A stretch of DNA of 64,000 nucleotides from Porphyra umbilicalis (taxonomy: Eukaryota; Rhodophyta; Bangiophyceae; Bangiales; Bangiaceae). The notes under the pieces were generated by a model. It did not search any database and was not told where the DNA came from. It saw only the letters and a program-made list of their open reading frames with translations. A program made the position numbers and the translations under genes. The stretch lies in the NCBI GenBank assembly GCA_002049455.2, contig KV918768.1, positions 310,001 through 374,000 on the forward strand. The letters are read 5' to 3'. Below are positions 1 to 64,000 of this stretch, piece after piece. Every line of letters begins with the position of its first letter. Positions within the stretch are counted from its first letter, which is position 1.

Positions 1-1125
1 GGGGTGGCCGCGAAGTCGGGCCGGCGAAAGGCGCGCCTACACGCCCTCATCCAGCGCAACCGGAACGCGGCAAAGTTGGCCCACCGCATGACGGGTGAGT
101 TCCTGCGGCGCACGGTGGACGGTACCAAGGCGGTGCAGGCCATTGGGCGGTGTCGGCCGCGCGCCGGCAGCGTCGTCCTTGTGCGGCGCATGGCCAAACA
201 CGTGCATGTCGTGTACGTGGACGAGCACAATACGAGCCAGACGTGCGCCGCGTGCGGTCACGGCTTGTGCAACACGTACGTGTCGCCCGACTCGCCGGTC
301 GACCTGACGCCCCTCAAGGCGGCAAGCAGCTACGCGCATCGCGCGTCGGCGTCGGCGGCCAAGCGCGCCTCGCCCCTCCGCGGCGGCCGGCGCGCGCGAC
401 GGGGTGTGACGACCGGCAGTCGGTCGGGCCCACGCGACGGTGGGGCTGCCCAGCGCGCCAAGGAGCACGCAGATGCGGTGCGGACAAAGGTGCTGCAGGC
501 GATTGCGGCTCACGGCAAGTGGGCGCTTGGGACCGACCCGCTGGCGATGTGGGGGGTCAAGCTGTGAACCAATGTCGCGTGTCCCGCGAGGTACGTCGGG
601 CGAGACACCAACGTGGCGCGCAACATGTCCAAGATTGCCATCAGGAGCATGCAGGGTCGGAGCATCTACCCCCACATCCGGGGGTACACCGTGTCACGCG
701 CGCCACCCCAGGAAGACCCAGTCCAGGCGACGCGGCACGCGGCTGCGATCGAGGCGGGAACCTACGAGGCCGGCTACAGGGGGACGCGGTGTTCACCCAC
801 GTCGTGGGAGCGTTGGCGCCGACCTGTCATCACCGACCCGGCGGTCGCGGAGGCCGGGATGACCCCGGCGGTCGCGGAGGCCGGGACGGCCCCCACGGCC
901 GTGCCAGTGGCGGCGCCAAGGGTGCGGGTAGAGGCGCTTGGTGTGGTGGCAGACGGGGCGCACGACGCAGCTGCTGCGTCGGCAAGCGGTGACCTGGCGA
1001 CGAGTAACGTCGGCCAGATGGCTGCTGCCAGCCCCGCGCCAGCCGTGGGGCACAGCGACTCGTCTTCGAGCCGCCTCGAGCGGGTAATCGTAGACTGTTC
1101 ACCAGGTTCATCTCGTGGGGTATGA
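1..1125 (+). pseudogene. Fanzor/TnpB-type nuclease, C-terminal remnant
   Basis: The frame is open from the left edge, so the N-terminal part lies outside the window. At 217-258 it encodes VDEHNTSQTCAACG, the first zinc-ribbon knuckle typical of the OrfB/TnpB and eukaryotic Fanzor families (RNA-guided RuvC nucleases carried by transposons). At 601-624 the same frame encodes RDTNVARN, which matches the RD.NAARN block holding the last RuvC aspartate. About 85 residues of basic, low-complexity sequence separate the two knuckles. A TGA at 565-567 interrupts the frame where the second knuckle should begin, and an alternative frame there reads NQCR, so a small indel is likely. The frame then stays open to 1125 with an uninformative tail. 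The two motifs in correct order make the family call good. The residues upstream (RuvC I and II) cannot be judged. It looks like a decayed eukaryotic copy. Confidence 0.72.
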
Positions 1126-1225
1126 ATAGGGAGCTTCGCTCCTCACCTCTTCCAGAGGTGACTACTGGTCATGATGCAGGTGTATGATTCACCGGTGGTA
1201 CCAGAGGTGGCAGGTGATTTTTATT

Positions 1226-2134
1226 TGATTATAATCATGGTGATTTTAATGATTGTAATCATTTTACATCACGAGGCTGATGATTATAATCACATGGGCA
1301 TGCACGGGGCTTTACCGTCGGGCTTACATGAAGGGGGCTACTAAGGGATAGAGACAGCTTGTTGGCCTGCTAACTGAAAGATTCAAGCATTTCACTGGCT
1401 GTTTGGCAAGTCCACGACTGTCATTAGTGTCAACAATGCGCAGGACAAGCACTGCTCCACTCACACGGTACGCTTCCACAGATGGCAGAACTGGCAACGA
1501 GCATGGCAGTCTGATGCATCTGCGCGCAGGGAAGAGTGAAGCAAGAGTCTGAGCGAAGCGACAGAGCGTCGAAGAGCACCACATGCAGATGAAGACAGGC
1601 CTCTGCAAAAAAAAGCCAAGGTTGCCATGGCATCAGTACACAATTGCCACAAAGTATCGAACATAGTACATCTGAGCGAGGTTGCCAGGTGTGGTCGATT
1701 CACGTTGGCCTCCTATGCGTTTTTCATGGCCCGTGAAGCGACTGGAGGGCAGGAGGACGCATGGTCAAAGCCACGGCGTCGTCTCGAGCAACCGCTCAGG
1801 CCAGACCTGAGTCTCACTATCCAGAAAATCATGTCGCTTTCGCCCCACCGTCGCTTCTCACCATCAGTTGCCGCTCAGCGGCAGCGGTGTCGGCACTGTC
1901 TTTTATCGGCAGGAACACAGCCTGCAACCCTGCCGAAGTCGCACTCGTCGCATTGCAAAGGATACTTAGTATGTTGGCTTATCACGTCTAATGTCGACCT
2001 GATTGGACTTCTGTCATATTTATGCTTACTTCTGCTCTGCCGTAAAGGCGCAGAACGATAATAATCATGGCCAATGATTATAATCAATAAAAATCGCCCC
2101 GTATGATTTAAAATCAAGGGGTTGATTATAATCA
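1226..2134. repeat. 0.9-kb segment bounded by AT-rich palindromes
   Basis: The perfect 12-bp palindrome TGATTATAATCA occurs four times, at 1226-1237, 1281-1292, 2075-2086 and 2123-2134. Two copies lie at each end of a segment of about 900 bp, inside AT-rich patches that contrast with the GC-rich surroundings. The segment between has no convincing gene, only short unrelated ORFs. A non-autonomous DNA element with palindromic ends, or a matrix/origin-like AT island, would both fit. No target-site duplication was found by eye. Confidence 0.45.
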
Positions 2135-2315
2135 TTTTACTCGAGCCCAGGATTGATTACAGTCTGTATTCAGTTTTATCACGCGCAATGGCAGTGGTGT
2201 AAGACGGCTGATGAAACGTCAAACGGCACTTTCATAGCAGATTTGGGGACGATTGCTGTTCCCATGCCCATTGATCGCATGTGTAATGCACTCATTTTAT
2301 GATCGCCGATCGATT

Positions 2316-2355
2316 CTGACTCAGTCTTGTCACGGGCGTGACAAGACTGAGTCAG
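2316..2355. repeat. 19-bp perfect inverted repeat with TGACTCA in both arms
   Basis: The arms 2316-2334 and 2337-2355 are perfect reverse complements separated by 2 nt. Each contains TGACTCA, the consensus core of AP-1/GCN4-type bZIP sites, and a partial third copy of the arm follows at 2353-2367. It lies about 135 bp upstream of the start of the C-family gene remnant at 2490, so it could be a promoter or transposon-terminus element. That is inference from position only. Confidence 0.5.
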
Positions 2356-2489
2356 ACAAGACTGAATACGGCCTGTATAATCACACCTCTGCCCGAAAGG
2401 GGCCGGGCCCCCTCGGAAGGGATTGCCGAATCGCGGAGCTACCCGCTGATACGGTCAACAATCCATCGCTGGGAAGCCACACCCCGGTT

Positions 2490-4510
2490 ATGGATGGGGA
2501 TGAGGACACGAGCTGGTGTCGTGGCAGCAGTGGTGGCCGGAGCTCGTCTGACGACGCTCCGACTGAGAACGGGCCCAGCAAGCGGCAGCGCAACCAGTCC
2601 CGGGCCGCGCAGCCGGCGATGTCGCAGGCGCAGCTGCTCCAGGCTGAAGCGGCGCGGGCGCAGCGTGTCGCTTCTCAGATTCTTGTGGCGGCCCGTGCCG
2701 CCTAGCGCGCCGAGAATGTCGCGCGGCGGTCTGCTGTGCGCTCCCCGCAATTTGATGCGTGCCTATCGAGCGGCGATGGTGGTGGCGTCAGCCGCGGCCG
2801 TGCTCGCGGCCGTGGCAAATCCAAGAGGCGAAGTCTCGAGGCCGTCTCTCACATGGGCGGTGACGGACCCTCAGAAACGGTGGCACGCCAAGGTCGCGGC
2901 AGACCAGTACCCGACCGTGATCTGGGAGCGTCGTCACGGACTCGATCTGCGCCGTAGCGCGGGCGGCGATATCTGCGACCGCCCCGAACCGCGCTATGCG
3001 GCGCCTGCATCTGCAGGAACGGGCAGGAGTGGCCCCAGATGCTCCTGGCAACGCGGGCGCCAATCGCTGGCGTAACCGAGCAGCAGCAGTGTCGGATCGC
3101 GCCTTGGTGCACGCCGCTGACTCGTCTGGCGACGGCGAGCCACGGCCGTCGGCTGCCGCACTAGTGGGAGCGCTGCACGACGCGCGGCGTCCGCACATTG
3201 GGCAATCCACAGCGGGACTGTCAACGGCCCAGTTGCGGATGGTTCTGAGCGCTCTTGAAATTGCCGGTCGACAATTTGTTCCCAGCGCGGATCAATTTCG
3301 GACCATGCGCAACTACTCCGGTGATTGCGGCGACGCCGCCGCCCTGGATTCGCTATTGTCGTTGGCTGTAAGGTCCTTGGAAGATGACTTCAGCCGCTCC
3401 GCACCCAATGCCTCCGACACTGCCTCTCTACTTGTGCAGCGTGCTTTGCAGTGGCACGCGTGCAATGGCGGTCGTGCAAGTGGGTTGCGAGCGGACACGA
3501 TGCGATACCCACGGCCGCGCCCGTTCAACGCGACCGCCGAGGCCCAAGCCGGACGGCGCGAGCTGGCGCCTGCCGACAGTCCCGCTCGGCCGCTGCCCGA
3601 CCGCGCCGCTCCCGTGCCAGCCGCCTATGACGCTCCATCGCACACCAATTCACGCCAGGCACCCCTGCGAGGTTCTCTGGCACTCGCGAAGGGCCTGCCT
3701 GCGCCTAGTCATCGGCCGCTCGATGTGCCACGACTGGCTGACCCGTTCGCCCCACGGCCAGGTCGGCCAGTTGCTTCCAATAGCTCTGGAAAGGTTGCCA
3801 GAGAGGGCCGCCCGCGCTTTTCCGCACAGCAGCGCGGTCGCGCAGACCTCTTCGACGACAATAACATGAAGATTGCCACGGAGAGCGCGTCCTCTGTTGA
3901 GAAAGGTGAGTGAGGGTGGGACGAGCACGTTGTGACAGGCCTCTGCCGCGCGTTGACGGTGGCCATATGCGCAACCTACCTGCGCACCTGCGACGATTCG
4001 CGGAAGACGACACTTTTTGAGGATGGCTCGCGAGCCTTGGTGCCCATTTCGGTGCTAAAGACGCGGGCGGGGGGGCGAGAGACGACAGCGGACAACCTGA
4101 TTGCGTTCGTGGCGATGTTGCTGTCGGCTGAGCCGCGACAAGCAGCCCGCCTTCTTCGTAGTCATGGCACGAGCCAACGGGAGAAGGCCCACGCCCCACG
4201 GTGTTTACGTAGACCTTCTCCGCCGCATAATCGACGCCCATCGAGCAGGTGGCCTCAAGGACTCTGAGGAGGAACATGGAGAGGAATGACTCAATGGTCG
4301 TGACGTGTCTGACGACGAGCAAGCCGACGCTGAGGAAGTCATGCGAGACTCGGATGATGACTACGATGACAGTGAGTCCGGTGACCACGGAGGTGGTGCT
4401 GCCCGCGGAGTTGGTGATGGTCAAGGACGAGGTGAACAACGACGTGGCCATGGCGGTGGAGGTGGCGACAATGGAGGCGACTATGGAGCAGGAGGTTTCG
4501 ACGGCTGACG
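2490..4510 (+). pseudogene. C-family transposon gene, copy 1 (broken, internally deleted)
   Basis: This is homologous to the genes at 20272 and 50309. The start MDGDEDTSWC is followed by an alanine-rich helix segment (2590-2700), then near 3140-3470 by the conserved domain containing MRNYSGDCGDAAALDSLL and ending HACNGG. From 3915 it continues with the second half of the Ulp1-like region (WDEHVV ... TADNLIAFVAMLL). The part in between, about 300 codons including the WWG motif of the other copies, is missing. The product then passes through an acidic block (LNGRDVSDDEQAD) into a short Gly/Asp/Arg tail at 4305-4508. The pieces lie in several frames, so the gene is dead. No JmjC or transposase gene follows, so this is a solo left-hand fragment of the CACTA-like family. 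Confidence 0.7.
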
Positions 4511-4589
4511 AACCGATGGCGCTGATAACCGACGCGCTCGTGGTGTTCGTGGTGCTGCCTGACTTTGTGCTGATTAAGAGAATCTAGAT

Positions 4590-5567
4590 GGAGGTGTACG
4601 AGACGCCCGCCGCCAACTCGTTGCGTGTGACCAGGCCCTACTATGGGTACAAAAATTCGGCTTGAGTTGCTTCTTACGGACTTCTTTTCTGTTCGGGTAT
4701 CTTCCAGCAAATACACTTTTAAGATGGGTACCAGTGGCGAAATATACTGTCACCCGCAAGTGCATATACTCTTAAGTCGCAAATGTGGAGCACGGGGGGC
4801 TTCGTTTTGGAATGTGGGGTCCACTTCTTGTGAACATGTTGCTGGCTGACGCATCCGGAATTACTTTCTGTGAATCTGATTGCATCTGTCCTCGACCGGT
4901 GTGCCTTGCCGAGCCATGCCATGAGATGATGCAGGGAACCGCCGAAGATGTGCGCTTTGTTCTTCCCTCAGCCATGCCGTGCTCGACGGGTAGCGGCGCT
5001 CCCATCCTGCTGCCTCATGCTTTCAAACGCACATCGTCGCGCCGGTTCCCCTGTTCCCCGCCCTTCAAGGCATCCCCGACCACCCCCCCCCCCTCCGCCC
5101 CTCGATCCCCCCCCCCCCCCCCCCCCGACCCCCACCCGCCTTCCCTAACAGCCACTCCCCCCCCCGCCTGCCCCCCCCCCCCCTGTAGCATATCGTCGCG
5201 AGTAATTGGCAATTACCATTGCTAGCCCCCTTGACTGGATGAATCCACAGATTTGTGCGACTCGGCTTGTGGCAAGCCCTTTGGGGGGTTACTTTCGCAT
5301 AGTTTATTTTATTGTTTTGCTTGGCTGTCCTACCTGCATGCGGGCACTCACTGCGATCGCTTGATCGGACGGTCGATCGACCAGTGCTCCTGTTTGTATT
5401 ATACCACCGTGGGCCCGGGGTCGCCGTCGTACGAACCACCCGGCTCCCCATCGGATGCCCTTCGACAAAAGGTCCTTCTTCCTCGCCTCTACGGCGATAT
5501 AACTCTCTTTATTGCTTGGCTACGGTCGGTCTCAATACACAGGTAATTGAACTAACGTTATTAATCC
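4590..5567. other. No gene; C-rich homopolymer tracts
   Basis: I see no supportable gene here. Positions 5082-5190 hold long poly-C runs broken by short ACC/GCC steps. The right part could include the 5' LTR of the retroelement that follows, because a primer-binding-like TTTGGTGGAG stretch sits just after position 5567. No partner LTR is present to confirm this. Confidence 0.4.
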
Positions 5568-5799
5568 TACATTTGGTGGAGCAGCAGGGGATTCCCTCGC
5601 CTACGTCATGCCTTGCGGCACGGTGTTCCCGAGAACTTCCTCGCTGCCTCGTGGCATCGTGACGGTTTCGATACGGTCGTTTGGCGCACGAGGCGTTTGC
5701 CATCGACTTGTGGGCGTGGTGCCAGGGGCACCACGATTGTGATCTTCCACTGGCGCGCGGGGCGTTTTCCACATCGGAACACTTTGTTCTAGTCCCAGT

Positions 5800-7422
5800 A
5801 TGTCTACTGGCGGAGCCGGCGTCAATCGGCGCGGTAGAGATGGCAAGTTTCCAGCTGGCTACCGGCCGCCGGGCGGAGTGCAGGGCAATCCCGCCGCCTC
5901 CGATGCCCCAGCGGACGGCTCTCTTACTCCTCCCGTCCCTGCGGATCAAGCTGCCTCTGAGCAATTGCATGTGGTGGAGAACCAGAAGGCGGCTGTTGAA
6001 GCACTTCAACGTCGTCTGACGGTCCAAGAACAGACTATCGAGTCTCTGGCGCTAGCCAATGAAAAGTTTGTCGGCGGCGTCGATGCCCTGCGCAAGGTCG
6101 ACTCCCACAAGAAGGAACGCCGGGTGGCTAAGTCTCGCCGACAGTCGGGCGACAAGATCAAGACTGACAAGAAGAAGGGAAAGATGACGAAAGGCAAGTC
6201 CGCCTGCAAGGACGAACAGACTAACGCCGTGTCTTCATCATCCTCCCATGATTCTGCTTCTGGGTCGAACCCGACGTCGTCTGATGACGACAATTCGAAT
6301 GCGACGAGCACATCGTCCTCGGACGATGGCCACGGGCCACCGGACCCAATGTCGCCCCCGAGTGGGTCCTCGCCGAGCGACAGCTCAAGCGAGTCTGACG
6401 CGACAACGCGCAAGCCTTCAACGGTCCCTACCAAACGCAAGGACCGTGTTGAGAAAGCCGACAGGATCAAGGTGATACGCCCGGCGAACAGCCGTTTCAC
6501 GACCCTCCTCGATTATCGGTCTTATTTCCTGATCCGACGACAACTGACGTACACGCCTAAAGAGGCACAACGATCGCACCGCCTCAAAAAGCTTTTAGAC
6601 GGAGCGTCCCACGGGCAGCAGCCGTTCACGGGAGCTCTGCCCCTGGACATTTTTACGTTCTTAACGACCTTCCGTCGCGCTTGCGACGCGGCAGGGTTGA
6701 CAGACGGTCAAGCCCTCCCCCTCATAGTCTTCCGACTGTCGGGGAATGCCAAGATGGTGCTCTCTGGAGCGCTTAATAGCACAATCGGGCGTAAACGTTA
6801 CGCCATCCGTATGTACGGGGACGCCATCAATTGGCTTCTTTCGAAGTATGCGACGCACGCTACTATGGCTAACGCTTACCAAGACATCATCGCGATGAAA
6901 CAACAAGATAGCGAGGCGCCCACGGCCTTTGGTCACCGCGTGGAAACGCAGTGCGCCCTGCTGAACGGTTTGTTCAACGTCCAGGACGTCAAAGACGTCT
7001 GCATCACGGGCCTCTCCGACCTTGTGCAAGCGCACGTCCGGATCCTGAACGATCAGTTCCCGGACCGAACCCTATCGGAGACGGTCGCCACCGCCCAGCT
7101 GTACTGGGATGGTAACACCAAGTTGCGTTCGCAACTCAAGATGACGCGCCCAACGGCGATCAAAGTCGCTTACGCGACACAAGACAAGCGGACTACAATG
7201 GACCGACCTTTCACACCGGTTCGTACGCCGAAACCTCCTCGGGACGCTGCTCCCCAGGCCAACCGAGCCAGTTCTGTTACAATTGTCACAAGCCGGGACA
7301 CTTTGCTGCGCAACGCGCGGAACCGTATCGCCCCCGCGAGCGTCGCCAACCGCCAGTCGGCGCTCACGCGATTGCCGATGGCGTCAGCGACGAGGATGAC
7401 GAGACCAAGGAACCGGCCGTAG
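5800..7422 (+). CDS. Retrotransposon gag-like protein (fossil element)
   Basis: This is an open frame of 540 codons. The N-terminal third is polar. It has a coiled-coil-like stretch (residues about 50-105), a lysine-rich segment (about 105-145) and a long Ser/Asp/Thr low-complexity stretch (about 145-200). Residues about 225-450 have the all-helical character of retrotransposon capsid domains, with an aromatic-rich segment, evenly spaced leucines and an INWLLSKYA stretch. The protein would form the element's particle. It belongs to the fossil element at 5568-8563. It is no host gene that I recognise. Confidence 0.6.
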   Translation: MSTGGAGVNRRGRDGKFPAGYRPPGGVQGNPAASDAPADGSLTPPVPADQAASEQLHVVENQKAAVEALQRRLTVQEQTIESLALANEKFVGGVDALRKVDSHKKERRVAKSRRQSGDKIKTDKKKGKMTKGKSACKDEQTNAVSSSSSHDSASGSNPTSSDDDNSNATSTSSSDDGHGPPDPMSPPSGSSPSDSSSESDATTRKPSTVPTKRKDRVEKADRIKVIRPANSRFTTLLDYRSYFLIRRQLTYTPKEAQRSHRLKKLLDGASHGQQPFTGALPLDIFTFLTTFRRACDAAGLTDGQALPLIVFRLSGNAKMVLSGALNSTIGRKRYAIRMYGDAINWLLSKYATHATMANAYQDIIAMKQQDSEAPTAFGHRVETQCALLNGLFNVQDVKDVCITGLSDLVQAHVRILNDQFPDRTLSETVATAQLYWDGNTKLRSQLKMTRPTAIKVAYATQDKRTTMDRPFTPVRTPKPPRDAAPQANRASSVTIVTSRDTLLRNARNRIAPASVANRQSALTRLPMASATRMTRPRNRP

Positions 7423-7719
7423 ACATCGACGGCTCGAAAAACGCCTAGGCCGGGTGCCCGACTTAGGGTTGCCCGGCGGAACGCGAAAGCGTACGGTGAC
7501 AAAACTGTTGCGTCGTGCCCTGCGGCAGTACGAGATCGCGGCTACGCTAGGCCCATGCCTGCGCCTAATGCGAAGTTGCCGCCCTGGTTTAAACACGGGC
7601 GCTGGGGTGAACATAGTACGCACTAGTGTACTCCCCAAGAATTGGATGGCTTACGCCAAGAAACTGACTACGCTACCTCGTATCTGAGATGCAAACAAAA
7701 ACCGCCTGGTCACCGAGTA

Positions 7720-8563
7720 CGCCATACACTTGTTTGTAGACACCGGAGGAGTGCGCATCTTTGATCGCTTCCTCGTTTCTGACAGCGTGTCAGTCCCGTG
7801 CATCCTCGGCACCGAGTTCATTGAACATAAAATCGAGGCAATATTGCCGCGCCTGCGCAAGATCGTCTGGCAGGAACACGTGCGCTGCACGGCGGAGCTG
7901 CCTCGGCCAACGCCGATCTTAGCTTGTCGTATCGATAGCGCCTGGGACCGCCACTGGCAGGATAAACCCGCGCAGGTTCGGGCCTGCAAGCAGGTACATG
8001 TCAACGGACACAAGGAGGAGTGGATCATGGCGACATGTGACACCCCGGGCATGGTGACAATCACACCGGACGTTCGGTTGTGTCGACCCAAGTCCATGGC
8101 GGTTGCCCGCGGCATCGCCATTGTCAAACCCGACGAACCATTCTTTGTCAAGTTATGCAACCTCGGCAAGAATCAGGTCGTTGTTGGTAAGAACTCAAAG
8201 TTAGGGTTCGCGGAACCCTACCAAGGACCGATGTTATCGGCAGTCCTGGACGACAACGGTCCTCAGGATGGGACCGAGTCCCCTCCTCCCGACACTAGTC
8301 GTGACCCCCTCGAGAACCTAGACCTCAGTGAGGCCCCCGAGTACCTGCACAAGCAGACTCGAGACATGCTGAAGACCGATTCGTCCATGTGGAACGAAAC
8401 CCCTGGAGGCATCCGTGCGACGGAGCATGCCATTGTTACTCCCCCAGACGCTTTTCCCATCAGGGGTCGTCAGGATATGCTTTTCAGGCCGTACCAGCAT
8501 ACGGATACACGCCGATACTTCGTATCTGATTACGGACAACTCCCTTTGCTGAGATCCGGATAA
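7720..8563 (+). pseudogene. Retroelement protease / pre-RT region (fossil)
   Basis: The frame encodes a retropepsin-like segment: FVDTGG near its start and ILGTEFIE shortly after, the usual flap-to-ILG layout of retroelement aspartic proteases. It continues through about 150 residues of connecting sequence to a TEHAIVTPPDAFPI stretch, which resembles the segment preceding reverse transcriptase in Ty3/Gypsy polyproteins. The reverse transcriptase itself is absent. It is treated as a fossil part of the element at 5568-8563. Confidence 0.55.
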
Positions 8564-8779
8564 GGATATCTGCCTCCAAAACTGGATTATTAAGTAGATT
8601 ATATCCGCATCCGGATTCTATCATCGTATCCGCATATATTCCCACAAGTCCGACAGACTGCGCAATTAGAGCCAGAAAAGAAAGCCATCCAGACGCTATT
8701 CGAGTGCTGGATGGACGTCAATTACGACTTGAAATGCACATTTAATTTGTGCTCCCCAAGGGGCGCCGTCAAGGCGCCC

Positions 8780-9990
8780 CTCCGTACGGGAACAAGTACG
8801 GCGGCCGCCGCCGCGCGTGATGTTGCACGACGGCGGCAGCCGCCGAAGGAAACAAGTACGGCGGCCGCCGCCTCTCCTGTCGTGGCACGGCGGCGGCCGC
8901 TGCCAAACACAACAAGTGCGGCGGCCGCCGCCGCCCGTGGTGTCGCGTGGCGCAGACGCCGCCGCAGGGGAACAAGAGCGGCGGCCGCCACCGCGCATGG
9001 TACGTCACGGCGGTGGCCGCCCCTCCGTACGGGAACAAGAATGCCGGCCGCCGCCGCGCGTGATTTGGCACGACGGCGGCCGCCCCCCTGTACGGGAACA
9101 CATACGGCGGCCGCCGCCGCGCGTGATGTCGCACGACGGCGGCAGCCGCCGAAGGAAACAAGTACGGCGGCCACCGCCTATCCTGTCGTGGCACAGCGGC
9201 CGCCGGTGCCGAACACAACAAGTGCGGCGCCTCTCCTGTCTTGCGACGGCGCCGGCCGCTGGCAAACACAACAAGTGCGGCGGCCGCCGCCGCCCGTGGT
9301 GTCGCGTGGCGGCAGACGCCGCCGCAGGGGAACAAGTGCGGCGGCCGTCACCGCGCATGGTGCGGCACGGCGGTGGCCGCCCCGCCGCAAGGGAACGAGT
9401 GCGGCGGCCGCCACCGCGCATGGTGCAGCACGGCGGCGGCCGCCCCTCCGTACGGAAACAAGTACGGCGGCCGCCGCCGCGCGTGATGTCGCACGACGGC
9501 GGCAGCCGCCGAAGTAACCAAGTACGGCGGCCGCCGCCTCTCCTGTTGTGGCACGGCGGCGGCCGCTACCAAACACAACAATTGAGCCGCCTCTCCTGTC
9601 GTGTCACGGCTGCGGCCGCTGGCAAACACAACAAGTGCGGCGGCCGCCGCCGCCCGTGGTGTCGCGTGGTGGCAGACGCCGCCGCAGAGGATCAAGAGCG
9701 GCGCCACCACCACGCATGGTGCGGCACGGCGGTGGCCGCCCCTCCGTACGGGAACAAGTACGGCGGCCGCCGCCGCGCGTGATGTGGCACGACGGCGGCC
9801 GCCACCGTAAGCAACAAGTACGGTGGCCGCCGCCGCGCATGGTTTGCTGTGGCGGCGGTCGCTGCTGTAGGGAAACACTAGCGGCGGCCGCCGTCGCCGT
9901 GCCCGGCGTGGAGCGGTGGCGGCCGCCGCTGCGCACAGACGACGACGGCGTGCGGGGTGGTTCGCGCTGCGGTGGCCGCCCTCGCGAAGG
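8780..9990. repeat. About 61-bp GC-rich minisatellite with higher-order structure
   Basis: A unit built around AACAAGTACGGCGGCCGCCG recurs about every 60-62 bp (for example 8791, 8851, 8911, 8971, 9033, 9096, 9157), giving roughly 20 units. Nearly every unit contains the NotI octamer GCGGCCGC or a one-base variant. A subtype containing GCACGACGGCGGCAGCCGCC recurs at about 8825, 9131 and 9491, so the array has a second periodicity of about 306-360 bp. Both strands are open in several frames only because stop codons are rare at this base composition. No gene is called. Confidence 0.85.
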
Positions 9991-10228
9991 CTTCCACCTG
10001 CGAAGCACCTTTACCACGGCGGCAACTGCCGCATGACCGATACCAGGACCCTGAACGCGCATCAGCCGACCAATTGTGCATGTTTCCGAAGTGGGAAGAA
10101 GGTTAACATGTGCACAACGTTTTAAGGTTCACGCCCGCATGGTGTAACAGATCTCTAGTACACAACAAACATCACAGAGCTCGCCGCAGGGAAGGGTGTG
10201 CGCACCACACTCGATACAGGGAGAGAAA

Positions 10229-12116
10229 TCAGTCAAGGTGAGGCGCCAAGAACTCACCACGCTGCGAAAATACGTGCTCGCACAGATCCTGGCGCAGCGC
10301 CGCATGCTCTTCACGGGACTTGGCCTCGCCAGTGGCCATCAAAATCCGCATGAGCTCGCTCATGGGGGCCACCGCAGCGGCCCCCAGAGCTGGGGGTGGA
10401 ACACCAGGAGTTCCCTCTAGGTCGCCCAGCCCACCCCCTGCAGCAGCACCTGCGCCTCCAGCCCCAGAACCTCCTGCCCCGCCACCCCCCCCCCCGTGAC
10501 CTCCCTCCCCGGCCCCTCCTTGCGCACCGCTGCCGATGATCTCGCCACCGCCGCCCGCCCCGGCGTCGCCTGCAGCGCCACCGCCGGCCTCAGCGCCGTC
10601 GGCAGAGCCCGCGGCTGCCGCGCCCGCAGCGCCGCCTGCCCCATCGGCTGTGCCGGACCCCGCGCCATCCCCATCCGCCCCAGCACCTCCCGCGGCGCCG
10701 CCTGCAGCTCCTGAGCCTTCGGCGGCGCCACCTTCCGCGCCATCCCCGTCCGCCCCGTCCGCCCCAGCGCCTCCCGCGGCGGCGCCGCCGGCCCCTGCGC
10801 CGTCAGCAGCGCCAGCAGCCGCGCCAGCCGCGCCCGCCTCATCGTCTCCCGCCGCGTCGCCGACACCCGCACCGTCAGCGGCGCCCACGCCCGCGCCACC
10901 CCCGCCCAGATCAGCCTCCGCGCCCGCAGCGTCCGCCCCATAGTGGGACGAGCTCGAGCGCGACAGGAAACCGTCCCTGCGTGCCTCGACAACCATATTG
11001 TGAAGAATGGCAACAGTCTGCGTCGTTAACACCATCTGGGGGACCGTCCACATTCGGCAAGGGTGCAACATGACGTGGAATCGCGCCGTGAGGATGCCGA
11101 AAAGACGCTCTACGTCCTTCCGCAGAGCCTCTTGAAGGCGGTTGAACGTGCGCTGCTCGGCAATCTGCGGGTTGGGGAAAGGGGCAACGAAGAACGCGAA
11201 GCGGGGATAGATTCCGTCCACCAGGTAATAAAGCAAAGTTCGGGTATTATTGTTCACAGTGAACGAAATCTCACGGGGCGGCCACTTTCCCGTGATAACA
11301 TCCATTTACATAGGCGATTGGTACAGGACGTTAATATCATTGAGGCTTCCTGGACTCCCCGCGAAGATGTGGTAGATCCACGTGTCCTCATCGCAGATGG
11401 CCTCAATCACAATCGATCGCCGCCCATCCCGGCCCTGGTAGGTCCCCGCCCGCGCCTTAGGGCACGAGGACCACTCCCAGTGAGAGCAATCAAGAGAACC
11501 GAGACAGCCGGGCAACCCACGCTCAGCATTGCGGGCAAGGATCTTCTCAATCTCAGGGGGCGTGCGCGGCCGCAGGTAGTGTGGACCTAACTCGTCGACC
11601 ATGAACTCGGTGAAGAGCTTGACCGCGAGCGCGATTGTAGATCTGGACAAGCGCACGTACTCTTCCGCGCGGTCGTTCGATTCTCCGTACGCCAGCACGC
11701 GGAACGCGGCCACCAGCTTTTGAAGCGGGTGGGCCTGCGGCTGCCCAGTTGCGTTGACACGTTGCGCCCAAAACGGGCGGTCCTTGATAGCATGGTAGAT
11801 CCGCAAGAAGACCGGCAACGGCATGCGAAATCGTCGCTCAAACTGTTGTCGACCGAAAACCGGGGGAAGGCCGTCGACGCCAAAATAAGTCGCGAAGGAT
11901 GCACTGGAGGCCAAGCTCAAAAACTTTCGGCCGATTGGCCAACCGACCGGGCACGGAGCCCCGGTACCGCGGCCTGTGCACTTGCGCGGCCGCGAGAGCC
12001 CGCCGTCGCGATTCAAGAAGAGTGGCCACGTGAGCGGCGACGACCACCGCGGTGGTGACGTCATCGTTGACGCCCTCCTCCTCCTCCCATCCACTCACAG
12101 TCATTGCAGCGTCCAT
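10229..12116 (-). pseudogene. PIF/Harbinger transposase with Ala/Gly-rich tail (decayed)
   Basis: This resembles the plant PIF/Harbinger transposase family (DDE nuclease that cuts and pastes its element). From the start MDAAMTVSGW at 12116, an N-terminal block (RYRGSVPGR, then YFGVDGLPPVF and FERRFRMPLPVFLRI) leads to the core. Catalytic residues are visible: Asp in GSLDCSHWEW, Asp in SLNDINVL and Glu in RKDVERLFGIL, with YYLVDGIYPRF between them. After the core comes about 160 residues of Ala/Gly/Asp low-complexity sequence, then a helical end (PMSELMRILMATGEAKSREE). The frame shifts by one base near 11890, and an in-frame TAA lies at 11306-11308 between the second Asp and the Glu. It is otherwise well preserved and so probably recent. 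No partner MYB-like gene was found nearby. Confidence 0.85.
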
Positions 12117-12140
12117 GGTGAAGGCAGGCGGCGCCGGACA

Positions 12141-12224
12141 CGAGTACGACGGTGGCGAGCACGACAGTGGCGAGCACGACGGTGGCGAGCACGACGGTGG
12201 CAGGCACGACGGTGGCGAGCACAG
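12141..12224. repeat. 15-bp minisatellite
   Basis: Five units of CGAGCACGACGGTGG (one-base variants) run head to tail, followed by a partial sixth, just upstream of the Harbinger transposase start. The unit length is a multiple of three and both strands are open across it. The transposase start at 12116 lies outside the array. Confidence 0.85.
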
Positions 12225-12239
12225 CAGCACGTGAGGCAC

Positions 12240-13400
12240 AGCGACGACAGGGGCAGGCGTGCGCCTCGGTTCTGGGACACGTCCCCGCTGGCACCCCCGG
12301 CAGACAGCGTATATTCTGGCGCAGCCGGGCCGTACCTGGCATCCGGTACAGCCTTGGAATCAGTGTTAGTCGCTGAACCAATCGTGTCGCATGACCAATC
12401 AGGCTCAACAGCGCTGAGGACTCTCTCATACGTAGGAGAGGCCGGCAGCCAGTACTACGACATCCGCATCGACAGGTGTAGGTCCAACGCGCTCACACTT
12501 CACTGACTGTTACGTAGCATGTGCTGCGCGTCCACCGCTCCCCCTGATTCTCATTCCTCGCACGACTCGAGAGGCACAAGTCGGGCCCAGAGTGCAACGC
12601 GATTGCTGCCGGGGATCAATCTACGTTATGGACTGTGGGCATGCTTGTGGCTGCCTGCCACAAGTCTCTGTCGCCCTCGTACGTCGCGGCCTTTCACAGG
12701 GTTTGCGTCTGCATCAGTCCCTCGGTCACGTGTCACCATCTGCCCAGTGCATCGGGCCTCGATCGTGTCGTGGTCGTTGTTTTGCGTCGTCGATCGTCGT
12801 CAGACACGTATGGCAATAAAACCATTTGGCGCCCAGCCAATGAGGGGGCCCGTAGCATACTCCAACCGTCCTGAATAGGGTGTGCGTGCCGTATTTCGGC
12901 TTCGAATAGGACATGCGCGTTCTATCGTGACACCGGGACTGTCGAATCGAGTTGGAATTATCCAAATTCGAAAATGGGGCTCGACGTTTGTTAGGGCACG
13001 TTCACATTGACAAGCACCTACGTGTGCCCTATTAAACGAATTTAGACACGTTTCACCAATAATATAGACACGTTGTGATAGACCGACATTGGTGGCTTCG
13101 CTCTGACAACCCCTGGTGATGATCTCTTGTCTATTTTGATTCTGGGTCAAGTAGCCCCTCAAGTTGGGATCAAGCCCGAATCGGATGCGACAAAATGTGA
13201 GATGGTCCGGAACAGACGGTACAGTCTTTCTCCACTGCTGGGCACCCTTTGTGGCGATCGTATTCTGCCTACGTGGCACCCGATTTGTGTACGTGGCGGA
13301 CGATCGCAGACCGGAATCGGCCTTGATCGCACCGTAGAGGCCGGTCGATCTACATTCGTTACCAGGCACCGTGCCCAAGAAAGGATGTCACAGTAATGGA
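12240..13400. other. No gene recognised
   Basis: The short ORFs here have no coding character or recognisable motif. I see no tRNA, repeat array or other structured feature. Confidence 0.4.
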
Positions 13401-13409
13401 GAAAGACTG

Positions 13410-13436
13410 TATCCGTCTGACCCCAGATAACAACCA
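13410..13436 (+). repeat. Left member of a 27-bp long-range inverted repeat
   Basis: This sequence, with core ATCCGTCTGACCCCAG, matches the reverse complement of 31299-31325 at 26 of 27 positions. A second, related motif (ACCCCAGATAGCAACCAT) follows at 13587-13604 and has an inverted partner at 31278-31295. The pair brackets 17.9 kb that contains the complete CACTA-like element, so it may be that element's terminal inverted repeat. No matching target-site duplication is evident. Confidence 0.6.
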
Positions 13437-13779
13437 TTCATATTTTTCCTGACGATCCCGCGGCCTGTTGTTGGCGTAAAGCACACCGTTGGAGAGCTGA
13501 TCACCTCACGAGCTCAGCGGTTTTTTTTTCTGCTTATGGCGCTTCTTTTTTCCCTGCCACAGGTATGTGGGTCTATTTGGGGGGGTACCCCAGATAGCAA
13601 CCATCGCATTCTCATATGAAAACGGATGATCCACTCACTGTTGACCGAGTAGTTGGGGATGGGTATTTGATTCGCCGTCGGTGTTGGTTCCCAGACAACC
13701 CAAGAAAACCCCAGAAAATCAGCTGGTGACCCGGAACGACCCCCAACATCCACCCTCTGGAGGCACCTAGCCCGCGCCT

Positions 13780-14095
13780 TGCGCTTCTCTCCTTCGCCCA
13801 GTTCCCCTCCTTCGCCTCCCTCCCCATTCAGCAGGTCCCCCTCCCTTTCTCAGCCCCCCCCGCCTTCATCAAGCCGTCCCCTCTTCATCAAGTCGGCTCC
13901 GCTCCCTCAGGTCCTCCCCCCTCCAGTCTACCCTTTCTTGGGGTCCCCCCGCCTTTATCCCCCCCCCCCCCCCCCCCCTTCCTTGGAGCTCCCCCCCGTC
14001 CTTGGAGCCCTTCCTCTGAGCCTCCTCCCTACCTCGAACACCCCTCCTCTTCAAAGCTCCGCCCTCCTCGGCGTCCCCCCCTCTTCGGTGCCCCG
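13780..14095. repeat. Homopyrimidine tract
   Basis: About 300 bp are almost purely C and T on the + strand, with poly-C runs (longest near 13960-13978) and repeated CTTGG steps. Such tracts can adopt triplex (H-DNA) structure and often cause assembly length errors. The ORFs across it are composition artefacts. Confidence 0.7.
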
Positions 14096-14639
14096 CTCAC
14101 CTGGGCGCATGGGACAGGAAGGAGGGGACCAGCAGGAACACATTACCATTGACATGATGTACATGTCGTAGCCAGAATATGCGGCAGTAGACAAAAGTGC
14201 AGTGACACAGCGCCCGAGGACGGCAGCAGTCGCCCAGAAAACCAGATGAAGCCGTCTGGGCAAACAGCGAGAAGGACGCAGTAAACGGAGCCCCAGATGG
14301 CTCCAGCACCTGCTCTCAGGGGCTCCAAACCGGGGGATATGTAATGAGTATCTGTACAATGGTATGTGGGGTCCTGGTTAGCTGAAGGATGGTTATAGAG
14401 GCGCAGAAAGGGGGGGGGCGGTGGGTATGAGGTGGCGGAAGGGATGGAAACTCGATATCCTGAGCAAGACGGGCGCTCGATGTCACCGATCCGACCTGAC
14501 AGGGTCACCAGGGCCGGAATTAACTCATAAATTTGAGCGGTTCTCATGGCGTCTCAGACACATCCTCGTGGGTTTTTCTGCGGCAAGTGCTCCGATCGAC
14601 TTCGAACCTTCACCGTTGGAAATCCCTTGAGCTGACGAC

Positions 14640-14960
14640 ACCGTGTGTTGGTATGAAGTTCCAGATTCTTTCTCGTGAAAAATATTCCAATATAAATAAG
14701 GAAGCATCTTTTGAACTGGATGGAAGACTGTTCGCAGGAAAATCTTGGAGAAAGGTTTTGACATATCTTTGATGTTTTTCTTTCTCGCCCCGGAAAGAAA
14801 GTTCCGGAGACAGGACCTGAAATTATCTTGGTCAGACTCTTGGATCATCCTGATCCTTCTTCCAGGATTATCCTGGGAACTGTCCCGGAACGGTCCCCAC
14901 GATAGTCGGTGAGATAGAGTCCTGACACATCCACCAGTTTATTTGCAGGACTGCACCTCC
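14640..14960. other. Possible decayed end of a CACTA-like element
   Basis: This AT-richer stretch shares two motifs with the flank of the transposase gene of the complete element: AAATAAGGAAG (14694-14704, also near 31110) and AGGATTATCC followed by GGGAAC or GGTGAAC (about 14858, also 30839). It is dense in short ATCC/GGAT words. A detached or degenerate subterminal region is a reasonable but weak reading. Confidence 0.3.
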
Positions 14961-15113
14961 GAAAAGGTGCACGGACTGGCGTCAACTCGTGTACAAGACT
15001 ACGGCAGCGTTGCTCCAGGAAAATTTTCTAGGGAGATTGTAGCAAAAGATACCAGCGTCCTGACACAATCCTTCTTTGGGAGCTGCACGGGGCACGATGC
15101 CAGAAGAAGCTCG

Positions 15114-15479
15114 CATGCGCATCCGGAGGATAGTTTTCCGAAGAGGACGTCGCATTTTGTGCAGGTCAAGCCCATACACAATCTTGTGTTCTTCCGCTAC
15201 AGTTGCACATGCAAGATGCTCACGCGAGCGTTCCTCTGCCTATTGCGCAACACTGTCTCCCGGTCTTTTACGGAGATGTTCCTCGCTATTTTTCAGCATG
15301 TGCGTCCGGAGGATAGTTATGCGAAGAGCACGCCGCCTTTTGTGCAGGTCAGGCCCATACACAATCTTGTGCGCTTCCGTTGCAGCTGCACATGCAAGAA
15401 GCTCATGCAAACGTTCCTCTGTCTATTGCGCGACACTATCTCCCGGTCTTTTACGGAGATGTTCCTCGCTATTTTTCAG
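15114..15479. repeat. 183-bp tandem duplication
   Basis: Copies at 15114-15296 and 15297-15479 are about 90% alike by eye. Both begin CATG(C/T)GC(A/G)TCCGG and end with the same TTCCTCGCTATTTTTCAG. The period is exactly 61 codons and a + strand frame (15076-15633) is open through both. The predicted peptide has no recognisable domain, so I leave it as a repeat. Confidence 0.85.
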
Positions 15480-15862
15480 AGCACGGTCCCAGAGAAAGAC
15501 GCTCAGATTTGCGAGCAGCAAACCTCCCAGAGAGTTCTTCACGCAAAGCTACAGGACTCTCCCATACAACGTATGGCACGATCACCTCCTGCCATTTTTG
15601 TCGGGATTGCCAGCAGAAACAAAAATTATATGACACAGAGAAACAATAAAGAATACTACTGATAAAAATAGAGAACAACAACAGGTGCGTGCTCAACTTG
15701 CCCACCGAGGGGCATGTGGTACAGGGCTCTCCAGACAGTTCTCTCCGTACCCTCGTCAAAGCGGACCAGCGGGACGGTTGTATCTCCGTTCACGTGGCAA
15801 GAATACCCTCATGGAACCTTATACCGTGGGTCCCACGCAGCGTGTGGCATCGTGACCAACCA

Positions 15863-16717
15863 TTAGTCTGAGTCCTCATCAGATAGATTGATGTCACCGG
15901 CCTTGAGGTCTTTGAGCTCGTCGCGCATGCAGCGGACGACGCTCTTGCGTGCCTCAGCGCTCTCCGGGCGTAAGAACTTGGGATACTCCGCGTCATCCAC
16001 ATACTTCTTCAAGCAAGCCGCGGCGCCTTCACGAACGGAGGTCCACACCTCGCTCGGATCCAAGAACAGGAGCTCTCCTACGATGGACGCGGCTGCTCCA
16101 TTCAAGTCCAGAGGTCGCTCCATTTCCTGGTCACCGTCCTGCAGTTTCAGGCGGTACCCAATGCTGCTTGCGCTACCGAGGGCCGCCGGCACCGCTGCTT
16201 GAGCAGTGTCATTCACACTGCCGGCCAGAACAACACGTTCCAATGTGGCCTCTTTGACATCAGCGTCCAAGTAAACCCCCAGGATACGATAGGCCAACAG
16301 TCTTGCTGAGGCGCGTCGTCGATTGCATCGAGTACGTAGGCCCTTCCTCAACGCAGCTCTCACTTCACGCCGTTTCTGGGACCATCCACTCGCACCGTAA
16401 TCAATCTTTCCGACACATTTCTCAACCGCCTTGTTCACAACAGCACGGAGGGGGCGAGTGCAGTCTCGATTGGGGCCTTCCAGCTGCCCAGTGGGCGCGA
16501 GCCATGACAGGCAGTCATGTTCAGGCGAGTCCGCTGCGCTGCCATTCGTACCAGGGTTCACGGACCCATTGCGTGTCTTCTTGAGCATGGCTTGGCCATA
16601 CCTGGTAAACAGGCTGCTCACTTCATCCTGCAGGAGGTGATATCCATTGGTAAAAACAAGCGTACATGGGGCGAGGCGGACGTACGGAGATGCGCACAAG
16701 CGGCCATCGTCGACCAT
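15863..16717 (-). CDS. Hypothetical protein, acidic C-terminus
   Basis: The frame is open for 326 codons from 16843. I take the ATG at 16717 (MVDDGRL), which leaves 284 residues. I recognise no domain. What is visible: a mixed N-terminal part, a strongly basic helix-like stretch in the middle (KRREVRAALRKGLRTR), a hydrophobic/charged region (ILGVYLDADVKEATLERVV), and a C-terminal third with evenly spaced leucines ending in an acidic tail (NLSDEDSD). Its base composition is less extreme than its surroundings and the frame is free of low-complexity runs, which favours a real gene or gene fragment. It lies inside the 17.9-kb interval bounded by inverted repeats, so it could be transposon cargo. 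The function is unknown. Confidence 0.45.
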   Translation of the reverse strand: MVDDGRLCASPYVRLAPCTLVFTNGYHLLQDEVSSLFTRYGQAMLKKTRNGSVNPGTNGSAADSPEHDCLSWLAPTGQLEGPNRDCTRPLRAVVNKAVEKCVGKIDYGASGWSQKRREVRAALRKGLRTRCNRRRASARLLAYRILGVYLDADVKEATLERVVLAGSVNDTAQAAVPAALGSASSIGYRLKLQDGDQEMERPLDLNGAAASIVGELLFLDPSEVWTSVREGAAACLKKYVDDAEYPKFLRPESAEARKSVVRCMRDELKDLKAGDINLSDEDSD

Positions 16718-16849
16718 TGATGTTAGGTCGTGTGTGGGCGTAGATCTACAAGAGGTAGAATAAAGCGGCACCAGAGCAGAGTACACACGAGCACCACGCT
16801 CGTATTCAACACCACGGTAGCACGTACCCCGTGAGCGTTCCACACACTC

Positions 16850-17949
16850 AGAAAAAGGGCGGCGGCGACGGCAGGCGAGTTCGGACCCGGTGAGCCCTGC
16901 GGGGCGCCGTTGTGGTCTTCAGCGTCTCTTTCAGCCATCGCAACGCCCGCACCCAAGGGGATGACTGCGATCTGTCATCAGTCGAAATCAGGCGCAGGTG
17001 ACAGACTGACCCAGGCCGATCGTTCTTCAGAGCCGAGCGTAACAACATGTCCACGTCTCGCGCATACGTCAGTTCGTACGTCAGTCCCTACAGCATGCGC
17101 TGCGCGGTGCGCTGCGCCGAACGCCGCGCTCTATCAGCTTGTGTGCCGGGCAATCTCCGCCCGCACGCACCTCATACGTATCAGGGAGACGAAGGATCTC
17201 ATATGAGACCACCGCAAGCTCAAAGGCCCAGCCACATACTGTCGCCCTGGAAAAAGTACGATCATTAGAGACAAATGGTGCATGCAGAGTGCGGCACAGT
17301 CCTGCAGATTGATGCCGCGCCTAGAGATACGGTCAGACTGCTGACGGCAGCATCAGAGGATACCAGACACTGACCTCCACTTCTCGCGCCTGGGCGGTAT
17401 GTGTACTCGAAGTACCTGAGGTAGTTCCTCACAAGAATGGCAAGTTGCGGATTAGTAATTCCATTCGGAGATATCGCGTTATCCGGTTGCTTGATGGTGG
17501 CGGACGAGTGAGCTCGATTTGGTGGCCGCCGCCCTCCACGCCTCGGCCGAACCTCGCGGCGCCACACACTTGAGGGGTCGCCGCTGGGGAGCGTTGCAGG
17601 GAGGGGGCGCCAGTGGCACACGGGTGTGGAGGGCCGCGCCAGTTCTGTGTGCGTGCGGGCAGCAGGGGCTAGGTTTGGACGAGGCGCTCGTCAAGCTGTG
17701 CGCGCGCGGCGCCCGGTGCATGCCCTCGTGTCGTCGACAACGCATGCCCCTCTTCGTCTTCACCACTCCTTTCTCCACCCCCCACCCTCCCACGCGCTGG
17801 TTTGTCATTCTTTTCCGTTTGACGAACCCCGATCCCCATCCGCTTGCCCCCCCACCACCACGTTCACAGAGAGAGGCTGACACTTGTGACAGCTACCCCG
17901 CTTTCCAACGCGTGATATTCACTTACCCCCAGTGCGGTACGGACCTATA
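16850..17949. other. No gene recognised
   Basis: Overlapping short ORFs occur on both strands without motifs. The right part (about 17730-17870) is pyrimidine-rich. Nothing else is supportable. Confidence 0.4.
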
Positions 17950-20157
17950 TCGTAAGTCGGCGACCTTCGGGGAGGCCGGCTGGATCGCGGCCCGCCCCTG
18001 TGCTGGGCAGGGCCGCGTATCCACGCCGTCGGCGTGGGCGCCCCTTTTGTGAGGGCGCCCGCCGGCGGTGTAAGAGGGCCACCACTATGGTGAGGCGGTC
18101 CCAGGACACTGTTTGGGCCGCCTCTGGACAGGCGGCCCCGGTGCAAACCCGAGTCGGCCACCTTCGGGGAGGCCGCCTGGATCGCGGCCCGCCCCTCTGC
18201 TGGGCAGGGCCGCGTATCCACGCCGTCGGCGTGGGCGCCCCTTTTGTGAGGGCGCCCGCCGGCGGTGAGAGAGGGCCGCCACTTGGGTGAGGCGGCCCCA
18301 GGACACTGTTTGGGCCGCCTCTGGACAGGCGGCCCCGGTGCAAACCCGAGTCGGCCACCTTCGGGGAGGCCGGCTGGATCGCGGCCCGACCCTCTGCTGG
18401 GCAGGGCCGCGTATCCACGCCGTCGGTGTGGGCGCCCATTTTGTGAAGGCGCCCGCCGGCGGTGTAAGAGGGCCACCACTTGGGTGAGGCGGCCCCAGGA
18501 GACTGTTTGGGCCGCCTCTGGACAGGCGGCCCCGGTGCAAACCCGAGTCGGCCACCTTCGGGGAGGCCGGCTGGATCGCGGCCCGCCCCACTGCTGGGCA
18601 GGGCCGCGTATCCACGCCGTCGGCGTGGGCGCCCCTTTTGTGAGGGCGCCCGCTGGCGGTGCAAGAGGGCCGCCACTTGGGTTAGGCGGCCCCAGGACAC
18701 TGTTTGGGCCGCCTCTGGACAGGCGGCCCCGGTGCAAACCCGAGTCGGCCACCTTCGGGGAGGCCGCCTGGATCGCGGCCCGCCCCTCTGCTGGGCAGGG
18801 CCGCGTATCCACGCCGTCGGCGTGGGCGCCCCTTTTGTGAGGGCGCCCGCCGGCGGTGCAAGAGGGCCGCCACTTGGGTGAGGCGGCCCCAGGACACTGT
18901 TTGGGCCGCCTCTGGACAGGCGGCCCCGGTGCAAACCCGAGTCGGCCACCTTCGGGGAGGCCGCCTGGATCGCGGCCCGCCCCTCTGCTGGGCAGGGCCG
19001 CGTATCCACGCCGTCGGCGTGGGCGCCCCTTTTGTGAGGGCGCCCGCCGGAGGTGCAAGAGGGCCGCCACTTGGGTGAGGCGGCCACAGGACACTGTTTG
19101 GGCCGCCTCTGGACAGGCGGCCGCGGTGCAAACCCGAGTCGGCCACCTTCGGGGAGGCCGGCTGGATCGCGGCCCGCCCCACTGCTGGGCAGGGCCGCGT
19201 ATCCACGCCGTCGGCGTGGGCGCCCCTTTTGTGAGGGCGCCCGCTGGCGGTGCAAGAGGGCCGCCACTTGGGTTAGGCGGCCCCAGGACACTGTTTGGGC
19301 CGCCTCTGGACAGGCGGCCCCGGTGCAAACCCGAGTCGGCCACCTTCGGGGAGGCCGACGGGATCGCGGCCCGCCCCTCTGCTGGGCAGGGCCGCGTATC
19401 CACGCCGTCGGCGTGGGCGCCCCTTTTGTGAGGGCGCCCGCCGGCGGTGAGAGGGCCGCCACTTGGGTTAGGCGGCCCCAGGACACTGTTTGGGCCGCCT
19501 CTGGACAGGCGGCCCCGGTGCAAACCCGAGTCGGCCACCTTCGGGGAGGCCGCCTGGATCGCGGCCCGCCCCTCTGCTGGGCAGGGCCGCGTATCCACGC
19601 CGTCGGCGTGGGCGCCCCTTTTGTGAGGGCGCCCGCCGGCGGTGCAAGAGGGCCGCCACTTGGGTTAGACGGCCCCAGGACACAGTTTGGGCCGCCTCTG
19701 GACAGGCGGCCCCGGTGCAAACCCGAGTCGGCCACCTTCGGGGAGGCCGCCTGGATCGCGGCCCGCCCCTCTGCTGGGCAGGGCCGCGTATCCACGCCGT
19801 CGGCGTGGGCGCCCCTTTTGTGAGGGCGCCCGCCGGCGGTGAAGAGGGCCGCCACTTGGGTGAGGCGGTCCCAGGACACTGTTTGGGCCGCCTCTGGACA
19901 GGCGGCCCCGGTGCAAACCCGAGTCGGCCACCTTCGGGGAGGCCGACGGGATCGCGGCCCGCCCCTCTGCTGGGCAGGGCCGCGTATCCACGCCGTCGGC
20001 GTGGGCGCCCCTTTTGTGAGGGCGCCCGCTGGCGGTGCAAGAGGGCCGCCACTTGGGTTAGGCGGCCCCAGGACACTGTTTGGGCCGCCTCTGGACAGGC
20101 GGCCCCGGTGCAAACCCGAGTCGGCCACCTTCGGGGAGGCCGGCTGTGTGGCGGCCC
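17950..20157. repeat. 197-bp hairpin-rich satellite, 11 units
   Basis: The same landmark (TATCCACGCCGTCGGCGTGG) recurs at 18018, 18215, 18412, 18609, 18806, 19003, 19200, 19397, 19592, 19789 and 19985, a period of 195-197 bp. Each unit contains three short self-complementary hairpins: CCACGCCG-T-CGGCGTGG, GGGCGCCC-9 nt-GGGCGCCC and GGCCGCC-8 nt-GGCGGCC. Units are highly alike, implying recent amplification or homogenisation. The array stops about 115 bp before the C-family gene at 20272. Long ORFs across it (up to 727 codons on the minus strand) come from the lack of stop codons and are not called. Confidence 0.92.
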
Positions 20158-20271
20158 ACCCCTTTGAACTGTCTGCTCGATCGACGTTGAAACATTACGG
20201 CCACAGCCCTGTAAGAAAAGGTCCCGCCGCGTGATAAAACCGCTTGCGGAGACGGTGAGGCCGCTTTCGGT

Positions 20272-22745
20272 ATGTCAAAGCACGGTAGTCCGCCGAGTCC
20301 CAACGGCGACGACGTCCCCATGAACGGATCTGACGAGGTTTCGGGGCGCTGTGTCAACTATGCGCGCGGTCAGCGGCGCCGTTTTGGTCGGGCCCAAGCT
20401 AACGCGGCACGACTGGCGGCTGAGGCGCTGCGGATCGCCCAAGCCGCGGCAGCGGCGGCCGACGCCCTGCAAAGCTCACGGCTGGATGGAGCCCTGCAAG
20501 CGGCTCGGCGGGGCGACGATGGGCCCCGCGTGTTTGATTCATTGCGGCGCGGCTCGGACGGCGGCCGGTCAGGCCCGAACGATCTTCCACGCCCCCCTGC
20601 TGCCGTCGCGGCGTCTGGCGGGCAGATGGCAGCCGTCGCGGCGTCTGGCGGGCAGACGGAGGGTGTGCGGCCCGCTCGACAACCTGGGCAACTGCTGTCG
20701 GAACCGGCGTCGGCACAGACTCAGCAGGCTATTGGGTCGGGCCCCGTTGCACAGGCGGTTCACTCTGCGTTTGTGTCCGTCATCCAAGGGGCTCGCGGCA
20801 CGCTCATTGGCTCCGTTGGCGGGCTGTCACCTGGGCAGCTGAATATGGCGCTAGCTGCGCTCGAATTCTCTGGCCCGGGCTTCCTGCCCGACACTAAGCG
20901 CCTTGAGATTATGCGGGGCTGCTCATCGGGATGTGGACACGTGGCGGGCCTCGATTCGACGATGTTGGGAGCTGTAAGCATTCTGCAAGGAGGTGGCACT
21001 GTCACGCAGGCGGCCCGATTTCTGCGCCAAGGCCTCTCGTCGCACGCGTGCGACGGAGCGTGCCGCCAGGCGCACCGTCCGTCGTCTCGACTGGTGGACA
21101 CGCCATCTGAGCGACCCGCTCTGCCACCATCCCGCCGTCCCCGCCCCCACCTACGAGGCGTTTCGCGGTCACCGTCTCCGGGCCCGCCGTCAAAGCGGCA
21201 ACGCGGCGCAACCTACCCCCGGACACGGCTCGCGGTCGACGCGGGGGTGCTGCAGCCAGAGATTCCTACTCTGGCGCGCACGAGAACCCCAAAACGGGGT
21301 ACGGTGAGCTGCCTTGGCTCTTTCCCCGCAATGCCGAGCGCCGGGTGGAGCTGTCGCGTGGTGACGCGCAGTCGATCAGGGGCAGGAGCGCTTTGACGCA
21401 GAGGATTGTGGACGGAGTCTTTTTCTGGTTCCTTTCGCGGTCGGTCACCTCCCGGTCTCATGGAGGCTTGCGGGTGCTCTCTTCAATGACAGCGGACGCC
21501 CTCGTTGGCGCGGCGGCCGGTCTGTCGTGGGGAGTACGCCTCGGGGGCAAGGAGATCAAGGACGGCATGGTACTAAGCGGTGGTGTGTCCGTGATGCCCG
21601 TGCGCACTGGCCGTGTGTGGTGGGGTGTGGTCGTTCGGGACCTCCACAAAGTGTTACCGCTGTTGGTCAAGTACATGAGGTGTGAGACAGACTCCCCGGG
21701 TGTGCCGGCGTCGTCCGAGGGAAACGTGATCGTCATTGACACATCGGGTGTCGGTAAGGGCGACGGCGGCTGGAACGACCGCGTGCTGAACGGCCTGTTC
21801 ACGATGCTTGCCTCCACAGTAGCGGACACGTACTCTATCAAGAAGAACGAGCTCGGTCACATCGAGAACAACTTGAAGATGATGCTGCCAGTCAGTGTCG
21901 TGGCACCCAGGCGGAGCTTCACGTACGAGACTGCCGACAACCTTCTAGCTTTCGTAGCTGCTCTGATTGGGGCGCCCGATGACGCCACCCAAAGGGCGCT
22001 GCTGGACGCCAACTCCTCGGACTGGCGGAAAGCGCACTTCCCGGACGAGTTTCGCCACCTATTGCGGCGCCTGCTCGTGGCGCACCACCCCTCACATGAA
22101 GAGCTCAACGAAGAGCAGGAAGCAGAAGCGTTCATGAGCGGATCTGGCGCGGATGCAGGCAGCAGTGCCGACGGTGGTAGGAACACTTGCAGCGACCATA
22201 AAATGACCGACCGCGGTGACAGCGAAGACGACGACGACCAAGGACCAGGAGAGGCGCGTGCCGCAAAGACAATCAGACGATCCGACAGCTCTGGCAGTCG
22301 TGCCCGTGGCCGTTTGAGTGGCGGCAGTGCCGCGGGAGCCGCCAGCAGCCGCACATACGGCGCAGGTGGTGGGCGTCGTGGTGAACGCGGCGGTCAAGAT
22401 GAGCAAGACGAAGACGCGCCTGGTGGTGGCCGTATTGGCGATGAGCCGAGTGGTGGTCATGACGAACAAGGACGCGGTGATCTAGGTCGGTCTGACGCTG
22501 GCTGCGATGGTGTCCGTGTCGGTCCAGGGGGTGGTGCAGGTGGTGGGTGTCGTGGTGCAGGCGGTGTTCAAGCAATTCATCAACAAGACAGTTGTGGTGG
22601 TGGAAGTGTCGGCGGTGGGCAGGGTGGCGGTCAACATGGACACGCACTCGGTGGTCGCCGTAGGTCTGATGTTGGCCGCGATCGTGGCCGTGTCGGTCAA
22701 GCTGAAGATGCAGGTGGCGGGCGTCGTGGTTCACGCGGCGGTCGA
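20272..22745 (+). CDS. C-family transposon protein: Cys/His domain, Ulp1-like region, RG/D tail
   Basis: Start MSKHGSPPSP is followed by an Ala-rich helix (residues about 40-70). A conserved domain comes at about residues 170-265: LIGSVGGLSPGQLNMALAAL, then MRGCSSGCGHVAGLDS, ending HACDGAC. Near 21300 the reading moves from frame 1 to frame 3, by a short indel or an unrecognised intron, and continues with FPRNAERRVELSRGDA. The next segment (21370-22080) is laid out like a Ulp1/C48 SUMO peptidase: a QRIVDGVFFWFL helix, VSVMPVRTGRVWWGVVV where HW.L would lie, VIVIDTSG, and TADNLLAFVAAL where DCG.FV would lie. Catalytic His and Cys are therefore replaced. An acidic stretch (EELNEEQEAE, DSEDDDD) leads into the RG/D repeats, where the frame drifts. 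It could be a DNA- or protein-binding accessory factor. C48-like ORFs are known in CACTA and MULE elements. Confidence 0.6.
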
Positions 22746-24600
22746 GGTCCTCAGACGAAGACCCGCCTGGTGGTGGCAGTGTTGGCGGTGGTCAGAGTGG
22801 AGGTCAAGATGAGTAAGCACGTGGTGGTCGTGGAGGTCTGGTGTTGGCCGCGATGGCGGCCGTGGCGGTCAAGGTGGAGGTGTGCGTGGCGGGCGTCGTG
22901 GTGCACGCGGCGGTCAAGGTCTTCAAGACGGAGCCCCGCTTCGTGGTGGCCGTGTTGTGATGGCCAGAGTGGCGCTGGTGATGGACAAGCACGTCGTGGT
23001 CGTGGTCGGTTTGATGTTGGATGCAATGGCGGCCGTACCGTTCAAGGTGGAGGTGGCGGTCGAGGTCCCCGAGACAAGACCCGCCTGGTGGTGGCAGTGT
23101 TGACGGTGTTCAGAGTGGAGGTCAAGAAGAACACGCACGCGGTTGTCGTGGTCGGTCTCGTATTAGCCGCGATGGCGGCCGTGGCGGTCAAGGTGGACGT
23201 GCGGATGGCGGGCGTCGTGGTGCACGCGGCGGTCAAGATGCGCGAGACGAAGACGCGCCTGGTGGTGGCCGTATTGGCGATGAGCCGAGTGGCGGTCATG
23301 ACGAACAAGGATGCGGTGATCTAGGTCGGTCTGACGCTGGCTGCGATGGTTCCGTGTCGGTCCAGGGGGTGGTGCAGGTGGTGGGCGTCGTGGTGCAGGC
23401 GGTGTTCAAGCAATTCAACAACAAGACACTTGTGGTGGTGGAAGTGTCGGCGGTGGGCAGGGTGGCGGTCAACATGGACACGCACTCGGTGGTCGCCGTA
23501 GGTCTGATGTTGGCCACGATCGTGGCCGTGTCGGTCAAGCTGAAGATGCAGGTGGCGGGCGTCGTGGTTCACGCGGCGGTCGAGGTCCTCAAGACGAAGA
23601 CCCGCCTGGTGGTGGCAGTGTTGGCGGTGGTCAGAGTGGAGGTCAAGATGAGCAAGCACGTGGTGGTCGTGGTAGGTCTGGTGTTGGCCGCGATGGCGGC
23701 CGTGGCGGTCAAGGTGGAGGTGTGCGTGGCGGGCGTCGTGGTGCACGCGGCGGTCAAGGTCGTCAAGACGGAGCCCCGCTTCGTGGTGGCCGTGTTGATG
23801 ATGGCCAGAGTGGCGCTGGGATGGACAAGCACGCGTGGTCGTGGTCGGTCTCACGTTGGCCGTGATGGTGGCCGTGTGGGTCAAGATGGAGTTACATGTG
23901 ATGCGCGTCGTGGTACAGGCGGTGGGCGTGGTGCACACGATGATAACGGGGGCCGCGCCCTTCGTCGGTCTGATGGTGGTCGTCGAGATGCAGACGTTGG
24001 CGCAAGTGAGGACAGCTGCGGTGACGATGGTGCCCGAGTTGCGAAAGACCATGGCGTTCAGCGAGGTAATCTTCCGTCTGGTGGACATGACGGCCGAGGT
24101 GCAGGAGCATCCGGCCTTGGTCCTGTCGGTGGCGGCGGGCAAGTCGGTCGACGTGAACATCCATGCGGTGGTGGCCGCTTTGGCGGTGGGCAGAGCGAAG
24201 GTCAAGATGAACATGCACGCGGTGGTCGTGGTCGGTCTGATGTTGGCCGCGATGGTGATCGTGTCGGTCATGGTGGAGATGCAGGTGGTAGGCGTCGTGG
24301 TGCACGCGGCGGTCAAGGTGCTCAAGACGAAGACCGGCTTGATCGTGGCAGTGTTGGCGGTGGGCAGAGTGGCGCTGATGATGATCAAGCACGCCGTGGT
24401 GGTGGTCGGTCTGACGATGGCCGAGATGGTGGCCGTGCCGGTCAAGGTGGAGGTACATGTGATGCGCGTCGTGGTACAGGCGGTGGGCGTGGTGCACAAG
24501 ATGATCACGGGGGCCGCGCCCTTTGTCTGTCTGGTGCTAGTCGTCGAGATGCAGGCGTTCGCGCAAGTGAGGACAGCTGCGGTGACGATGGTGCCCGAGT
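22380..24600 (+). repeat. Coding tandem repeats of the RG/D-rich tail
   Basis: A degenerate repeat of roughly 120 bp (GGCGGTCAAGGTG...GTCGTGGTGCACGCGG type) fills this stretch. A larger duplication of 838-839 bp is also visible: 22440 onward recurs at 23279 onward with few differences. In one frame the product is Gly/Arg/Asp/Gln-rich (GGRGAHDDNGGRALRRSDGG). In another it is Val/Ala-rich. The RG/D reading continues directly from the acidic block of the C protein and recurs in the other copies, so I take it as the true frame. Because 838 is not a multiple of three, the duplication shifts frame. From 23021 one frame runs uninterrupted into the JmjC gene, so a fused product cannot be excluded. 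Confidence 0.7.
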
Positions 24601-24973
24601 TGTGCACCATGTTGGCGTGGGAGGGGGTCAGCTTCACTCTGATGGCAGGGGTTTTGTTCGTGCCGATGTGGGGCACGGCATTCGCCAAGTCGTTGATCTC
24701 AATGATTGCGCTGCTACAGCCGCGGCCGAAGCGCTCTCTGACACCCGTGCTGGACATCGAAGCATGGGCACCACCGCAGGACACAAAGGCCGTAGCGTGC
24801 AGCGCTCAAAGCGACGCCCGAGCGGGGATGGTCGAGGGTGCTTGAAAGACGCACTCTCTGACCAGCTACCCGCTGGTGACAGCACAGCCGCTCCACAAGC
24901 GGATGGCGCTCGTCAGGAACCGCGACGCTTGCAACACGAGGACCCTGTCGTGGAGACGCGGGCTGCCGCGCCA

Positions 24974-26731
24974 ATGGCCCTGGGCTTTCACCCAATTCCT
25001 ATTACCTGCTTAAGTACCGTACAGGAACTCGGACTGCATGGTTTGATTCGATCGCAGGCAGCGTCGATCCGTACATTTGGTGCACACGTGTTCCGAATAG
25101 TAACACCTGATATTCGACCTGTGCCATCTCTAGCGCCCCAGCGAAAGGTTGGGGTGAAGGTCCGGGTGCGGGTTCAGACTTTCCCGCAATACCCAACTAT
25201 TGTCAGCGAGTCCTTCGCTGGCAGTGCAGAGCCAGACCCTGCTATCAAGCGCGACGGGCTCCAAGCACAGGTGCCGCCTGAACGGGAGATGATGCTATCG
25301 ACTGCTGTTATCAAAAGAAGGATGCGCGAGAGCACAACCGCTCTTCGCGCCCGATACAAGGGCTTCGGTGTACCGCAGTTCCTTCAGAACGTGAATGATC
25401 TGAGGGTCACCTGGGTGAGAGGTGTGACATCAAGCGGCCACGAGACAAGAGCCCTGGGTCCCGCAAAGCCTAATCCAATAGACGTGTACTACGTTTCGGA
25501 CATGACTCCAGCCAATGAGGATGGGTGTGGCAGGAGCCTGGGTGACAGTGCCTGTGCAGCTGAACCGGAGCCCTTGCTGTCCAGTGAACGATTCCACAAC
25601 CCTCGTACGCTGAACCACCACAGCATGTTAGGCGCATGTGCCACATACGAGGGTATCAACACTAGTCTGCTATACATGGGAAGCGCCGGCTCGCACTTCA
25701 GCTGGCATGTTGAAGACCATCTCCTTCAGTCGGTCTCCTACCTGCAGTCCGGAGCGAGTAAGTTCTGGTTTTTCGTTCCGAGATCTGAAGTCCCCAAGAT
25801 GGTACGCGTCATGAGTGAATGCATGGACCCTGTCGTGCTGAAGGCAGCAGGAGGAGATGTGTGGAAGCTTCTCGCTGAAAAGGCCGTCTTGTGGCCGGCG
25901 TCGTTTTTCCTCGCCCACGGCATTCGCGTCGGCTTCCATGAAATGAAAGCAGGGGACTTCGTCGTCACGGGCTATGGTGTTCCGCACAGCGGCTTCAACG
26001 CAGGGACCAACGTAGCATCTGCAGTGAATATTGCGTGCACTGGCTGGCTTGTGCACGCGATTGAACACGCGGCCCAATGGCGTGGAAAGATTGGTATGCT
26101 GATTCCTTTCGAGAAGCTGCTGGTTCTTAGCGCTCTGAAGCTGGCTGATGGGAAGTGGTGGTGTGGTGACGCGCGATCCTACGAGGAATGCGACCCAGCA
26201 GAGTTCCAAAGAGACCTGAAAGTCATGACGTCCTACTTGACGGAGTACCTGGACTGCGTCCTGGAGTACATGAGTCGCAACTCGCACCCGGCGTGGAAGG
26301 GGAAGAAGCCAACTGTGCTGGACTTGCAAGCGGCCCCCCAGGGTGTTCAGCAGTTCGTCCGTGACAACGCGATTAAACCAGCGGGTAAACCCTTGGTACT
26401 CCCGAACGAGAACGAGGGAACCGCTACAGACTACTCTGTCGACGGTGCGGCGTGTCCTCACTGTGGAATGGTCGTCTGGCTATCTGTAGTCGTGTGTCCG
26501 GCCTGCATTGAGCAGCTGGGAGATGGAGCAGGACCTAGAGCGCCTATCTGTTGCTGGCGATGCGCGCCAGCCATGTACGACGACTTGCACTACAGGCCCG
26601 AGCAGGCCGACGGGAAGCAGCCGCTCCTAGTCGGATGTCACTCTCCTTTGGTGGTGCAGCGGCTGTCCAATGGCCGCGCCTACTTGCTAGCGGATAAGTT
26701 GAAGAGAGTTGGGGCAGAGAGAGGTGACTAG
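24974..26731 (+). CDS. JmjN-JmjC-C5HC2 protein, KDM5/KDM4-like demethylase (element A)
   Basis: 585 residues from MALGFHPIPI. Residues about 6-45 resemble JmjN. The JmjC core contains GINTSLLYMGSAGSHFSWHV, closely paralleling KDM4 proteins, with iron ligands His245 and Glu247 (HVE) and His338 in GVPHSGFN. A lysine (SGASK) sits where the 2-oxoglutarate-binding Lys lies in KDM4A, while the nearby Asn is Ser. A helical segment (MLIPFEKLLVLSALKL) leads to a C5HC2-type zinc finger from residue 494 (CPHCGMVVWLSVVVCPAC, later CCWRCAP). All iron ligands are present, so an active Fe(II)/2-oxoglutarate dioxygenase acting on histone methyl-lysine in the nucleus is the natural inference. No PHD or ARID is seen. 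It lies upstream of and convergent with the transposase-like gene, 433 bp away. The start is chosen at JmjN; the frame is open back to 23021. Confidence 0.85.
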   Translation: MALGFHPIPITCLSTVQELGLHGLIRSQAASIRTFGAHVFRIVTPDIRPVPSLAPQRKVGVKVRVRVQTFPQYPTIVSESFAGSAEPDPAIKRDGLQAQVPPEREMMLSTAVIKRRMRESTTALRARYKGFGVPQFLQNVNDLRVTWVRGVTSSGHETRALGPAKPNPIDVYYVSDMTPANEDGCGRSLGDSACAAEPEPLLSSERFHNPRTLNHHSMLGACATYEGINTSLLYMGSAGSHFSWHVEDHLLQSVSYLQSGASKFWFFVPRSEVPKMVRVMSECMDPVVLKAAGGDVWKLLAEKAVLWPASFFLAHGIRVGFHEMKAGDFVVTGYGVPHSGFNAGTNVASAVNIACTGWLVHAIEHAAQWRGKIGMLIPFEKLLVLSALKLADGKWWCGDARSYEECDPAEFQRDLKVMTSYLTEYLDCVLEYMSRNSHPAWKGKKPTVLDLQAAPQGVQQFVRDNAIKPAGKPLVLPNENEGTATDYSVDGAACPHCGMVVWLSVVVCPACIEQLGDGAGPRAPICCWRCAPAMYDDLHYRPEQADGKQPLLVGCHSPLVVQRLSNGRAYLLADKLKRVGAERGD

Positions 26732-27164
26732 ATCAGCAGCGTTTTGGTTGTTTCTGAGGTTCGGTCTTCTGGAATGAGTATGAGTTTGTTTGCGGCGACA
26801 TGACGCGCGGAGGGTACCTTCGTGACGTATGCTGTATTTCTTTGATTCATTGGAATGTTTTGAAACGAGCACTCTCCAGACAAAGGTGCTATGGGTGGGA
26901 GCGCCTCAATCCGTGCTTTCTGCCCCGCCATTCACGTAGCATTGGCATGGCTCGCGATCCACGAACTATCCCCACAATCCAAACTACAGCGTACAAGTTA
27001 CGACGTCGGAAACAGGCTATGGCAAGAGTGCCCATAGTGCAAAGACAGCATATTAGTGCAAGGACAGCATATTACCAAGTGAGGCGGACAGGTGTTAAGC
27101 ATGCGCTGAACGCACTACTCTATCTACTGTGTGCATGCTCTGCGAAAGATACATGTAGCTTCCC

Positions 27165-30152
27165 TCAACCACTCTTAAAATGAAAGCCCGACTTCTTGGT
27201 GAACAGAACGTTGTGCGTACCGCAAGGGAGAACAAAAGCAGACTGCTTCACCCGCTCAGCGCGCACGAGAGACACACTGGGTGTAGAATCAAGTGTGACC
27301 ACCGCAGGTTTCCCCACGATGGATAAGGCCAAATCCGACACTTTCCACGCTTCACACTCGAGGTGTAGCTCTTCCGCTATAGTGCCGATTGCTCGGACCC
27401 GACAGAATTGGAATCTCTGCACTCCTGTGGCACCGGAGTCGCTCACTCCGTCAGATGGCCCTCCGTCTTGGAGCACTGACACTGTCGACCCCTCTCGAAT
27501 GAGGAATGATCTCTGCGGGTTCCTGGCTCTCCTCCAGAACTTGATGAGCGCGTTCGGTGCATGAGCCCTCCAGAGCTCCTCTGTCGAGACAGAGACGGTT
27601 CTCAGTGCTTCCTTGCCTCGCCAATCTCCGACGATGGTAGATGCCAACCGCCGCTGCGGAGCGAGTCTGTGGAACGAGACGGCCTTCAACGGATTTCCGG
27701 CCAGGCCAAGCAGCCACGACGGAGGGATGCCATGCTCCTCTGGCATGGAGAGCGCCCTTGAGTACTGCTCTGTGTCTCTCCACCTCTGCATTGAGTACTC
27801 CGCTGCGTTTCGATGGTTACTCTGGCTGACCTCGCGCTTCGCCATCTGATGGAAGTTCTCAAATATCAGCTCGCATATTGCTGAGCCGAGCTGCACCAAC
27901 GGTAACGTACGATAAAGAAGCTCGAGCAGGCGATGGACAGACGGTCGCTCCCATTTTCCATTGAATGGTAGCAGGCGACGTAGCTCAATCATGAGGCTTT
28001 CGCCGAGACGTTGCAGCTCCACGACAGTTGGCCGCTCCCTTACGGCCTGCTCTCCGTCGGACGAAAGCGTAGGCCTATAAAATAGAGCAGTAGAAAACTG
28101 TCGTAGGGCCTTCAGTGCGCGAAGCGTAGTAACCGCATGTGTACAGGTAGTTGGAGTGTGCACACCATACTCCAAGACCGTGGGACTCACGGTAAGCAGC
28201 ACGGCGTAGTCGGACATGGAAAGCGTTGTGCCACCCATTTTTTCAGGCTCAAAGGAGGAAAGTACCGTGTGTTTCGGAACATGTTTTGCACTGCGGCGCA
28301 TTTCCACCACGAACTTGTCACGCTGCTCAACAGAGAGTGACTCGTACGCTTCCATCAGTAGGTTGGATCCAATGTTGTAGTACAGAAGATGAGATGGAGC
28401 AACAATCACATGTTCGTGTATGTCAAACGTCCCTGGACCTCGAGCATCAGTCAGGCGCATCATCAGGCTACCTGACTTGTCCGTAACGCCGTTTAGGAGG
28501 AGTGCGTCTTTCAAAGCTTCGGCAGACAACTGGGTAGAAGTCTTCAGTGCGGACATGATGGCAGCTGTTCTCTCTTGCACTCTGGAGTATCGGGTGTCTT
28601 TGACATCAAAAGAAGCGGTGCTGCTCATAGCGCGCTCCTTCCTCTCACTCCTGGTCTTCGGGTGGACAATGTCGCAGCTGGTGCAGTGCTCAGTTCCAGG
28701 AGCTCCTACAGAGTTGGAGAACTTGGCAGCCATAGGAAAATCAAACACGCCGATGCACAAGAATACCTGCACCACGACGTTCTCCTTCGAGTACGCGTCA
28801 TAGACAGCAACACCTTCTTTGCTCATTTGGAGCATGTCCTCCACGACACGTCTCAGTAGAGCGTCAGGGTTTGCCCCAGGAGGCAAGTAGAAGAGTGGAC
28901 GTACGGAGAAGGCACGGTCATCCAAGCTCAGAGACGTGTACGCACCGTAGTACCCCTCTAAGCTCCCACGGCGTCGCTTGTACACGCTAAACTCATCACC
29001 GTACAATGAGACGTACAGAGTGTGTGGGTCTTTCTCCTTCAGCCCATCTTGGGCTTTCTCAGCCACTTGGTCCAGCTCGATCGGCTTCACTGCCGTCAAG
29101 AGGGACCACGAGTCCTTCTGGCGCTCGGACGAGCTGCGCGCGGCACTAACAAACACGCCTCCTGACCTCGTGAACCTCAAAGTGAGCCTGCAATCGTCTT
29201 GGAAGCACGACGCCCACGGCTCAGGAGGCTCAAACTCATTAAGGACCTCAAACAGCCCCAGCAAGTCCCCAACTCGGAGAGTGCTCTGGGGAGCGTACGA
29301 TGACTCTGAGATAGAGACGTCGCCGTCGGATGCAATCGCTGTACTTTCCAATCGGGCCTGAAACCTTGTGTTGTCATCCAAGGAGACAGAGACAATGCAT
29401 CCGATACCGTACATGTATCCATCTCTGAAAAAGCCGTTCTTGAAGTTGAAACGAGCCGGATCCCTGGCCGCCACTGTCTGAAAGAACTCTACAGGGCGCT
29501 CAACAGTCCCGGCGCGTGCATCCCCTTCGCGATGGAACAGAGCCGCTGTCACTGGGTCCCCAAAGTCCCTCTTTATGTGCACAGAGAACGGAATGTAGGA
29601 CACAGTAACGTCAGGCAGCTTGCGGAGGGTCTTTCCTTTGCCAACGGGTAGCTGCCTCGTCGTCACCTCGCGTCTCAGCGGTATTGCGGAGTTCAACATT
29701 TTCTTTCGCATCTGTTGTAAGCGCCACCTCGACGGCCACCTCTCCTTGGGGCTGAATGAGTTCTCTGCCTCGCGCATGATGTCGTACTGCCGGAGTGTGA
29801 GACGAGCTCGTCCAAAGAGGTAGCCAAAGCACAGGAATTCCCGGCGAGAAGCAAACTGTCCAGGTGGTCGTTCTTCTTCACTGGAGATGTCTGTATCGTC
29901 CGAGGGACATCCATCAGGCTCAGAGTCTGAGGACATGACTACATCGTGGTAGACCTCCGCAGCGGCAGTGTGTGACGGCGTTTCTCCCAACGTGCTCGGG
30001 TTCTCCGTCACACAGATGCTTCCAGACTCCTCTATGGTCATAGCTCTCGAACCTGTTGTACACGTGGCCCGTTGCGACTGAAAATGCCGGAGGTCTCCAT
30101 CGGCAAGATCGAAGAACGCGGTGCCTCGAGGTCCACGCCTGCGACGCTTCAT
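27165..30152 (-). CDS. CACTA/TNP2-like transposase candidate (element A, intact)
   Basis: 995 residues. The start MKRRRRGPRG is chosen because all three copies share it; an in-frame ATG lies 15 nt upstream. An acidic stretch (residues about 70-95) precedes a conserved region (FGRARLTLRQYDIMREAENS). The central segment LYGDEFSVYKRRRGSLEGYY, then RPLFYLPPG, an EGVAVYDAY stretch, VFDFPMAAKFS and GTEHCTSCDI follows the pattern of the Transposase_21/TNP2 family of CACTA elements: first Asp near 386, second Asp in VFDFP near 471, then a Cys-x2-Cys. ELIFENFHQ near residue 765 could supply the acidic third residue. The C-terminus ends FTKKSGFHFKSG in a form conserved among copies. It presumably cuts the transposon ends. 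The family call is by pattern only; a distinct, uncharacterised DDE family remains possible. Confidence 0.6.
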   Translation of the reverse strand: MKRRRRGPRGTAFFDLADGDLRHFQSQRATCTTGSRAMTIEESGSICVTENPSTLGETPSHTAAAEVYHDVVMSSDSEPDGCPSDDTDISSEEERPPGQFASRREFLCFGYLFGRARLTLRQYDIMREAENSFSPKERWPSRWRLQQMRKKMLNSAIPLRREVTTRQLPVGKGKTLRKLPDVTVSYIPFSVHIKRDFGDPVTAALFHREGDARAGTVERPVEFFQTVAARDPARFNFKNGFFRDGYMYGIGCIVSVSLDDNTRFQARLESTAIASDGDVSISESSYAPQSTLRVGDLLGLFEVLNEFEPPEPWASCFQDDCRLTLRFTRSGGVFVSAARSSSERQKDSWSLLTAVKPIELDQVAEKAQDGLKEKDPHTLYVSLYGDEFSVYKRRRGSLEGYYGAYTSLSLDDRAFSVRPLFYLPPGANPDALLRRVVEDMLQMSKEGVAVYDAYSKENVVVQVFLCIGVFDFPMAAKFSNSVGAPGTEHCTSCDIVHPKTRSERKERAMSSTASFDVKDTRYSRVQERTAAIMSALKTSTQLSAEALKDALLLNGVTDKSGSLMMRLTDARGPGTFDIHEHVIVAPSHLLYYNIGSNLLMEAYESLSVEQRDKFVVEMRRSAKHVPKHTVLSSFEPEKMGGTTLSMSDYAVLLTVSPTVLEYGVHTPTTCTHAVTTLRALKALRQFSTALFYRPTLSSDGEQAVRERPTVVELQRLGESLMIELRRLLPFNGKWERPSVHRLLELLYRTLPLVQLGSAICELIFENFHQMAKREVSQSNHRNAAEYSMQRWRDTEQYSRALSMPEEHGIPPSWLLGLAGNPLKAVSFHRLAPQRRLASTIVGDWRGKEALRTVSVSTEELWRAHAPNALIKFWRRARNPQRSFLIREGSTVSVLQDGGPSDGVSDSGATGVQRFQFCRVRAIGTIAEELHLECEAWKVSDLALSIVGKPAVVTLDSTPSVSLVRAERVKQSAFVLPCGTHNVLFTKKSGFHFKSG

Positions 30153-30167
30153 CGTTTCGTTATGCAC

Positions 30168-31298
30168 TGTCTTTTTGACACGCTCACAACACGCAGAAGC
30201 GCAGTTCGGATCCCAGTAACAGGCACTTCAACGTATAGCATATCAACCGTATTCGCAGGGAGGCGCTCACGGGGCGTGCCTGTGGACGCTGCGACGTAAG
30301 ACAAAGGCGTCAACAAATTCGAGAGCGCAGTCTGAGATGCCGCCTGTGGGCCAGGAATGGTGCCGGAAGCCGAGATGCCAGCTTGAGTGACTGGCACTCA
30401 ACCCGACCGATGACAGAGGGGGGAGTCCCAAGCAGAATCGATACGGATCAGACCGGTGGAAGGACGATAGGACGCTCGCTACTGTGCCAAGTACGAACAG
30501 AAGCCGAGCAAACAGGTCTCCACGCACTTCGGCTGTACTGTGGCATGACAAGAGCCCAACACCGCTTAGCCGCGTGGGCTACATGCTCGCAAGAATCTAA
30601 TTCGTCTCTATGCATAGAATCCTGAAGCTGGCCCCCTCCTTGAGCCGAACGAACCATCCGTGCAGCGTCCTACATCTTCGAGCGACGGACGATCGCAGAA
30701 CTGGAACGTGCGCCGATCTCTAAAACAAGCGACAGAAAAATCTCTCAGACAATCCCAAAGATAGTCTGCTGCTCTGCTCTTCGATTGTTCCCACGGACTA
30801 TCCACCGTGCAGTCCGCCTCTGATCCCAGGTCAGTTCGTAGGATTATCCCGGTGAACAAGACAGAAGTCGCCCGAGAAGAGTTCTCTGCATTTTCCAAGA
30901 GAAAGAACCTATACCAATCCTGTGATGATTGTGGCGTGATATTGGGATCGTCCGTCGAACAATTCTAGGGACTCCTTCGTATCGATCCGTCGATCGCTGT
31001 GGGATAATTCAGCGGATAGTTCCAACCTGTGTGCGGGATTGACCTGGCTGCACGAAAAGGACTGTCCTGTGGAAACCTCTGCAGACAGTCTCATTTAGGG
31101 GCCAGGATTAAATAAGGAAGAGGTCGCAAATCGCTGTGGAGTGCGTTGGTCTGTGGAAGTTTGGCAAACGAGTTTAGTCGTCTCGGTCATATGAGCATGA
31201 AGTGGTCTCGTGCCATTTTCTGAAAAATCAGATAAATCACTTCATATGTAGACAATGTGGAAAACGCACATTACAGTATGGTTGCTATCTGGGGTCAG
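30168..31298. other. Gene-less flank upstream of the transposase gene; subterminal-like words
   Basis: I see no gene. The stretch 30780-31110 is rich in short GGAT/ATCC words, several arranged as small inverted repeats (GGACTATCC, GGATTATCC, GGGATAATTC), with ATTAAATAAGGAAG at 31107-31120. The corresponding flanks of the other two copies (42760-44370 and 59920-60120) have similar words, including GGACTATCC near 59960 and CTTATTTAATCCT near 42766. Subterminal repeats of this sort are usual in CACTA elements, so this may be where the transposase or the C protein binds. Confidence 0.4.
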
Positions 31299-31325
31299 TG
31301 GTTGTTAACTGGGGTCAGACGGATA
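31299..31325 (-). repeat. Right member of the 27-bp long-range inverted repeat
   Basis: Reverse complement of 13410-13436 with one mismatch. A second inverted motif pair sits directly inside it (31278-31295 with 13587-13604). It lies 1.1 kb beyond the transposase start of element A, where the element's terminus would be expected. Confidence 0.6.
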
Positions 31326-31522
31326 TCGGAGTGGCCCGATCGTTCCCTCCGGAGGTGTACACACCACAGCGGCCGATGGACTCTGCTTCTCGACGTGATT
31401 TTCGGTGTGCTCACGCGGAACCCGTCATCGAATGTTTCTACAAATTTTGAAGCCATTTGGAGCAAGCACGACAACGATAGGCTTCAAAACACCAGGTGTC
31501 TAATAGAATGGGATAGACTTTA

Positions 31523-31821
31523 GTGTCTATTCTACCGAGTGCATCATTTGTTGCCCTGGGCATCAATCGATGCACTTTTTTGGCACCATTTTTCTCGTGC
31601 TTCCCGGCCTCGCACGCTCCTCTTTACAACAGAAACGGACTCAGAGATGTCTTGTTACTCTTGGGGGAACTCGGAGCCATTGTGCTACGGATACCAACGG
31701 GGGGTGCTCCAGACGCCAGAAAAAGGGGGGTCGAACCGTCGTTCTCTGGCCCTGTGAGAGGGTGCATCATTTGATGCACCACCGGGCATCATTTGATGCC
31801 ACTATTCGGTAGAATAGACAC
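31523..31821. mobile_element. MITE, Tc1/mariner type, 299 bp
   Basis: Terminal inverted repeats begin GTGTCTATTCTACCGA at 31523-31538 and end with the exact reverse complement at 31806-31821. TA dinucleotides flank both sides (31521-31522 and 31822-31823), as expected for a TA target duplication. The similarity of the arms continues inward for roughly 55-60 bp through repeated GCATCA words. The interior has no gene; the short ORF starting in the left arm is a chance frame. Size, TIR and TA flanks fit a mariner-derived MITE. Near-perfect ends imply fairly recent insertion. Confidence 0.85.
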
Positions 31822-31824
31822 TAG

Positions 31825-32557
31825 CGCATTGCGATAGAGGACAAACGACTGCACAATCCCACTCAACGCGAAGACACGGCAAACGGAGACAGAAAAAATG
31901 AGAGCACACCAATCAAGATAGTCACCCCGCCCCATCCCCCACGGCGTCAGCCCCGACATCCAGGCAAGCTCTTCTTGAACGTGGCTTCCAGTGCCCCGCG
32001 GAGCAGCCCCCGCGCGTGCGCCGCCGCCACGGGCAAACCGAAAACCACACGACGGCAGCCTGCATACCGACTCGAGGTTCCCACGGTCCGCCGCATCTTC
32101 ATGTCGCAAGTGCGCGACGAAGGTGCACCAACTGTCCGCCCCGCTTCAAGCCCGCGCGACGCTCCGCTGGCTGCCTCACCCTCCCACACCCACCCAGGGA
32201 CAATCACCACCCTCCAGTCGCCGCCGCCCTCTGCTGGTAAACGCGGGCTGCCTGCCGGCCGCCCCGTCCCCAGCAGACGCAGTCACGGTCTACGGCGACC
32301 GCGCTAGAGCCACGTCGCCGGCGCGGTGGCGAGGGTGGTGCCATGCGCGCGCGACGTGAGGGGCTCACGCCAACACCGGCGACGCGGGCAACGGCGGCGG
32401 GGCGGAGGGTTATCTCCACAAAGATTGAAAGCAACGGCGGCCGCGGCGGCGGCGGTAGCGGCAGCGGCGGCGCAGGCGATAAGAGGCGCGCGCACCGCGC
32501 ATCGCTGTGGGCGCCGCCCCAGCAAGGGGCACCGAGTCCACCCATTGATGCAGATCA
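31825..32557. other. No gene recognised (3' flank of the kinase-like gene)
   Basis: GC-rich, with overlapping ORFs on both strands and no domain. Short GGC/GCC-repeat DNA lies near 32430-32480. Part of this is probably the 3' untranslated region of the minus-strand gene ending at 32558. Confidence 0.4.
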
Positions 32558-34741
32558 CTAAGCCGTCCGCTGCCGCTTGGCCGCGGCCTGCTCCCGCGTT
32601 GCAACTGACCCTTGCTGGGATGGTGGGTCGATGCCACTGCGTGAAGATCCCGCTGCCACGTAGGTGCCAGCAGGGAATCCGTACTTGGCCCTTGGGTCTG
32701 GGTCGGTGTCCTTGGCCCACCCCTTCTGCCTCACGTACAGCCACTGCATGTCCAGGAAGACGCCGTTCAGCTCGTACATGTCCATTTTGTCGTCCGCTGC
32801 ACGTTGCCAAATCTGCCACAGTTGCGGATCGTCGTCGCAAAAGTACCCGAGAGTGTCGAGCATAAATGAGTCGAGAAGACACACAGCAGACCGCTCATCC
32901 ACCGGCTGCGAGGGCCCCTTGTACGAGCGCCACTTGGGCTTGTGCATCCATATCTCTGCCAAGTCCGCCGGCACCCCGTCTTGAGCGAAGAAGGCCGTGT
33001 CCCAGTCGATGAACTTCACCTCGACGGCATCTGTTGAGGGAGACCGCCACATGATGTTGCTGATGTACAGATCGCCGTGGATCACGCCCGCCTCGTGAAC
33101 GGCGAGCATCGCCTCTCTCACGGCCACGACGTACTTCTTGGCAGTCGACAGGTCGCCCGGCAGCCCGATCTTGTACTCCTGTGCTTCCAAGTTGGGGAAC
33201 AATAGCGCCGACAAACCCGCCCCAGAAGCCCCCGGGACAAGAATCCCTTGCGCGTAGCAGACAGGAAAGCAAACAAACCGCGTCGCCGGTCCACCGTAAA
33301 GAGCCTGAAACACCAGGGTAAGGTGGTGCAGCAGCTCATCCGAGCTTACCTTGCGAGCAGTCGTCGCGCAGCCAAACTTGGGCCACAGAGTCGACAGCGC
33401 AAACGACGGACGATGCCAAGCAGTGCGCCTTGGCACGCAGACACCGACCTCTGAGCTTCCAGCGGAGGTAGACGCGCCCCGGCTTGCCGCGTTGACCACC
33501 AGCTGCCGGGACAACTTGACCTGCTGCATGGCCTTCAGTCGGTGCAGATGCGCGGCAGCGGCACCTTCTTTTGACATGAGGTTGAGAAGCCCACTGGTCA
33601 AGACGGCAACGGGAAACGATGGAGCCGCCATAAATGCAGCCCCGTGCAGCTCCAGATGGCCGATACAGATGATCATAGGTACAAGAACGTTCATGTGGTC
33701 CACGCCACCTTGGCAAAGTCCGACAGCTGCAGCACAGGCATACCGGCTTACCTGCTGGATCGCCTCCACCGGGGAGAATACGGGTCGCTTGAGCTCTTGG
33801 ACAGCAAGGATGTATTGAACCTGGGCGTACATAAAACCGTAGGCAACATCCGGCGCGTTGTCGAGCCCACAGTACACGAGTGGCTGTTGTAGCTCCCGCA
33901 GCTGCTTGCGCTTCAGAGCCCGCACGCCACGTGGAACGTAAAACGCGTCGAGGCCACCCACCACCGAAGACACGGTCCGCGCCGCCATGTTGTCAGGACC
34001 ATCAGACTGCTCGCGCAGCGACCTGCCAACCGGTGCAGTAACTGCCAGCATACCAACTGCCAGGCGAGGGCCTTCCTTGCTTGCAGCCAGGATTGCCACG
34101 TCCTCAGGTGTCGGCTGGAGAACCGGGAAGATACGAGGCGGGCACGTGGGGTCGTGCGACGGCAGGATGAACGTGCAGGGGCCACTCAACGGCTTCGACT
34201 TGGACGACTGCGAGTCGGAAGCCGACGCTGATGGACGCGTGAAGCGGTACGTCACGGACGTGTCACCTGCCGGGCCAGGAGCCGAGACGCCTTTCCGCAC
34301 CTCTGGCTCGGGAGACGGGCTTGGGAGACCAGGGGACGGACGACGCGGGCCAACCTTGTTCCGCAGCTGTGCGGCGACCCTGCCATGATTCGCCAACGCG
34401 TCGGCATAAGCAGCTCGTGCTGCGTCGTACCGACCTGTTGCATCGCTTACCGCCGCGGCCACGGTTGCCAGGTCCGAAACCCGGAGGGCAGTGTCAGACA
34501 GGCGATCCGTCAGCTTGCGGACGGCCGTAGCAGCCCCCTCCATGACCACCTTACATTGCTCCACCATCACGAGAGCGCCACCAAGCTGGACGTTCAACTC
34601 CCCAGCGCTCCCCGTCATTTCTTGAGACGCCCCAGGGGCAGCAGGTAAGTCAGCGGGCACAGACCGAGGCAAGGCACTGTCCGACACCGAGCGGACCGCA
34701 GCAGCCGCAGCCGCAGCCGCCGCAGCAGCCCGGGTCGTCAT
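32558..34741 (-). CDS. Protein kinase-like domain protein
   Basis: About 727 residues from MTTRAAAA; an ATG 33 nt upstream is the alternative start. A poly-Ala stretch is followed by a long amphipathic, probably coiled-coil segment (residues about 45-140), then a Pro/Ser-rich linker (about 150-200). The C-terminal half carries kinase-like motifs: VHEAGVIHGDLYISNIMW is the catalytic-loop analogue (HGD in place of HRD, Asn retained) and VKFIDWDTAFF is the metal-binding analogue (DWD in place of DFG). A clear Gly-rich loop and catalytic Lys were not located by eye. Divergent HGD/IDWD kinases of this type occur in fungi and protists, often in repeat-rich regions. The product ends in a basic KRQRTA tail. 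One uninterrupted exon; substrate unknown. Confidence 0.65.
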   Translation of the reverse strand: MTTRAAAAAAAAAAAVRSVSDSALPRSVPADLPAAPGASQEMTGSAGELNVQLGGALVMVEQCKVVMEGAATAVRKLTDRLSDTALRVSDLATVAAAVSDATGRYDAARAAYADALANHGRVAAQLRNKVGPRRPSPGLPSPSPEPEVRKGVSAPGPAGDTSVTYRFTRPSASASDSQSSKSKPLSGPCTFILPSHDPTCPPRIFPVLQPTPEDVAILAASKEGPRLAVGMLAVTAPVGRSLREQSDGPDNMAARTVSSVVGGLDAFYVPRGVRALKRKQLRELQQPLVYCGLDNAPDVAYGFMYAQVQYILAVQELKRPVFSPVEAIQQVSRYACAAAVGLCQGGVDHMNVLVPMIICIGHLELHGAAFMAAPSFPVAVLTSGLLNLMSKEGAAAAHLHRLKAMQQVKLSRQLVVNAASRGASTSAGSSEVGVCVPRRTAWHRPSFALSTLWPKFGCATTARKVSSDELLHHLTLVFQALYGGPATRFVCFPVCYAQGILVPGASGAGLSALLFPNLEAQEYKIGLPGDLSTAKKYVVAVREAMLAVHEAGVIHGDLYISNIMWRSPSTDAVEVKFIDWDTAFFAQDGVPADLAEIWMHKPKWRSYKGPSQPVDERSAVCLLDSFMLDTLGYFCDDDPQLWQIWQRAADDKMDMYELNGVFLDMQWLYVRQKGWAKDTDPDPRAKYGFPAGTYVAAGSSRSGIDPPSQQGSVATREQAAAKRQRTA

Positions 34742-34798
34742 GCTTAGGTTGGGTGAGCCCGGGTAAACGATCACGACGCGGCAGCGATGGCGTCGACG

Positions 34799-34880
34799 GC
34801 AGCGGCGTCGGGGCGTCGGCAGCGGCGTCGGGGCGTCGGCAGCGGCATCGGGGCGTCGGCAGCGGCATCGGGGCGTCGGC
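34799..34880. repeat. 20-bp minisatellite, four units
   Basis: Four consecutive copies of a GC-rich 20-mer beginning GCAGCGGCGTCGGGGCGTCG, with C/T and A/G variants. It lies just upstream of the kinase-like gene's start. Confidence 0.85.
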
Positions 34881-34959
34881 AGCGCCGCGGGCGGGGTGGG
34901 GGGGAGCAGCGGCGCAGACGCACACGGGGCAGGCGCGTGAAGAGACGGGTACGGTGGTC

Positions 34960-34982
34960 GGGGGGGGGGGGGGGGGGGGGGG
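34960..34982 (+). repeat. Poly-G run, 23 nt
   Basis: An uninterrupted run of 23 G, a potential G-quadruplex and a likely site of sequencing length error. Confidence 0.9.
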
Positions 34983-37255
34983 ACCGCCGACGCCGCCCGG
35001 CGGCGGCCCGCGGCGGGGGTGGGGCGCGGCCGAGGGGGGATGGCGGCGGGCGCGCCCGCCCGCCGTACGGCGGCCGTGGCGCCACGGCCGGGGCGGGCCC
35101 CGCGTCGAGCCGCCGCCCCCGCGGAGCGCCGCCGCCGGCGCCTGCGGCGGGGCCGTTGGCGGGCGGCGAGCCCGACGCTGCCGCCCGCGCGCGAGCGTCG
35201 TACGACGCTCGTGGAGGGGTGTGCGCGCCCTCGACGGCGCGCCCTCGTGCGGCCGCCGCCCGACGTGAGCCGACGGGAGTCCCTCGTGTAGTTGACGAGC
35301 GAGGTCGGTAGTGTATGTATGTCATAACTGAAAGCGCGTTCGCGAAAACACCCTGGACTTGCGAAACGACAAAACCGTACTCACACGACGAAAGACGAGA
35401 GCGACACGAGCATCTTCTGAGGGTCTCCTCGGACAAGAGGGCAACGCGGCTCAGACACAATGCTACCTACACCTACGCCACTGTCTCGTCACACCAAAAG
35501 AGACTCCTTGTCTTGTTTCCACCGCTTTCTCACCCACACCACAGAGCGGCCACCGTGGGAGCCCCGTACAATCGCCCTTGCGCCATCTCCGCCGCACAGA
35601 CCACGCGCGAGGACGGCGCGGACCAGCGGGGCGACCGCGGGGGGCGTAGACCCCCCCCCACCACGTCTCCACGAGTTCCCACGTGCGTGGCGCCCGATGC
35701 AAGCCTCGCATCCCCCGCGTCGGCGTGGCGCCCGGCGCCGGCGCCCACCGCGCCGTCGCGCCCCCACCGGTCCGCCGTCGGCGGCGCGGCCGCACGTGCG
35801 CGGCGGCGGCGGCGCGCCGCTGCCGCACCGCCCACGCGCCCACGCGCGGCGCCTCGGGGCCGGGGGCGGCGCGGGGTGTACCCGACCGGGGTGCCCCTGC
35901 CTGATCGGCCGGCGGGGCGGGCGCCGCGTGCCCGCCGCCGCTGCCACGCGGGGCGGGGGGGGTGCCGACGCTGCGGCGGCGGCCATCGCCGGGGCGGCCG
36001 CCACAGGCCGCCGCCGCCACGCGCGCACACGAGCAGCGTTGACAGGGGACCCCCGCCGGCGGGGGCGGCGACCACCGGAGGCTGGGGCAGGGGCAGGCGT
36101 GCCTCAACCCCAGCCGGGCGCCACGCCGTCGGGGGGGGGGGGGGGGGCAAAGCCAGCGGCGCCGCCGGCGGCGGCGGCCCGACGGCGCCCCTCCGCGGGC
36201 GGCGGTGGCGGCGCCCGCCGGCCGGCCACCGCCGCGGCGGTAGCTCGCGACCGCCGACGCCGCGGCGGCGGGGCAGTGACGCGGCCGTTGCGGCGGCCAC
36301 TGCCCTCTGTGACACGCCTGCGGACGCCGCGGCGACGGCGGTGGTGGCGGCGGCGGCGGGGCGCGGCGGCTCGGGCGCCGCCCGCCCGTCGGGTGGGCGC
36401 GCTGCCCCCGCGCCCGACCACCCCGGCGGCCGCCACGCGACGGGTGGCCGAGGCGGCAGAGCGGCGGCCGCCGCCGCGGGGGCGGCCGCGCCGCCCCCGC
36501 GGCGGCCGCGCCACCCCCACGGCAGCGGCGGCCGCGCATCCGACGGTGGCAGCTGCACGTGGTGGCAGACAGACGGCGCCCGTGCGCCGCCACCACGGGG
36601 ACCACCACCGCTGCGGCCGCCGCCGCCGCCGCGGCCGCCACCGCCGCGGTCGCGGCCGCCACCGCCGCCCGCCGCCGCGTGCGGGTGCGCGTCGCGCACG
36701 CGGTCGTCCACGGCCCACCGCCGCGTCGGCGGCAGGCGCGACGGCAACGCCGCTAGCGGCGTCGGCCGCCGCCCTCACCCGCCGCGCTCGGGTGTGCCGC
36801 GCGTGGCACGCGGCGCGCGGTTGGGCGGAAGAGGACAAGAACGGGCAGGTGGCCTGGCACGGTGCGCAGGGCCGGTCGGCGCACGGACAGGGGAGCCACC
36901 GACTGACAGAGTGCAAGGACGCCGCCCTGCCCCAGTCAAAAATTCAAAAACATGCCCCTCAGAGCGCACAAACGCATCTTTTTCTAAGTACGGATAACTG
37001 CTTCGACCGAGTGCAGCAGGAATCGTCGTTTCCAGCCTGTACAACGCACTCGACCGCGTTTTTCACCCCATTGAGAGCGATTCGTAGCTGGAAACCATAC
37101 AAACGTCCCTCACAGACGACGTGGACACTTGCTCGAAAAAAAGAACACATGGGAGACATTGCCCAAGGCTTGCAGACACGTTCATATCAAGAACGTACAG
37201 CACAACGTCCTGTGTCCTTCTCACGGTCCCGTTTTACGTGCACACCGTCCCAATA
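34983..37255. other. GC-extreme low-complexity DNA; coding status unclear
   Basis: All six frames are open for long stretches (up to about 620 codons on + and 400 on -). The translations are Arg/Pro/Ala/Gly runs with no recognisable domain and no frame clearly better than another. Trinucleotide CCG/GCC repeats cluster near 36600-36680 and a poly-G run lies near 36129-36147. From about 36950 to 37255 composition becomes ordinary, with no gene seen. A real Ala-rich gene could be hidden, but I cannot choose a strand or frame. Confidence 0.4.
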
Positions 37256-37365
37256 TCAAGTACTCCCGCAACGTGCACTGGCCTCTGAAGAAATTAAAAG
37301 AGGCTCTGGGGTGTGGGTTGTTTGCCAATCTTGAGTAGTACCTTGAACGTAAGTCCAGGGAATTT
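37256..37365 (+). repeat. Direct repeat flanking the ABCG locus, left copy
   Basis: A 26-bp stretch at 37256-37281 (core TACTCCCGCAACGTGCACTG) is identical to 40717-40742. A second conserved stretch (TAGTACC, later AAGTCCAGGGAA) at about 37336-37362 matches 40778-40804. The spacing between the two blocks differs by about 20 bp. Confidence 0.65.
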
Positions 37366-37382
37366 GTTTAAGTTCCGGAGCA

Positions 37383-39880
37383 TTATTTAGGCTTGAAACA
37401 AGCCGCGTCGCGCTTCACTTGGCACGTGGCCCACGGCACGTCCCCCCCCCCCCACACCGCGCGCATCGCCCGGTAGGCGTAGCGCGGGAGGCTCCCCCAC
37501 CGCGCCCACGCCAGCCAGTCGGGCAACGCCTCGACCGGCAGCGGGTAGCCGCCCGCCGCGAGCGCGGCCGCCCCCCCCACCCCCACCACCACCGCCGCCG
37601 CCGCCCCGCTACCCCCGGTCGGCGCGCCCGCCGCCGCCGCCACTGCCGACGCGGCCGCGTCGGCCGCCACCGCCGCCGCGGCCGCCCACGCCGCCACGCC
37701 CGCCACGCCCGCCACGGGCGACGGCGGCCAGCACCCCCCCCCCGCGCCGAGCGCCAGCGCCGGCACCGCCGCGGCGGCCGCCGCCGCCGCCACCCCCCCC
37801 ACCGCACCACCGCGGCGGCGGCTACGTGCGCGCCCGGGTGGCAGGGGCGCCCGCGGGTCGGCGGGGCGGTCAGAAAGGCGGTGGACGCCACCCCCGCCGC
37901 CCCCGCCGCGGACCGCACGCCCGCGGCGGTGCCGTCGAGGCCCGCCACGGCGCCGACGCCCGCCGCGCCGAGCGCGAGCGCCGACAGGAGCGCGTCAGTG
38001 AGCGCCGCGTCGGCGGCGGCGCCGGCGGGGGGGCGAAAGAGGAGGCCGACGGCGGCGCCTGTGGCGGCGGCGGAGGCGAGCGCCGTGGCCGCCGCCGCGG
38101 GCTCGTCGACGGTGCGCCGCCGCAGGTGCACGCCGAGATGGACCGCGAAGTGCGTTGCCCACGCGGCGGGCGGCGGGGGAGGTGGCGGCGGCGCCCCGGC
38201 GGGCAGCGACCCGGCGGGCGTGCCCCCGTCCCCGGTCGAGGCGGCCACGGTCCCAGCCGACGGGGGCATGGACGGTGGCTGCCACAAGCCGGTCGACGAC
38301 GGGGGTTCGCCGTCGCCCAGGCTGCCAGCGTCGCCCGACCCCCCCCCACTCCTCGTCCGCGGCGGGCGGCACCGCGTCGCCCAGCAGCGGGAGTCCCGCC
38401 ACCTCCACCACCTCGGCAAGGTGCCGCACCCGCGCCACCGCGCGGCGTGGGTCCCCCGCCTCGAGCACCCCACCCCGGCCGCCCCAGCCGGCGGCGGCCG
38501 CGCCGGCGCCCCCCCCGTCGGCGCCGGCGCCGGCGCCATCGCCGTCGGTGCCGGCGCCGGCGCCGTCGCCAGCGTCGCCGCCCCAGGTGCCCCGCAGCGT
38601 GAGGGCGGCGCCGAAAAAGTCGGGCGGAGCCCACCTGGGCGCGCACGCCACGCCCGCCGCCCCGAGGGCGGCGAGCGCCTCCCCCGCGGGGCCCGTATAG
38701 ACGGAGCGGCCGCCCGACAGGAGCAGCAGGTCGTCGGAGAGGGCGTAGGCGCCTTTGGGGGGGGAGCCGCTCGCGACGAGCACGAGGGCGGGGGGGTGGG
38801 GGGGGGGGGTGCGCGCTGGGGGGGGGGGGGGGGTTCCCCCGCGCGCGAGCACCCGCAGCGTCGCCGTGACGGCTTGGGCGGCAAAGGGGAACAAGCCCGC
38901 CGTTGGCTCCTGCAAGGAACGCGCCGCAAGACCAGGTGGAGCGGGCATGCCATGGCCGCAGCACACCGCGGCAGCAGCGGAGAAGCGGGGTGCAGCCCAT
39001 CGAAAGCAGAGGCGTTAGCATGTGTTGCGCCCCGCACCAGCGGCGCATCTACGACCGCCCGCGTGTGCCACTCGCGTGCCGCCACGCCGCGCCGCCCTGC
39101 AGTCCCACCCACCCCCAGGACAACCCCCCCCCCCCGTGCACCCCATCCCGCCCCACCCCCCAAACGTACATCGAGCAGCAACACGGACGGCTGCCACACC
39201 AGCGCGCGCGCAATGGCCAAACGGGCGGCCACCTCCGCGGCGGTCATCCCCCCCCCCCCCCCCCCCTGCCCGAGCCCCGCCGCCCCCACCGCCCAATCGA
39301 CGACCCGCGGGTCGCGGGGGATCCCCCACACGGCCGCCCACGCGCGAACCTCGGCGGCGGCCGTGGCGGCGGCGGCGGCGGCGGCGGCCGCCCCCCCCCC
39401 CCACCCCCCCCCCCACCCCCCCCCCAAAGCGCAGCCCGACGAGCGCCGCCCCCCGGGGCACGAGGGCGAGGCGCACCCCCCCCCCACGCCCGTCCACTCG
39501 GCGGTGCCCGAGACGACCCCCCCCCGCCCCTCCCCGAAGCCCGCCAGCACGCGCAGCAGCGCGCTCGCGCCGCCGCGGCCGTCAACCTCCACCACCGCCG
39601 CGAGGCGCCCGCAGACGGCGCGCCCCGTGACGCGGTAGAGGAGGCTCGTGCGGGCAGCCGCGGGGTCCTCCCCGGGGGAGGGGGGGGGGGGGTGGCCGCC
39701 CCGGCCGGGGACGCCGGCACCCGCGACGTGGGGATGCCCACGCACACGGAGGTGAAGGTGAGGGTCAGGGGGGGGGGGGGTGCGCCGCCCGGGGGGGGGG
39801 ACCCGCCCATAGTGGGGGTTGAACGTGATGTCGACGCCGGCGGCGGTGAGGACGGGGGGGGGAGCGTCGCCGCGTCATCC
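37383..39880 (-). CDS. ABCG-type ABC transporter half-molecule
   Basis: Order NBD then membrane domain, as in ABCG proteins. The LTLTFTSVCVGIP strand near 39780 and SLLYRVTGRAV lead to LAAVVEVDGRGGASALLRVL, the Walker A position, with Ala where the Lys should be. The signature position reads MTAAE instead of LSGGE. Walker B is split by an intron: an exon ends VLLLD at 39170, the donor is GTACGT, the acceptor TTCCTTGCAG, and the next exon starts EPTAGLFPFAAQAV at 38909. The intron is 260 nt (39169-38910). Then come DDLLLLSGGRSVYTGPAGEA and APPDFFGAAL, typical of the family. The membrane part is Ala-rich; the C-terminus (GGYPLPVEALPDWLAWARW, YAYRA) matches the ABCG end and stops at 37383. Frame changes elsewhere (near 37850, and at the N-terminal side) coincide with poly-C tracts and may be more introns or sequence errors. 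The transported substrate is unknown. Confidence 0.75.
38910..39169 (-). other. Spliceosomal intron in the ABCG gene
   Basis: GTACGT donor at 39169 and TTCCTTGCAG acceptor ending at 38910, 260 nt. Removing it joins VLLLD to EPTAGL and restores the canonical Walker B/D-loop motif, which is strong functional support for the junction. Confidence 0.88.
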
Positions 39881-40716
39881 TAGAAGTCGCAATGCGCACG
39901 AGAAGGAGAAAAAACAAAACAAAAACAGAGAAAGAAGGGATAGAAGAGGTGTCCACGAGCGCAGCGGTGGCGACGCGCGCGGGGGGGACGGCGGCACAGA
40001 GCGCGGGTGGGCAGCGCGGGCAGACGTGCGGTCCACGTCAACCACAACCACAGCGCCCCCACACCGCCGCCGGTGCCTGGTCCCCGCCGCCCGCCGTCGC
40101 CGTCTCGCTCAGAGGGTGGCGGCGTCACCGGCGCGGCGCCCAACACCTCAACAGCCCCGCCGCCTCCCGTCCCACACCGCCCCCACCCCCCACCACCGAG
40201 CACCCTCCCACCCCGACCGGCTCCCCATGATCAACGTACCCACAAAAAACACGCAGCTCTTCCTCCAGCCCCTACACCCTGCAACGCCCATGCTCCATCG
40301 GGGGCCGCCACCTCCCCGATCCAGTCGACCACGGGCAACGGGAACGGCCGCAACCGCTCGAGCAGCCACGCGATCCGCGACCACACAACCCCCCATTCGA
40401 ATGTTCGAAAGGAAAACGCTCTCTCAGGCCTCTGAAGCCACCTTTTCGGCAAGTCCCAAAAACTTACGCGAGCGTGACCACATCCGCCCCCGTCAACCCG
40501 CCCTCACGACCCCGCAAACACCGCACCTGCCCTCACGTACCTTTTTAACCACGATCTGCTCCCGCGGACCGTACGGACGATGAAGACGTCGCCACCTCGA
40601 GCAAACTCGTACGATGGTCGGGCGGACCTATGCGCTTCTTTCCATAGTCAAGAGACAAACTGGGGACGTCGCCGGACAACGTAGGACGCAAAAAGGCCCG
40701 CCCGGGACGGTTTTGG

Positions 40717-40807
40717 TCAAGTACTCCCGCAACGTGCACTGGAAAAGGCAACTTATTCTTCAACGTGCGGGTGTGTATAGTACCCTGTACTGAAGTCCAG
40801 GGAACTT
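40717..40807 (+). repeat. Direct repeat flanking the ABCG locus, right copy
   Basis: Matches 37256-37365 in two blocks (26 bp identical, then about 27 bp with a few changes). The two copies bracket 3.4 kb containing the ABCG gene. Confidence 0.65.
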
Positions 40808-41345
40808 GCGGACCCCCCCATGAAGACACCGTACTGGACGGTTTTGGACATTTTCAAGCTCAGATGGATGCGCCATACAGTTCCTGGAACCCGTCACGGC
40901 TGTCCTTACACCGACAGAAGCGTCTGGATGTGACGCATTCAGCCCTGGGCATGCAGAGCGCGGAAACACTCCACTGTGCGCTGTACGCGGCAAGCACAAA
41001 GGGCTGTAGCGCCTGCGAGTGCAGAAGCGTGCGGCACCTGCCCATAATTGATCGCCTGAGGCAGTGCAAGCGCGCTGGGTGCGGCAATCTCCCTGGTGTC
41101 CTCACAGTAAGCAGACAAAAAGTAGGCGGTGACCTTTGACTTGGAGGCGACACAGAATGACACAAAATGACTGCCCACGTCCAGGACAGCAAACGGAACC
41201 GTAGCTACTATGCTACTACGGAGCAACACAGCCACTCGTCAGTGGGATGGCGCCAGTGTAGACCTGTGTGTGTGGGCAGAAAGGCTCTTGTGTGCCGCGC
41301 CCGATTGCGCAATGCCACATCTACAGTAGGACCGCAATGAATCAA

Positions 41346-41467
41346 GGCTACATATCAGCCACACTACGTACATCATGCCTCTTGAAGAGCCAGAGCGCCA
41401 CCTACAGGCTACATATCAGCCACACTACGTACATCATGCCTCTTGAAGAGCCAGAGCGCCACCTACA
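41346..41467. repeat. 61-bp tandem duplication
   Basis: 41346-41406 and 41407-41467 are identical, apparently without a mismatch (GGCTACATATCAGCCACACT... to ...GCGCCACCTACA). A very recent duplication or replication slip. Confidence 0.93.
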
Positions 41468-42700
41468 ATGCCCCACGACGCCCCAGTATCCAGTCCCCTG
41501 CATTCCCTGAAGCGCCACGGCCCTCCCGTAGAACCTCATACAGGACCGCATACAGCTGTACGCCCTACGGGACAGAAACCTCAAGGTTGAGGTTTTCGCA
41601 GGGCCCCGCAGTCGGCCAGACCAGAAACCTCAACAAAACCTCAATAATTGCAGTTTAATTGGCTCACAGTGGCTCTCAGTATAGAGCCTCTGAGCAACGA
41701 GCATCAGTGATTGGCTGCTGTGACTAGAGATGGATGGCTCCCAGACGTTCCTTCAGGGCATTAATGCTGGCCTCAATTTTATTGAAATTAGTACTACTCG
41801 CCGACCATCGTCGTCTGCCGTCAAGACGGGGTGGGAAGAAGACGACCGGCGTCCGAGCCGCCGCCTCGACCCTACGTGCACAGCCAGGTTGTGCCAACCG
41901 CATCACTGAGCCGATCCGTCAACGCCTCTCGTCGTCGTCCAGCACCCAAACCACACCATCACGAATCCGTGGCACCAGCATCGCCCTCACCCCGAGCCAA
42001 ACCATCACTCTGTCTCCCCCCCCCACTCACCATTAACGAAACCAAGAAAGGACAAAAACGACCAAGGAGAGAGCACACAGAAGGGAGGCATACGAGTCAC
42101 CAAGTGTATGGAATGAATAAAGCTGCAAGTCAGATAGCGTCTCACAACGAAGCAGACCAAAGAGGAGAAACCCCGTCGCAACCACCGCCACTCCTCGAGG
42201 CCAACCCAACGACAGAGCCACCAAAGTTCATCCACGCGTCACATAGCTACGCCCCCCCCATTGCCGCACACAACAGAAATCCCGGGCGACAGTGACGCCT
42301 CTCCTACCCCGTCATTCACAAAGAAGAAATGTAGTCAAACCGAATGAGAGAAGGAGAAACGAGCAAGCGATACAAGGGCGGGGGACCGCGGGAGGGGTGG
42401 CAGCGGAAGTGACTGCGGGGGGAGGGGGGCATGGGGGGGGGGGGGGGGAGAAATAGGGGAAAGACGTCCACTGTAGAAGGCACGTCGTCACACGGCCACC
42501 AAGAGCGCCACCACATCTCCCGTGTAGCAAGAAAAGGTCAGGTCACTCCCTCACACTCACAATTGCCAAAAGAAGCGCCCAAGAACGGTGCCACACACAG
42601 TCAAGCCGGAAGCTCCGAATCATTGTGGACGACGGGGTGGGGGACGCGGTGCGCGGTGCGAAGACTTGGGTGTGTCATCGCGCTGGCAGCGATGGTCTGT

Positions 42701-44377
42701 GAAGCAGTTGTCCAATCAAAGGCCGGCGCGCGTCACAGCGAGACGGATGCTCGTCCTTATTTAATCCTATATATAGCCGCAAAATTGAGAAATCCACGGG
42801 ATAAGACTGAGGATCGGTTTTCCCATACAGCCACATCGATTCTCGAGGTTGGTTCGACGCGTTTCTGAGATCGTACTGTATTGATCCACAGATTGGCTCA
42901 GGACCGTCTGTCAACTATTCCGAAGGATCGTCCTGAGGCGATCCCACACCCGATGTGGGGCGAGACATGGAATTAATCAGCACTCTATCCTGCGAGCTCT
43001 TCCAGTGCTCCCGTCTAGTCTATTAGGGACTTTTGGCAGTTCTTTTATCGGCACCTTTTGTGGGTTCTTTGTGGGGACGCCATGGCCACGAGATATTCAT
43101 CCCCACAAATGCACTGCGACTTTTGGCCCCTCAACTGACGACAGATTGTGGGCAGCCCCCAGCACTTGTTCGCAATTGCAACACGGAGCTACAACATTTT
43201 TTCGCCGCGGGCCGGCTGCTGGCACCATGGACGTTTACTCGCAGCCGGCCCGCTGTCTTCAGTGACGTTCGCCATGGTCGCCATCGTCGAGTACTCCATT
43301 GGCAGTGTCCACCATGCGCGGCGTCGCCTAAAGATTCTTGGTGCGGAACGAGAACAACACCCCTGTCGCCACGTACCACGGCACGCCAATGCGCGCGGGC
43401 GCCAGCACGGCTCACTATGCTTAGAAGCACAGAAAATTTTAGCTTAGGACGCAGGGAAAGGGGGCAGGGAGGGGGGAGCAGCGAGAGGGAGCGGAAGTTG
43501 CCCGTGTGCAAGCCGAGGTGGTTGATCTGACGTCGATGGGCCGTCAGTCCGCAGTCGCTGCAAAGAAATCCGATGTGGGACGCCACGTTACATGAAATTA
43601 ATCGACCAGACGCTCCCCACAGATGATGCGAGGTCGTCGGGACGGGACCCCTCCACACGAGAAATGGGATCGCAATGGTGGGAAGATGCGCCTCTGACAG
43701 TAAACGTGTCCTACGTGGCGCCCCAGATGCCCACAAAGCTCCCCACAAATCAGTTGCCAAAAGTCTCTATTCTCAAGATCATCTGGAGGATCATCTGCGG
43801 AAACTTCAGGAACAATGCCCCAGATAGTCCTCAGGATCAAACTGAGAACCAGGCAACGGACTAGCCCATGGCAGGAGCAGTTGCACAAGTGGACACGTCG
43901 CTTTGTCGCCCAAGTGCGGTTGATCTTGGAGGGTCTTGCAACCGGGAACGACGCAAAACGTGCAGATCTGACTACCGGAACGTTGCTCGTCTCTGGCGCA
44001 CGCACCTGAGTCTCGGGAGAGCCTCGTCGTGGTGCATTGCCTCTGCACCGCCCTCCCCCACCGTTTCTCCTGCAACCTTGTCCTTGTATGCTGCTGTTAT
44101 CGTACTGCCCCCGCTCCGTGCATATGCCCAGCTCGTGGTGTCACCTCTCCTCGCGTGGCACTGTGTACCGTCTCTATATGAGGATTTCTTTGTTCTGCTT
44201 TCCCTCTGTGGTTGCGTTCTTGAGTTTGACCGTCTTATGCTTGACTATCCGTGTACACAAAAGGCCTCTCCCTGGACTGACGTCTAGTGTGTGTCACTAC
44301 CACTAAACTTGGGTGACTGCTCGTGCTCTTACAGAACGTGTTATTCCGCAGTGTACGACCACGGCACAAAAGAAGAC
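42701..44377. other. Gene-less flank upstream of transposase copy B
   Basis: No gene seen. An imperfect direct repeat (CCGATGTGGG-CG, then ACATG-AATTAATC) occurs at about 42951-42979 and 43568-43600. Short GGAT/ATCC words are common near 42790-42950 and 43780-43850, as in the flank of element A, so this probably holds the element's terminal region. Confidence 0.4.
43207..43253. repeat. 13-bp perfect inverted repeat
   Basis: GCGGGCCGGCTGC at 43207-43219 and its exact reverse complement at 43241-43253, with a 21-nt spacer. A stable hairpin of unknown role. Confidence 0.8.
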
Positions 44378-47365
44378 ATGAAGCGTCGCCGGCGTGGCCC
44401 GCGAGGTGCTGCCTTCTTTCATCTCAATGATGGGAACCTAATGCACATGGAAGAGCAGCAAGCGTCATCAGGCTCGGCTGCCCGTACTGGCGGCTTGGAG
44501 GATCCTGAAAGCAGCGTCGCAAACCAAACCCCAGATGATTCAGGCACCAGGGAGGCACCAGCGCATTCTGTGGGAGACTATGAGGACGTTGCTCTATCCT
44601 CCGACTCTGGGCGTGACGGGTGTCCCTCAGATGACTCGGAATTCTCCTTCGAGGGGGACCGCGATCTTGGGGGCTTTGTATCACGTCGCGAGTTCGTGTG
44701 CTTCGGTTACCTGTACGGCAGAGCGCGCGTCACGCTGAGGCAGTACGACATTATGCGAGAGGCAGAAAACTCCTTTGATCCGACAGAAAAATGGCCGTCG
44801 CGGTGGCGCTTGCGAAAACTGCGCGAGCACATGTTGAAGTCTGCAATACCCCTACGACGGGAGACGACAACACGCCAGCTACCTGGTGGAAAAGGGAAAG
44901 CCATGCGTAAACTGCCGAACGTGGAAGTGTCGTACATTACGTTTTCTGAGCACATAAAGAGGGACTTTGCGGATCCTGTAACAGCAGCACTGTTCCACAA
45001 CAAAGGGGACTCTCGAATGGGCACAGTCGAGCGACCGGCCGAATTCTTTCAAACAGTGGCGGCCAGGGACCCCGCCAGGTTTAATATGAACAGGGTCTTC
45101 TTCCGTGACGAACACAGCTTTGACATTGGATGCACCGCCAAGATCTCTTTTGATGAAGCGACCGTGTTCGAGGCCCGCTTGTAAAGCACCTCCATGGCGC
45201 CTGACGGATGCGTAACCACATCGGCGTCCACGTATGCTCCTGAACGCACGTTGCGGGTAGGTGACTCACTCGCGCTGTTTGAGGCGCTCCCCGGGTTTAT
45301 GCCGCCAGAGCGCTGGGCGTCCTGTTTCACGGAAGAGCGCCGTGTTACGCTACGCTTCACGCGGTCCGGTGGCGTGTTTGTTATCGCCGTACGGGAGTCC
45401 ACCGAGCATGAAAAGGATTCATGGTCAGCTTTGACTGCCGCCAGCCCCTTAGAGCTGTCAAATGTGCCTCAGCCCTGCGAAGACAACCTTTCCGAGAAGG
45501 ACCCATATGTGCTGTACGTGTCGCTGTACGGCGACGAGTTCAATGTGCATAAGCGTCGCCGCGGAAGCCTGGAGGGCTACTACGGGGGTTACACATCGCT
45601 GTTCTTGGAGGATCGTGCGTATTATGTCCGTCCTCTCTTTTACCTCCCCCCAGGAGCAAGCCCGGATGCCCTGCTCAAAAAAATCGTCGACGACTTGATA
45701 ATAGCGGGTAAGGAGGGCTTGGCTGTCTATGACGCCTTCAAAAAGGAGAGTGTTGTCATTCGGGTGTACCTGTGCCTCGGTGTATTTTAGTTCCCCATGG
45801 CCGCCAAGTTCTCCAACTCAATAGGCGCCCCAGGCACAGAGCACTGCACAAGCTGCGACATTGTGCAAACAAAAACACTCACAAAAAGGAAGGAGAGAGC
45901 GATGAGCAGCACGGTATCTTTCAATGTGAAGGACTCACGGTACTCAAGAACGCAAGAGCGAACTTCTCTCATCATGTCTGTCATAAAGAACAAACCAGGA
46001 CTATCGACAGACGCAGTGAAGGACGCACTCCTGTTGAATGGCATTACGGACAAGGCAAGCAGTCTAATGATGCGCCTGGCCGAGGCCCGGGCACCTGGGA
46101 CGTTTGACTTACCAGAGCACGTCATAGTTGCTCCTTCACATCTACTATAGTACAACATCGGCTCACACCTCCTGATGGAAGCGTACGAGGCGCTCTCAGT
46201 TGAGCAGCGAGACAAGTTCATGCGGGAAATGCGCCGAAGTGCGAAGCATGTTCCGACACACACAATCCTGTCCTCATTCGAGCCAGAAAAAATGTGTGGC
46301 ACCACTCTGTCAATGTCAGACTATGCAGTGCTGATCACAGTAGGTCCCACTGTCCTACAGTACCTCGTGCACAGCACGGCCACGTCACCTCACGCACGTG
46401 CTGCTCTCAGAGGTCTCAAGGCCCTGCGACGGTTTTCCACGGCACTGTTCTATGTGCCAACACCCTTTTCGGACGGGGAGAAGGCCATGAGAGAGCGGCC
46501 GACCGTCGCTGAGCTCCAAGTTATGGGCGAGAGCCTCATGATTGAGCTGCGTAGACTGTTACCCTTTAACGGAAGTTGGGAGAGACTATCCGTACACCGT
46601 GTACTGGAACTGTTATATCGCACCCTCCCACTTGCGCAGCTGGGGTCAGCGATATGTGAGCTCATTTTCGAAAAGTTCCACCAACATTCGAAGCGGGAGG
46701 TGAGCCAGAGTAACAGTCGGAACCCCGCTGAGGACTCCATGCAAAGGTGGAGAGACACAGAGCAGTACTCAAGGGTTCTGTACATGCCCGGCGCACATGG
46801 GATTCCTGCTTCGTGGCTTCTTGGTCAAGAAGGCCAGCCACTGAAGTCTGTCACTTTTCGTAGCCTCGGTCCTCACAAACGACAATCACTGTCCACCAAC
46901 ATGCGCTGGCGTCCAAGAACAGCCGCGCGCACGGTTCTGGGATCCACGGAGGAGTTCTGGCGAAGTCGTGCGCTCAACGCAACTCTGGCATTCTGGCGTC
47001 AAGCCACGCAAGCGCATCGACCTTCTGTCCTCCGAAAAGGGTCCACAGTGTCTCTGCATGAGAACGGAGCCACCCCCGAACACGAGTCCGGCTCCGATCT
47101 GTTTGATAGCAGAGAATTGCACTTTGTCCGTGTGCAGTCCATTGGAACAATCGATGGCGAGCTCCATGTCGCCTGTGAGACCTGGAAGATACCAGCGATG
47201 GCATTCAGCGTCTTGGGACAGCCCGCTGAAGTCACAATCGACACTGAAGCTGGATTGTCTTTGATACCAGCTGACCATGTGAGACAACTTTCCTTCGTTC
47301 AGCCCTGCGGGCAGCACAACGTGATGTTCACCAAGAGATCTGGCTTCCACTTCAAAAGGGGATGA
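44378..47365 (+). pseudogene. CACTA/TNP2-like transposase, copy B
   Basis: Starts MKRRRRGPRG and spans exactly 995 codons plus stop, the same length as the intact copy at 27165-30152, with high similarity throughout (for example LYGDEF, GSLEGYYGGYTSL, MAAKFSNSIGAPGTEHC, ICELIFEKFHQ, and the end FTKRSGFHFKRG). The frame never shifts but is cut by three in-frame stops: TAA at 45182, TAG at 45788 and TAG at 46148. The second replaces the Asp of VFDFP, the proposed second catalytic residue. It is inactive as it stands unless stops are read through. The lack of indels indicates fairly recent decay. Confidence 0.75.
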
Positions 47366-47610
47366 CTGGGGGCGTTTTTGCCAATGCGGCTGCGGTAGGA
47401 TGGGGCTGAGTGGAAGAGTATATTGTGTTATCTGGATGTCTCACCTCACCGAGCAAAACGAGCAATATTGTCAAGGCAGTATCACACGAAAAAGTAGATG
47501 AAGAAAGCACACAAACCTCCACGCCCCACCGGGAACGTCGGAAGTAAGAGCTCAGGACCCGGAGACTATCAAACAAAAGAAAATCAGTGGTAACCAGAAA
47601 CATGTCTTAC
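47366..47610. other. Convergent 3' spacer of element B
   Basis: The 245 bp between the stops of the transposase-like (+) and JmjC (-) genes. It presumably holds both polyadenylation regions, though no clear AATAAA signal is seen on either strand. Confidence 0.4.
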
Positions 47611-48902
47611 TCAAGAGGCACCCTTCCGCCCCCCCCCCCCGAGCACCTTCAGCTTGTCCACCAACAGGTACACGCTGCTGTTGGACAGCCGCTGCACCAG
47701 TACAGGAGCATGGCATCCGGCCAGGTCCTTAGAAGTCGGCAGACCCTGGCGGAGCCGATCGTGCTCTGCATCGAACATGACAGGTGCACACCGCCGGCAG
47801 CACAGTGGCGCGTTAGGAACCGCATCATCACCGAGCTGCTCAATGCACGCCGGGCAGACAACCGCAGAAATTCATGTGACCACACCACAGTGAGGGCATG
47901 AAGCGCCGTCAACAGAGTAATCTGTAGCAGTTCCCTCCATCTCGTTCGGGAGCACTAAGGGCTCACCCTCCGGCTGGATCGCATTTTCGACGATAAACCG
48001 CTGAACAGCTCGTGATGTGCTTCCAAGGGCCACAGCAGTGGGCTTTTTGCCTCCCCAGCCTGGCTGAGAGTCCACTTCCATGAAGGTAACAACACTGTTG
48101 AGGTACTCTTCTAAGTACGACACCATCACGGCGACATCTCGTCGGAACTCTGCTGGCTCCCACGCTTCATAGGTCTTTGCATCGCCGCACCACCACTCCC
48201 CGTCGGCTAGCTTCTGAGCGGCAAGCACCAGCAACTTTTCGAAAGGGATGTGGATTGTGAGCTTCGTACGCCAGTGTGCGGCATGTTCGATCGCATAGGA
48301 GAGCCAACCCGTGCATGCCAGGTTCACAGCAGAGGCTATGTTTGGTCCCCCGTTGAAACCACTGTGCAGTACTCCGTACCCCGTCACAAAAAAGTCCCCA
48401 GTCTCCATCGTGTGGAACCCCACGCGAACGCCATGCGCTAAAAACAAAGTCGCAGGCCAAAGGCACGCTTTCACGGCGATTACCTCCCATACATCCCCTC
48501 CAGCCGCTGCCAGTACAGCGGGGTCCATGTGTTCTCGCATGACGCGCTCGGCTCGCGGACGTTCGGGGGCAGGAATAAAACACCAAAACTTATTTGAGCC
48601 CTTCTGCAAGTACGATGAGGACTGCAGCAGACTGTCCTCCACGTGCCAGCTGAAGTGGGACCCTCTGGTCCCAGCGTAAAGCAGGTTGGTGTTTATCCCT
48701 TCGTACGGAGACGCGGCACCGAGCATGGTGTGGTGTTTTAGAGTGCGTGGATTCTCAAAGTGCTCACGAGGAGGAACGGGAGCCGCAATGGCGGTACAGG
48801 AAGGGTCGCCAAGGCTCCTGCTGCACCCATCCTCGTTTCGAGGTGACATATCTGAAAGATAGTACACATCGATTGGTCTTGGCACACCGCCCATCACCAT
48901 CT
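47611..48902 (-). pseudogene. JmjC-C5HC2 protein, copy B (5'-truncated)
   Basis: Homology begins at VMGGVPRPIDVYYLSDM next to the satellite, so JmjN and the upstream linker are lost. The JmjC core is conserved: GINTNLLYAGTRGSHFSWHV with the HVE ligands, and YGVLHSGFN with the third His. The zinc finger starts CPHCGVVT and is cut by TGA at 47872-47874, where the other copies have Trp. The same frame then continues ISAVVCPACIEQL, CCRRCAP and LVQRLSNSSVYLL to a stop at 47611. Upstream, the open frame runs into satellite sequence, which is not part of the gene. Remnant of an element-borne demethylase-like gene. Confidence 0.8.
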
Positions 48903-48905
48903 TCT

Positions 48906-50050
48906 CGGGCCCGCCCCACCGGCGCGGCGGTCCCGAGTAGTGAGTCTGGTCGTCCCCGCCCTCTGTCAGGGCGAGGGACAACTGGATCGGCTGAGGACAC
49001 GCGATTTCGCATCCCCGGCTGAGCTTGTCGCTACCCTCCACTCGGGCCCGCCCCACCGGCGCGGCGGTCCCGAGTAGTGAGTCTCGTCGTCCTCGCCCTC
49101 TGTCAGGGCGAGGGACGGCCACGTCCGCCGGGTACACGCCTTTTCGCCAACCCGGCAGACCGTTGCCTTTGCGCTCAACTCGGGCCCGCCCCACCGGCGC
49201 GGCGGTCCCGAGTAGTGAGTCTGTTAGTCCCCGCCCTCTGTCAGGGCGAGGGACTGCTGGATCGGCTGGGGACACGCGTTTTCGCATCCCCGGCTGACGC
49301 TAGTTGCCACCCTCTTCTCGGGCCCGCCCCACCGGCGCGGCGGTCCCGAGAAGTGCGTCTCGTCGTCCTCGCCCTCTGTCAGGGCGAGGGACGGCCACGT
49401 CCGCCGGGTACACGCCTTTTCGCCAACCCGGCAGACCGTTGCCTCTGCGCTCAACTCGGGCCCGCCCCACCGGCGCGGCGGTCCCGAGTAGTGAGTCTGG
49501 TCGTCCCCGTCCTCTGTCAGGGGGAGGGACGGCTGGATCGGCTGACGACACGCGATTTCGCATCCCCGGCTGACGCTAGTTGCCACCCTCCACTCGGGCC
49601 CGCCCCACCGGCGCGGCGGTCCCGAGTAGTGAGTCTCGTCGTCCTCGCCCTCTGTCAGGGCGAGGGACGGCCACGTCCGCCGGGTACACGCCTTTTCGCC
49701 AACCCGGCAGACCGTTGCCTTTGCACTCCACTCGGGCCCGCCCCACCGGCGCGGCGGTCTTGAGTAGTGAGTCTGGTCGTCCCCGCCCTCTGTCAGGGCG
49801 AGGGACTGCTGGATCGGCTGGGGACACGCGTTTTCGCATCCCCGGCTGACGCTAGTCGCTACTCTCCACTCGGGCCCGCCCCACCGGCGCGGCGGTCCCG
49901 AGAAGTGAGTCTCGTCGTCCTCGCCCTCTGTCAGGGCGAGGGACTGCTGGATCGGCTGGGGACACGCGTTTTCGCATCCCCGGCTGACGCTAGTCGCTAC
50001 CCTCCACTCGGGCCCGCCCCACCGGCGCGGCGGTCTCGAGAAGCGAGTCA
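48906..50050. repeat. 138-bp hairpin satellite, 9 units in A/B alternation
   Basis: CGGGCCCGCCCCACCGGCG recurs at 48906, 49043, 49181, 49319, 49457, 49595, 49733, 49871 and 50009, a period of 137-138 bp. Through most of the array two unit types alternate: one contains TTTTCGCATCCCCGGCTGA, the other TTTTCGCCAACCCGGCAGAC, giving a 276-bp higher-order repeat. Each unit has a CTCGGG...CCCGAG stem and CTCGCCCT-5 nt-AGGGCGAG. The array fills the space between the truncated JmjC gene of element B and the C gene of element C, ending about 260 bp before that gene's start. ORFs across it are artefacts. Confidence 0.92.
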
Positions 50051-50308
50051 TGTGGTCCTCGTTCTGAATTGGTGCTGGCCGCGTCCGAGTTTGTTACACT
50101 CGAGCCTTGCTCTCGGTCCGCTGTGTCAGTTCTCTCGTGAGATCGGCAGCGCCTCGACGGGGGGGGGGCTCCCCAAGAGGCTGGATTTGCATCCCCACCC
50201 CAGTGTGTGGCAGGAGCCTTATGGACTTCTTTGAAAGGCCACCACTGCCACCCGTGGCTGCGTGACCCAGAGCCTGTGAGGTGTTCGCTGTCCCCGGTGG
50301 CTTCCACG

Positions 50309-53300
50309 ATGCACGGCGCCGACGATGCGTGGACAGTCGGCGGCAGTGGTCAAGCAGACCGTGGCGGTCGCGCTCCGGACTGTCCAGATCCGAGCGACAG
50401 CCGGCTGCGCAGCAATCGGCGCCGTGCTGCTCGGTCCAGGCGTGGCGCTCTGACCCAGGCGCAAGCCCTCCAGGCCGAGGCCGCGGTGGCCGCCCGTCAT
50501 GCGGCGCAGATGCTGGCGGCAGCCCGGGCCGCGCAGCGCGCCGAGGAGCTTGCGCGGAGAGCTGCGCCCGGCCAGGGACCGATTTCTCGGCCGGTCGCTG
50601 TGCAGTCGCTCGCCAGTTGCGGTGCCAAGCAACGTGGGCATGCCAACAATGACGATGGGCCTTACCTGCCGTTGGGCGATGCGGCCGATAGCGGATCTGC
50701 GCTCGACAACGCTCCTGGTACCGAGTCGCGCGCGCGCTCAGAGCTCGAGATCCCGGCCAGCGCAGGCGGACCCGGGCGAAGCCGCCACTGGGTGGCTCAC
50801 GACGCGCCAGGCCATCGACCAAGTGTCGCGCCGTATGGAGCGGCAATCGCAATGCCGGATGGCGACGACGGCCCTCGAGATGCGCGTCGAAAAGGGCCGG
50901 GGTCGGATCGAGCCTCAATGCATGGTGCTCAGGGCGCTGATCCGCGCTCCCTCGGGCCCGAGGGAGCGGCCCCAAGCTTGGAATCGCTGGTGGCGATCTT
51001 CAACGACGCACGGCGCTCGCTGGTTGGTCAAACTGGAGGGTTCTTCCTGGCCCAAGGTCGCATGGTTTTAACCGTGCTCGGAATTGCCGGGCCGAGGTTC
51101 CTTCCGAGCCCACGTCAATTGCGAGCAATGCGAAATTGCCCAGGGGGATGTGGCGATGCGAAGGCCTTTGATTCGCTGCTGGTGTCCACTGTAAGGATAT
51201 TGCAAGGCGGTAACGGCTCGATGGTCAGCCCTGTTGACACGGCCGCGCGCCTTGTCCAAGGCGCCCTCGAGGCGCACGCGTGCAGCGGCGCTTGCCAACC
51301 ACCATCACGCTCCACTTCCCCGACGGCCGCAGCAGTGTGCCACCTTGCCCCGCCTCCTGCCGAGGTATCCTCTGCAGCAAAACGGTCGCCCGCGGCGCGC
51401 TCCCCCTCCCCTCCTCACAAGCGTTTTCGAGAGTGTGTTTCCGAGGACGACAACCGCCGTCAGATGCATTGGATGCCGGCAGCTGCAGCACGTGCGCGGC
51501 CAGAGCCCACCTCCCTGGCGCGCTCACGTAAGGTGAGCACACGGCTGCTGCCCCCCCCTCGTCCCGTCGGCCCTCGGATTCTGTTTCCACGGGCGGCCAC
51601 GCGTTACGTCGAGCTCTTTGCCGGTGACGTGACGTCGCCCGCCGATGGGTCCCCCGTCTCGCCTCGCATTATTGACGGCATTTTGCTCTGGTTGCTGCAT
51701 CGGGATGGGAGTGAGGGTCAATTCGGTGGTCTGCGAGTGCTGACATCATTAGACGCTGCAGATGTTTCCGCAGCTGGGGGCGGTGACCGGGCTTCAATGG
51801 ATCGGGCTTGTCACGGTGTGCGCCAGAGGCTTGTGTTCAGTGCGGGCACAGTACTGATACCTGTGCGTTCTGGCCGACTTTGGTGGGGCATTGTGGTAGG
51901 GTCCCTGGACCACATGGTCCAGGTGGTGGTTGAGGCAGAGCGTCACGGTAGGGCGCTCGTGGGGGCCGCGGACCGCGACCCGGCGCTTGTGGTGGTCAAC
52001 ACGTCTTTGGAGGGAATGGGCGCAGGTGGCTGGGACGAGCGGGTGGTGGACCGACTGTTCCTCGTGCTGGCAACAGCCATCTGCCGGACGATTCTGCGGA
52101 CGTCCAACTCGCCTGGGACGCTCGCGAGGGTGGCTGAGACGCTGCGGCGGCTGGCGCCGGTCGTGGTCGTCGAGACGAGCAGAGGCGAGCCCCACGACTG
52201 AGCGGAGAGGCTACTTGCCTTCTTCACGCTTCTGCAGTCGGCCACGCCTGGCGCTGCCCGTGCTTTGTTGCGAAACCCTCGTGGGCGTGGCTGGGGAAAG
52301 GCGCACGCACCTCGACGCCTTCGCGGCCTCGTACGACGCGTCGTGGACGCTCATCGCCCGGGAAGGGACAATTTTGATGAGGACGAGCCCGCTGTGGAGC
52401 TTTTGAATGGACGGGATCTCTCTGAGGACGAGATTGAGAGCACAAATACCCTGGCGCACCACAATAGCGAGGATGGGGGGGAGGGGGGCAGAGACAGCTT
52501 TGGTGGGAGTGGAAGAGGCGGCTCTCGTGGGAGTGGCGGAGGAACCGGGAGCCACTCTGGCAGCAGCGCACGCGGCAGCGGCAGCGTCTGCAGGGACAGG
52601 CGCCGGCAAGAGTGCAGCAGTCGAAGCAACTCTGGTGGCGGGCGACACCGAGCTATGGACCAGCACGACGGCGCCGATCATGCTCCACTTCTGAGCGATA
52701 TCGCCGCCGCCGGTGAGCGCCATGGTGGCCACGGCGGCGGCGCCCACGGCGACGACGACGCTGATGCGCGTGCTCGTCGTGTGCGCCGCGAGAGTGACCG
52801 CGGTGCGCAAGTCGAGGGTGATGGTGGTCGCGAGAGCGGGCACCAAGGTGAGGCGCGCGCCAGTGCTCGTGGTAATGCTGGCGCTGGAGCTGATGTTCGT
52901 GCTGCTGGAGCTGGCGCCATCCGTGACAATGTTGGAGTTCCAGATGATGGTGGCGCCGCAGGTCAACGCCAAGGAGGCGACCGCGGCGGAGCGCACGGTG
53001 ACGACGGCGCTGTGGCGGGTGGTCGTGGTCCTCGCCGCGATCGTGACGGCGGTTTGCAAGACGGGGGTGATGGCGATGGCGAGGGCGGTCACCAAGGCGG
53101 AGCGCACGCCGGTGCTCGCGGTGACGGTGTTGCTGGACCGGATGTTGAAACTGGTGGAGTTGGCGCTCGTGACGACCAAGTTCTAGTCAGGCGGGATGGC
53201 CCCGAAGACGGCCAACGCCAGGGTGGCGACCGCAGCGGCGCACAAGGCGACGACGACGCTGATGCGCGTGCTCGTCGTGCGCGCCGCGATCGTGCCCGAG

Positions 53301-53986
53301 GTGGGCAAGATGGGCGTGGTGGCGGTGACGAGGGCGGGCACCAAGGTGAGGCGCGCGCCGGTGCTCGTGTTGGTGCTGGTGCTGGACCTGATGTTCGTGC
53401 TGCTGGAGTTGGCGCCATCCGTGACAATGTTGGAGTTGCAGGCGATGGTGACGCCGCAGGTCAACGCCAAGGTGGCGACCGCGGCGGCGCCCACGGTGAC
53501 GACGGCGCTGATGCGGGAGCTCGTCGTGCGCGCCGCGATCGTGACGGCGGTTTGCAAGACGGGGGTGATGGTGGTGGCGAGGGCGGGCACCAAGGTGGAG
53601 CGCGCGCCGGTGCTCGCGGTGATGGTGCTGCTGGATCTGATGTTGGACCTGGTGGAGTTCGCGCTCGTGGCGACCAAGTTCGAGTTGGGCGGGATGGCCC
53701 CGACGACGGCCAACACCAGGGTGGCGACCGCGGCGGCGCTCATGACGACAACTTCGCTGTACGGGGTGACCGCTGCGCACACCGCGGTGATGCCGGCGTC
53801 CGTCAAGACGGGCGTGATGGTTGTATTGGTGGTGGGCGCGATGGTGAACAGCATTTTGGTTCTGATGGCGGTAATGGTTCTGCAGGCGTTGGTGGACATG
53901 CTTGCGTTGAATCCCGTGCTGCTGACAGGCGCCACTGTGGCTGTCCGCGAGGTAGTACAATTTTTTCAGCACGAGGGTGTGCCTAA
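50309..53986 (+). pseudogene. C-family transposon protein, copy C
   Basis: From MHGADDAWTV one frame runs 1225 codons to 53986, broken only by TGA at 52199-52201. Parts in order: Ala-rich helix (QAEAAVAARHAAQMLAAARA, residues about 52-85), conserved domain (about 225-330: VGQTGGFFLAQGRMVLTVLG, MRNCPGGCGDAKAFDSLL, HACSGAC), Ulp1-like region (about 430-650: SPRIIDGILLWLLHR, FSAGTVLIPVRSGRLWWGIV, VVVNTSLEGMGAGGWDERVV), an acidic linker (ELLNGRDLSEDEIES) and a Gly/Arg/Asp/Gln tail of about 500 residues. The peptidase His, Asp and Cys positions read Trp, Asn and Ala/Glu, so no protease activity is expected. The TGA falls just before LLAF, at the site corresponding to the peptidase Cys block. This copy shows that the whole protein lies in one frame. 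Confidence 0.65.
52690..53930 (+). repeat. 249-bp tandem repeats encoding the RG/D tail
   Basis: A landmark (GCCGCGATCGTG or variant) recurs at about 52785, 53034, 53283, 53532 and 53781, a period of 249 bp, i.e. 83 codons. The unit therefore preserves frame. The product is of GQRQGGDRGGAHGDDG type in the C-protein frame. Confidence 0.88.
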
Positions 53987-54323
53987 TGCCTCGCGTGTCT
54001 TGATGCAGCGTGCGACTGTGGAGGAGGGTGGGGATCTCGGAGTGGCCTTCGACATGGAGCTTCCTGGCGGAGGGAAGGGACGTGCTGAGAGCGTGGGCGG
54101 GGGCCTCTCCGACAGACATGACGTCGGTTCTGGACCACTCGACGGCCGCATCACCTCGCATGGCAGCGATGACTGGAATAGCTCGGACTCTGCCGACCTT
54201 AAGATTCTGGCTGGCATTCCTCCCTCACTACCGCCAACACCCCCTCTTGCCTCACCGCCGTCACGGGACCACACAACGGCCGACTCTCAACGACACGCCC
54301 GCCTCCACTCGGGCCACATTGAT

Positions 54324-56321
54324 ATGAGCAAAGCTGGCCGGCCGGACCTCGGGGCCGCCTGTGTCAGTGCCTCTTGTGGCGAGACCCACCAAACGTCGCG
54401 CAGCCGACACGAGGTCGTTCACGAGCCGGAGCTCGGTGCCGAGGATGATGAAAGGGCTCATGCGGGGTGTGAGGGCGTCGATCTCGTGGACGATCCCAGG
54501 CATCCGCCAAGGGCGCGATATGTTACACCCGGCAAGGGGCCAACCCCTTTACAGCGACAAAATTTGGATATTCACACAATTCCAATATCATGTGTAAGCT
54601 CTGTTCCCGAAATGGGCTTGCTCGGTGTAATTCGATCGCATGCCGCGTCAATCAGGACATATGGTGCGCACGTGTTCCGAATCAAAGATCCCAAGATTCG
54701 ACCCGCGTCATCTGTCGCGCCGAAGCGGAAGGTGGGGGTGCCGGTCAGAGTACGGGTTCAAACATTTCCTCAGTACCCTGCAATTGTGAGCGATGTCTTT
54801 TCCCGTAGCCCTGATCCCGACCCCACTGTGAAGCGGGGCGAGCTGCGGGCTCAGCTACCACCTGAGCGGGAGAAGCGGCTCTTGGCTGACGATCTCAAGA
54901 AGAAGATTAGGGACAGTAAAGCCGCCCTTCTAGAACAGTACCATGAGTTTGGTGTGCCGCAATTCCTCGCCTGTGTCAATGATCCAACCGTGACGTGGGT
55001 GAGAGGAAGGACATCTGGTGGCCACGAGACGAAGGTAATGGGTCCTGGAAAGCCCAAACCAGTCGATGTGTACTACGTCTCGGACCTAACGCCGTCAAAT
55101 GAAGATGGGTGTGGTAGGAGTCTGGGCGACCCCGCCTGCACTGCGAAAGCTGTTCCATTCCCCCCATCAGAGCGCTTGGAGAGGCCCCGAACTCTGAACC
55201 ATCACAGCATGCTTGGTAACGCCGCCACATACGAAGGTACCAACACAAATCTTCTGTACATGGGCACTACCGGATCCCACTTCAGTTGGCACGTTGAGGA
55301 CCACCTGCTACAGTCCGTCTCGTACTTGCAGTCCGGGGCTAGCAAAATGTGGTTCTTCATTGCCAAGAGCGAAGTTCCTCGTATGGTACGCGTCTTGGTT
55401 GAGCACATGGATCCAGTCGTTCTCGCAACCGCAGGAGGGGACGTCTGGCAGGTCCTGGGGCTCAAGGCTAGTTTATGGCCTGCCTCTTTCTTCCTCGCGC
55501 ATGGTGTCCGTGTGAATTTCCACAAAATGGTGCCTGGGGACTTTGTCGTGACAGGCTACGGGGTTCCTCACAGCGGGTTCAACGCGGGGGTTAATGTGGC
55601 CTCGGCCGTGAACCTCGCGTGCACAGGCTGGCTCGTGCATGCGCTTGAGCACGCCATGCACTGGCGCGGAAAGCTTGGGATGCTCATTCCTGTTGAGAAG
55701 CTGCTGGTGCTCAGTGCCTTGAAGCTGGCCGATGGGAAATGGTGGTTCGACGACGCCATTGCCTATGAGGCCCTGGAGCCGACAGAATTCCAGTGGGACC
55801 TTGGTGACATGGTGTCCTACCTGTCCCAGTACCTCGACTCCGTCCTCTCGTACATGAATACGGAAGCGAGTCCAGCCTGGAGTGGCAAGAAGCCGTCGGC
55901 GGTGGACTTTGACTAGGCTGCCCAGCCTGTGCGACGTTTTATCGTCGAAAATGCCGTCAAACCATCGGGAGAGCCCTTTGCGCTCCCTGAGGAGAAGGAG
56001 GGCGCGGGCACAGACTTCTCAGGGGACGGTGCTGCGTGCCCACACTGTGGGATTGTCATTTGGCTCTCTGTCGTTGTGTGCCCGACGTGCATTGAGCAGC
56101 TGGGAGCGGGAGCGGGACCGCGGGCCCCAATCTGCTGTTGGCGCTGCGCGCCGTCGAAGTACGACGAGTCCCACTACCAAGCGGCACAGCATGACGGGGA
56201 ACCTGGTCTTCTCGGGTGTCACGCTCCTCTGGTTGTACAGCGGCTTCCCAACGGCCGCACGTACTTGCTGATCGAGATGCTCAAGATGATGGGTGGCAAC
56301 GGCAGTGAAGGAAGGGCATGA
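54324..56321 (+). pseudogene. JmjN-JmjC-C5HC2 protein, copy C
   Basis: The frame is open upstream to 53196; I take MSKAGRPDL at 54324. It has a JmjN-like segment (HTIPISCVSSVPEMGLLGVI), a basic linker (KRKVGVPVRVRVQTF), and a JmjC core with GTNTNLLYMGTTGSHFSWHV (HVE ligands) and GVPHSGFNAGVN (third His). A TAG at 55914-55916 replaces the Gln or Ala codon of the other copies and separates JmjC from the C5HC2 finger, which continues in the same frame (CPHCGIVIWLSVVVCPTC, CCWRCAP) to 56321. It could yield a finger-less JmjC protein. The JmjC residues look intact. Convergent with the transposase-like gene 193 bp away. Confidence 0.78.
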
Positions 56322-56514
56322 GTGAGCTGCGTGTTTGCATATGAGTACTTTATGCTATTCTGCTTCTTTTCAAGTGACGATGTGTAGTTTGGCCGTTCTG
56401 TGTTGGCTGTCGTGCCCGCGTTTAACTTGATGGTCACGACGTAAAATAGGCTCTCATTGTTTTAAAATCTACAGCAAAACAAGCCGGCTAACTACTCCAG
56501 CCGCATCCGCACGC

Positions 56515-59427
56515 TCAACTACTCTTAAAATTGAAGCCAGACCTCTTACTAAACATGAAGTCTTTGTTCCCGCACGGCAGTACGAACGCCATCCTCCTGA
56601 CCCTTTCGGCTCGTACGAGAGTGACGCCGGCCGCAGCATCACGTCTGACTACTACAGGCTGCCCCAAGACGGAAGGCTCCGTCTCTGGCTCTCTCCAAGC
56701 AAGACAGGCAAGGTATACATCGCCATCGATTGTCCCAATCGTTTGAACCCGGACGAAGTGTACGGCTTCGCCGCCGACTGAAGAGGAGCCGGATAATCTC
56801 GTGGAAGTCTCCGCCCTGCTAGATATAGACACAGTGGAACCTTCTCGTATGGTGAGGGCCCGCTGCGGGTGGCGCGCCTTCCGCCAGAACTTGACCGCCG
56901 CGTTGGGTGCGTGGGATCGCCAGAACTCCTCTGTTGCGGACGAAACCGCGTGCAGCGCTGTCCTAGGGCACCACGTGTTCAATGTAGCAGCTGTGTAGCG
57001 CTTTTGAGGAGCAAGCTGGTGAAACACAACGGATTTCAATGGCTTTCCGTTTTTACCGAGCAGCCATAAAGGAGGAATGCTGTGGTCCGCAGGCTTGGAC
57101 AGGGCCCTTGACAAGGTCTCTATTTCACGCCATCGCTGCATGGCGTACTCAGCAGAGTTTCTGTTGCTGCTCTGTTTCACTTCGCGCCTGGCTTGTTGGT
57201 GGAACTTCTCAAATATGAGCTCGCATATTGCAGACCCAAGCTGCGCTAGAGGAAGAGTACGATAGAGCAGCTCCAACACGCGATGAACAGATGGTCGCTC
57301 CCACTTGACGTCAAAAAGTAGCAGTAGACGCAGCTGAATCATGAGACCCTCACCCAGCAGCTGAAGGTCAGCAACGGTTGACCGCTCCCTCATGGCTGAC
57401 TCTCCGTCAATTGAAATCGTTGGACGATAAAACAGGGCAGCAGCGAACTGTCGCAGGGCTTCGAGAGCACCGAGAGCAGCAACCGCATGCGGAGACGTCG
57501 TGTTTGTGTGTACTAGGTACTGCAGAACTGTGGGAATCACCGTGATCAGCACTGCGTAGTCCGACATTGACAACGTCGTTCCAGCCATCTTTTCAGGCTC
57601 GAACGAAGAAAGGATAGTATGCGTGGGTACATGCTTTGCACTGCGACGCATTTTCTTCGTAAAATTGTCTCGCTGCTGCACAGAGAGTGCATCGTACGCT
57701 TCCATTAAGAGATGGGACCCAAGGTTGTAGTAAAGAAGGTGCGAGGGAGCAACGATGATGTGCTCGTGTATATCAAAGCTGCCGGGACCCCGGGCTTCAT
57801 GTAACCGCATCAACTGGCTTCCAACTCTGTCTGTCACGCCATTCAACAGGAGGGCTTCCCTCAAGGAGTCTGCTGACTGATCCACTGAACCTTTCACGGC
57901 TGACATGATCGCTTTCTGTGGCTTGTGGTCTTTGGATGGACAATGTCGCAGCTTGTGCAGTGCTCGGTGCCACTCGGTCCGATAGAGTTCGAGAACTTTG
58001 CAGCCATCGGGGAACCGAACACCGCAAGGGACAGGTACGCTCGAACCACGACTTCTTCTTGCTTGAAGGCGTCGTAGACAACCAAGCCATCCTTACTCAG
58101 TTTTATGATGTCGTCGACGATGCGAGCAATCAATATTTCTGGGCAAGCTCCCGGTGGCAAATAGAAGAGAGGCCGAACGGAAAACGAAGGATCAGCAAGG
58201 GCCAGGGACGTGTACTCTCCGTAGTATCCCTCCAAGCTCCCACGTCTCCGCTTGTAGACACTAAACTCGTCACCGTATAGTGACACGAAGATAGTGTACG
58301 GGTCCTTTCCGGCGAGGTTATCGTCAGCGAGCGGAGCCTCTTCAGCTAGCTCAATGGGAATTAGAGCAGTCAGAGCCGTCCATGAGTCTTTCTCGCGCCC
58401 GGGTGCGCTCCAGACGTTGACAACAAAAAACTTCACCGGCTCTACTCATCCTTAGCGTGACTGTGCGCTGGCTTGAGACGCATGAATTCCAGGGCTCCGG
58501 AAGAAGGAGGCCTGGAAGGACCTCAAAACACGTGAGCAATTCACCAACTCGAAGTGCGTGGGAATGGGCATACGTTGCCGGTGAGATCGTGACTTCTCCA
58601 TCGGTAGCTATTGCGGTGCTCTTCAACTTGGCCTTAAACTTGGTCTTGCTATCCAAGAAGATCTCTGCGATGCATCCAAGGCCGTACCGGTATCGGTTGA
58701 ACACGAAAGCATTCTTGAAGTTGTAGCGAGCGGGGTCTCTGGCAGCTACTAATTGGAAGAACTCTGCGGGACGCTCAACTGTTCCAATGCGCGCGTCACC
58801 GTCGCTGTGAAGCAGAGATGCCGTCACAGGATCCCCAAAGTCCCTCTTGATGTGTTCAGAGAACGTAAGGTATGACACAGATACATCAGGTAGCTTTCTC
58901 AGGGCTTTTCCCTTTCCAGAAGGAAGCTGGCGCGTCGTTCTCTCTTTTCGCACCGGAGCAGCAGACTTCAGCATGTGATTGCGAAGCTGCTGTAGTTGCC
59001 ACCGCGACGGCCACTTTTCCTCAGGGTCGAACGAGTTCTCAGCCTCTCGCCTAATGTCATACTGTCTGAGAGTAACACGGGCGCGCCCGAAGAGGTAGGT
59101 GAAGCACACGAACTCACGACGAGACGCAAACTCCCCGGCTAAGACTTCCTCTTCACTGGAAAAGTCCGTATCTTCCGACGGAATCCCATCACCATCAGAC
59201 TCTGACGCCATGAAGGGGTCTTCTTCACCATGAACAGCATCCGCCGGGAGCGGCCTGCTCCATGCAGAGTGCTGCATCTGCCCCGCACTGCTACTTCCAG
59301 GGTTTTCCATATCAGCGGTGTTTGCAACTGGGGCGTTCGCGGCAAGCTGCGACTCCATGTGCCGGAGGTTCTCGTCTGCAAAGTTGAAGAAGGCAGATCC
59401 ACGAGGACCTCGCCTGCGACGCTTCAT
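56515..59427 (-). pseudogene. CACTA/TNP2-like transposase, copy C
   Basis: Starts MKRRRRGPRG at 59427 and aligns throughout with the copy at 27165-30152. It is broken by a frame change near 58430 and by a deletion with frame change near 57900 that removes about 25 residues after the HCTSCDIVHPKT block. VFDFP of the intact copy reads VFGSP here, so the proposed second catalytic Asp is also gone. The C-terminal third (ELIFEKFHQ, FSKRSGFNFKSS) is open. The gene is inactive. Confidence 0.75.
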
Positions 59428-61089
59428 AGCGCTCGGTTTAACGACAGCCAATGCCTCTATCAAGCAGCGAAACTCACATACGTATAAAAGCAAGCGACGG
59501 CCTGGCGCGGACAACCCAGGGTCGTAGGGCAGGAGGTCCTACGCTAGAGGACTGCAGGGATGACACTGCCTCTTGCGAGCACGACGAGTGCCCCGCACCC
59601 AGCACGGTCACGTTACACAACCGTTGGAGATGCGACAGCACAAACAGCAGAGCTCAAGGCGAATGGCGTTCCCGGGACGCGGGCTCCTCGCACCGCAAAC
59701 CGCAACTGGACGATACCAACGGAGTAGATCAGGCACAGGGTCGCTGCAGTCACCTGCAGGAGCACGGAGTAGTACGGCACAGCACAGTGGGTGGCGTCTG
59801 AGACTGGAGCGGTACATCACAAAGAGAGCTACCATGAGCCCGAGCTCGTGAGTTACATTCACGGGTGGAGCAAAGACCTGAGATCGTTGTGAGGTGAAGC
59901 GCAGGCCCTTCTGCCAGTGGATCCAGGCGACAGTCTTTCACCCTGTCCTCCGATTGATCTCGCGGACTATCCTTCATCCAGTCTCCGTCCGATTCACAGC
60001 TCAATCCTCTCTACCATCCTCAGGAAAAGGACTGGTGGTCGTCGGGATCAGTTTGCAGGATGTCCTGGCGAAAAATCCCCGGTCGGTTCCTCTCTCAGTT
60101 ATTGTCGATGCGCCAAAAAGTGGACATGACATGATCAGGTGTGAGAACAGGAAGAGTACAGGAGGGGCTCTTCAGTCCCAGTTGAGGTCGATTCAGTCTC
60201 TTCTGCAACGATTTGTCGTGTGATGGCGACATATAACTACATACGAACATATCCTGGTACTACGTGATTGGCCCACACGATTCGATCTCCAGATAGGATG
60301 CTTCGCTCACAAGTCTTTCTTCAGACTTCTGATGACACGCACAAAGAAGAACCGACGCCGCCCATGTCAACAGCGGGTGACCGGAGGCCTCCCCGGACAG
60401 GAACCTGATAGCTGCCTCATCGCGCTACTCTTGGACAGTCTTCGAACTAGGGCCCATTTCTGTGGCTGTCGGCATCGCTCGACGAAGAAGGTGCAATCGT
60501 GACTGCGGCTGTCGTCCCGAGATCTGTGAAGTGAAGCCTGAGAGAAGCCTTCCATCGTGGCCTGACTGGGACGCGAACTGGACGAACCGCGCCTGAATGC
60601 ATTCGGCGTCCGGCGCCCGACGGGGGGGACATGCTTCTTCGAACCCTGCTGACGAGAGGGGCGAGTGGTTGCAAATCTCCTGCTCTGAGTTAGCACCTGA
60701 TGCGAGCAGCGAGTCTGCTAAGAACATTTAGCCGACCCACATCACGTGCCAGGCCAGGCGCGCAAGACATATCACATGAATGCCTTCAGAAAGTCCCGTG
60801 ATTGCTCCCCTCTGATTGGTTAGTCGTGAATGAAATATGCCATGAACTCACATGTATGACTGCAAGGAATATTTAGTCATAAAACTTCCAGTCAGTAACG
60901 ATGACAGACATTCTCATTCATCGATTGCAGCATTCGATAGATCCGAACACCATGTGAAAGGCTGAAATCGTCTGCTTCTCATCTGGAGGACGGCGCAGGT
61001 CAAAACGCTTGCTCCAGAGGCTGCCTTCGTGACTGCCGTCACCGACCCACACGTGGCCGTCGCTGCGCAATTTCCATCCAGACAACTGG
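59428..61089. other. Gene-less right flank of element C
   Basis: No gene seen. CACATACGTATAAAAGC at 59470-59486 contains a TATAAA box reading rightward, away from the transposase gene. GGAT/ATCC words (GGACTATCC at about 59960, ATCCTCAGG near 60016) resemble the corresponding flank of element A. Confidence 0.4.
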
Positions 61090-62740
61090 TCTGGCTCCAT
61101 GCACTGCCATCGAGGGCTTCGGACTGCAGATCCCCCACCCCCACAGGAGGTCATCCCCAGTTGATTTCCTTCTCGCGCTCACCTGGCTCCAGTGGCTGCG
61201 ATCGCAGATTTTAGACTGCTGGCCTCACCCGCTCATAGGTATCGCACACGCCGCTAATCCCGTCCCCCACCCACCTGGCTCAAATCGCTGCAATCGAAGG
61301 GTTTGTCAGCCATCCCCACCCCCCCGGAAGTGCTAGCCGGCGCGCATGTTTTGGCCGGCCCGTCCGTCTGGCCGCAGAAGCTGCGATCGACGGTTCGTGC
61401 CTCGGGCCTCCCCCGTCAGCAACGCGCTAAACGCGTATGTCGCAATAAAGACATGCCCGAGCCCAAGCGCTGCAAGGGCCGCTGTAATCTCTCTGTCCCG
61501 ACCACCCACTGACCCCACACTCGCTGGATGCTTTTGAAGAGAAGCCATCCTGGCCCCACTCGCACACAGACTGCTACTGAGGGCTTCGGACTGCTGACCC
61601 CCCATCCCCACAGCAGGTCATCCCCAGTTGATTTCCTTCTCGCGCTCACCTGGCTCCAGTGGCTGCGATCGCAGATTTTAGACTGCTGGCCCCACCCGCT
61701 CATGGGTATCGCACACGCCGCTATTCCCGTCCCCCACCCACCTGGCTCAAATCGCTGCAATCAAAGGGTTTGTCAGCCATCCCCACCCCCCTGGAAGTGC
61801 CAGCCGGCGCGCATGTTTTGGCCGGCCCGTCCGTCTGGCCCCAGAAGCTGCGATCGACGGTTCGTGCCTCGGGCCCCCCACCGTCAGCAACGCGCCAAAC
61901 GCGTATGTCGCAATAAAAACATGCCCGGATCCAGGAGCTGCGACGACGCGTGTGCGCGCTCCAGGCGACGATTGCAGGATTCGGACGGCTGGCCCCACAC
62001 CCTCTGAGACATGAGAGACCACGCTTTTTGCCGCCCACCCACCTGGCTCACTGGGTTGCGATTGAGGGTTCTTGACAGCTAAACACGCCTCCTCAAGTGG
62101 GAGTCTGCTGGTATTGTCGTGCGACACAGCTAACTTTCGTGTGCTGCGTCCTTCATGTCCTCAACGAAATCCTAACGTAGCACTCGATAGAAGAGCGACG
62201 ACATCTCCAGATCTGATTGGTGGATGCTGCACCTTTTCTCGGTTTCCTCTCTTGAGGCCTCTTCTTTTCGGAACACAGTTATTGAACAGGGAGCGTATTC
62301 AAAAAAGAGGAGTCTAGCCTTTTGTCAGTGGCAGGCCTCGTCGTTCGGTGGGGCTTGCCGGCTACGCTCCCAACACAGCGCAGGTGCCGAGTGTCGGACA
62401 GCCGTCCCCGCCCCATGAGAGACCCCGGGCCCCCTCGTGGACAGTGCCCCTCTCTCGCCGGCGCGCATTTTCGGTCCGGCCAGCCTGTCTGAGCCTGGCC
62501 CCAGGCAGTCCGATCGAGGGTTCCGCAGTGTCGAGCCCACCCCGTCCACAACTCTCCGAAGACGTACTCGTCAGTTGACAGAGGGCGATGCTCCAGCAGC
62601 TGTGATGGTGGGTGTCCACTGACCCGACACCCTCAGGGAGCCAGAAATAGTGAATGTCCTTCGCGCCAGCCCACCTGGCTCCAGAGACTGCGATCGCAGG
62701 ATTTGGATTCCTGACGTCTGACCCTCAGAGTTCTGGCGTC
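61090..62740. repeat. 467-bp duplication and dispersed CTGCGATCG-type motif
   Basis: 61090-61460 recurs at 61557-61927 with an offset of 467-468 bp (for example TCATCCCCAGTTGATTTCCT at 61151 and 61618). Within and beyond the duplication, a motif of the form CTGGCTCCAGTGGCTGCGAT followed by CG and GGNTT recurs about every 90-130 bp: near 61090, 61184, 61271, 61369, 61652, 61741, 61839, 62045, 62505 and 62680. No gene is supported. The interval 62740-63040 also holds none. Confidence 0.75.
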
Positions 62741-63040
62741 ACTTCGGCGTTCCTCACACCCGTCGTCGTGGCGTCCACCGACCTCTCCACCTTCTTCGCG
62801 CCGCGAGGCATCCTGGGGGTCCGGCTGGACAGCTTTGGTGGCAGGGGGCGCCGAGCGGCGGGAAGCGTGGAGGGCATCGCGGAGGGGCGTTCCGCATTGC
62901 CACGGGCGTGGGTCGACGCTGGGGGTGCGCGGATTGCGTCGTTTTCTGGTGAGACTGTGGCGATTATTGGTGCCTCGTGAGATTGACGACGCCGAGAGCG
63001 GACGGCGCTTTAGCGAGAAGGTCTCTCAAAAAAACCTGTT

Positions 63041-64000
63041 ATGTTTCCTCTGGCTGTTCGCTGGCAGGTCATCCGTAATCGCCAACGGGGCCTTCCATGG
63101 GACTCCATCGTGCTGCATGCGGGCTGCAGTTTGGCTGCGGCCCACAAGTGGTGGGCGAACTTTCAACGCCACGGGTCCCCTTGGGAAGACGATGCAATCC
63201 ACAACAGGCACGCGGACGCTGCTCGCTTTAACGCTCCTTTTCTGCGTGCCTTGGACGGCCTAGTTCGAACGCATCCCGAGATCTTTTTACGGGAGCTATC
63301 GTCCATCTTCAAGCGGTTGGCTTTGCTTCCGGATTGGGACGCACGCTGGCCAACAAGTGTGTCATCCCTGGGAGAAATGTTACGTCTGATTGGCTTCTCG
63401 GTCAAGAAAGTGGAGCGACTGGCAAGCGAGCGCAGCCTGGCGCTCGTTGTTGCCCACTGTCGGCTCGCGCGGCATATCCCGGACAGATGCATCGTTGTCG
63501 CCGACGAAACGCACATTCACGGGGCGGAGATGATCCGGCCTCGGGGCCGGTCCTTGGTCGGCCAGCCGCTCGAGGCCCTCGCCCCCGATCCCCGTCCCCG
63601 CCAACGCTTCTCTTCAATTGTCGCTATCTCCCACAACACCGGGATTTTGGAGCTGACTGTCAACGAGGTGCCGCCGGCGCAGTCCGGTGACGATTGGGTC
63701 GCTTTTTGCACAAGCTTGGCCGGGCGGATGAACGGGTACGTGCCGGGGGCTTTGTGGGCAGACCAACCGCCGGATTGTGTGCTTCTTTACGACAACGCCT
63801 CGGTTCACAATCCTGTTGCGGACGAGATCCTGACGTTGAACGGTGTGCTACTGCTTCACCTGCCACCCTACTCTCCCAACTTGTCTTCCATTGAGCCTAC
63901 CTTTGCCGATTACAAGCGCAACGTGCGGGATCTGACGTACCACCACCCCGAATTGCCAGACCGGCTGACGCACGTGCTTGCATTTGCGTCCATCCCCCTC
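63041..64000 (+). CDS. Tc1/mariner (IS630-like) transposase, 3' end outside window
   Basis: The frame starts MFPLAVRWQV and is open to the right edge (320 codons), so the C-terminus is missing. The N-terminal part has the helix-turn-helix character of the family (PWDSIVLHAGCSLAAAHKWW, then RRH-type linker and VSSLGEMLRLIGFSVKKVER). DDE residues are visible: VVADETHIHG (first Asp), VLLYDNASVHN (second Asp) and LPPYSPNLSSIEPTFADYK (Glu), with 33 residues between the second Asp and the Glu by my count. The YSPNL..IE signature is diagnostic of the superfamily. The visible part looks intact. It presumably moves elements at TA sites and might relate to the TA-flanked MITE at 31523, but no TIR link was established. 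Confidence 0.88.
   Translation, partial: MFPLAVRWQVIRNRQRGLPWDSIVLHAGCSLAAAHKWWANFQRHGSPWEDDAIHNRHADAARFNAPFLRALDGLVRTHPEIFLRELSSIFKRLALLPDWDARWPTSVSSLGEMLRLIGFSVKKVERLASERSLALVVAHCRLARHIPDRCIVVADETHIHGAEMIRPRGRSLVGQPLEALAPDPRPRQRFSSIVAISHNTGILELTVNEVPPAQSGDDWVAFCTSLAGRMNGYVPGALWADQPPDCVLLYDNASVHNPVADEILTLNGVLLLHLPPYSPNLSSIEPTFADYKRNVRDLTYHHPELPDRLTHVLAFASIPL

Follow-up and report, generated by a model that had tools for sequence, protein, structure and literature searches.

A probable family of CACTA-like transposons that pair a tnp2-type transposase with a JmjC protein in Porphyra umbilicalis

En/Spm elements have repeats near their ends and encode a second element protein. The closest known case to the locus described here is that of the TET/JBP genes borne by fungal transposons, which PMC12730594 reports from EnSpm, ESTA, Plavaka and other elements and for which it proposes an escape from methylation-based silencing. 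ESTA elements are described there as EnSpm-like with TA target duplications, and a C(2)C motif that follows the second catalytic aspartate is given as a feature of CACTA/EnSpm (CMC) transposases. A transposon with a dioxygenase eraser of its own is already known from this account; for the JmjC class of eraser we found no report in the open-licence literature. JmjC is not mentioned in the main text of PMC12730594, the terms JmjC, jumonji and demethylase are absent from PMC13317346 and PMC12062965, and the titles and abstract beginnings listed from the open-licence literature hold no report of a JmjC gene in a transposon.

The window, that is, the whole stretch of 64,000 nucleotides of P. umbilicalis contig KV918768.1 that was analyzed, has a GC content of 52–79% (in 2-kb steps), and traces of mobile elements are abundant throughout. 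An earlier note on this DNA had described a convergent JmjC/transposase module at three sites, one of them inverted, and this was confirmed by a blastn comparison of the window with itself and by tblastn. Genes for a JmjC protein and a Transposase_21 protein lie tail to tail in copies A, B and C (Table 1), and the JmjC partner stands beside the transposase, with the convergent order kept, in all three. Together with the Pfam matches and the conserved metal ligands given below, this agreement far exceeds what chance would produce. The copies sit within about 40 kb and differ in orientation and flanks in the blastn self-comparison. Over matches of at least 1 kb they share 68–71% (about 70%) DNA identity by blastn, in the coding parts only, and their surroundings gave no further blastn match to each other. 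The 138-bp array of copy B starts inside the JmjC gene of copy C. Nesting of copy B within copy C was considered and rejected, the missing half of copy C not being found by tblastn to the right of copy B within the window. We read the three copies, with a probability of about 0.6, as diverged members of a CACTA-like (CMC) transposon family, each with a tnp2-type DDE transposase and a JmjC protein that most likely serves anti-silencing. The transposon-family reading is based on the pairing in three of three copies, the unlike flanks, the inverted-repeat pair around copy A and the similar purifying selection on the two genes; common ends, which a family of elements with JmjC cargo as proposed in the earlier note would share, did not emerge.

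Table 1. Positions of the features of copies A, B and C within the window.
Feature	Copy	Positions	Strand	Remarks
Candidate left terminal inverted repeat	A	13410-13436	+	TATCCGTCTGACCCCAGATAACAACCA; matches 31299-31325, inverted, at 26/27 bases
197-bp tandem array	A	17955-20163		11.2 copies, 96% matches; directly ahead of gene 1
Gene 1 region	A	20272-22220	+	Within ORFs 20272-21396 and 21345-23324
174-bp tandem repeats	A	22362-24501	+	Gly/Arg/Asp-rich linker between gene 1 and JmjC part
JmjC part	A	24953-26731	+	592 aa, open
Transposase	A	27165-30152	-	995 aa from ATG, open; GTG at 30167
Candidate right terminal inverted repeat	A	31299-31325	-	26/27 identical to 13410-13436 inverted
Transposase	C	44378-47365	+	Inverted; in-frame stops at 45182, 45788 and 46148
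JmjC	C	47614-48912	-	5' side cut off at start of copy B 138-bp array; one in-frame stop
138-bp tandem array	B	48904-50061		8.4 copies; before gene 1
Gene 1 region	B	50309-52483	+	Stop at 52199-52201
JmjC	B	about 54546-56321	+	In-frame stop at 55914
Transposase	B	about 56515-59427	-	Three frame pieces

The copy A transposase matches Transposase_21 (PF02992) at E=2.7e-8 (33.7 bits, cut-off 28.6), and the same family was matched at E<=0.1 in all nine members of alignment A1. Its candidate catalytic and zinc residues, assigned by eye and numbered from the GTG, are D391, D476, C495/C498 and E770. The C(2)C motif is represented by CTSC at 495–498, 19 residues past D476, and C-x2-C is found in 13 of 14 rows (P0016 reads CTSR). 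Eleven of 14 rows retain the second catalytic aspartate, which is replaced by G in copy B, by a stop in copy C and by Y in P0022. An H(3-4)H spacing occurs as HVPKH at 629–633, with both histidines in 10 of 12 rows (P0016 and P0020 have Y at the first); a pattern nearer the presumed last residue E770 (by eye) reads HRLLE, which leaves the identity of the H(3-4)H motif uncertain. The copy C gene comprises 996 codons, with one of its three in-frame stops at the second catalytic aspartate. A transposase of 995 aa had been claimed for both A and B; this is wrong for copy B, whose 971 codons are broken into frame pieces. The transposase profile gave no meaningful match against PDB (best E=0.4), and an AlphaFold2 model of the protein was discarded (pLDDT 32.5). 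Going by its transposase, the element works like a member of the broad CMC clade and is probably one.

In copy A, the module lies between the two candidate terminal inverted repeats. Extra copies of the repeat core were found at 13584 and at 31279–31298, the latter abutting the right repeat, and a 20-base core, a pattern drawn from these same sites, has four matches in the window at up to three mismatches against none in 100 shuffles. The long-range repeats around copy A start with TATCCGTCTGACC (with TCCG, if the TA is a target duplication) and follow neither CACTA...TAGTG nor CA..TG. With TA at both outer ends, the copy A element may comprise 13412–31323 (17.9 kb) with a TA target duplication; as TA is a 2-bp palindrome and hence its own inverse, it may instead be part of the repeat. 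In CACTA/EnSpm elements, target duplications measure 2–3 bp. A pattern scan did not reveal the copy A repeats at B or C, and in the stretches scanned for the ends of these two copies, exact inverted matches did not exceed 13 bases. Because copy A fails the CACTA terminal motif, we keep the term CACTA-like of the earlier note as a label: it is justified by the transposase (Transposase_21 and C(2)C), and the termini speak against it. A weak likeness of non-coding DNA upstream of the transposase favors a shared ancestry of the copies that is not confined to their coding parts, with local scores of 63 (A-B), 53 (A-C) and 54 (B-C) against maxima of 43, 39 and 35, respectively, in 20 shuffles each. 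Upstream or flank likeness exceeded all 20 shuffles in three of five comparisons and did not do so in the other two.

Several other repeats and mobile elements were observed in the window. Two adjoining ORFs in the same frame, split by a stop, at 10229–12094 (- strand) match Plant_tran (PF04827; E=2.9e-27 and 4.2e-25) and, judged by these matches, encode a PIF/Harbinger-type transposase. An ORF at 63041–64000 (+ strand) that runs off the window resembles by eye a Tc1/IS630-type DDE transposase, and a 540-aa ORF at 5800–7422 (+ strand) looks gag-like by eye and has no Pfam match at E<=0.1. A short MITE-like element at 31521–31823 has perfect 18-bp inverted repeats, TAGTGTCTATTCTACCGA, with 267 bp between them. 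At 43024–43769, 35-bp inverted repeats (74%) beginning TAGGGACTTTTGGCA apparently bound a short stretch inserted into the copy C flank. Tandem and direct repeats include a 60-bp minisatellite at 8788–9897 (18.5 copies, 71% matches, 360-bp higher-order period) and a 300-bp direct repeat (95%) at 61103–61869 with units spaced about 92 bp within.

The JmjC part of copy A consists of an N-terminal piece in the place of JmjN, the JmjC domain and a C-terminal Cys/His cluster. The domain matches Pfam PF02373 at E=4e-18, and a Pfam JmjC match was obtained for all of the 17 aligned proteins, three of which are the window copies. Copy B is 69% identical to copy A at the protein level. The iron ligands of copy A are H252, E254 and H345, and K270 is the 2-oxoglutarate lysine; as the earlier note had stated for the HxE...H ligands, all of these residues are present in each of the three window copies. 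Throughout the alignment, window copies included, the first histidine and the lysine are found in 17 proteins, the glutamate in 16 (one K) and the second metal histidine in 14 (one V, one Y and one gap in the others); a metal ligand is changed or missing in three of the 17. Two outside proteins, P0043 and P0046, are distant relatives of the element JmjC (35–38% identity) with the ligands kept, and may represent an early branch of the family or the source in the host from which it came.

The JmjN and zf-C5HC2 domains that had been assigned to this protein were not recovered. For JmjN, no Pfam match was obtained at E<=10 in the 17 aligned proteins, eight of which reach the N-terminal piece, nor with the pieces alone; for zf-C5HC2 (PF02928), none was obtained at E<=10 in the 17 proteins, six of which cover the C-terminal cluster in full. 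Searches with this C-terminal piece alone and with a profile of it gave weak matches to other zinc-binding families only. The Cys/His cluster is invariant in five of five proteins, and a diverged finger could escape HMMER. No Pfam match to ARID or PHD was found for P0003 (E<=1) or P0023 (E<=10), and the Pfam matches of the element dioxygenase include no TET/JBP family, JmjC being matched instead.

PDB was searched with profile A3 in place of A4, since A4 contained the KDM5-like P0048 and its E-values were biased accordingly. The best solved relative of the JmjC core is JMJ13, which came first in both PDB searches, followed by KDM5A and JMJ14, with JARID2 far behind the histone demethylases. 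The AlphaFold2 model of the JmjC protein is weak (pLDDT 46.5), and we take its Foldseek matches (KDM5B, JMJ13 and JMJ14 first, TM-scores near 0.24) and VIA matches (KDM5A, JMJ703, Rph1 and KDM4) as no more than support. The description of the protein as KDM5-like is borne out for the JmjC core, with JMJ13, KDM5A and JMJ14 as nearest solved structures, and does not extend beyond it, where matches to C5HC2, ARID and PHD are lacking. By these sequence comparisons, the dioxygenase is a JMJ13/KDM5-type core and not a KDM5.

Upstream of the JmjC part, gene 1 had been counted as the first of three genes in the module; two genes are more likely. An outside record, P0047, joins both parts in a single ORF of 893 aa, with 78% identity to copy A gene 1 over 408 columns and 79% to the copy A JmjC ORF over 451 columns, and the simplest reading is therefore a single long gene in which gene 1 probably supplies the N-terminus of the JmjC protein. 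The two parts lie in different frames in copy A, where the shift, through a frameshift or splicing, falls within the 174-bp repeats. The unit of the linker repeats is a multiple of three in both copies (174 bp in copy A and 249 bp in copy B), and one frame codes for a Gly/Arg/Asp-rich stretch. Ahead of gene 1, copy A has its 197-bp array and copy B, in the equivalent position, its 138-bp array. The gene 1 proteins of A and B share 32–39% identity, and gene 1 matched nothing in Pfam or in PDB at E<=10. A motif-based idea of a Ulp1-like protease was dropped, as gene 1 had no Pfam match and none in PDB at E<=10. A relic of gene 1 is present at 2577–4231 (+ strand) as pieces of 33–57% identity, with no JmjC or transposase match nearby by tblastn.

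For the JmjC part, dN/dS was 0.12 (A-B), 0.10 (A-C) and 0.11 (B-C), and for the transposase 0.09 (A-C) and 0.20 and 0.14 (two pieces of B), values that are indications only because dS is saturated. JmjC and transposase appear from these ratios to be under similar purifying selection. Gene 1, with a dN/dS of 0.41, evolves faster than both.

Relatives of both proteins were found in outside records, in protein searches that each scored only about 8,000 candidates. The JmjC search gave 25 records, comprising 24 family members (two of them distant, 35–36%) and the KDM5-like outlier P0048, and two transposase searches gave 83; these unequal totals do not constitute a linkage test, since queries and length limits were not the same in all searches. 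The longest contig has 12,285 bases both in the record of a transposase (P0017) and in that of a JmjC protein (P0027). Their identities to copy B are 89.4% and 89.3%, respectively, and the two genes seem to lie on a single metagenome contig. Two of the 25 JmjC records match one of the 83 transposase records in the size of the longest contig, against 0.15 expected from jittered sizes, and about 1% of 20,000 jitter trials reached two such shared sizes. The second pair, P0061 and P0037, is less clean, with P0061 nearest to copy A (66%; copy C 65%) and P0037 to copy C (69%). Evidence for the pairing across outside records is thus indirect. No relatives were found in viral_contigs, genome_contigs or phages, from which records of the window's own genome were possibly excluded.

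An old host pair of JmjC and transposase-like genes, locally duplicated and with a domesticated transposase, could also account for three copies within about 40 kb, for strong purifying selection and for the lack of common ends, the inverted repeats of copy A then deriving from another element. The isolated gene 1 relic and the absence of the copy A repeats at B and C likewise weigh against an element. However, the copies are decayed by stops and frame changes, they differ in orientation and flanks, and the array of copy B begins inside the copy C JmjC gene. Moreover, the 83 transposase and 24 JmjC family proteins from outside records span many diverged lineages, unlike a single host pair, and we regard this origin as quite improbable. 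Even less credible is that a host JmjC gene was captured once and is carried passively, as in Pack-CACTA elements, without function for the element. CACTA elements do take up host sequences (PMC13317346), but dN/dS is low over a saturating divergence, the catalytic residues are retained and JmjC is found in all three copies.

We accordingly return to a transposon family whose members carry, or once carried, two convergent genes, one for the transposase and one for a long protein with an element-specific N-terminal region, a charged repetitive linker and a JmjC Fe(II)/2-oxoglutarate dioxygenase core close to JMJ13/KDM5. Points that weigh against it include the broken transposases of copies B and C, the change of frame between gene 1 and JmjC in copy A and the altered or missing metal ligand in three of the 17 aligned proteins. 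The transposase would cut at the repeats, and the JmjC protein would be held at repeats of the element through its N-terminal region, where it might demethylate histone lysines on the element's chromatin. By analogy with VANC and TET/JBP, this would keep the transposase gene and the ends accessible and the element expressed. That a CACTA-like lineage encodes such a self-targeted histone demethylase, in which a DNA-binding region peculiar to the element is linked by repetitive sequence to a JmjC core that removes silencing methylation from the chromatin of the element itself, is a tentative proposal to which we give somewhat less than even odds. Erasure of histone marks by the element JmjC, and its purpose, are our inference. 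H3K27me3 is a repressive mark. According to the structure titles, the JMJ13 structure includes an H3K27me3 peptide and the JMJ14 structure an H3K4me3 peptide.

As a protein of the element, the JmjC enzyme could instead act on something other than silencing marks, guiding integration to a type of chromatin or hydroxylating a protein, for example the transposase or some other nuclear factor. Substrates of JmjC enzymes are varied, and their specificity is not readable from sequence. KDM5A and JMJ14, the next solved matches after JMJ13, act on H3K4, where demethylation alone would not relieve silencing, and an H3K4 activity would fit anti-silencing poorly. Against this, histone demethylases are the closest relatives of the core, JARID2 coming a distant second to them, and JMJ13 leads both searches; such another role is in our view unlikely. 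JmjC as a standard gene of a DNA transposon would extend the arms race between element and host to histone marks and would offer a natural, perhaps self-targeted, demethylase for study. It could also account for some lineage-specific JmjC expansions now annotated as host genes.

Compared with known systems, the element resembles En/Spm (CACTA) in its tnp2-type transposase (Transposase_21) and C(2)C motif, as well as in its repeats near the ends and its second protein, and differs in that the copy A termini are not CACTA...TAGTG and that its second protein carries JmjC. With KDM5/JARID1 and the plant JMJ13/JMJ14 proteins it shares the HxE...H, Lys and Asn residues, which align with those of KDM5A and JMJ13, and it has a similar overall order of N-terminal piece, JmjC and Cys cluster; unlike them, the element protein has no Pfam matches to JmjN, C5HC2, ARID or PHD and its JmjC is probably fused to an element-specific region. 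The VANDAL elements of Arabidopsis (PMC10398659, PMC5735166, PMC13317346) are alike in that an element protein counters the silencing of its own copies and in that VANC recognizes short motifs in element non-coding regions, whereas these elements are Mutator-like and VANC is reported there to act on DNA methylation, with no dioxygenase part described. The TET/JBP transposons of PMC12730594 are mostly DDE elements, CMC-type included, with an Fe/2-oxoglutarate dioxygenase of their own and a proposed anti-silencing role; there TET/JBP enzymes act on DNA bases, whereas the element here carries a JmjC of the JMJ13/KDM5 kind. If the self-targeted demethylase is real, the P. umbilicalis elements would match, at the level of histones, the transposons that bear TET/JBP or VANC.
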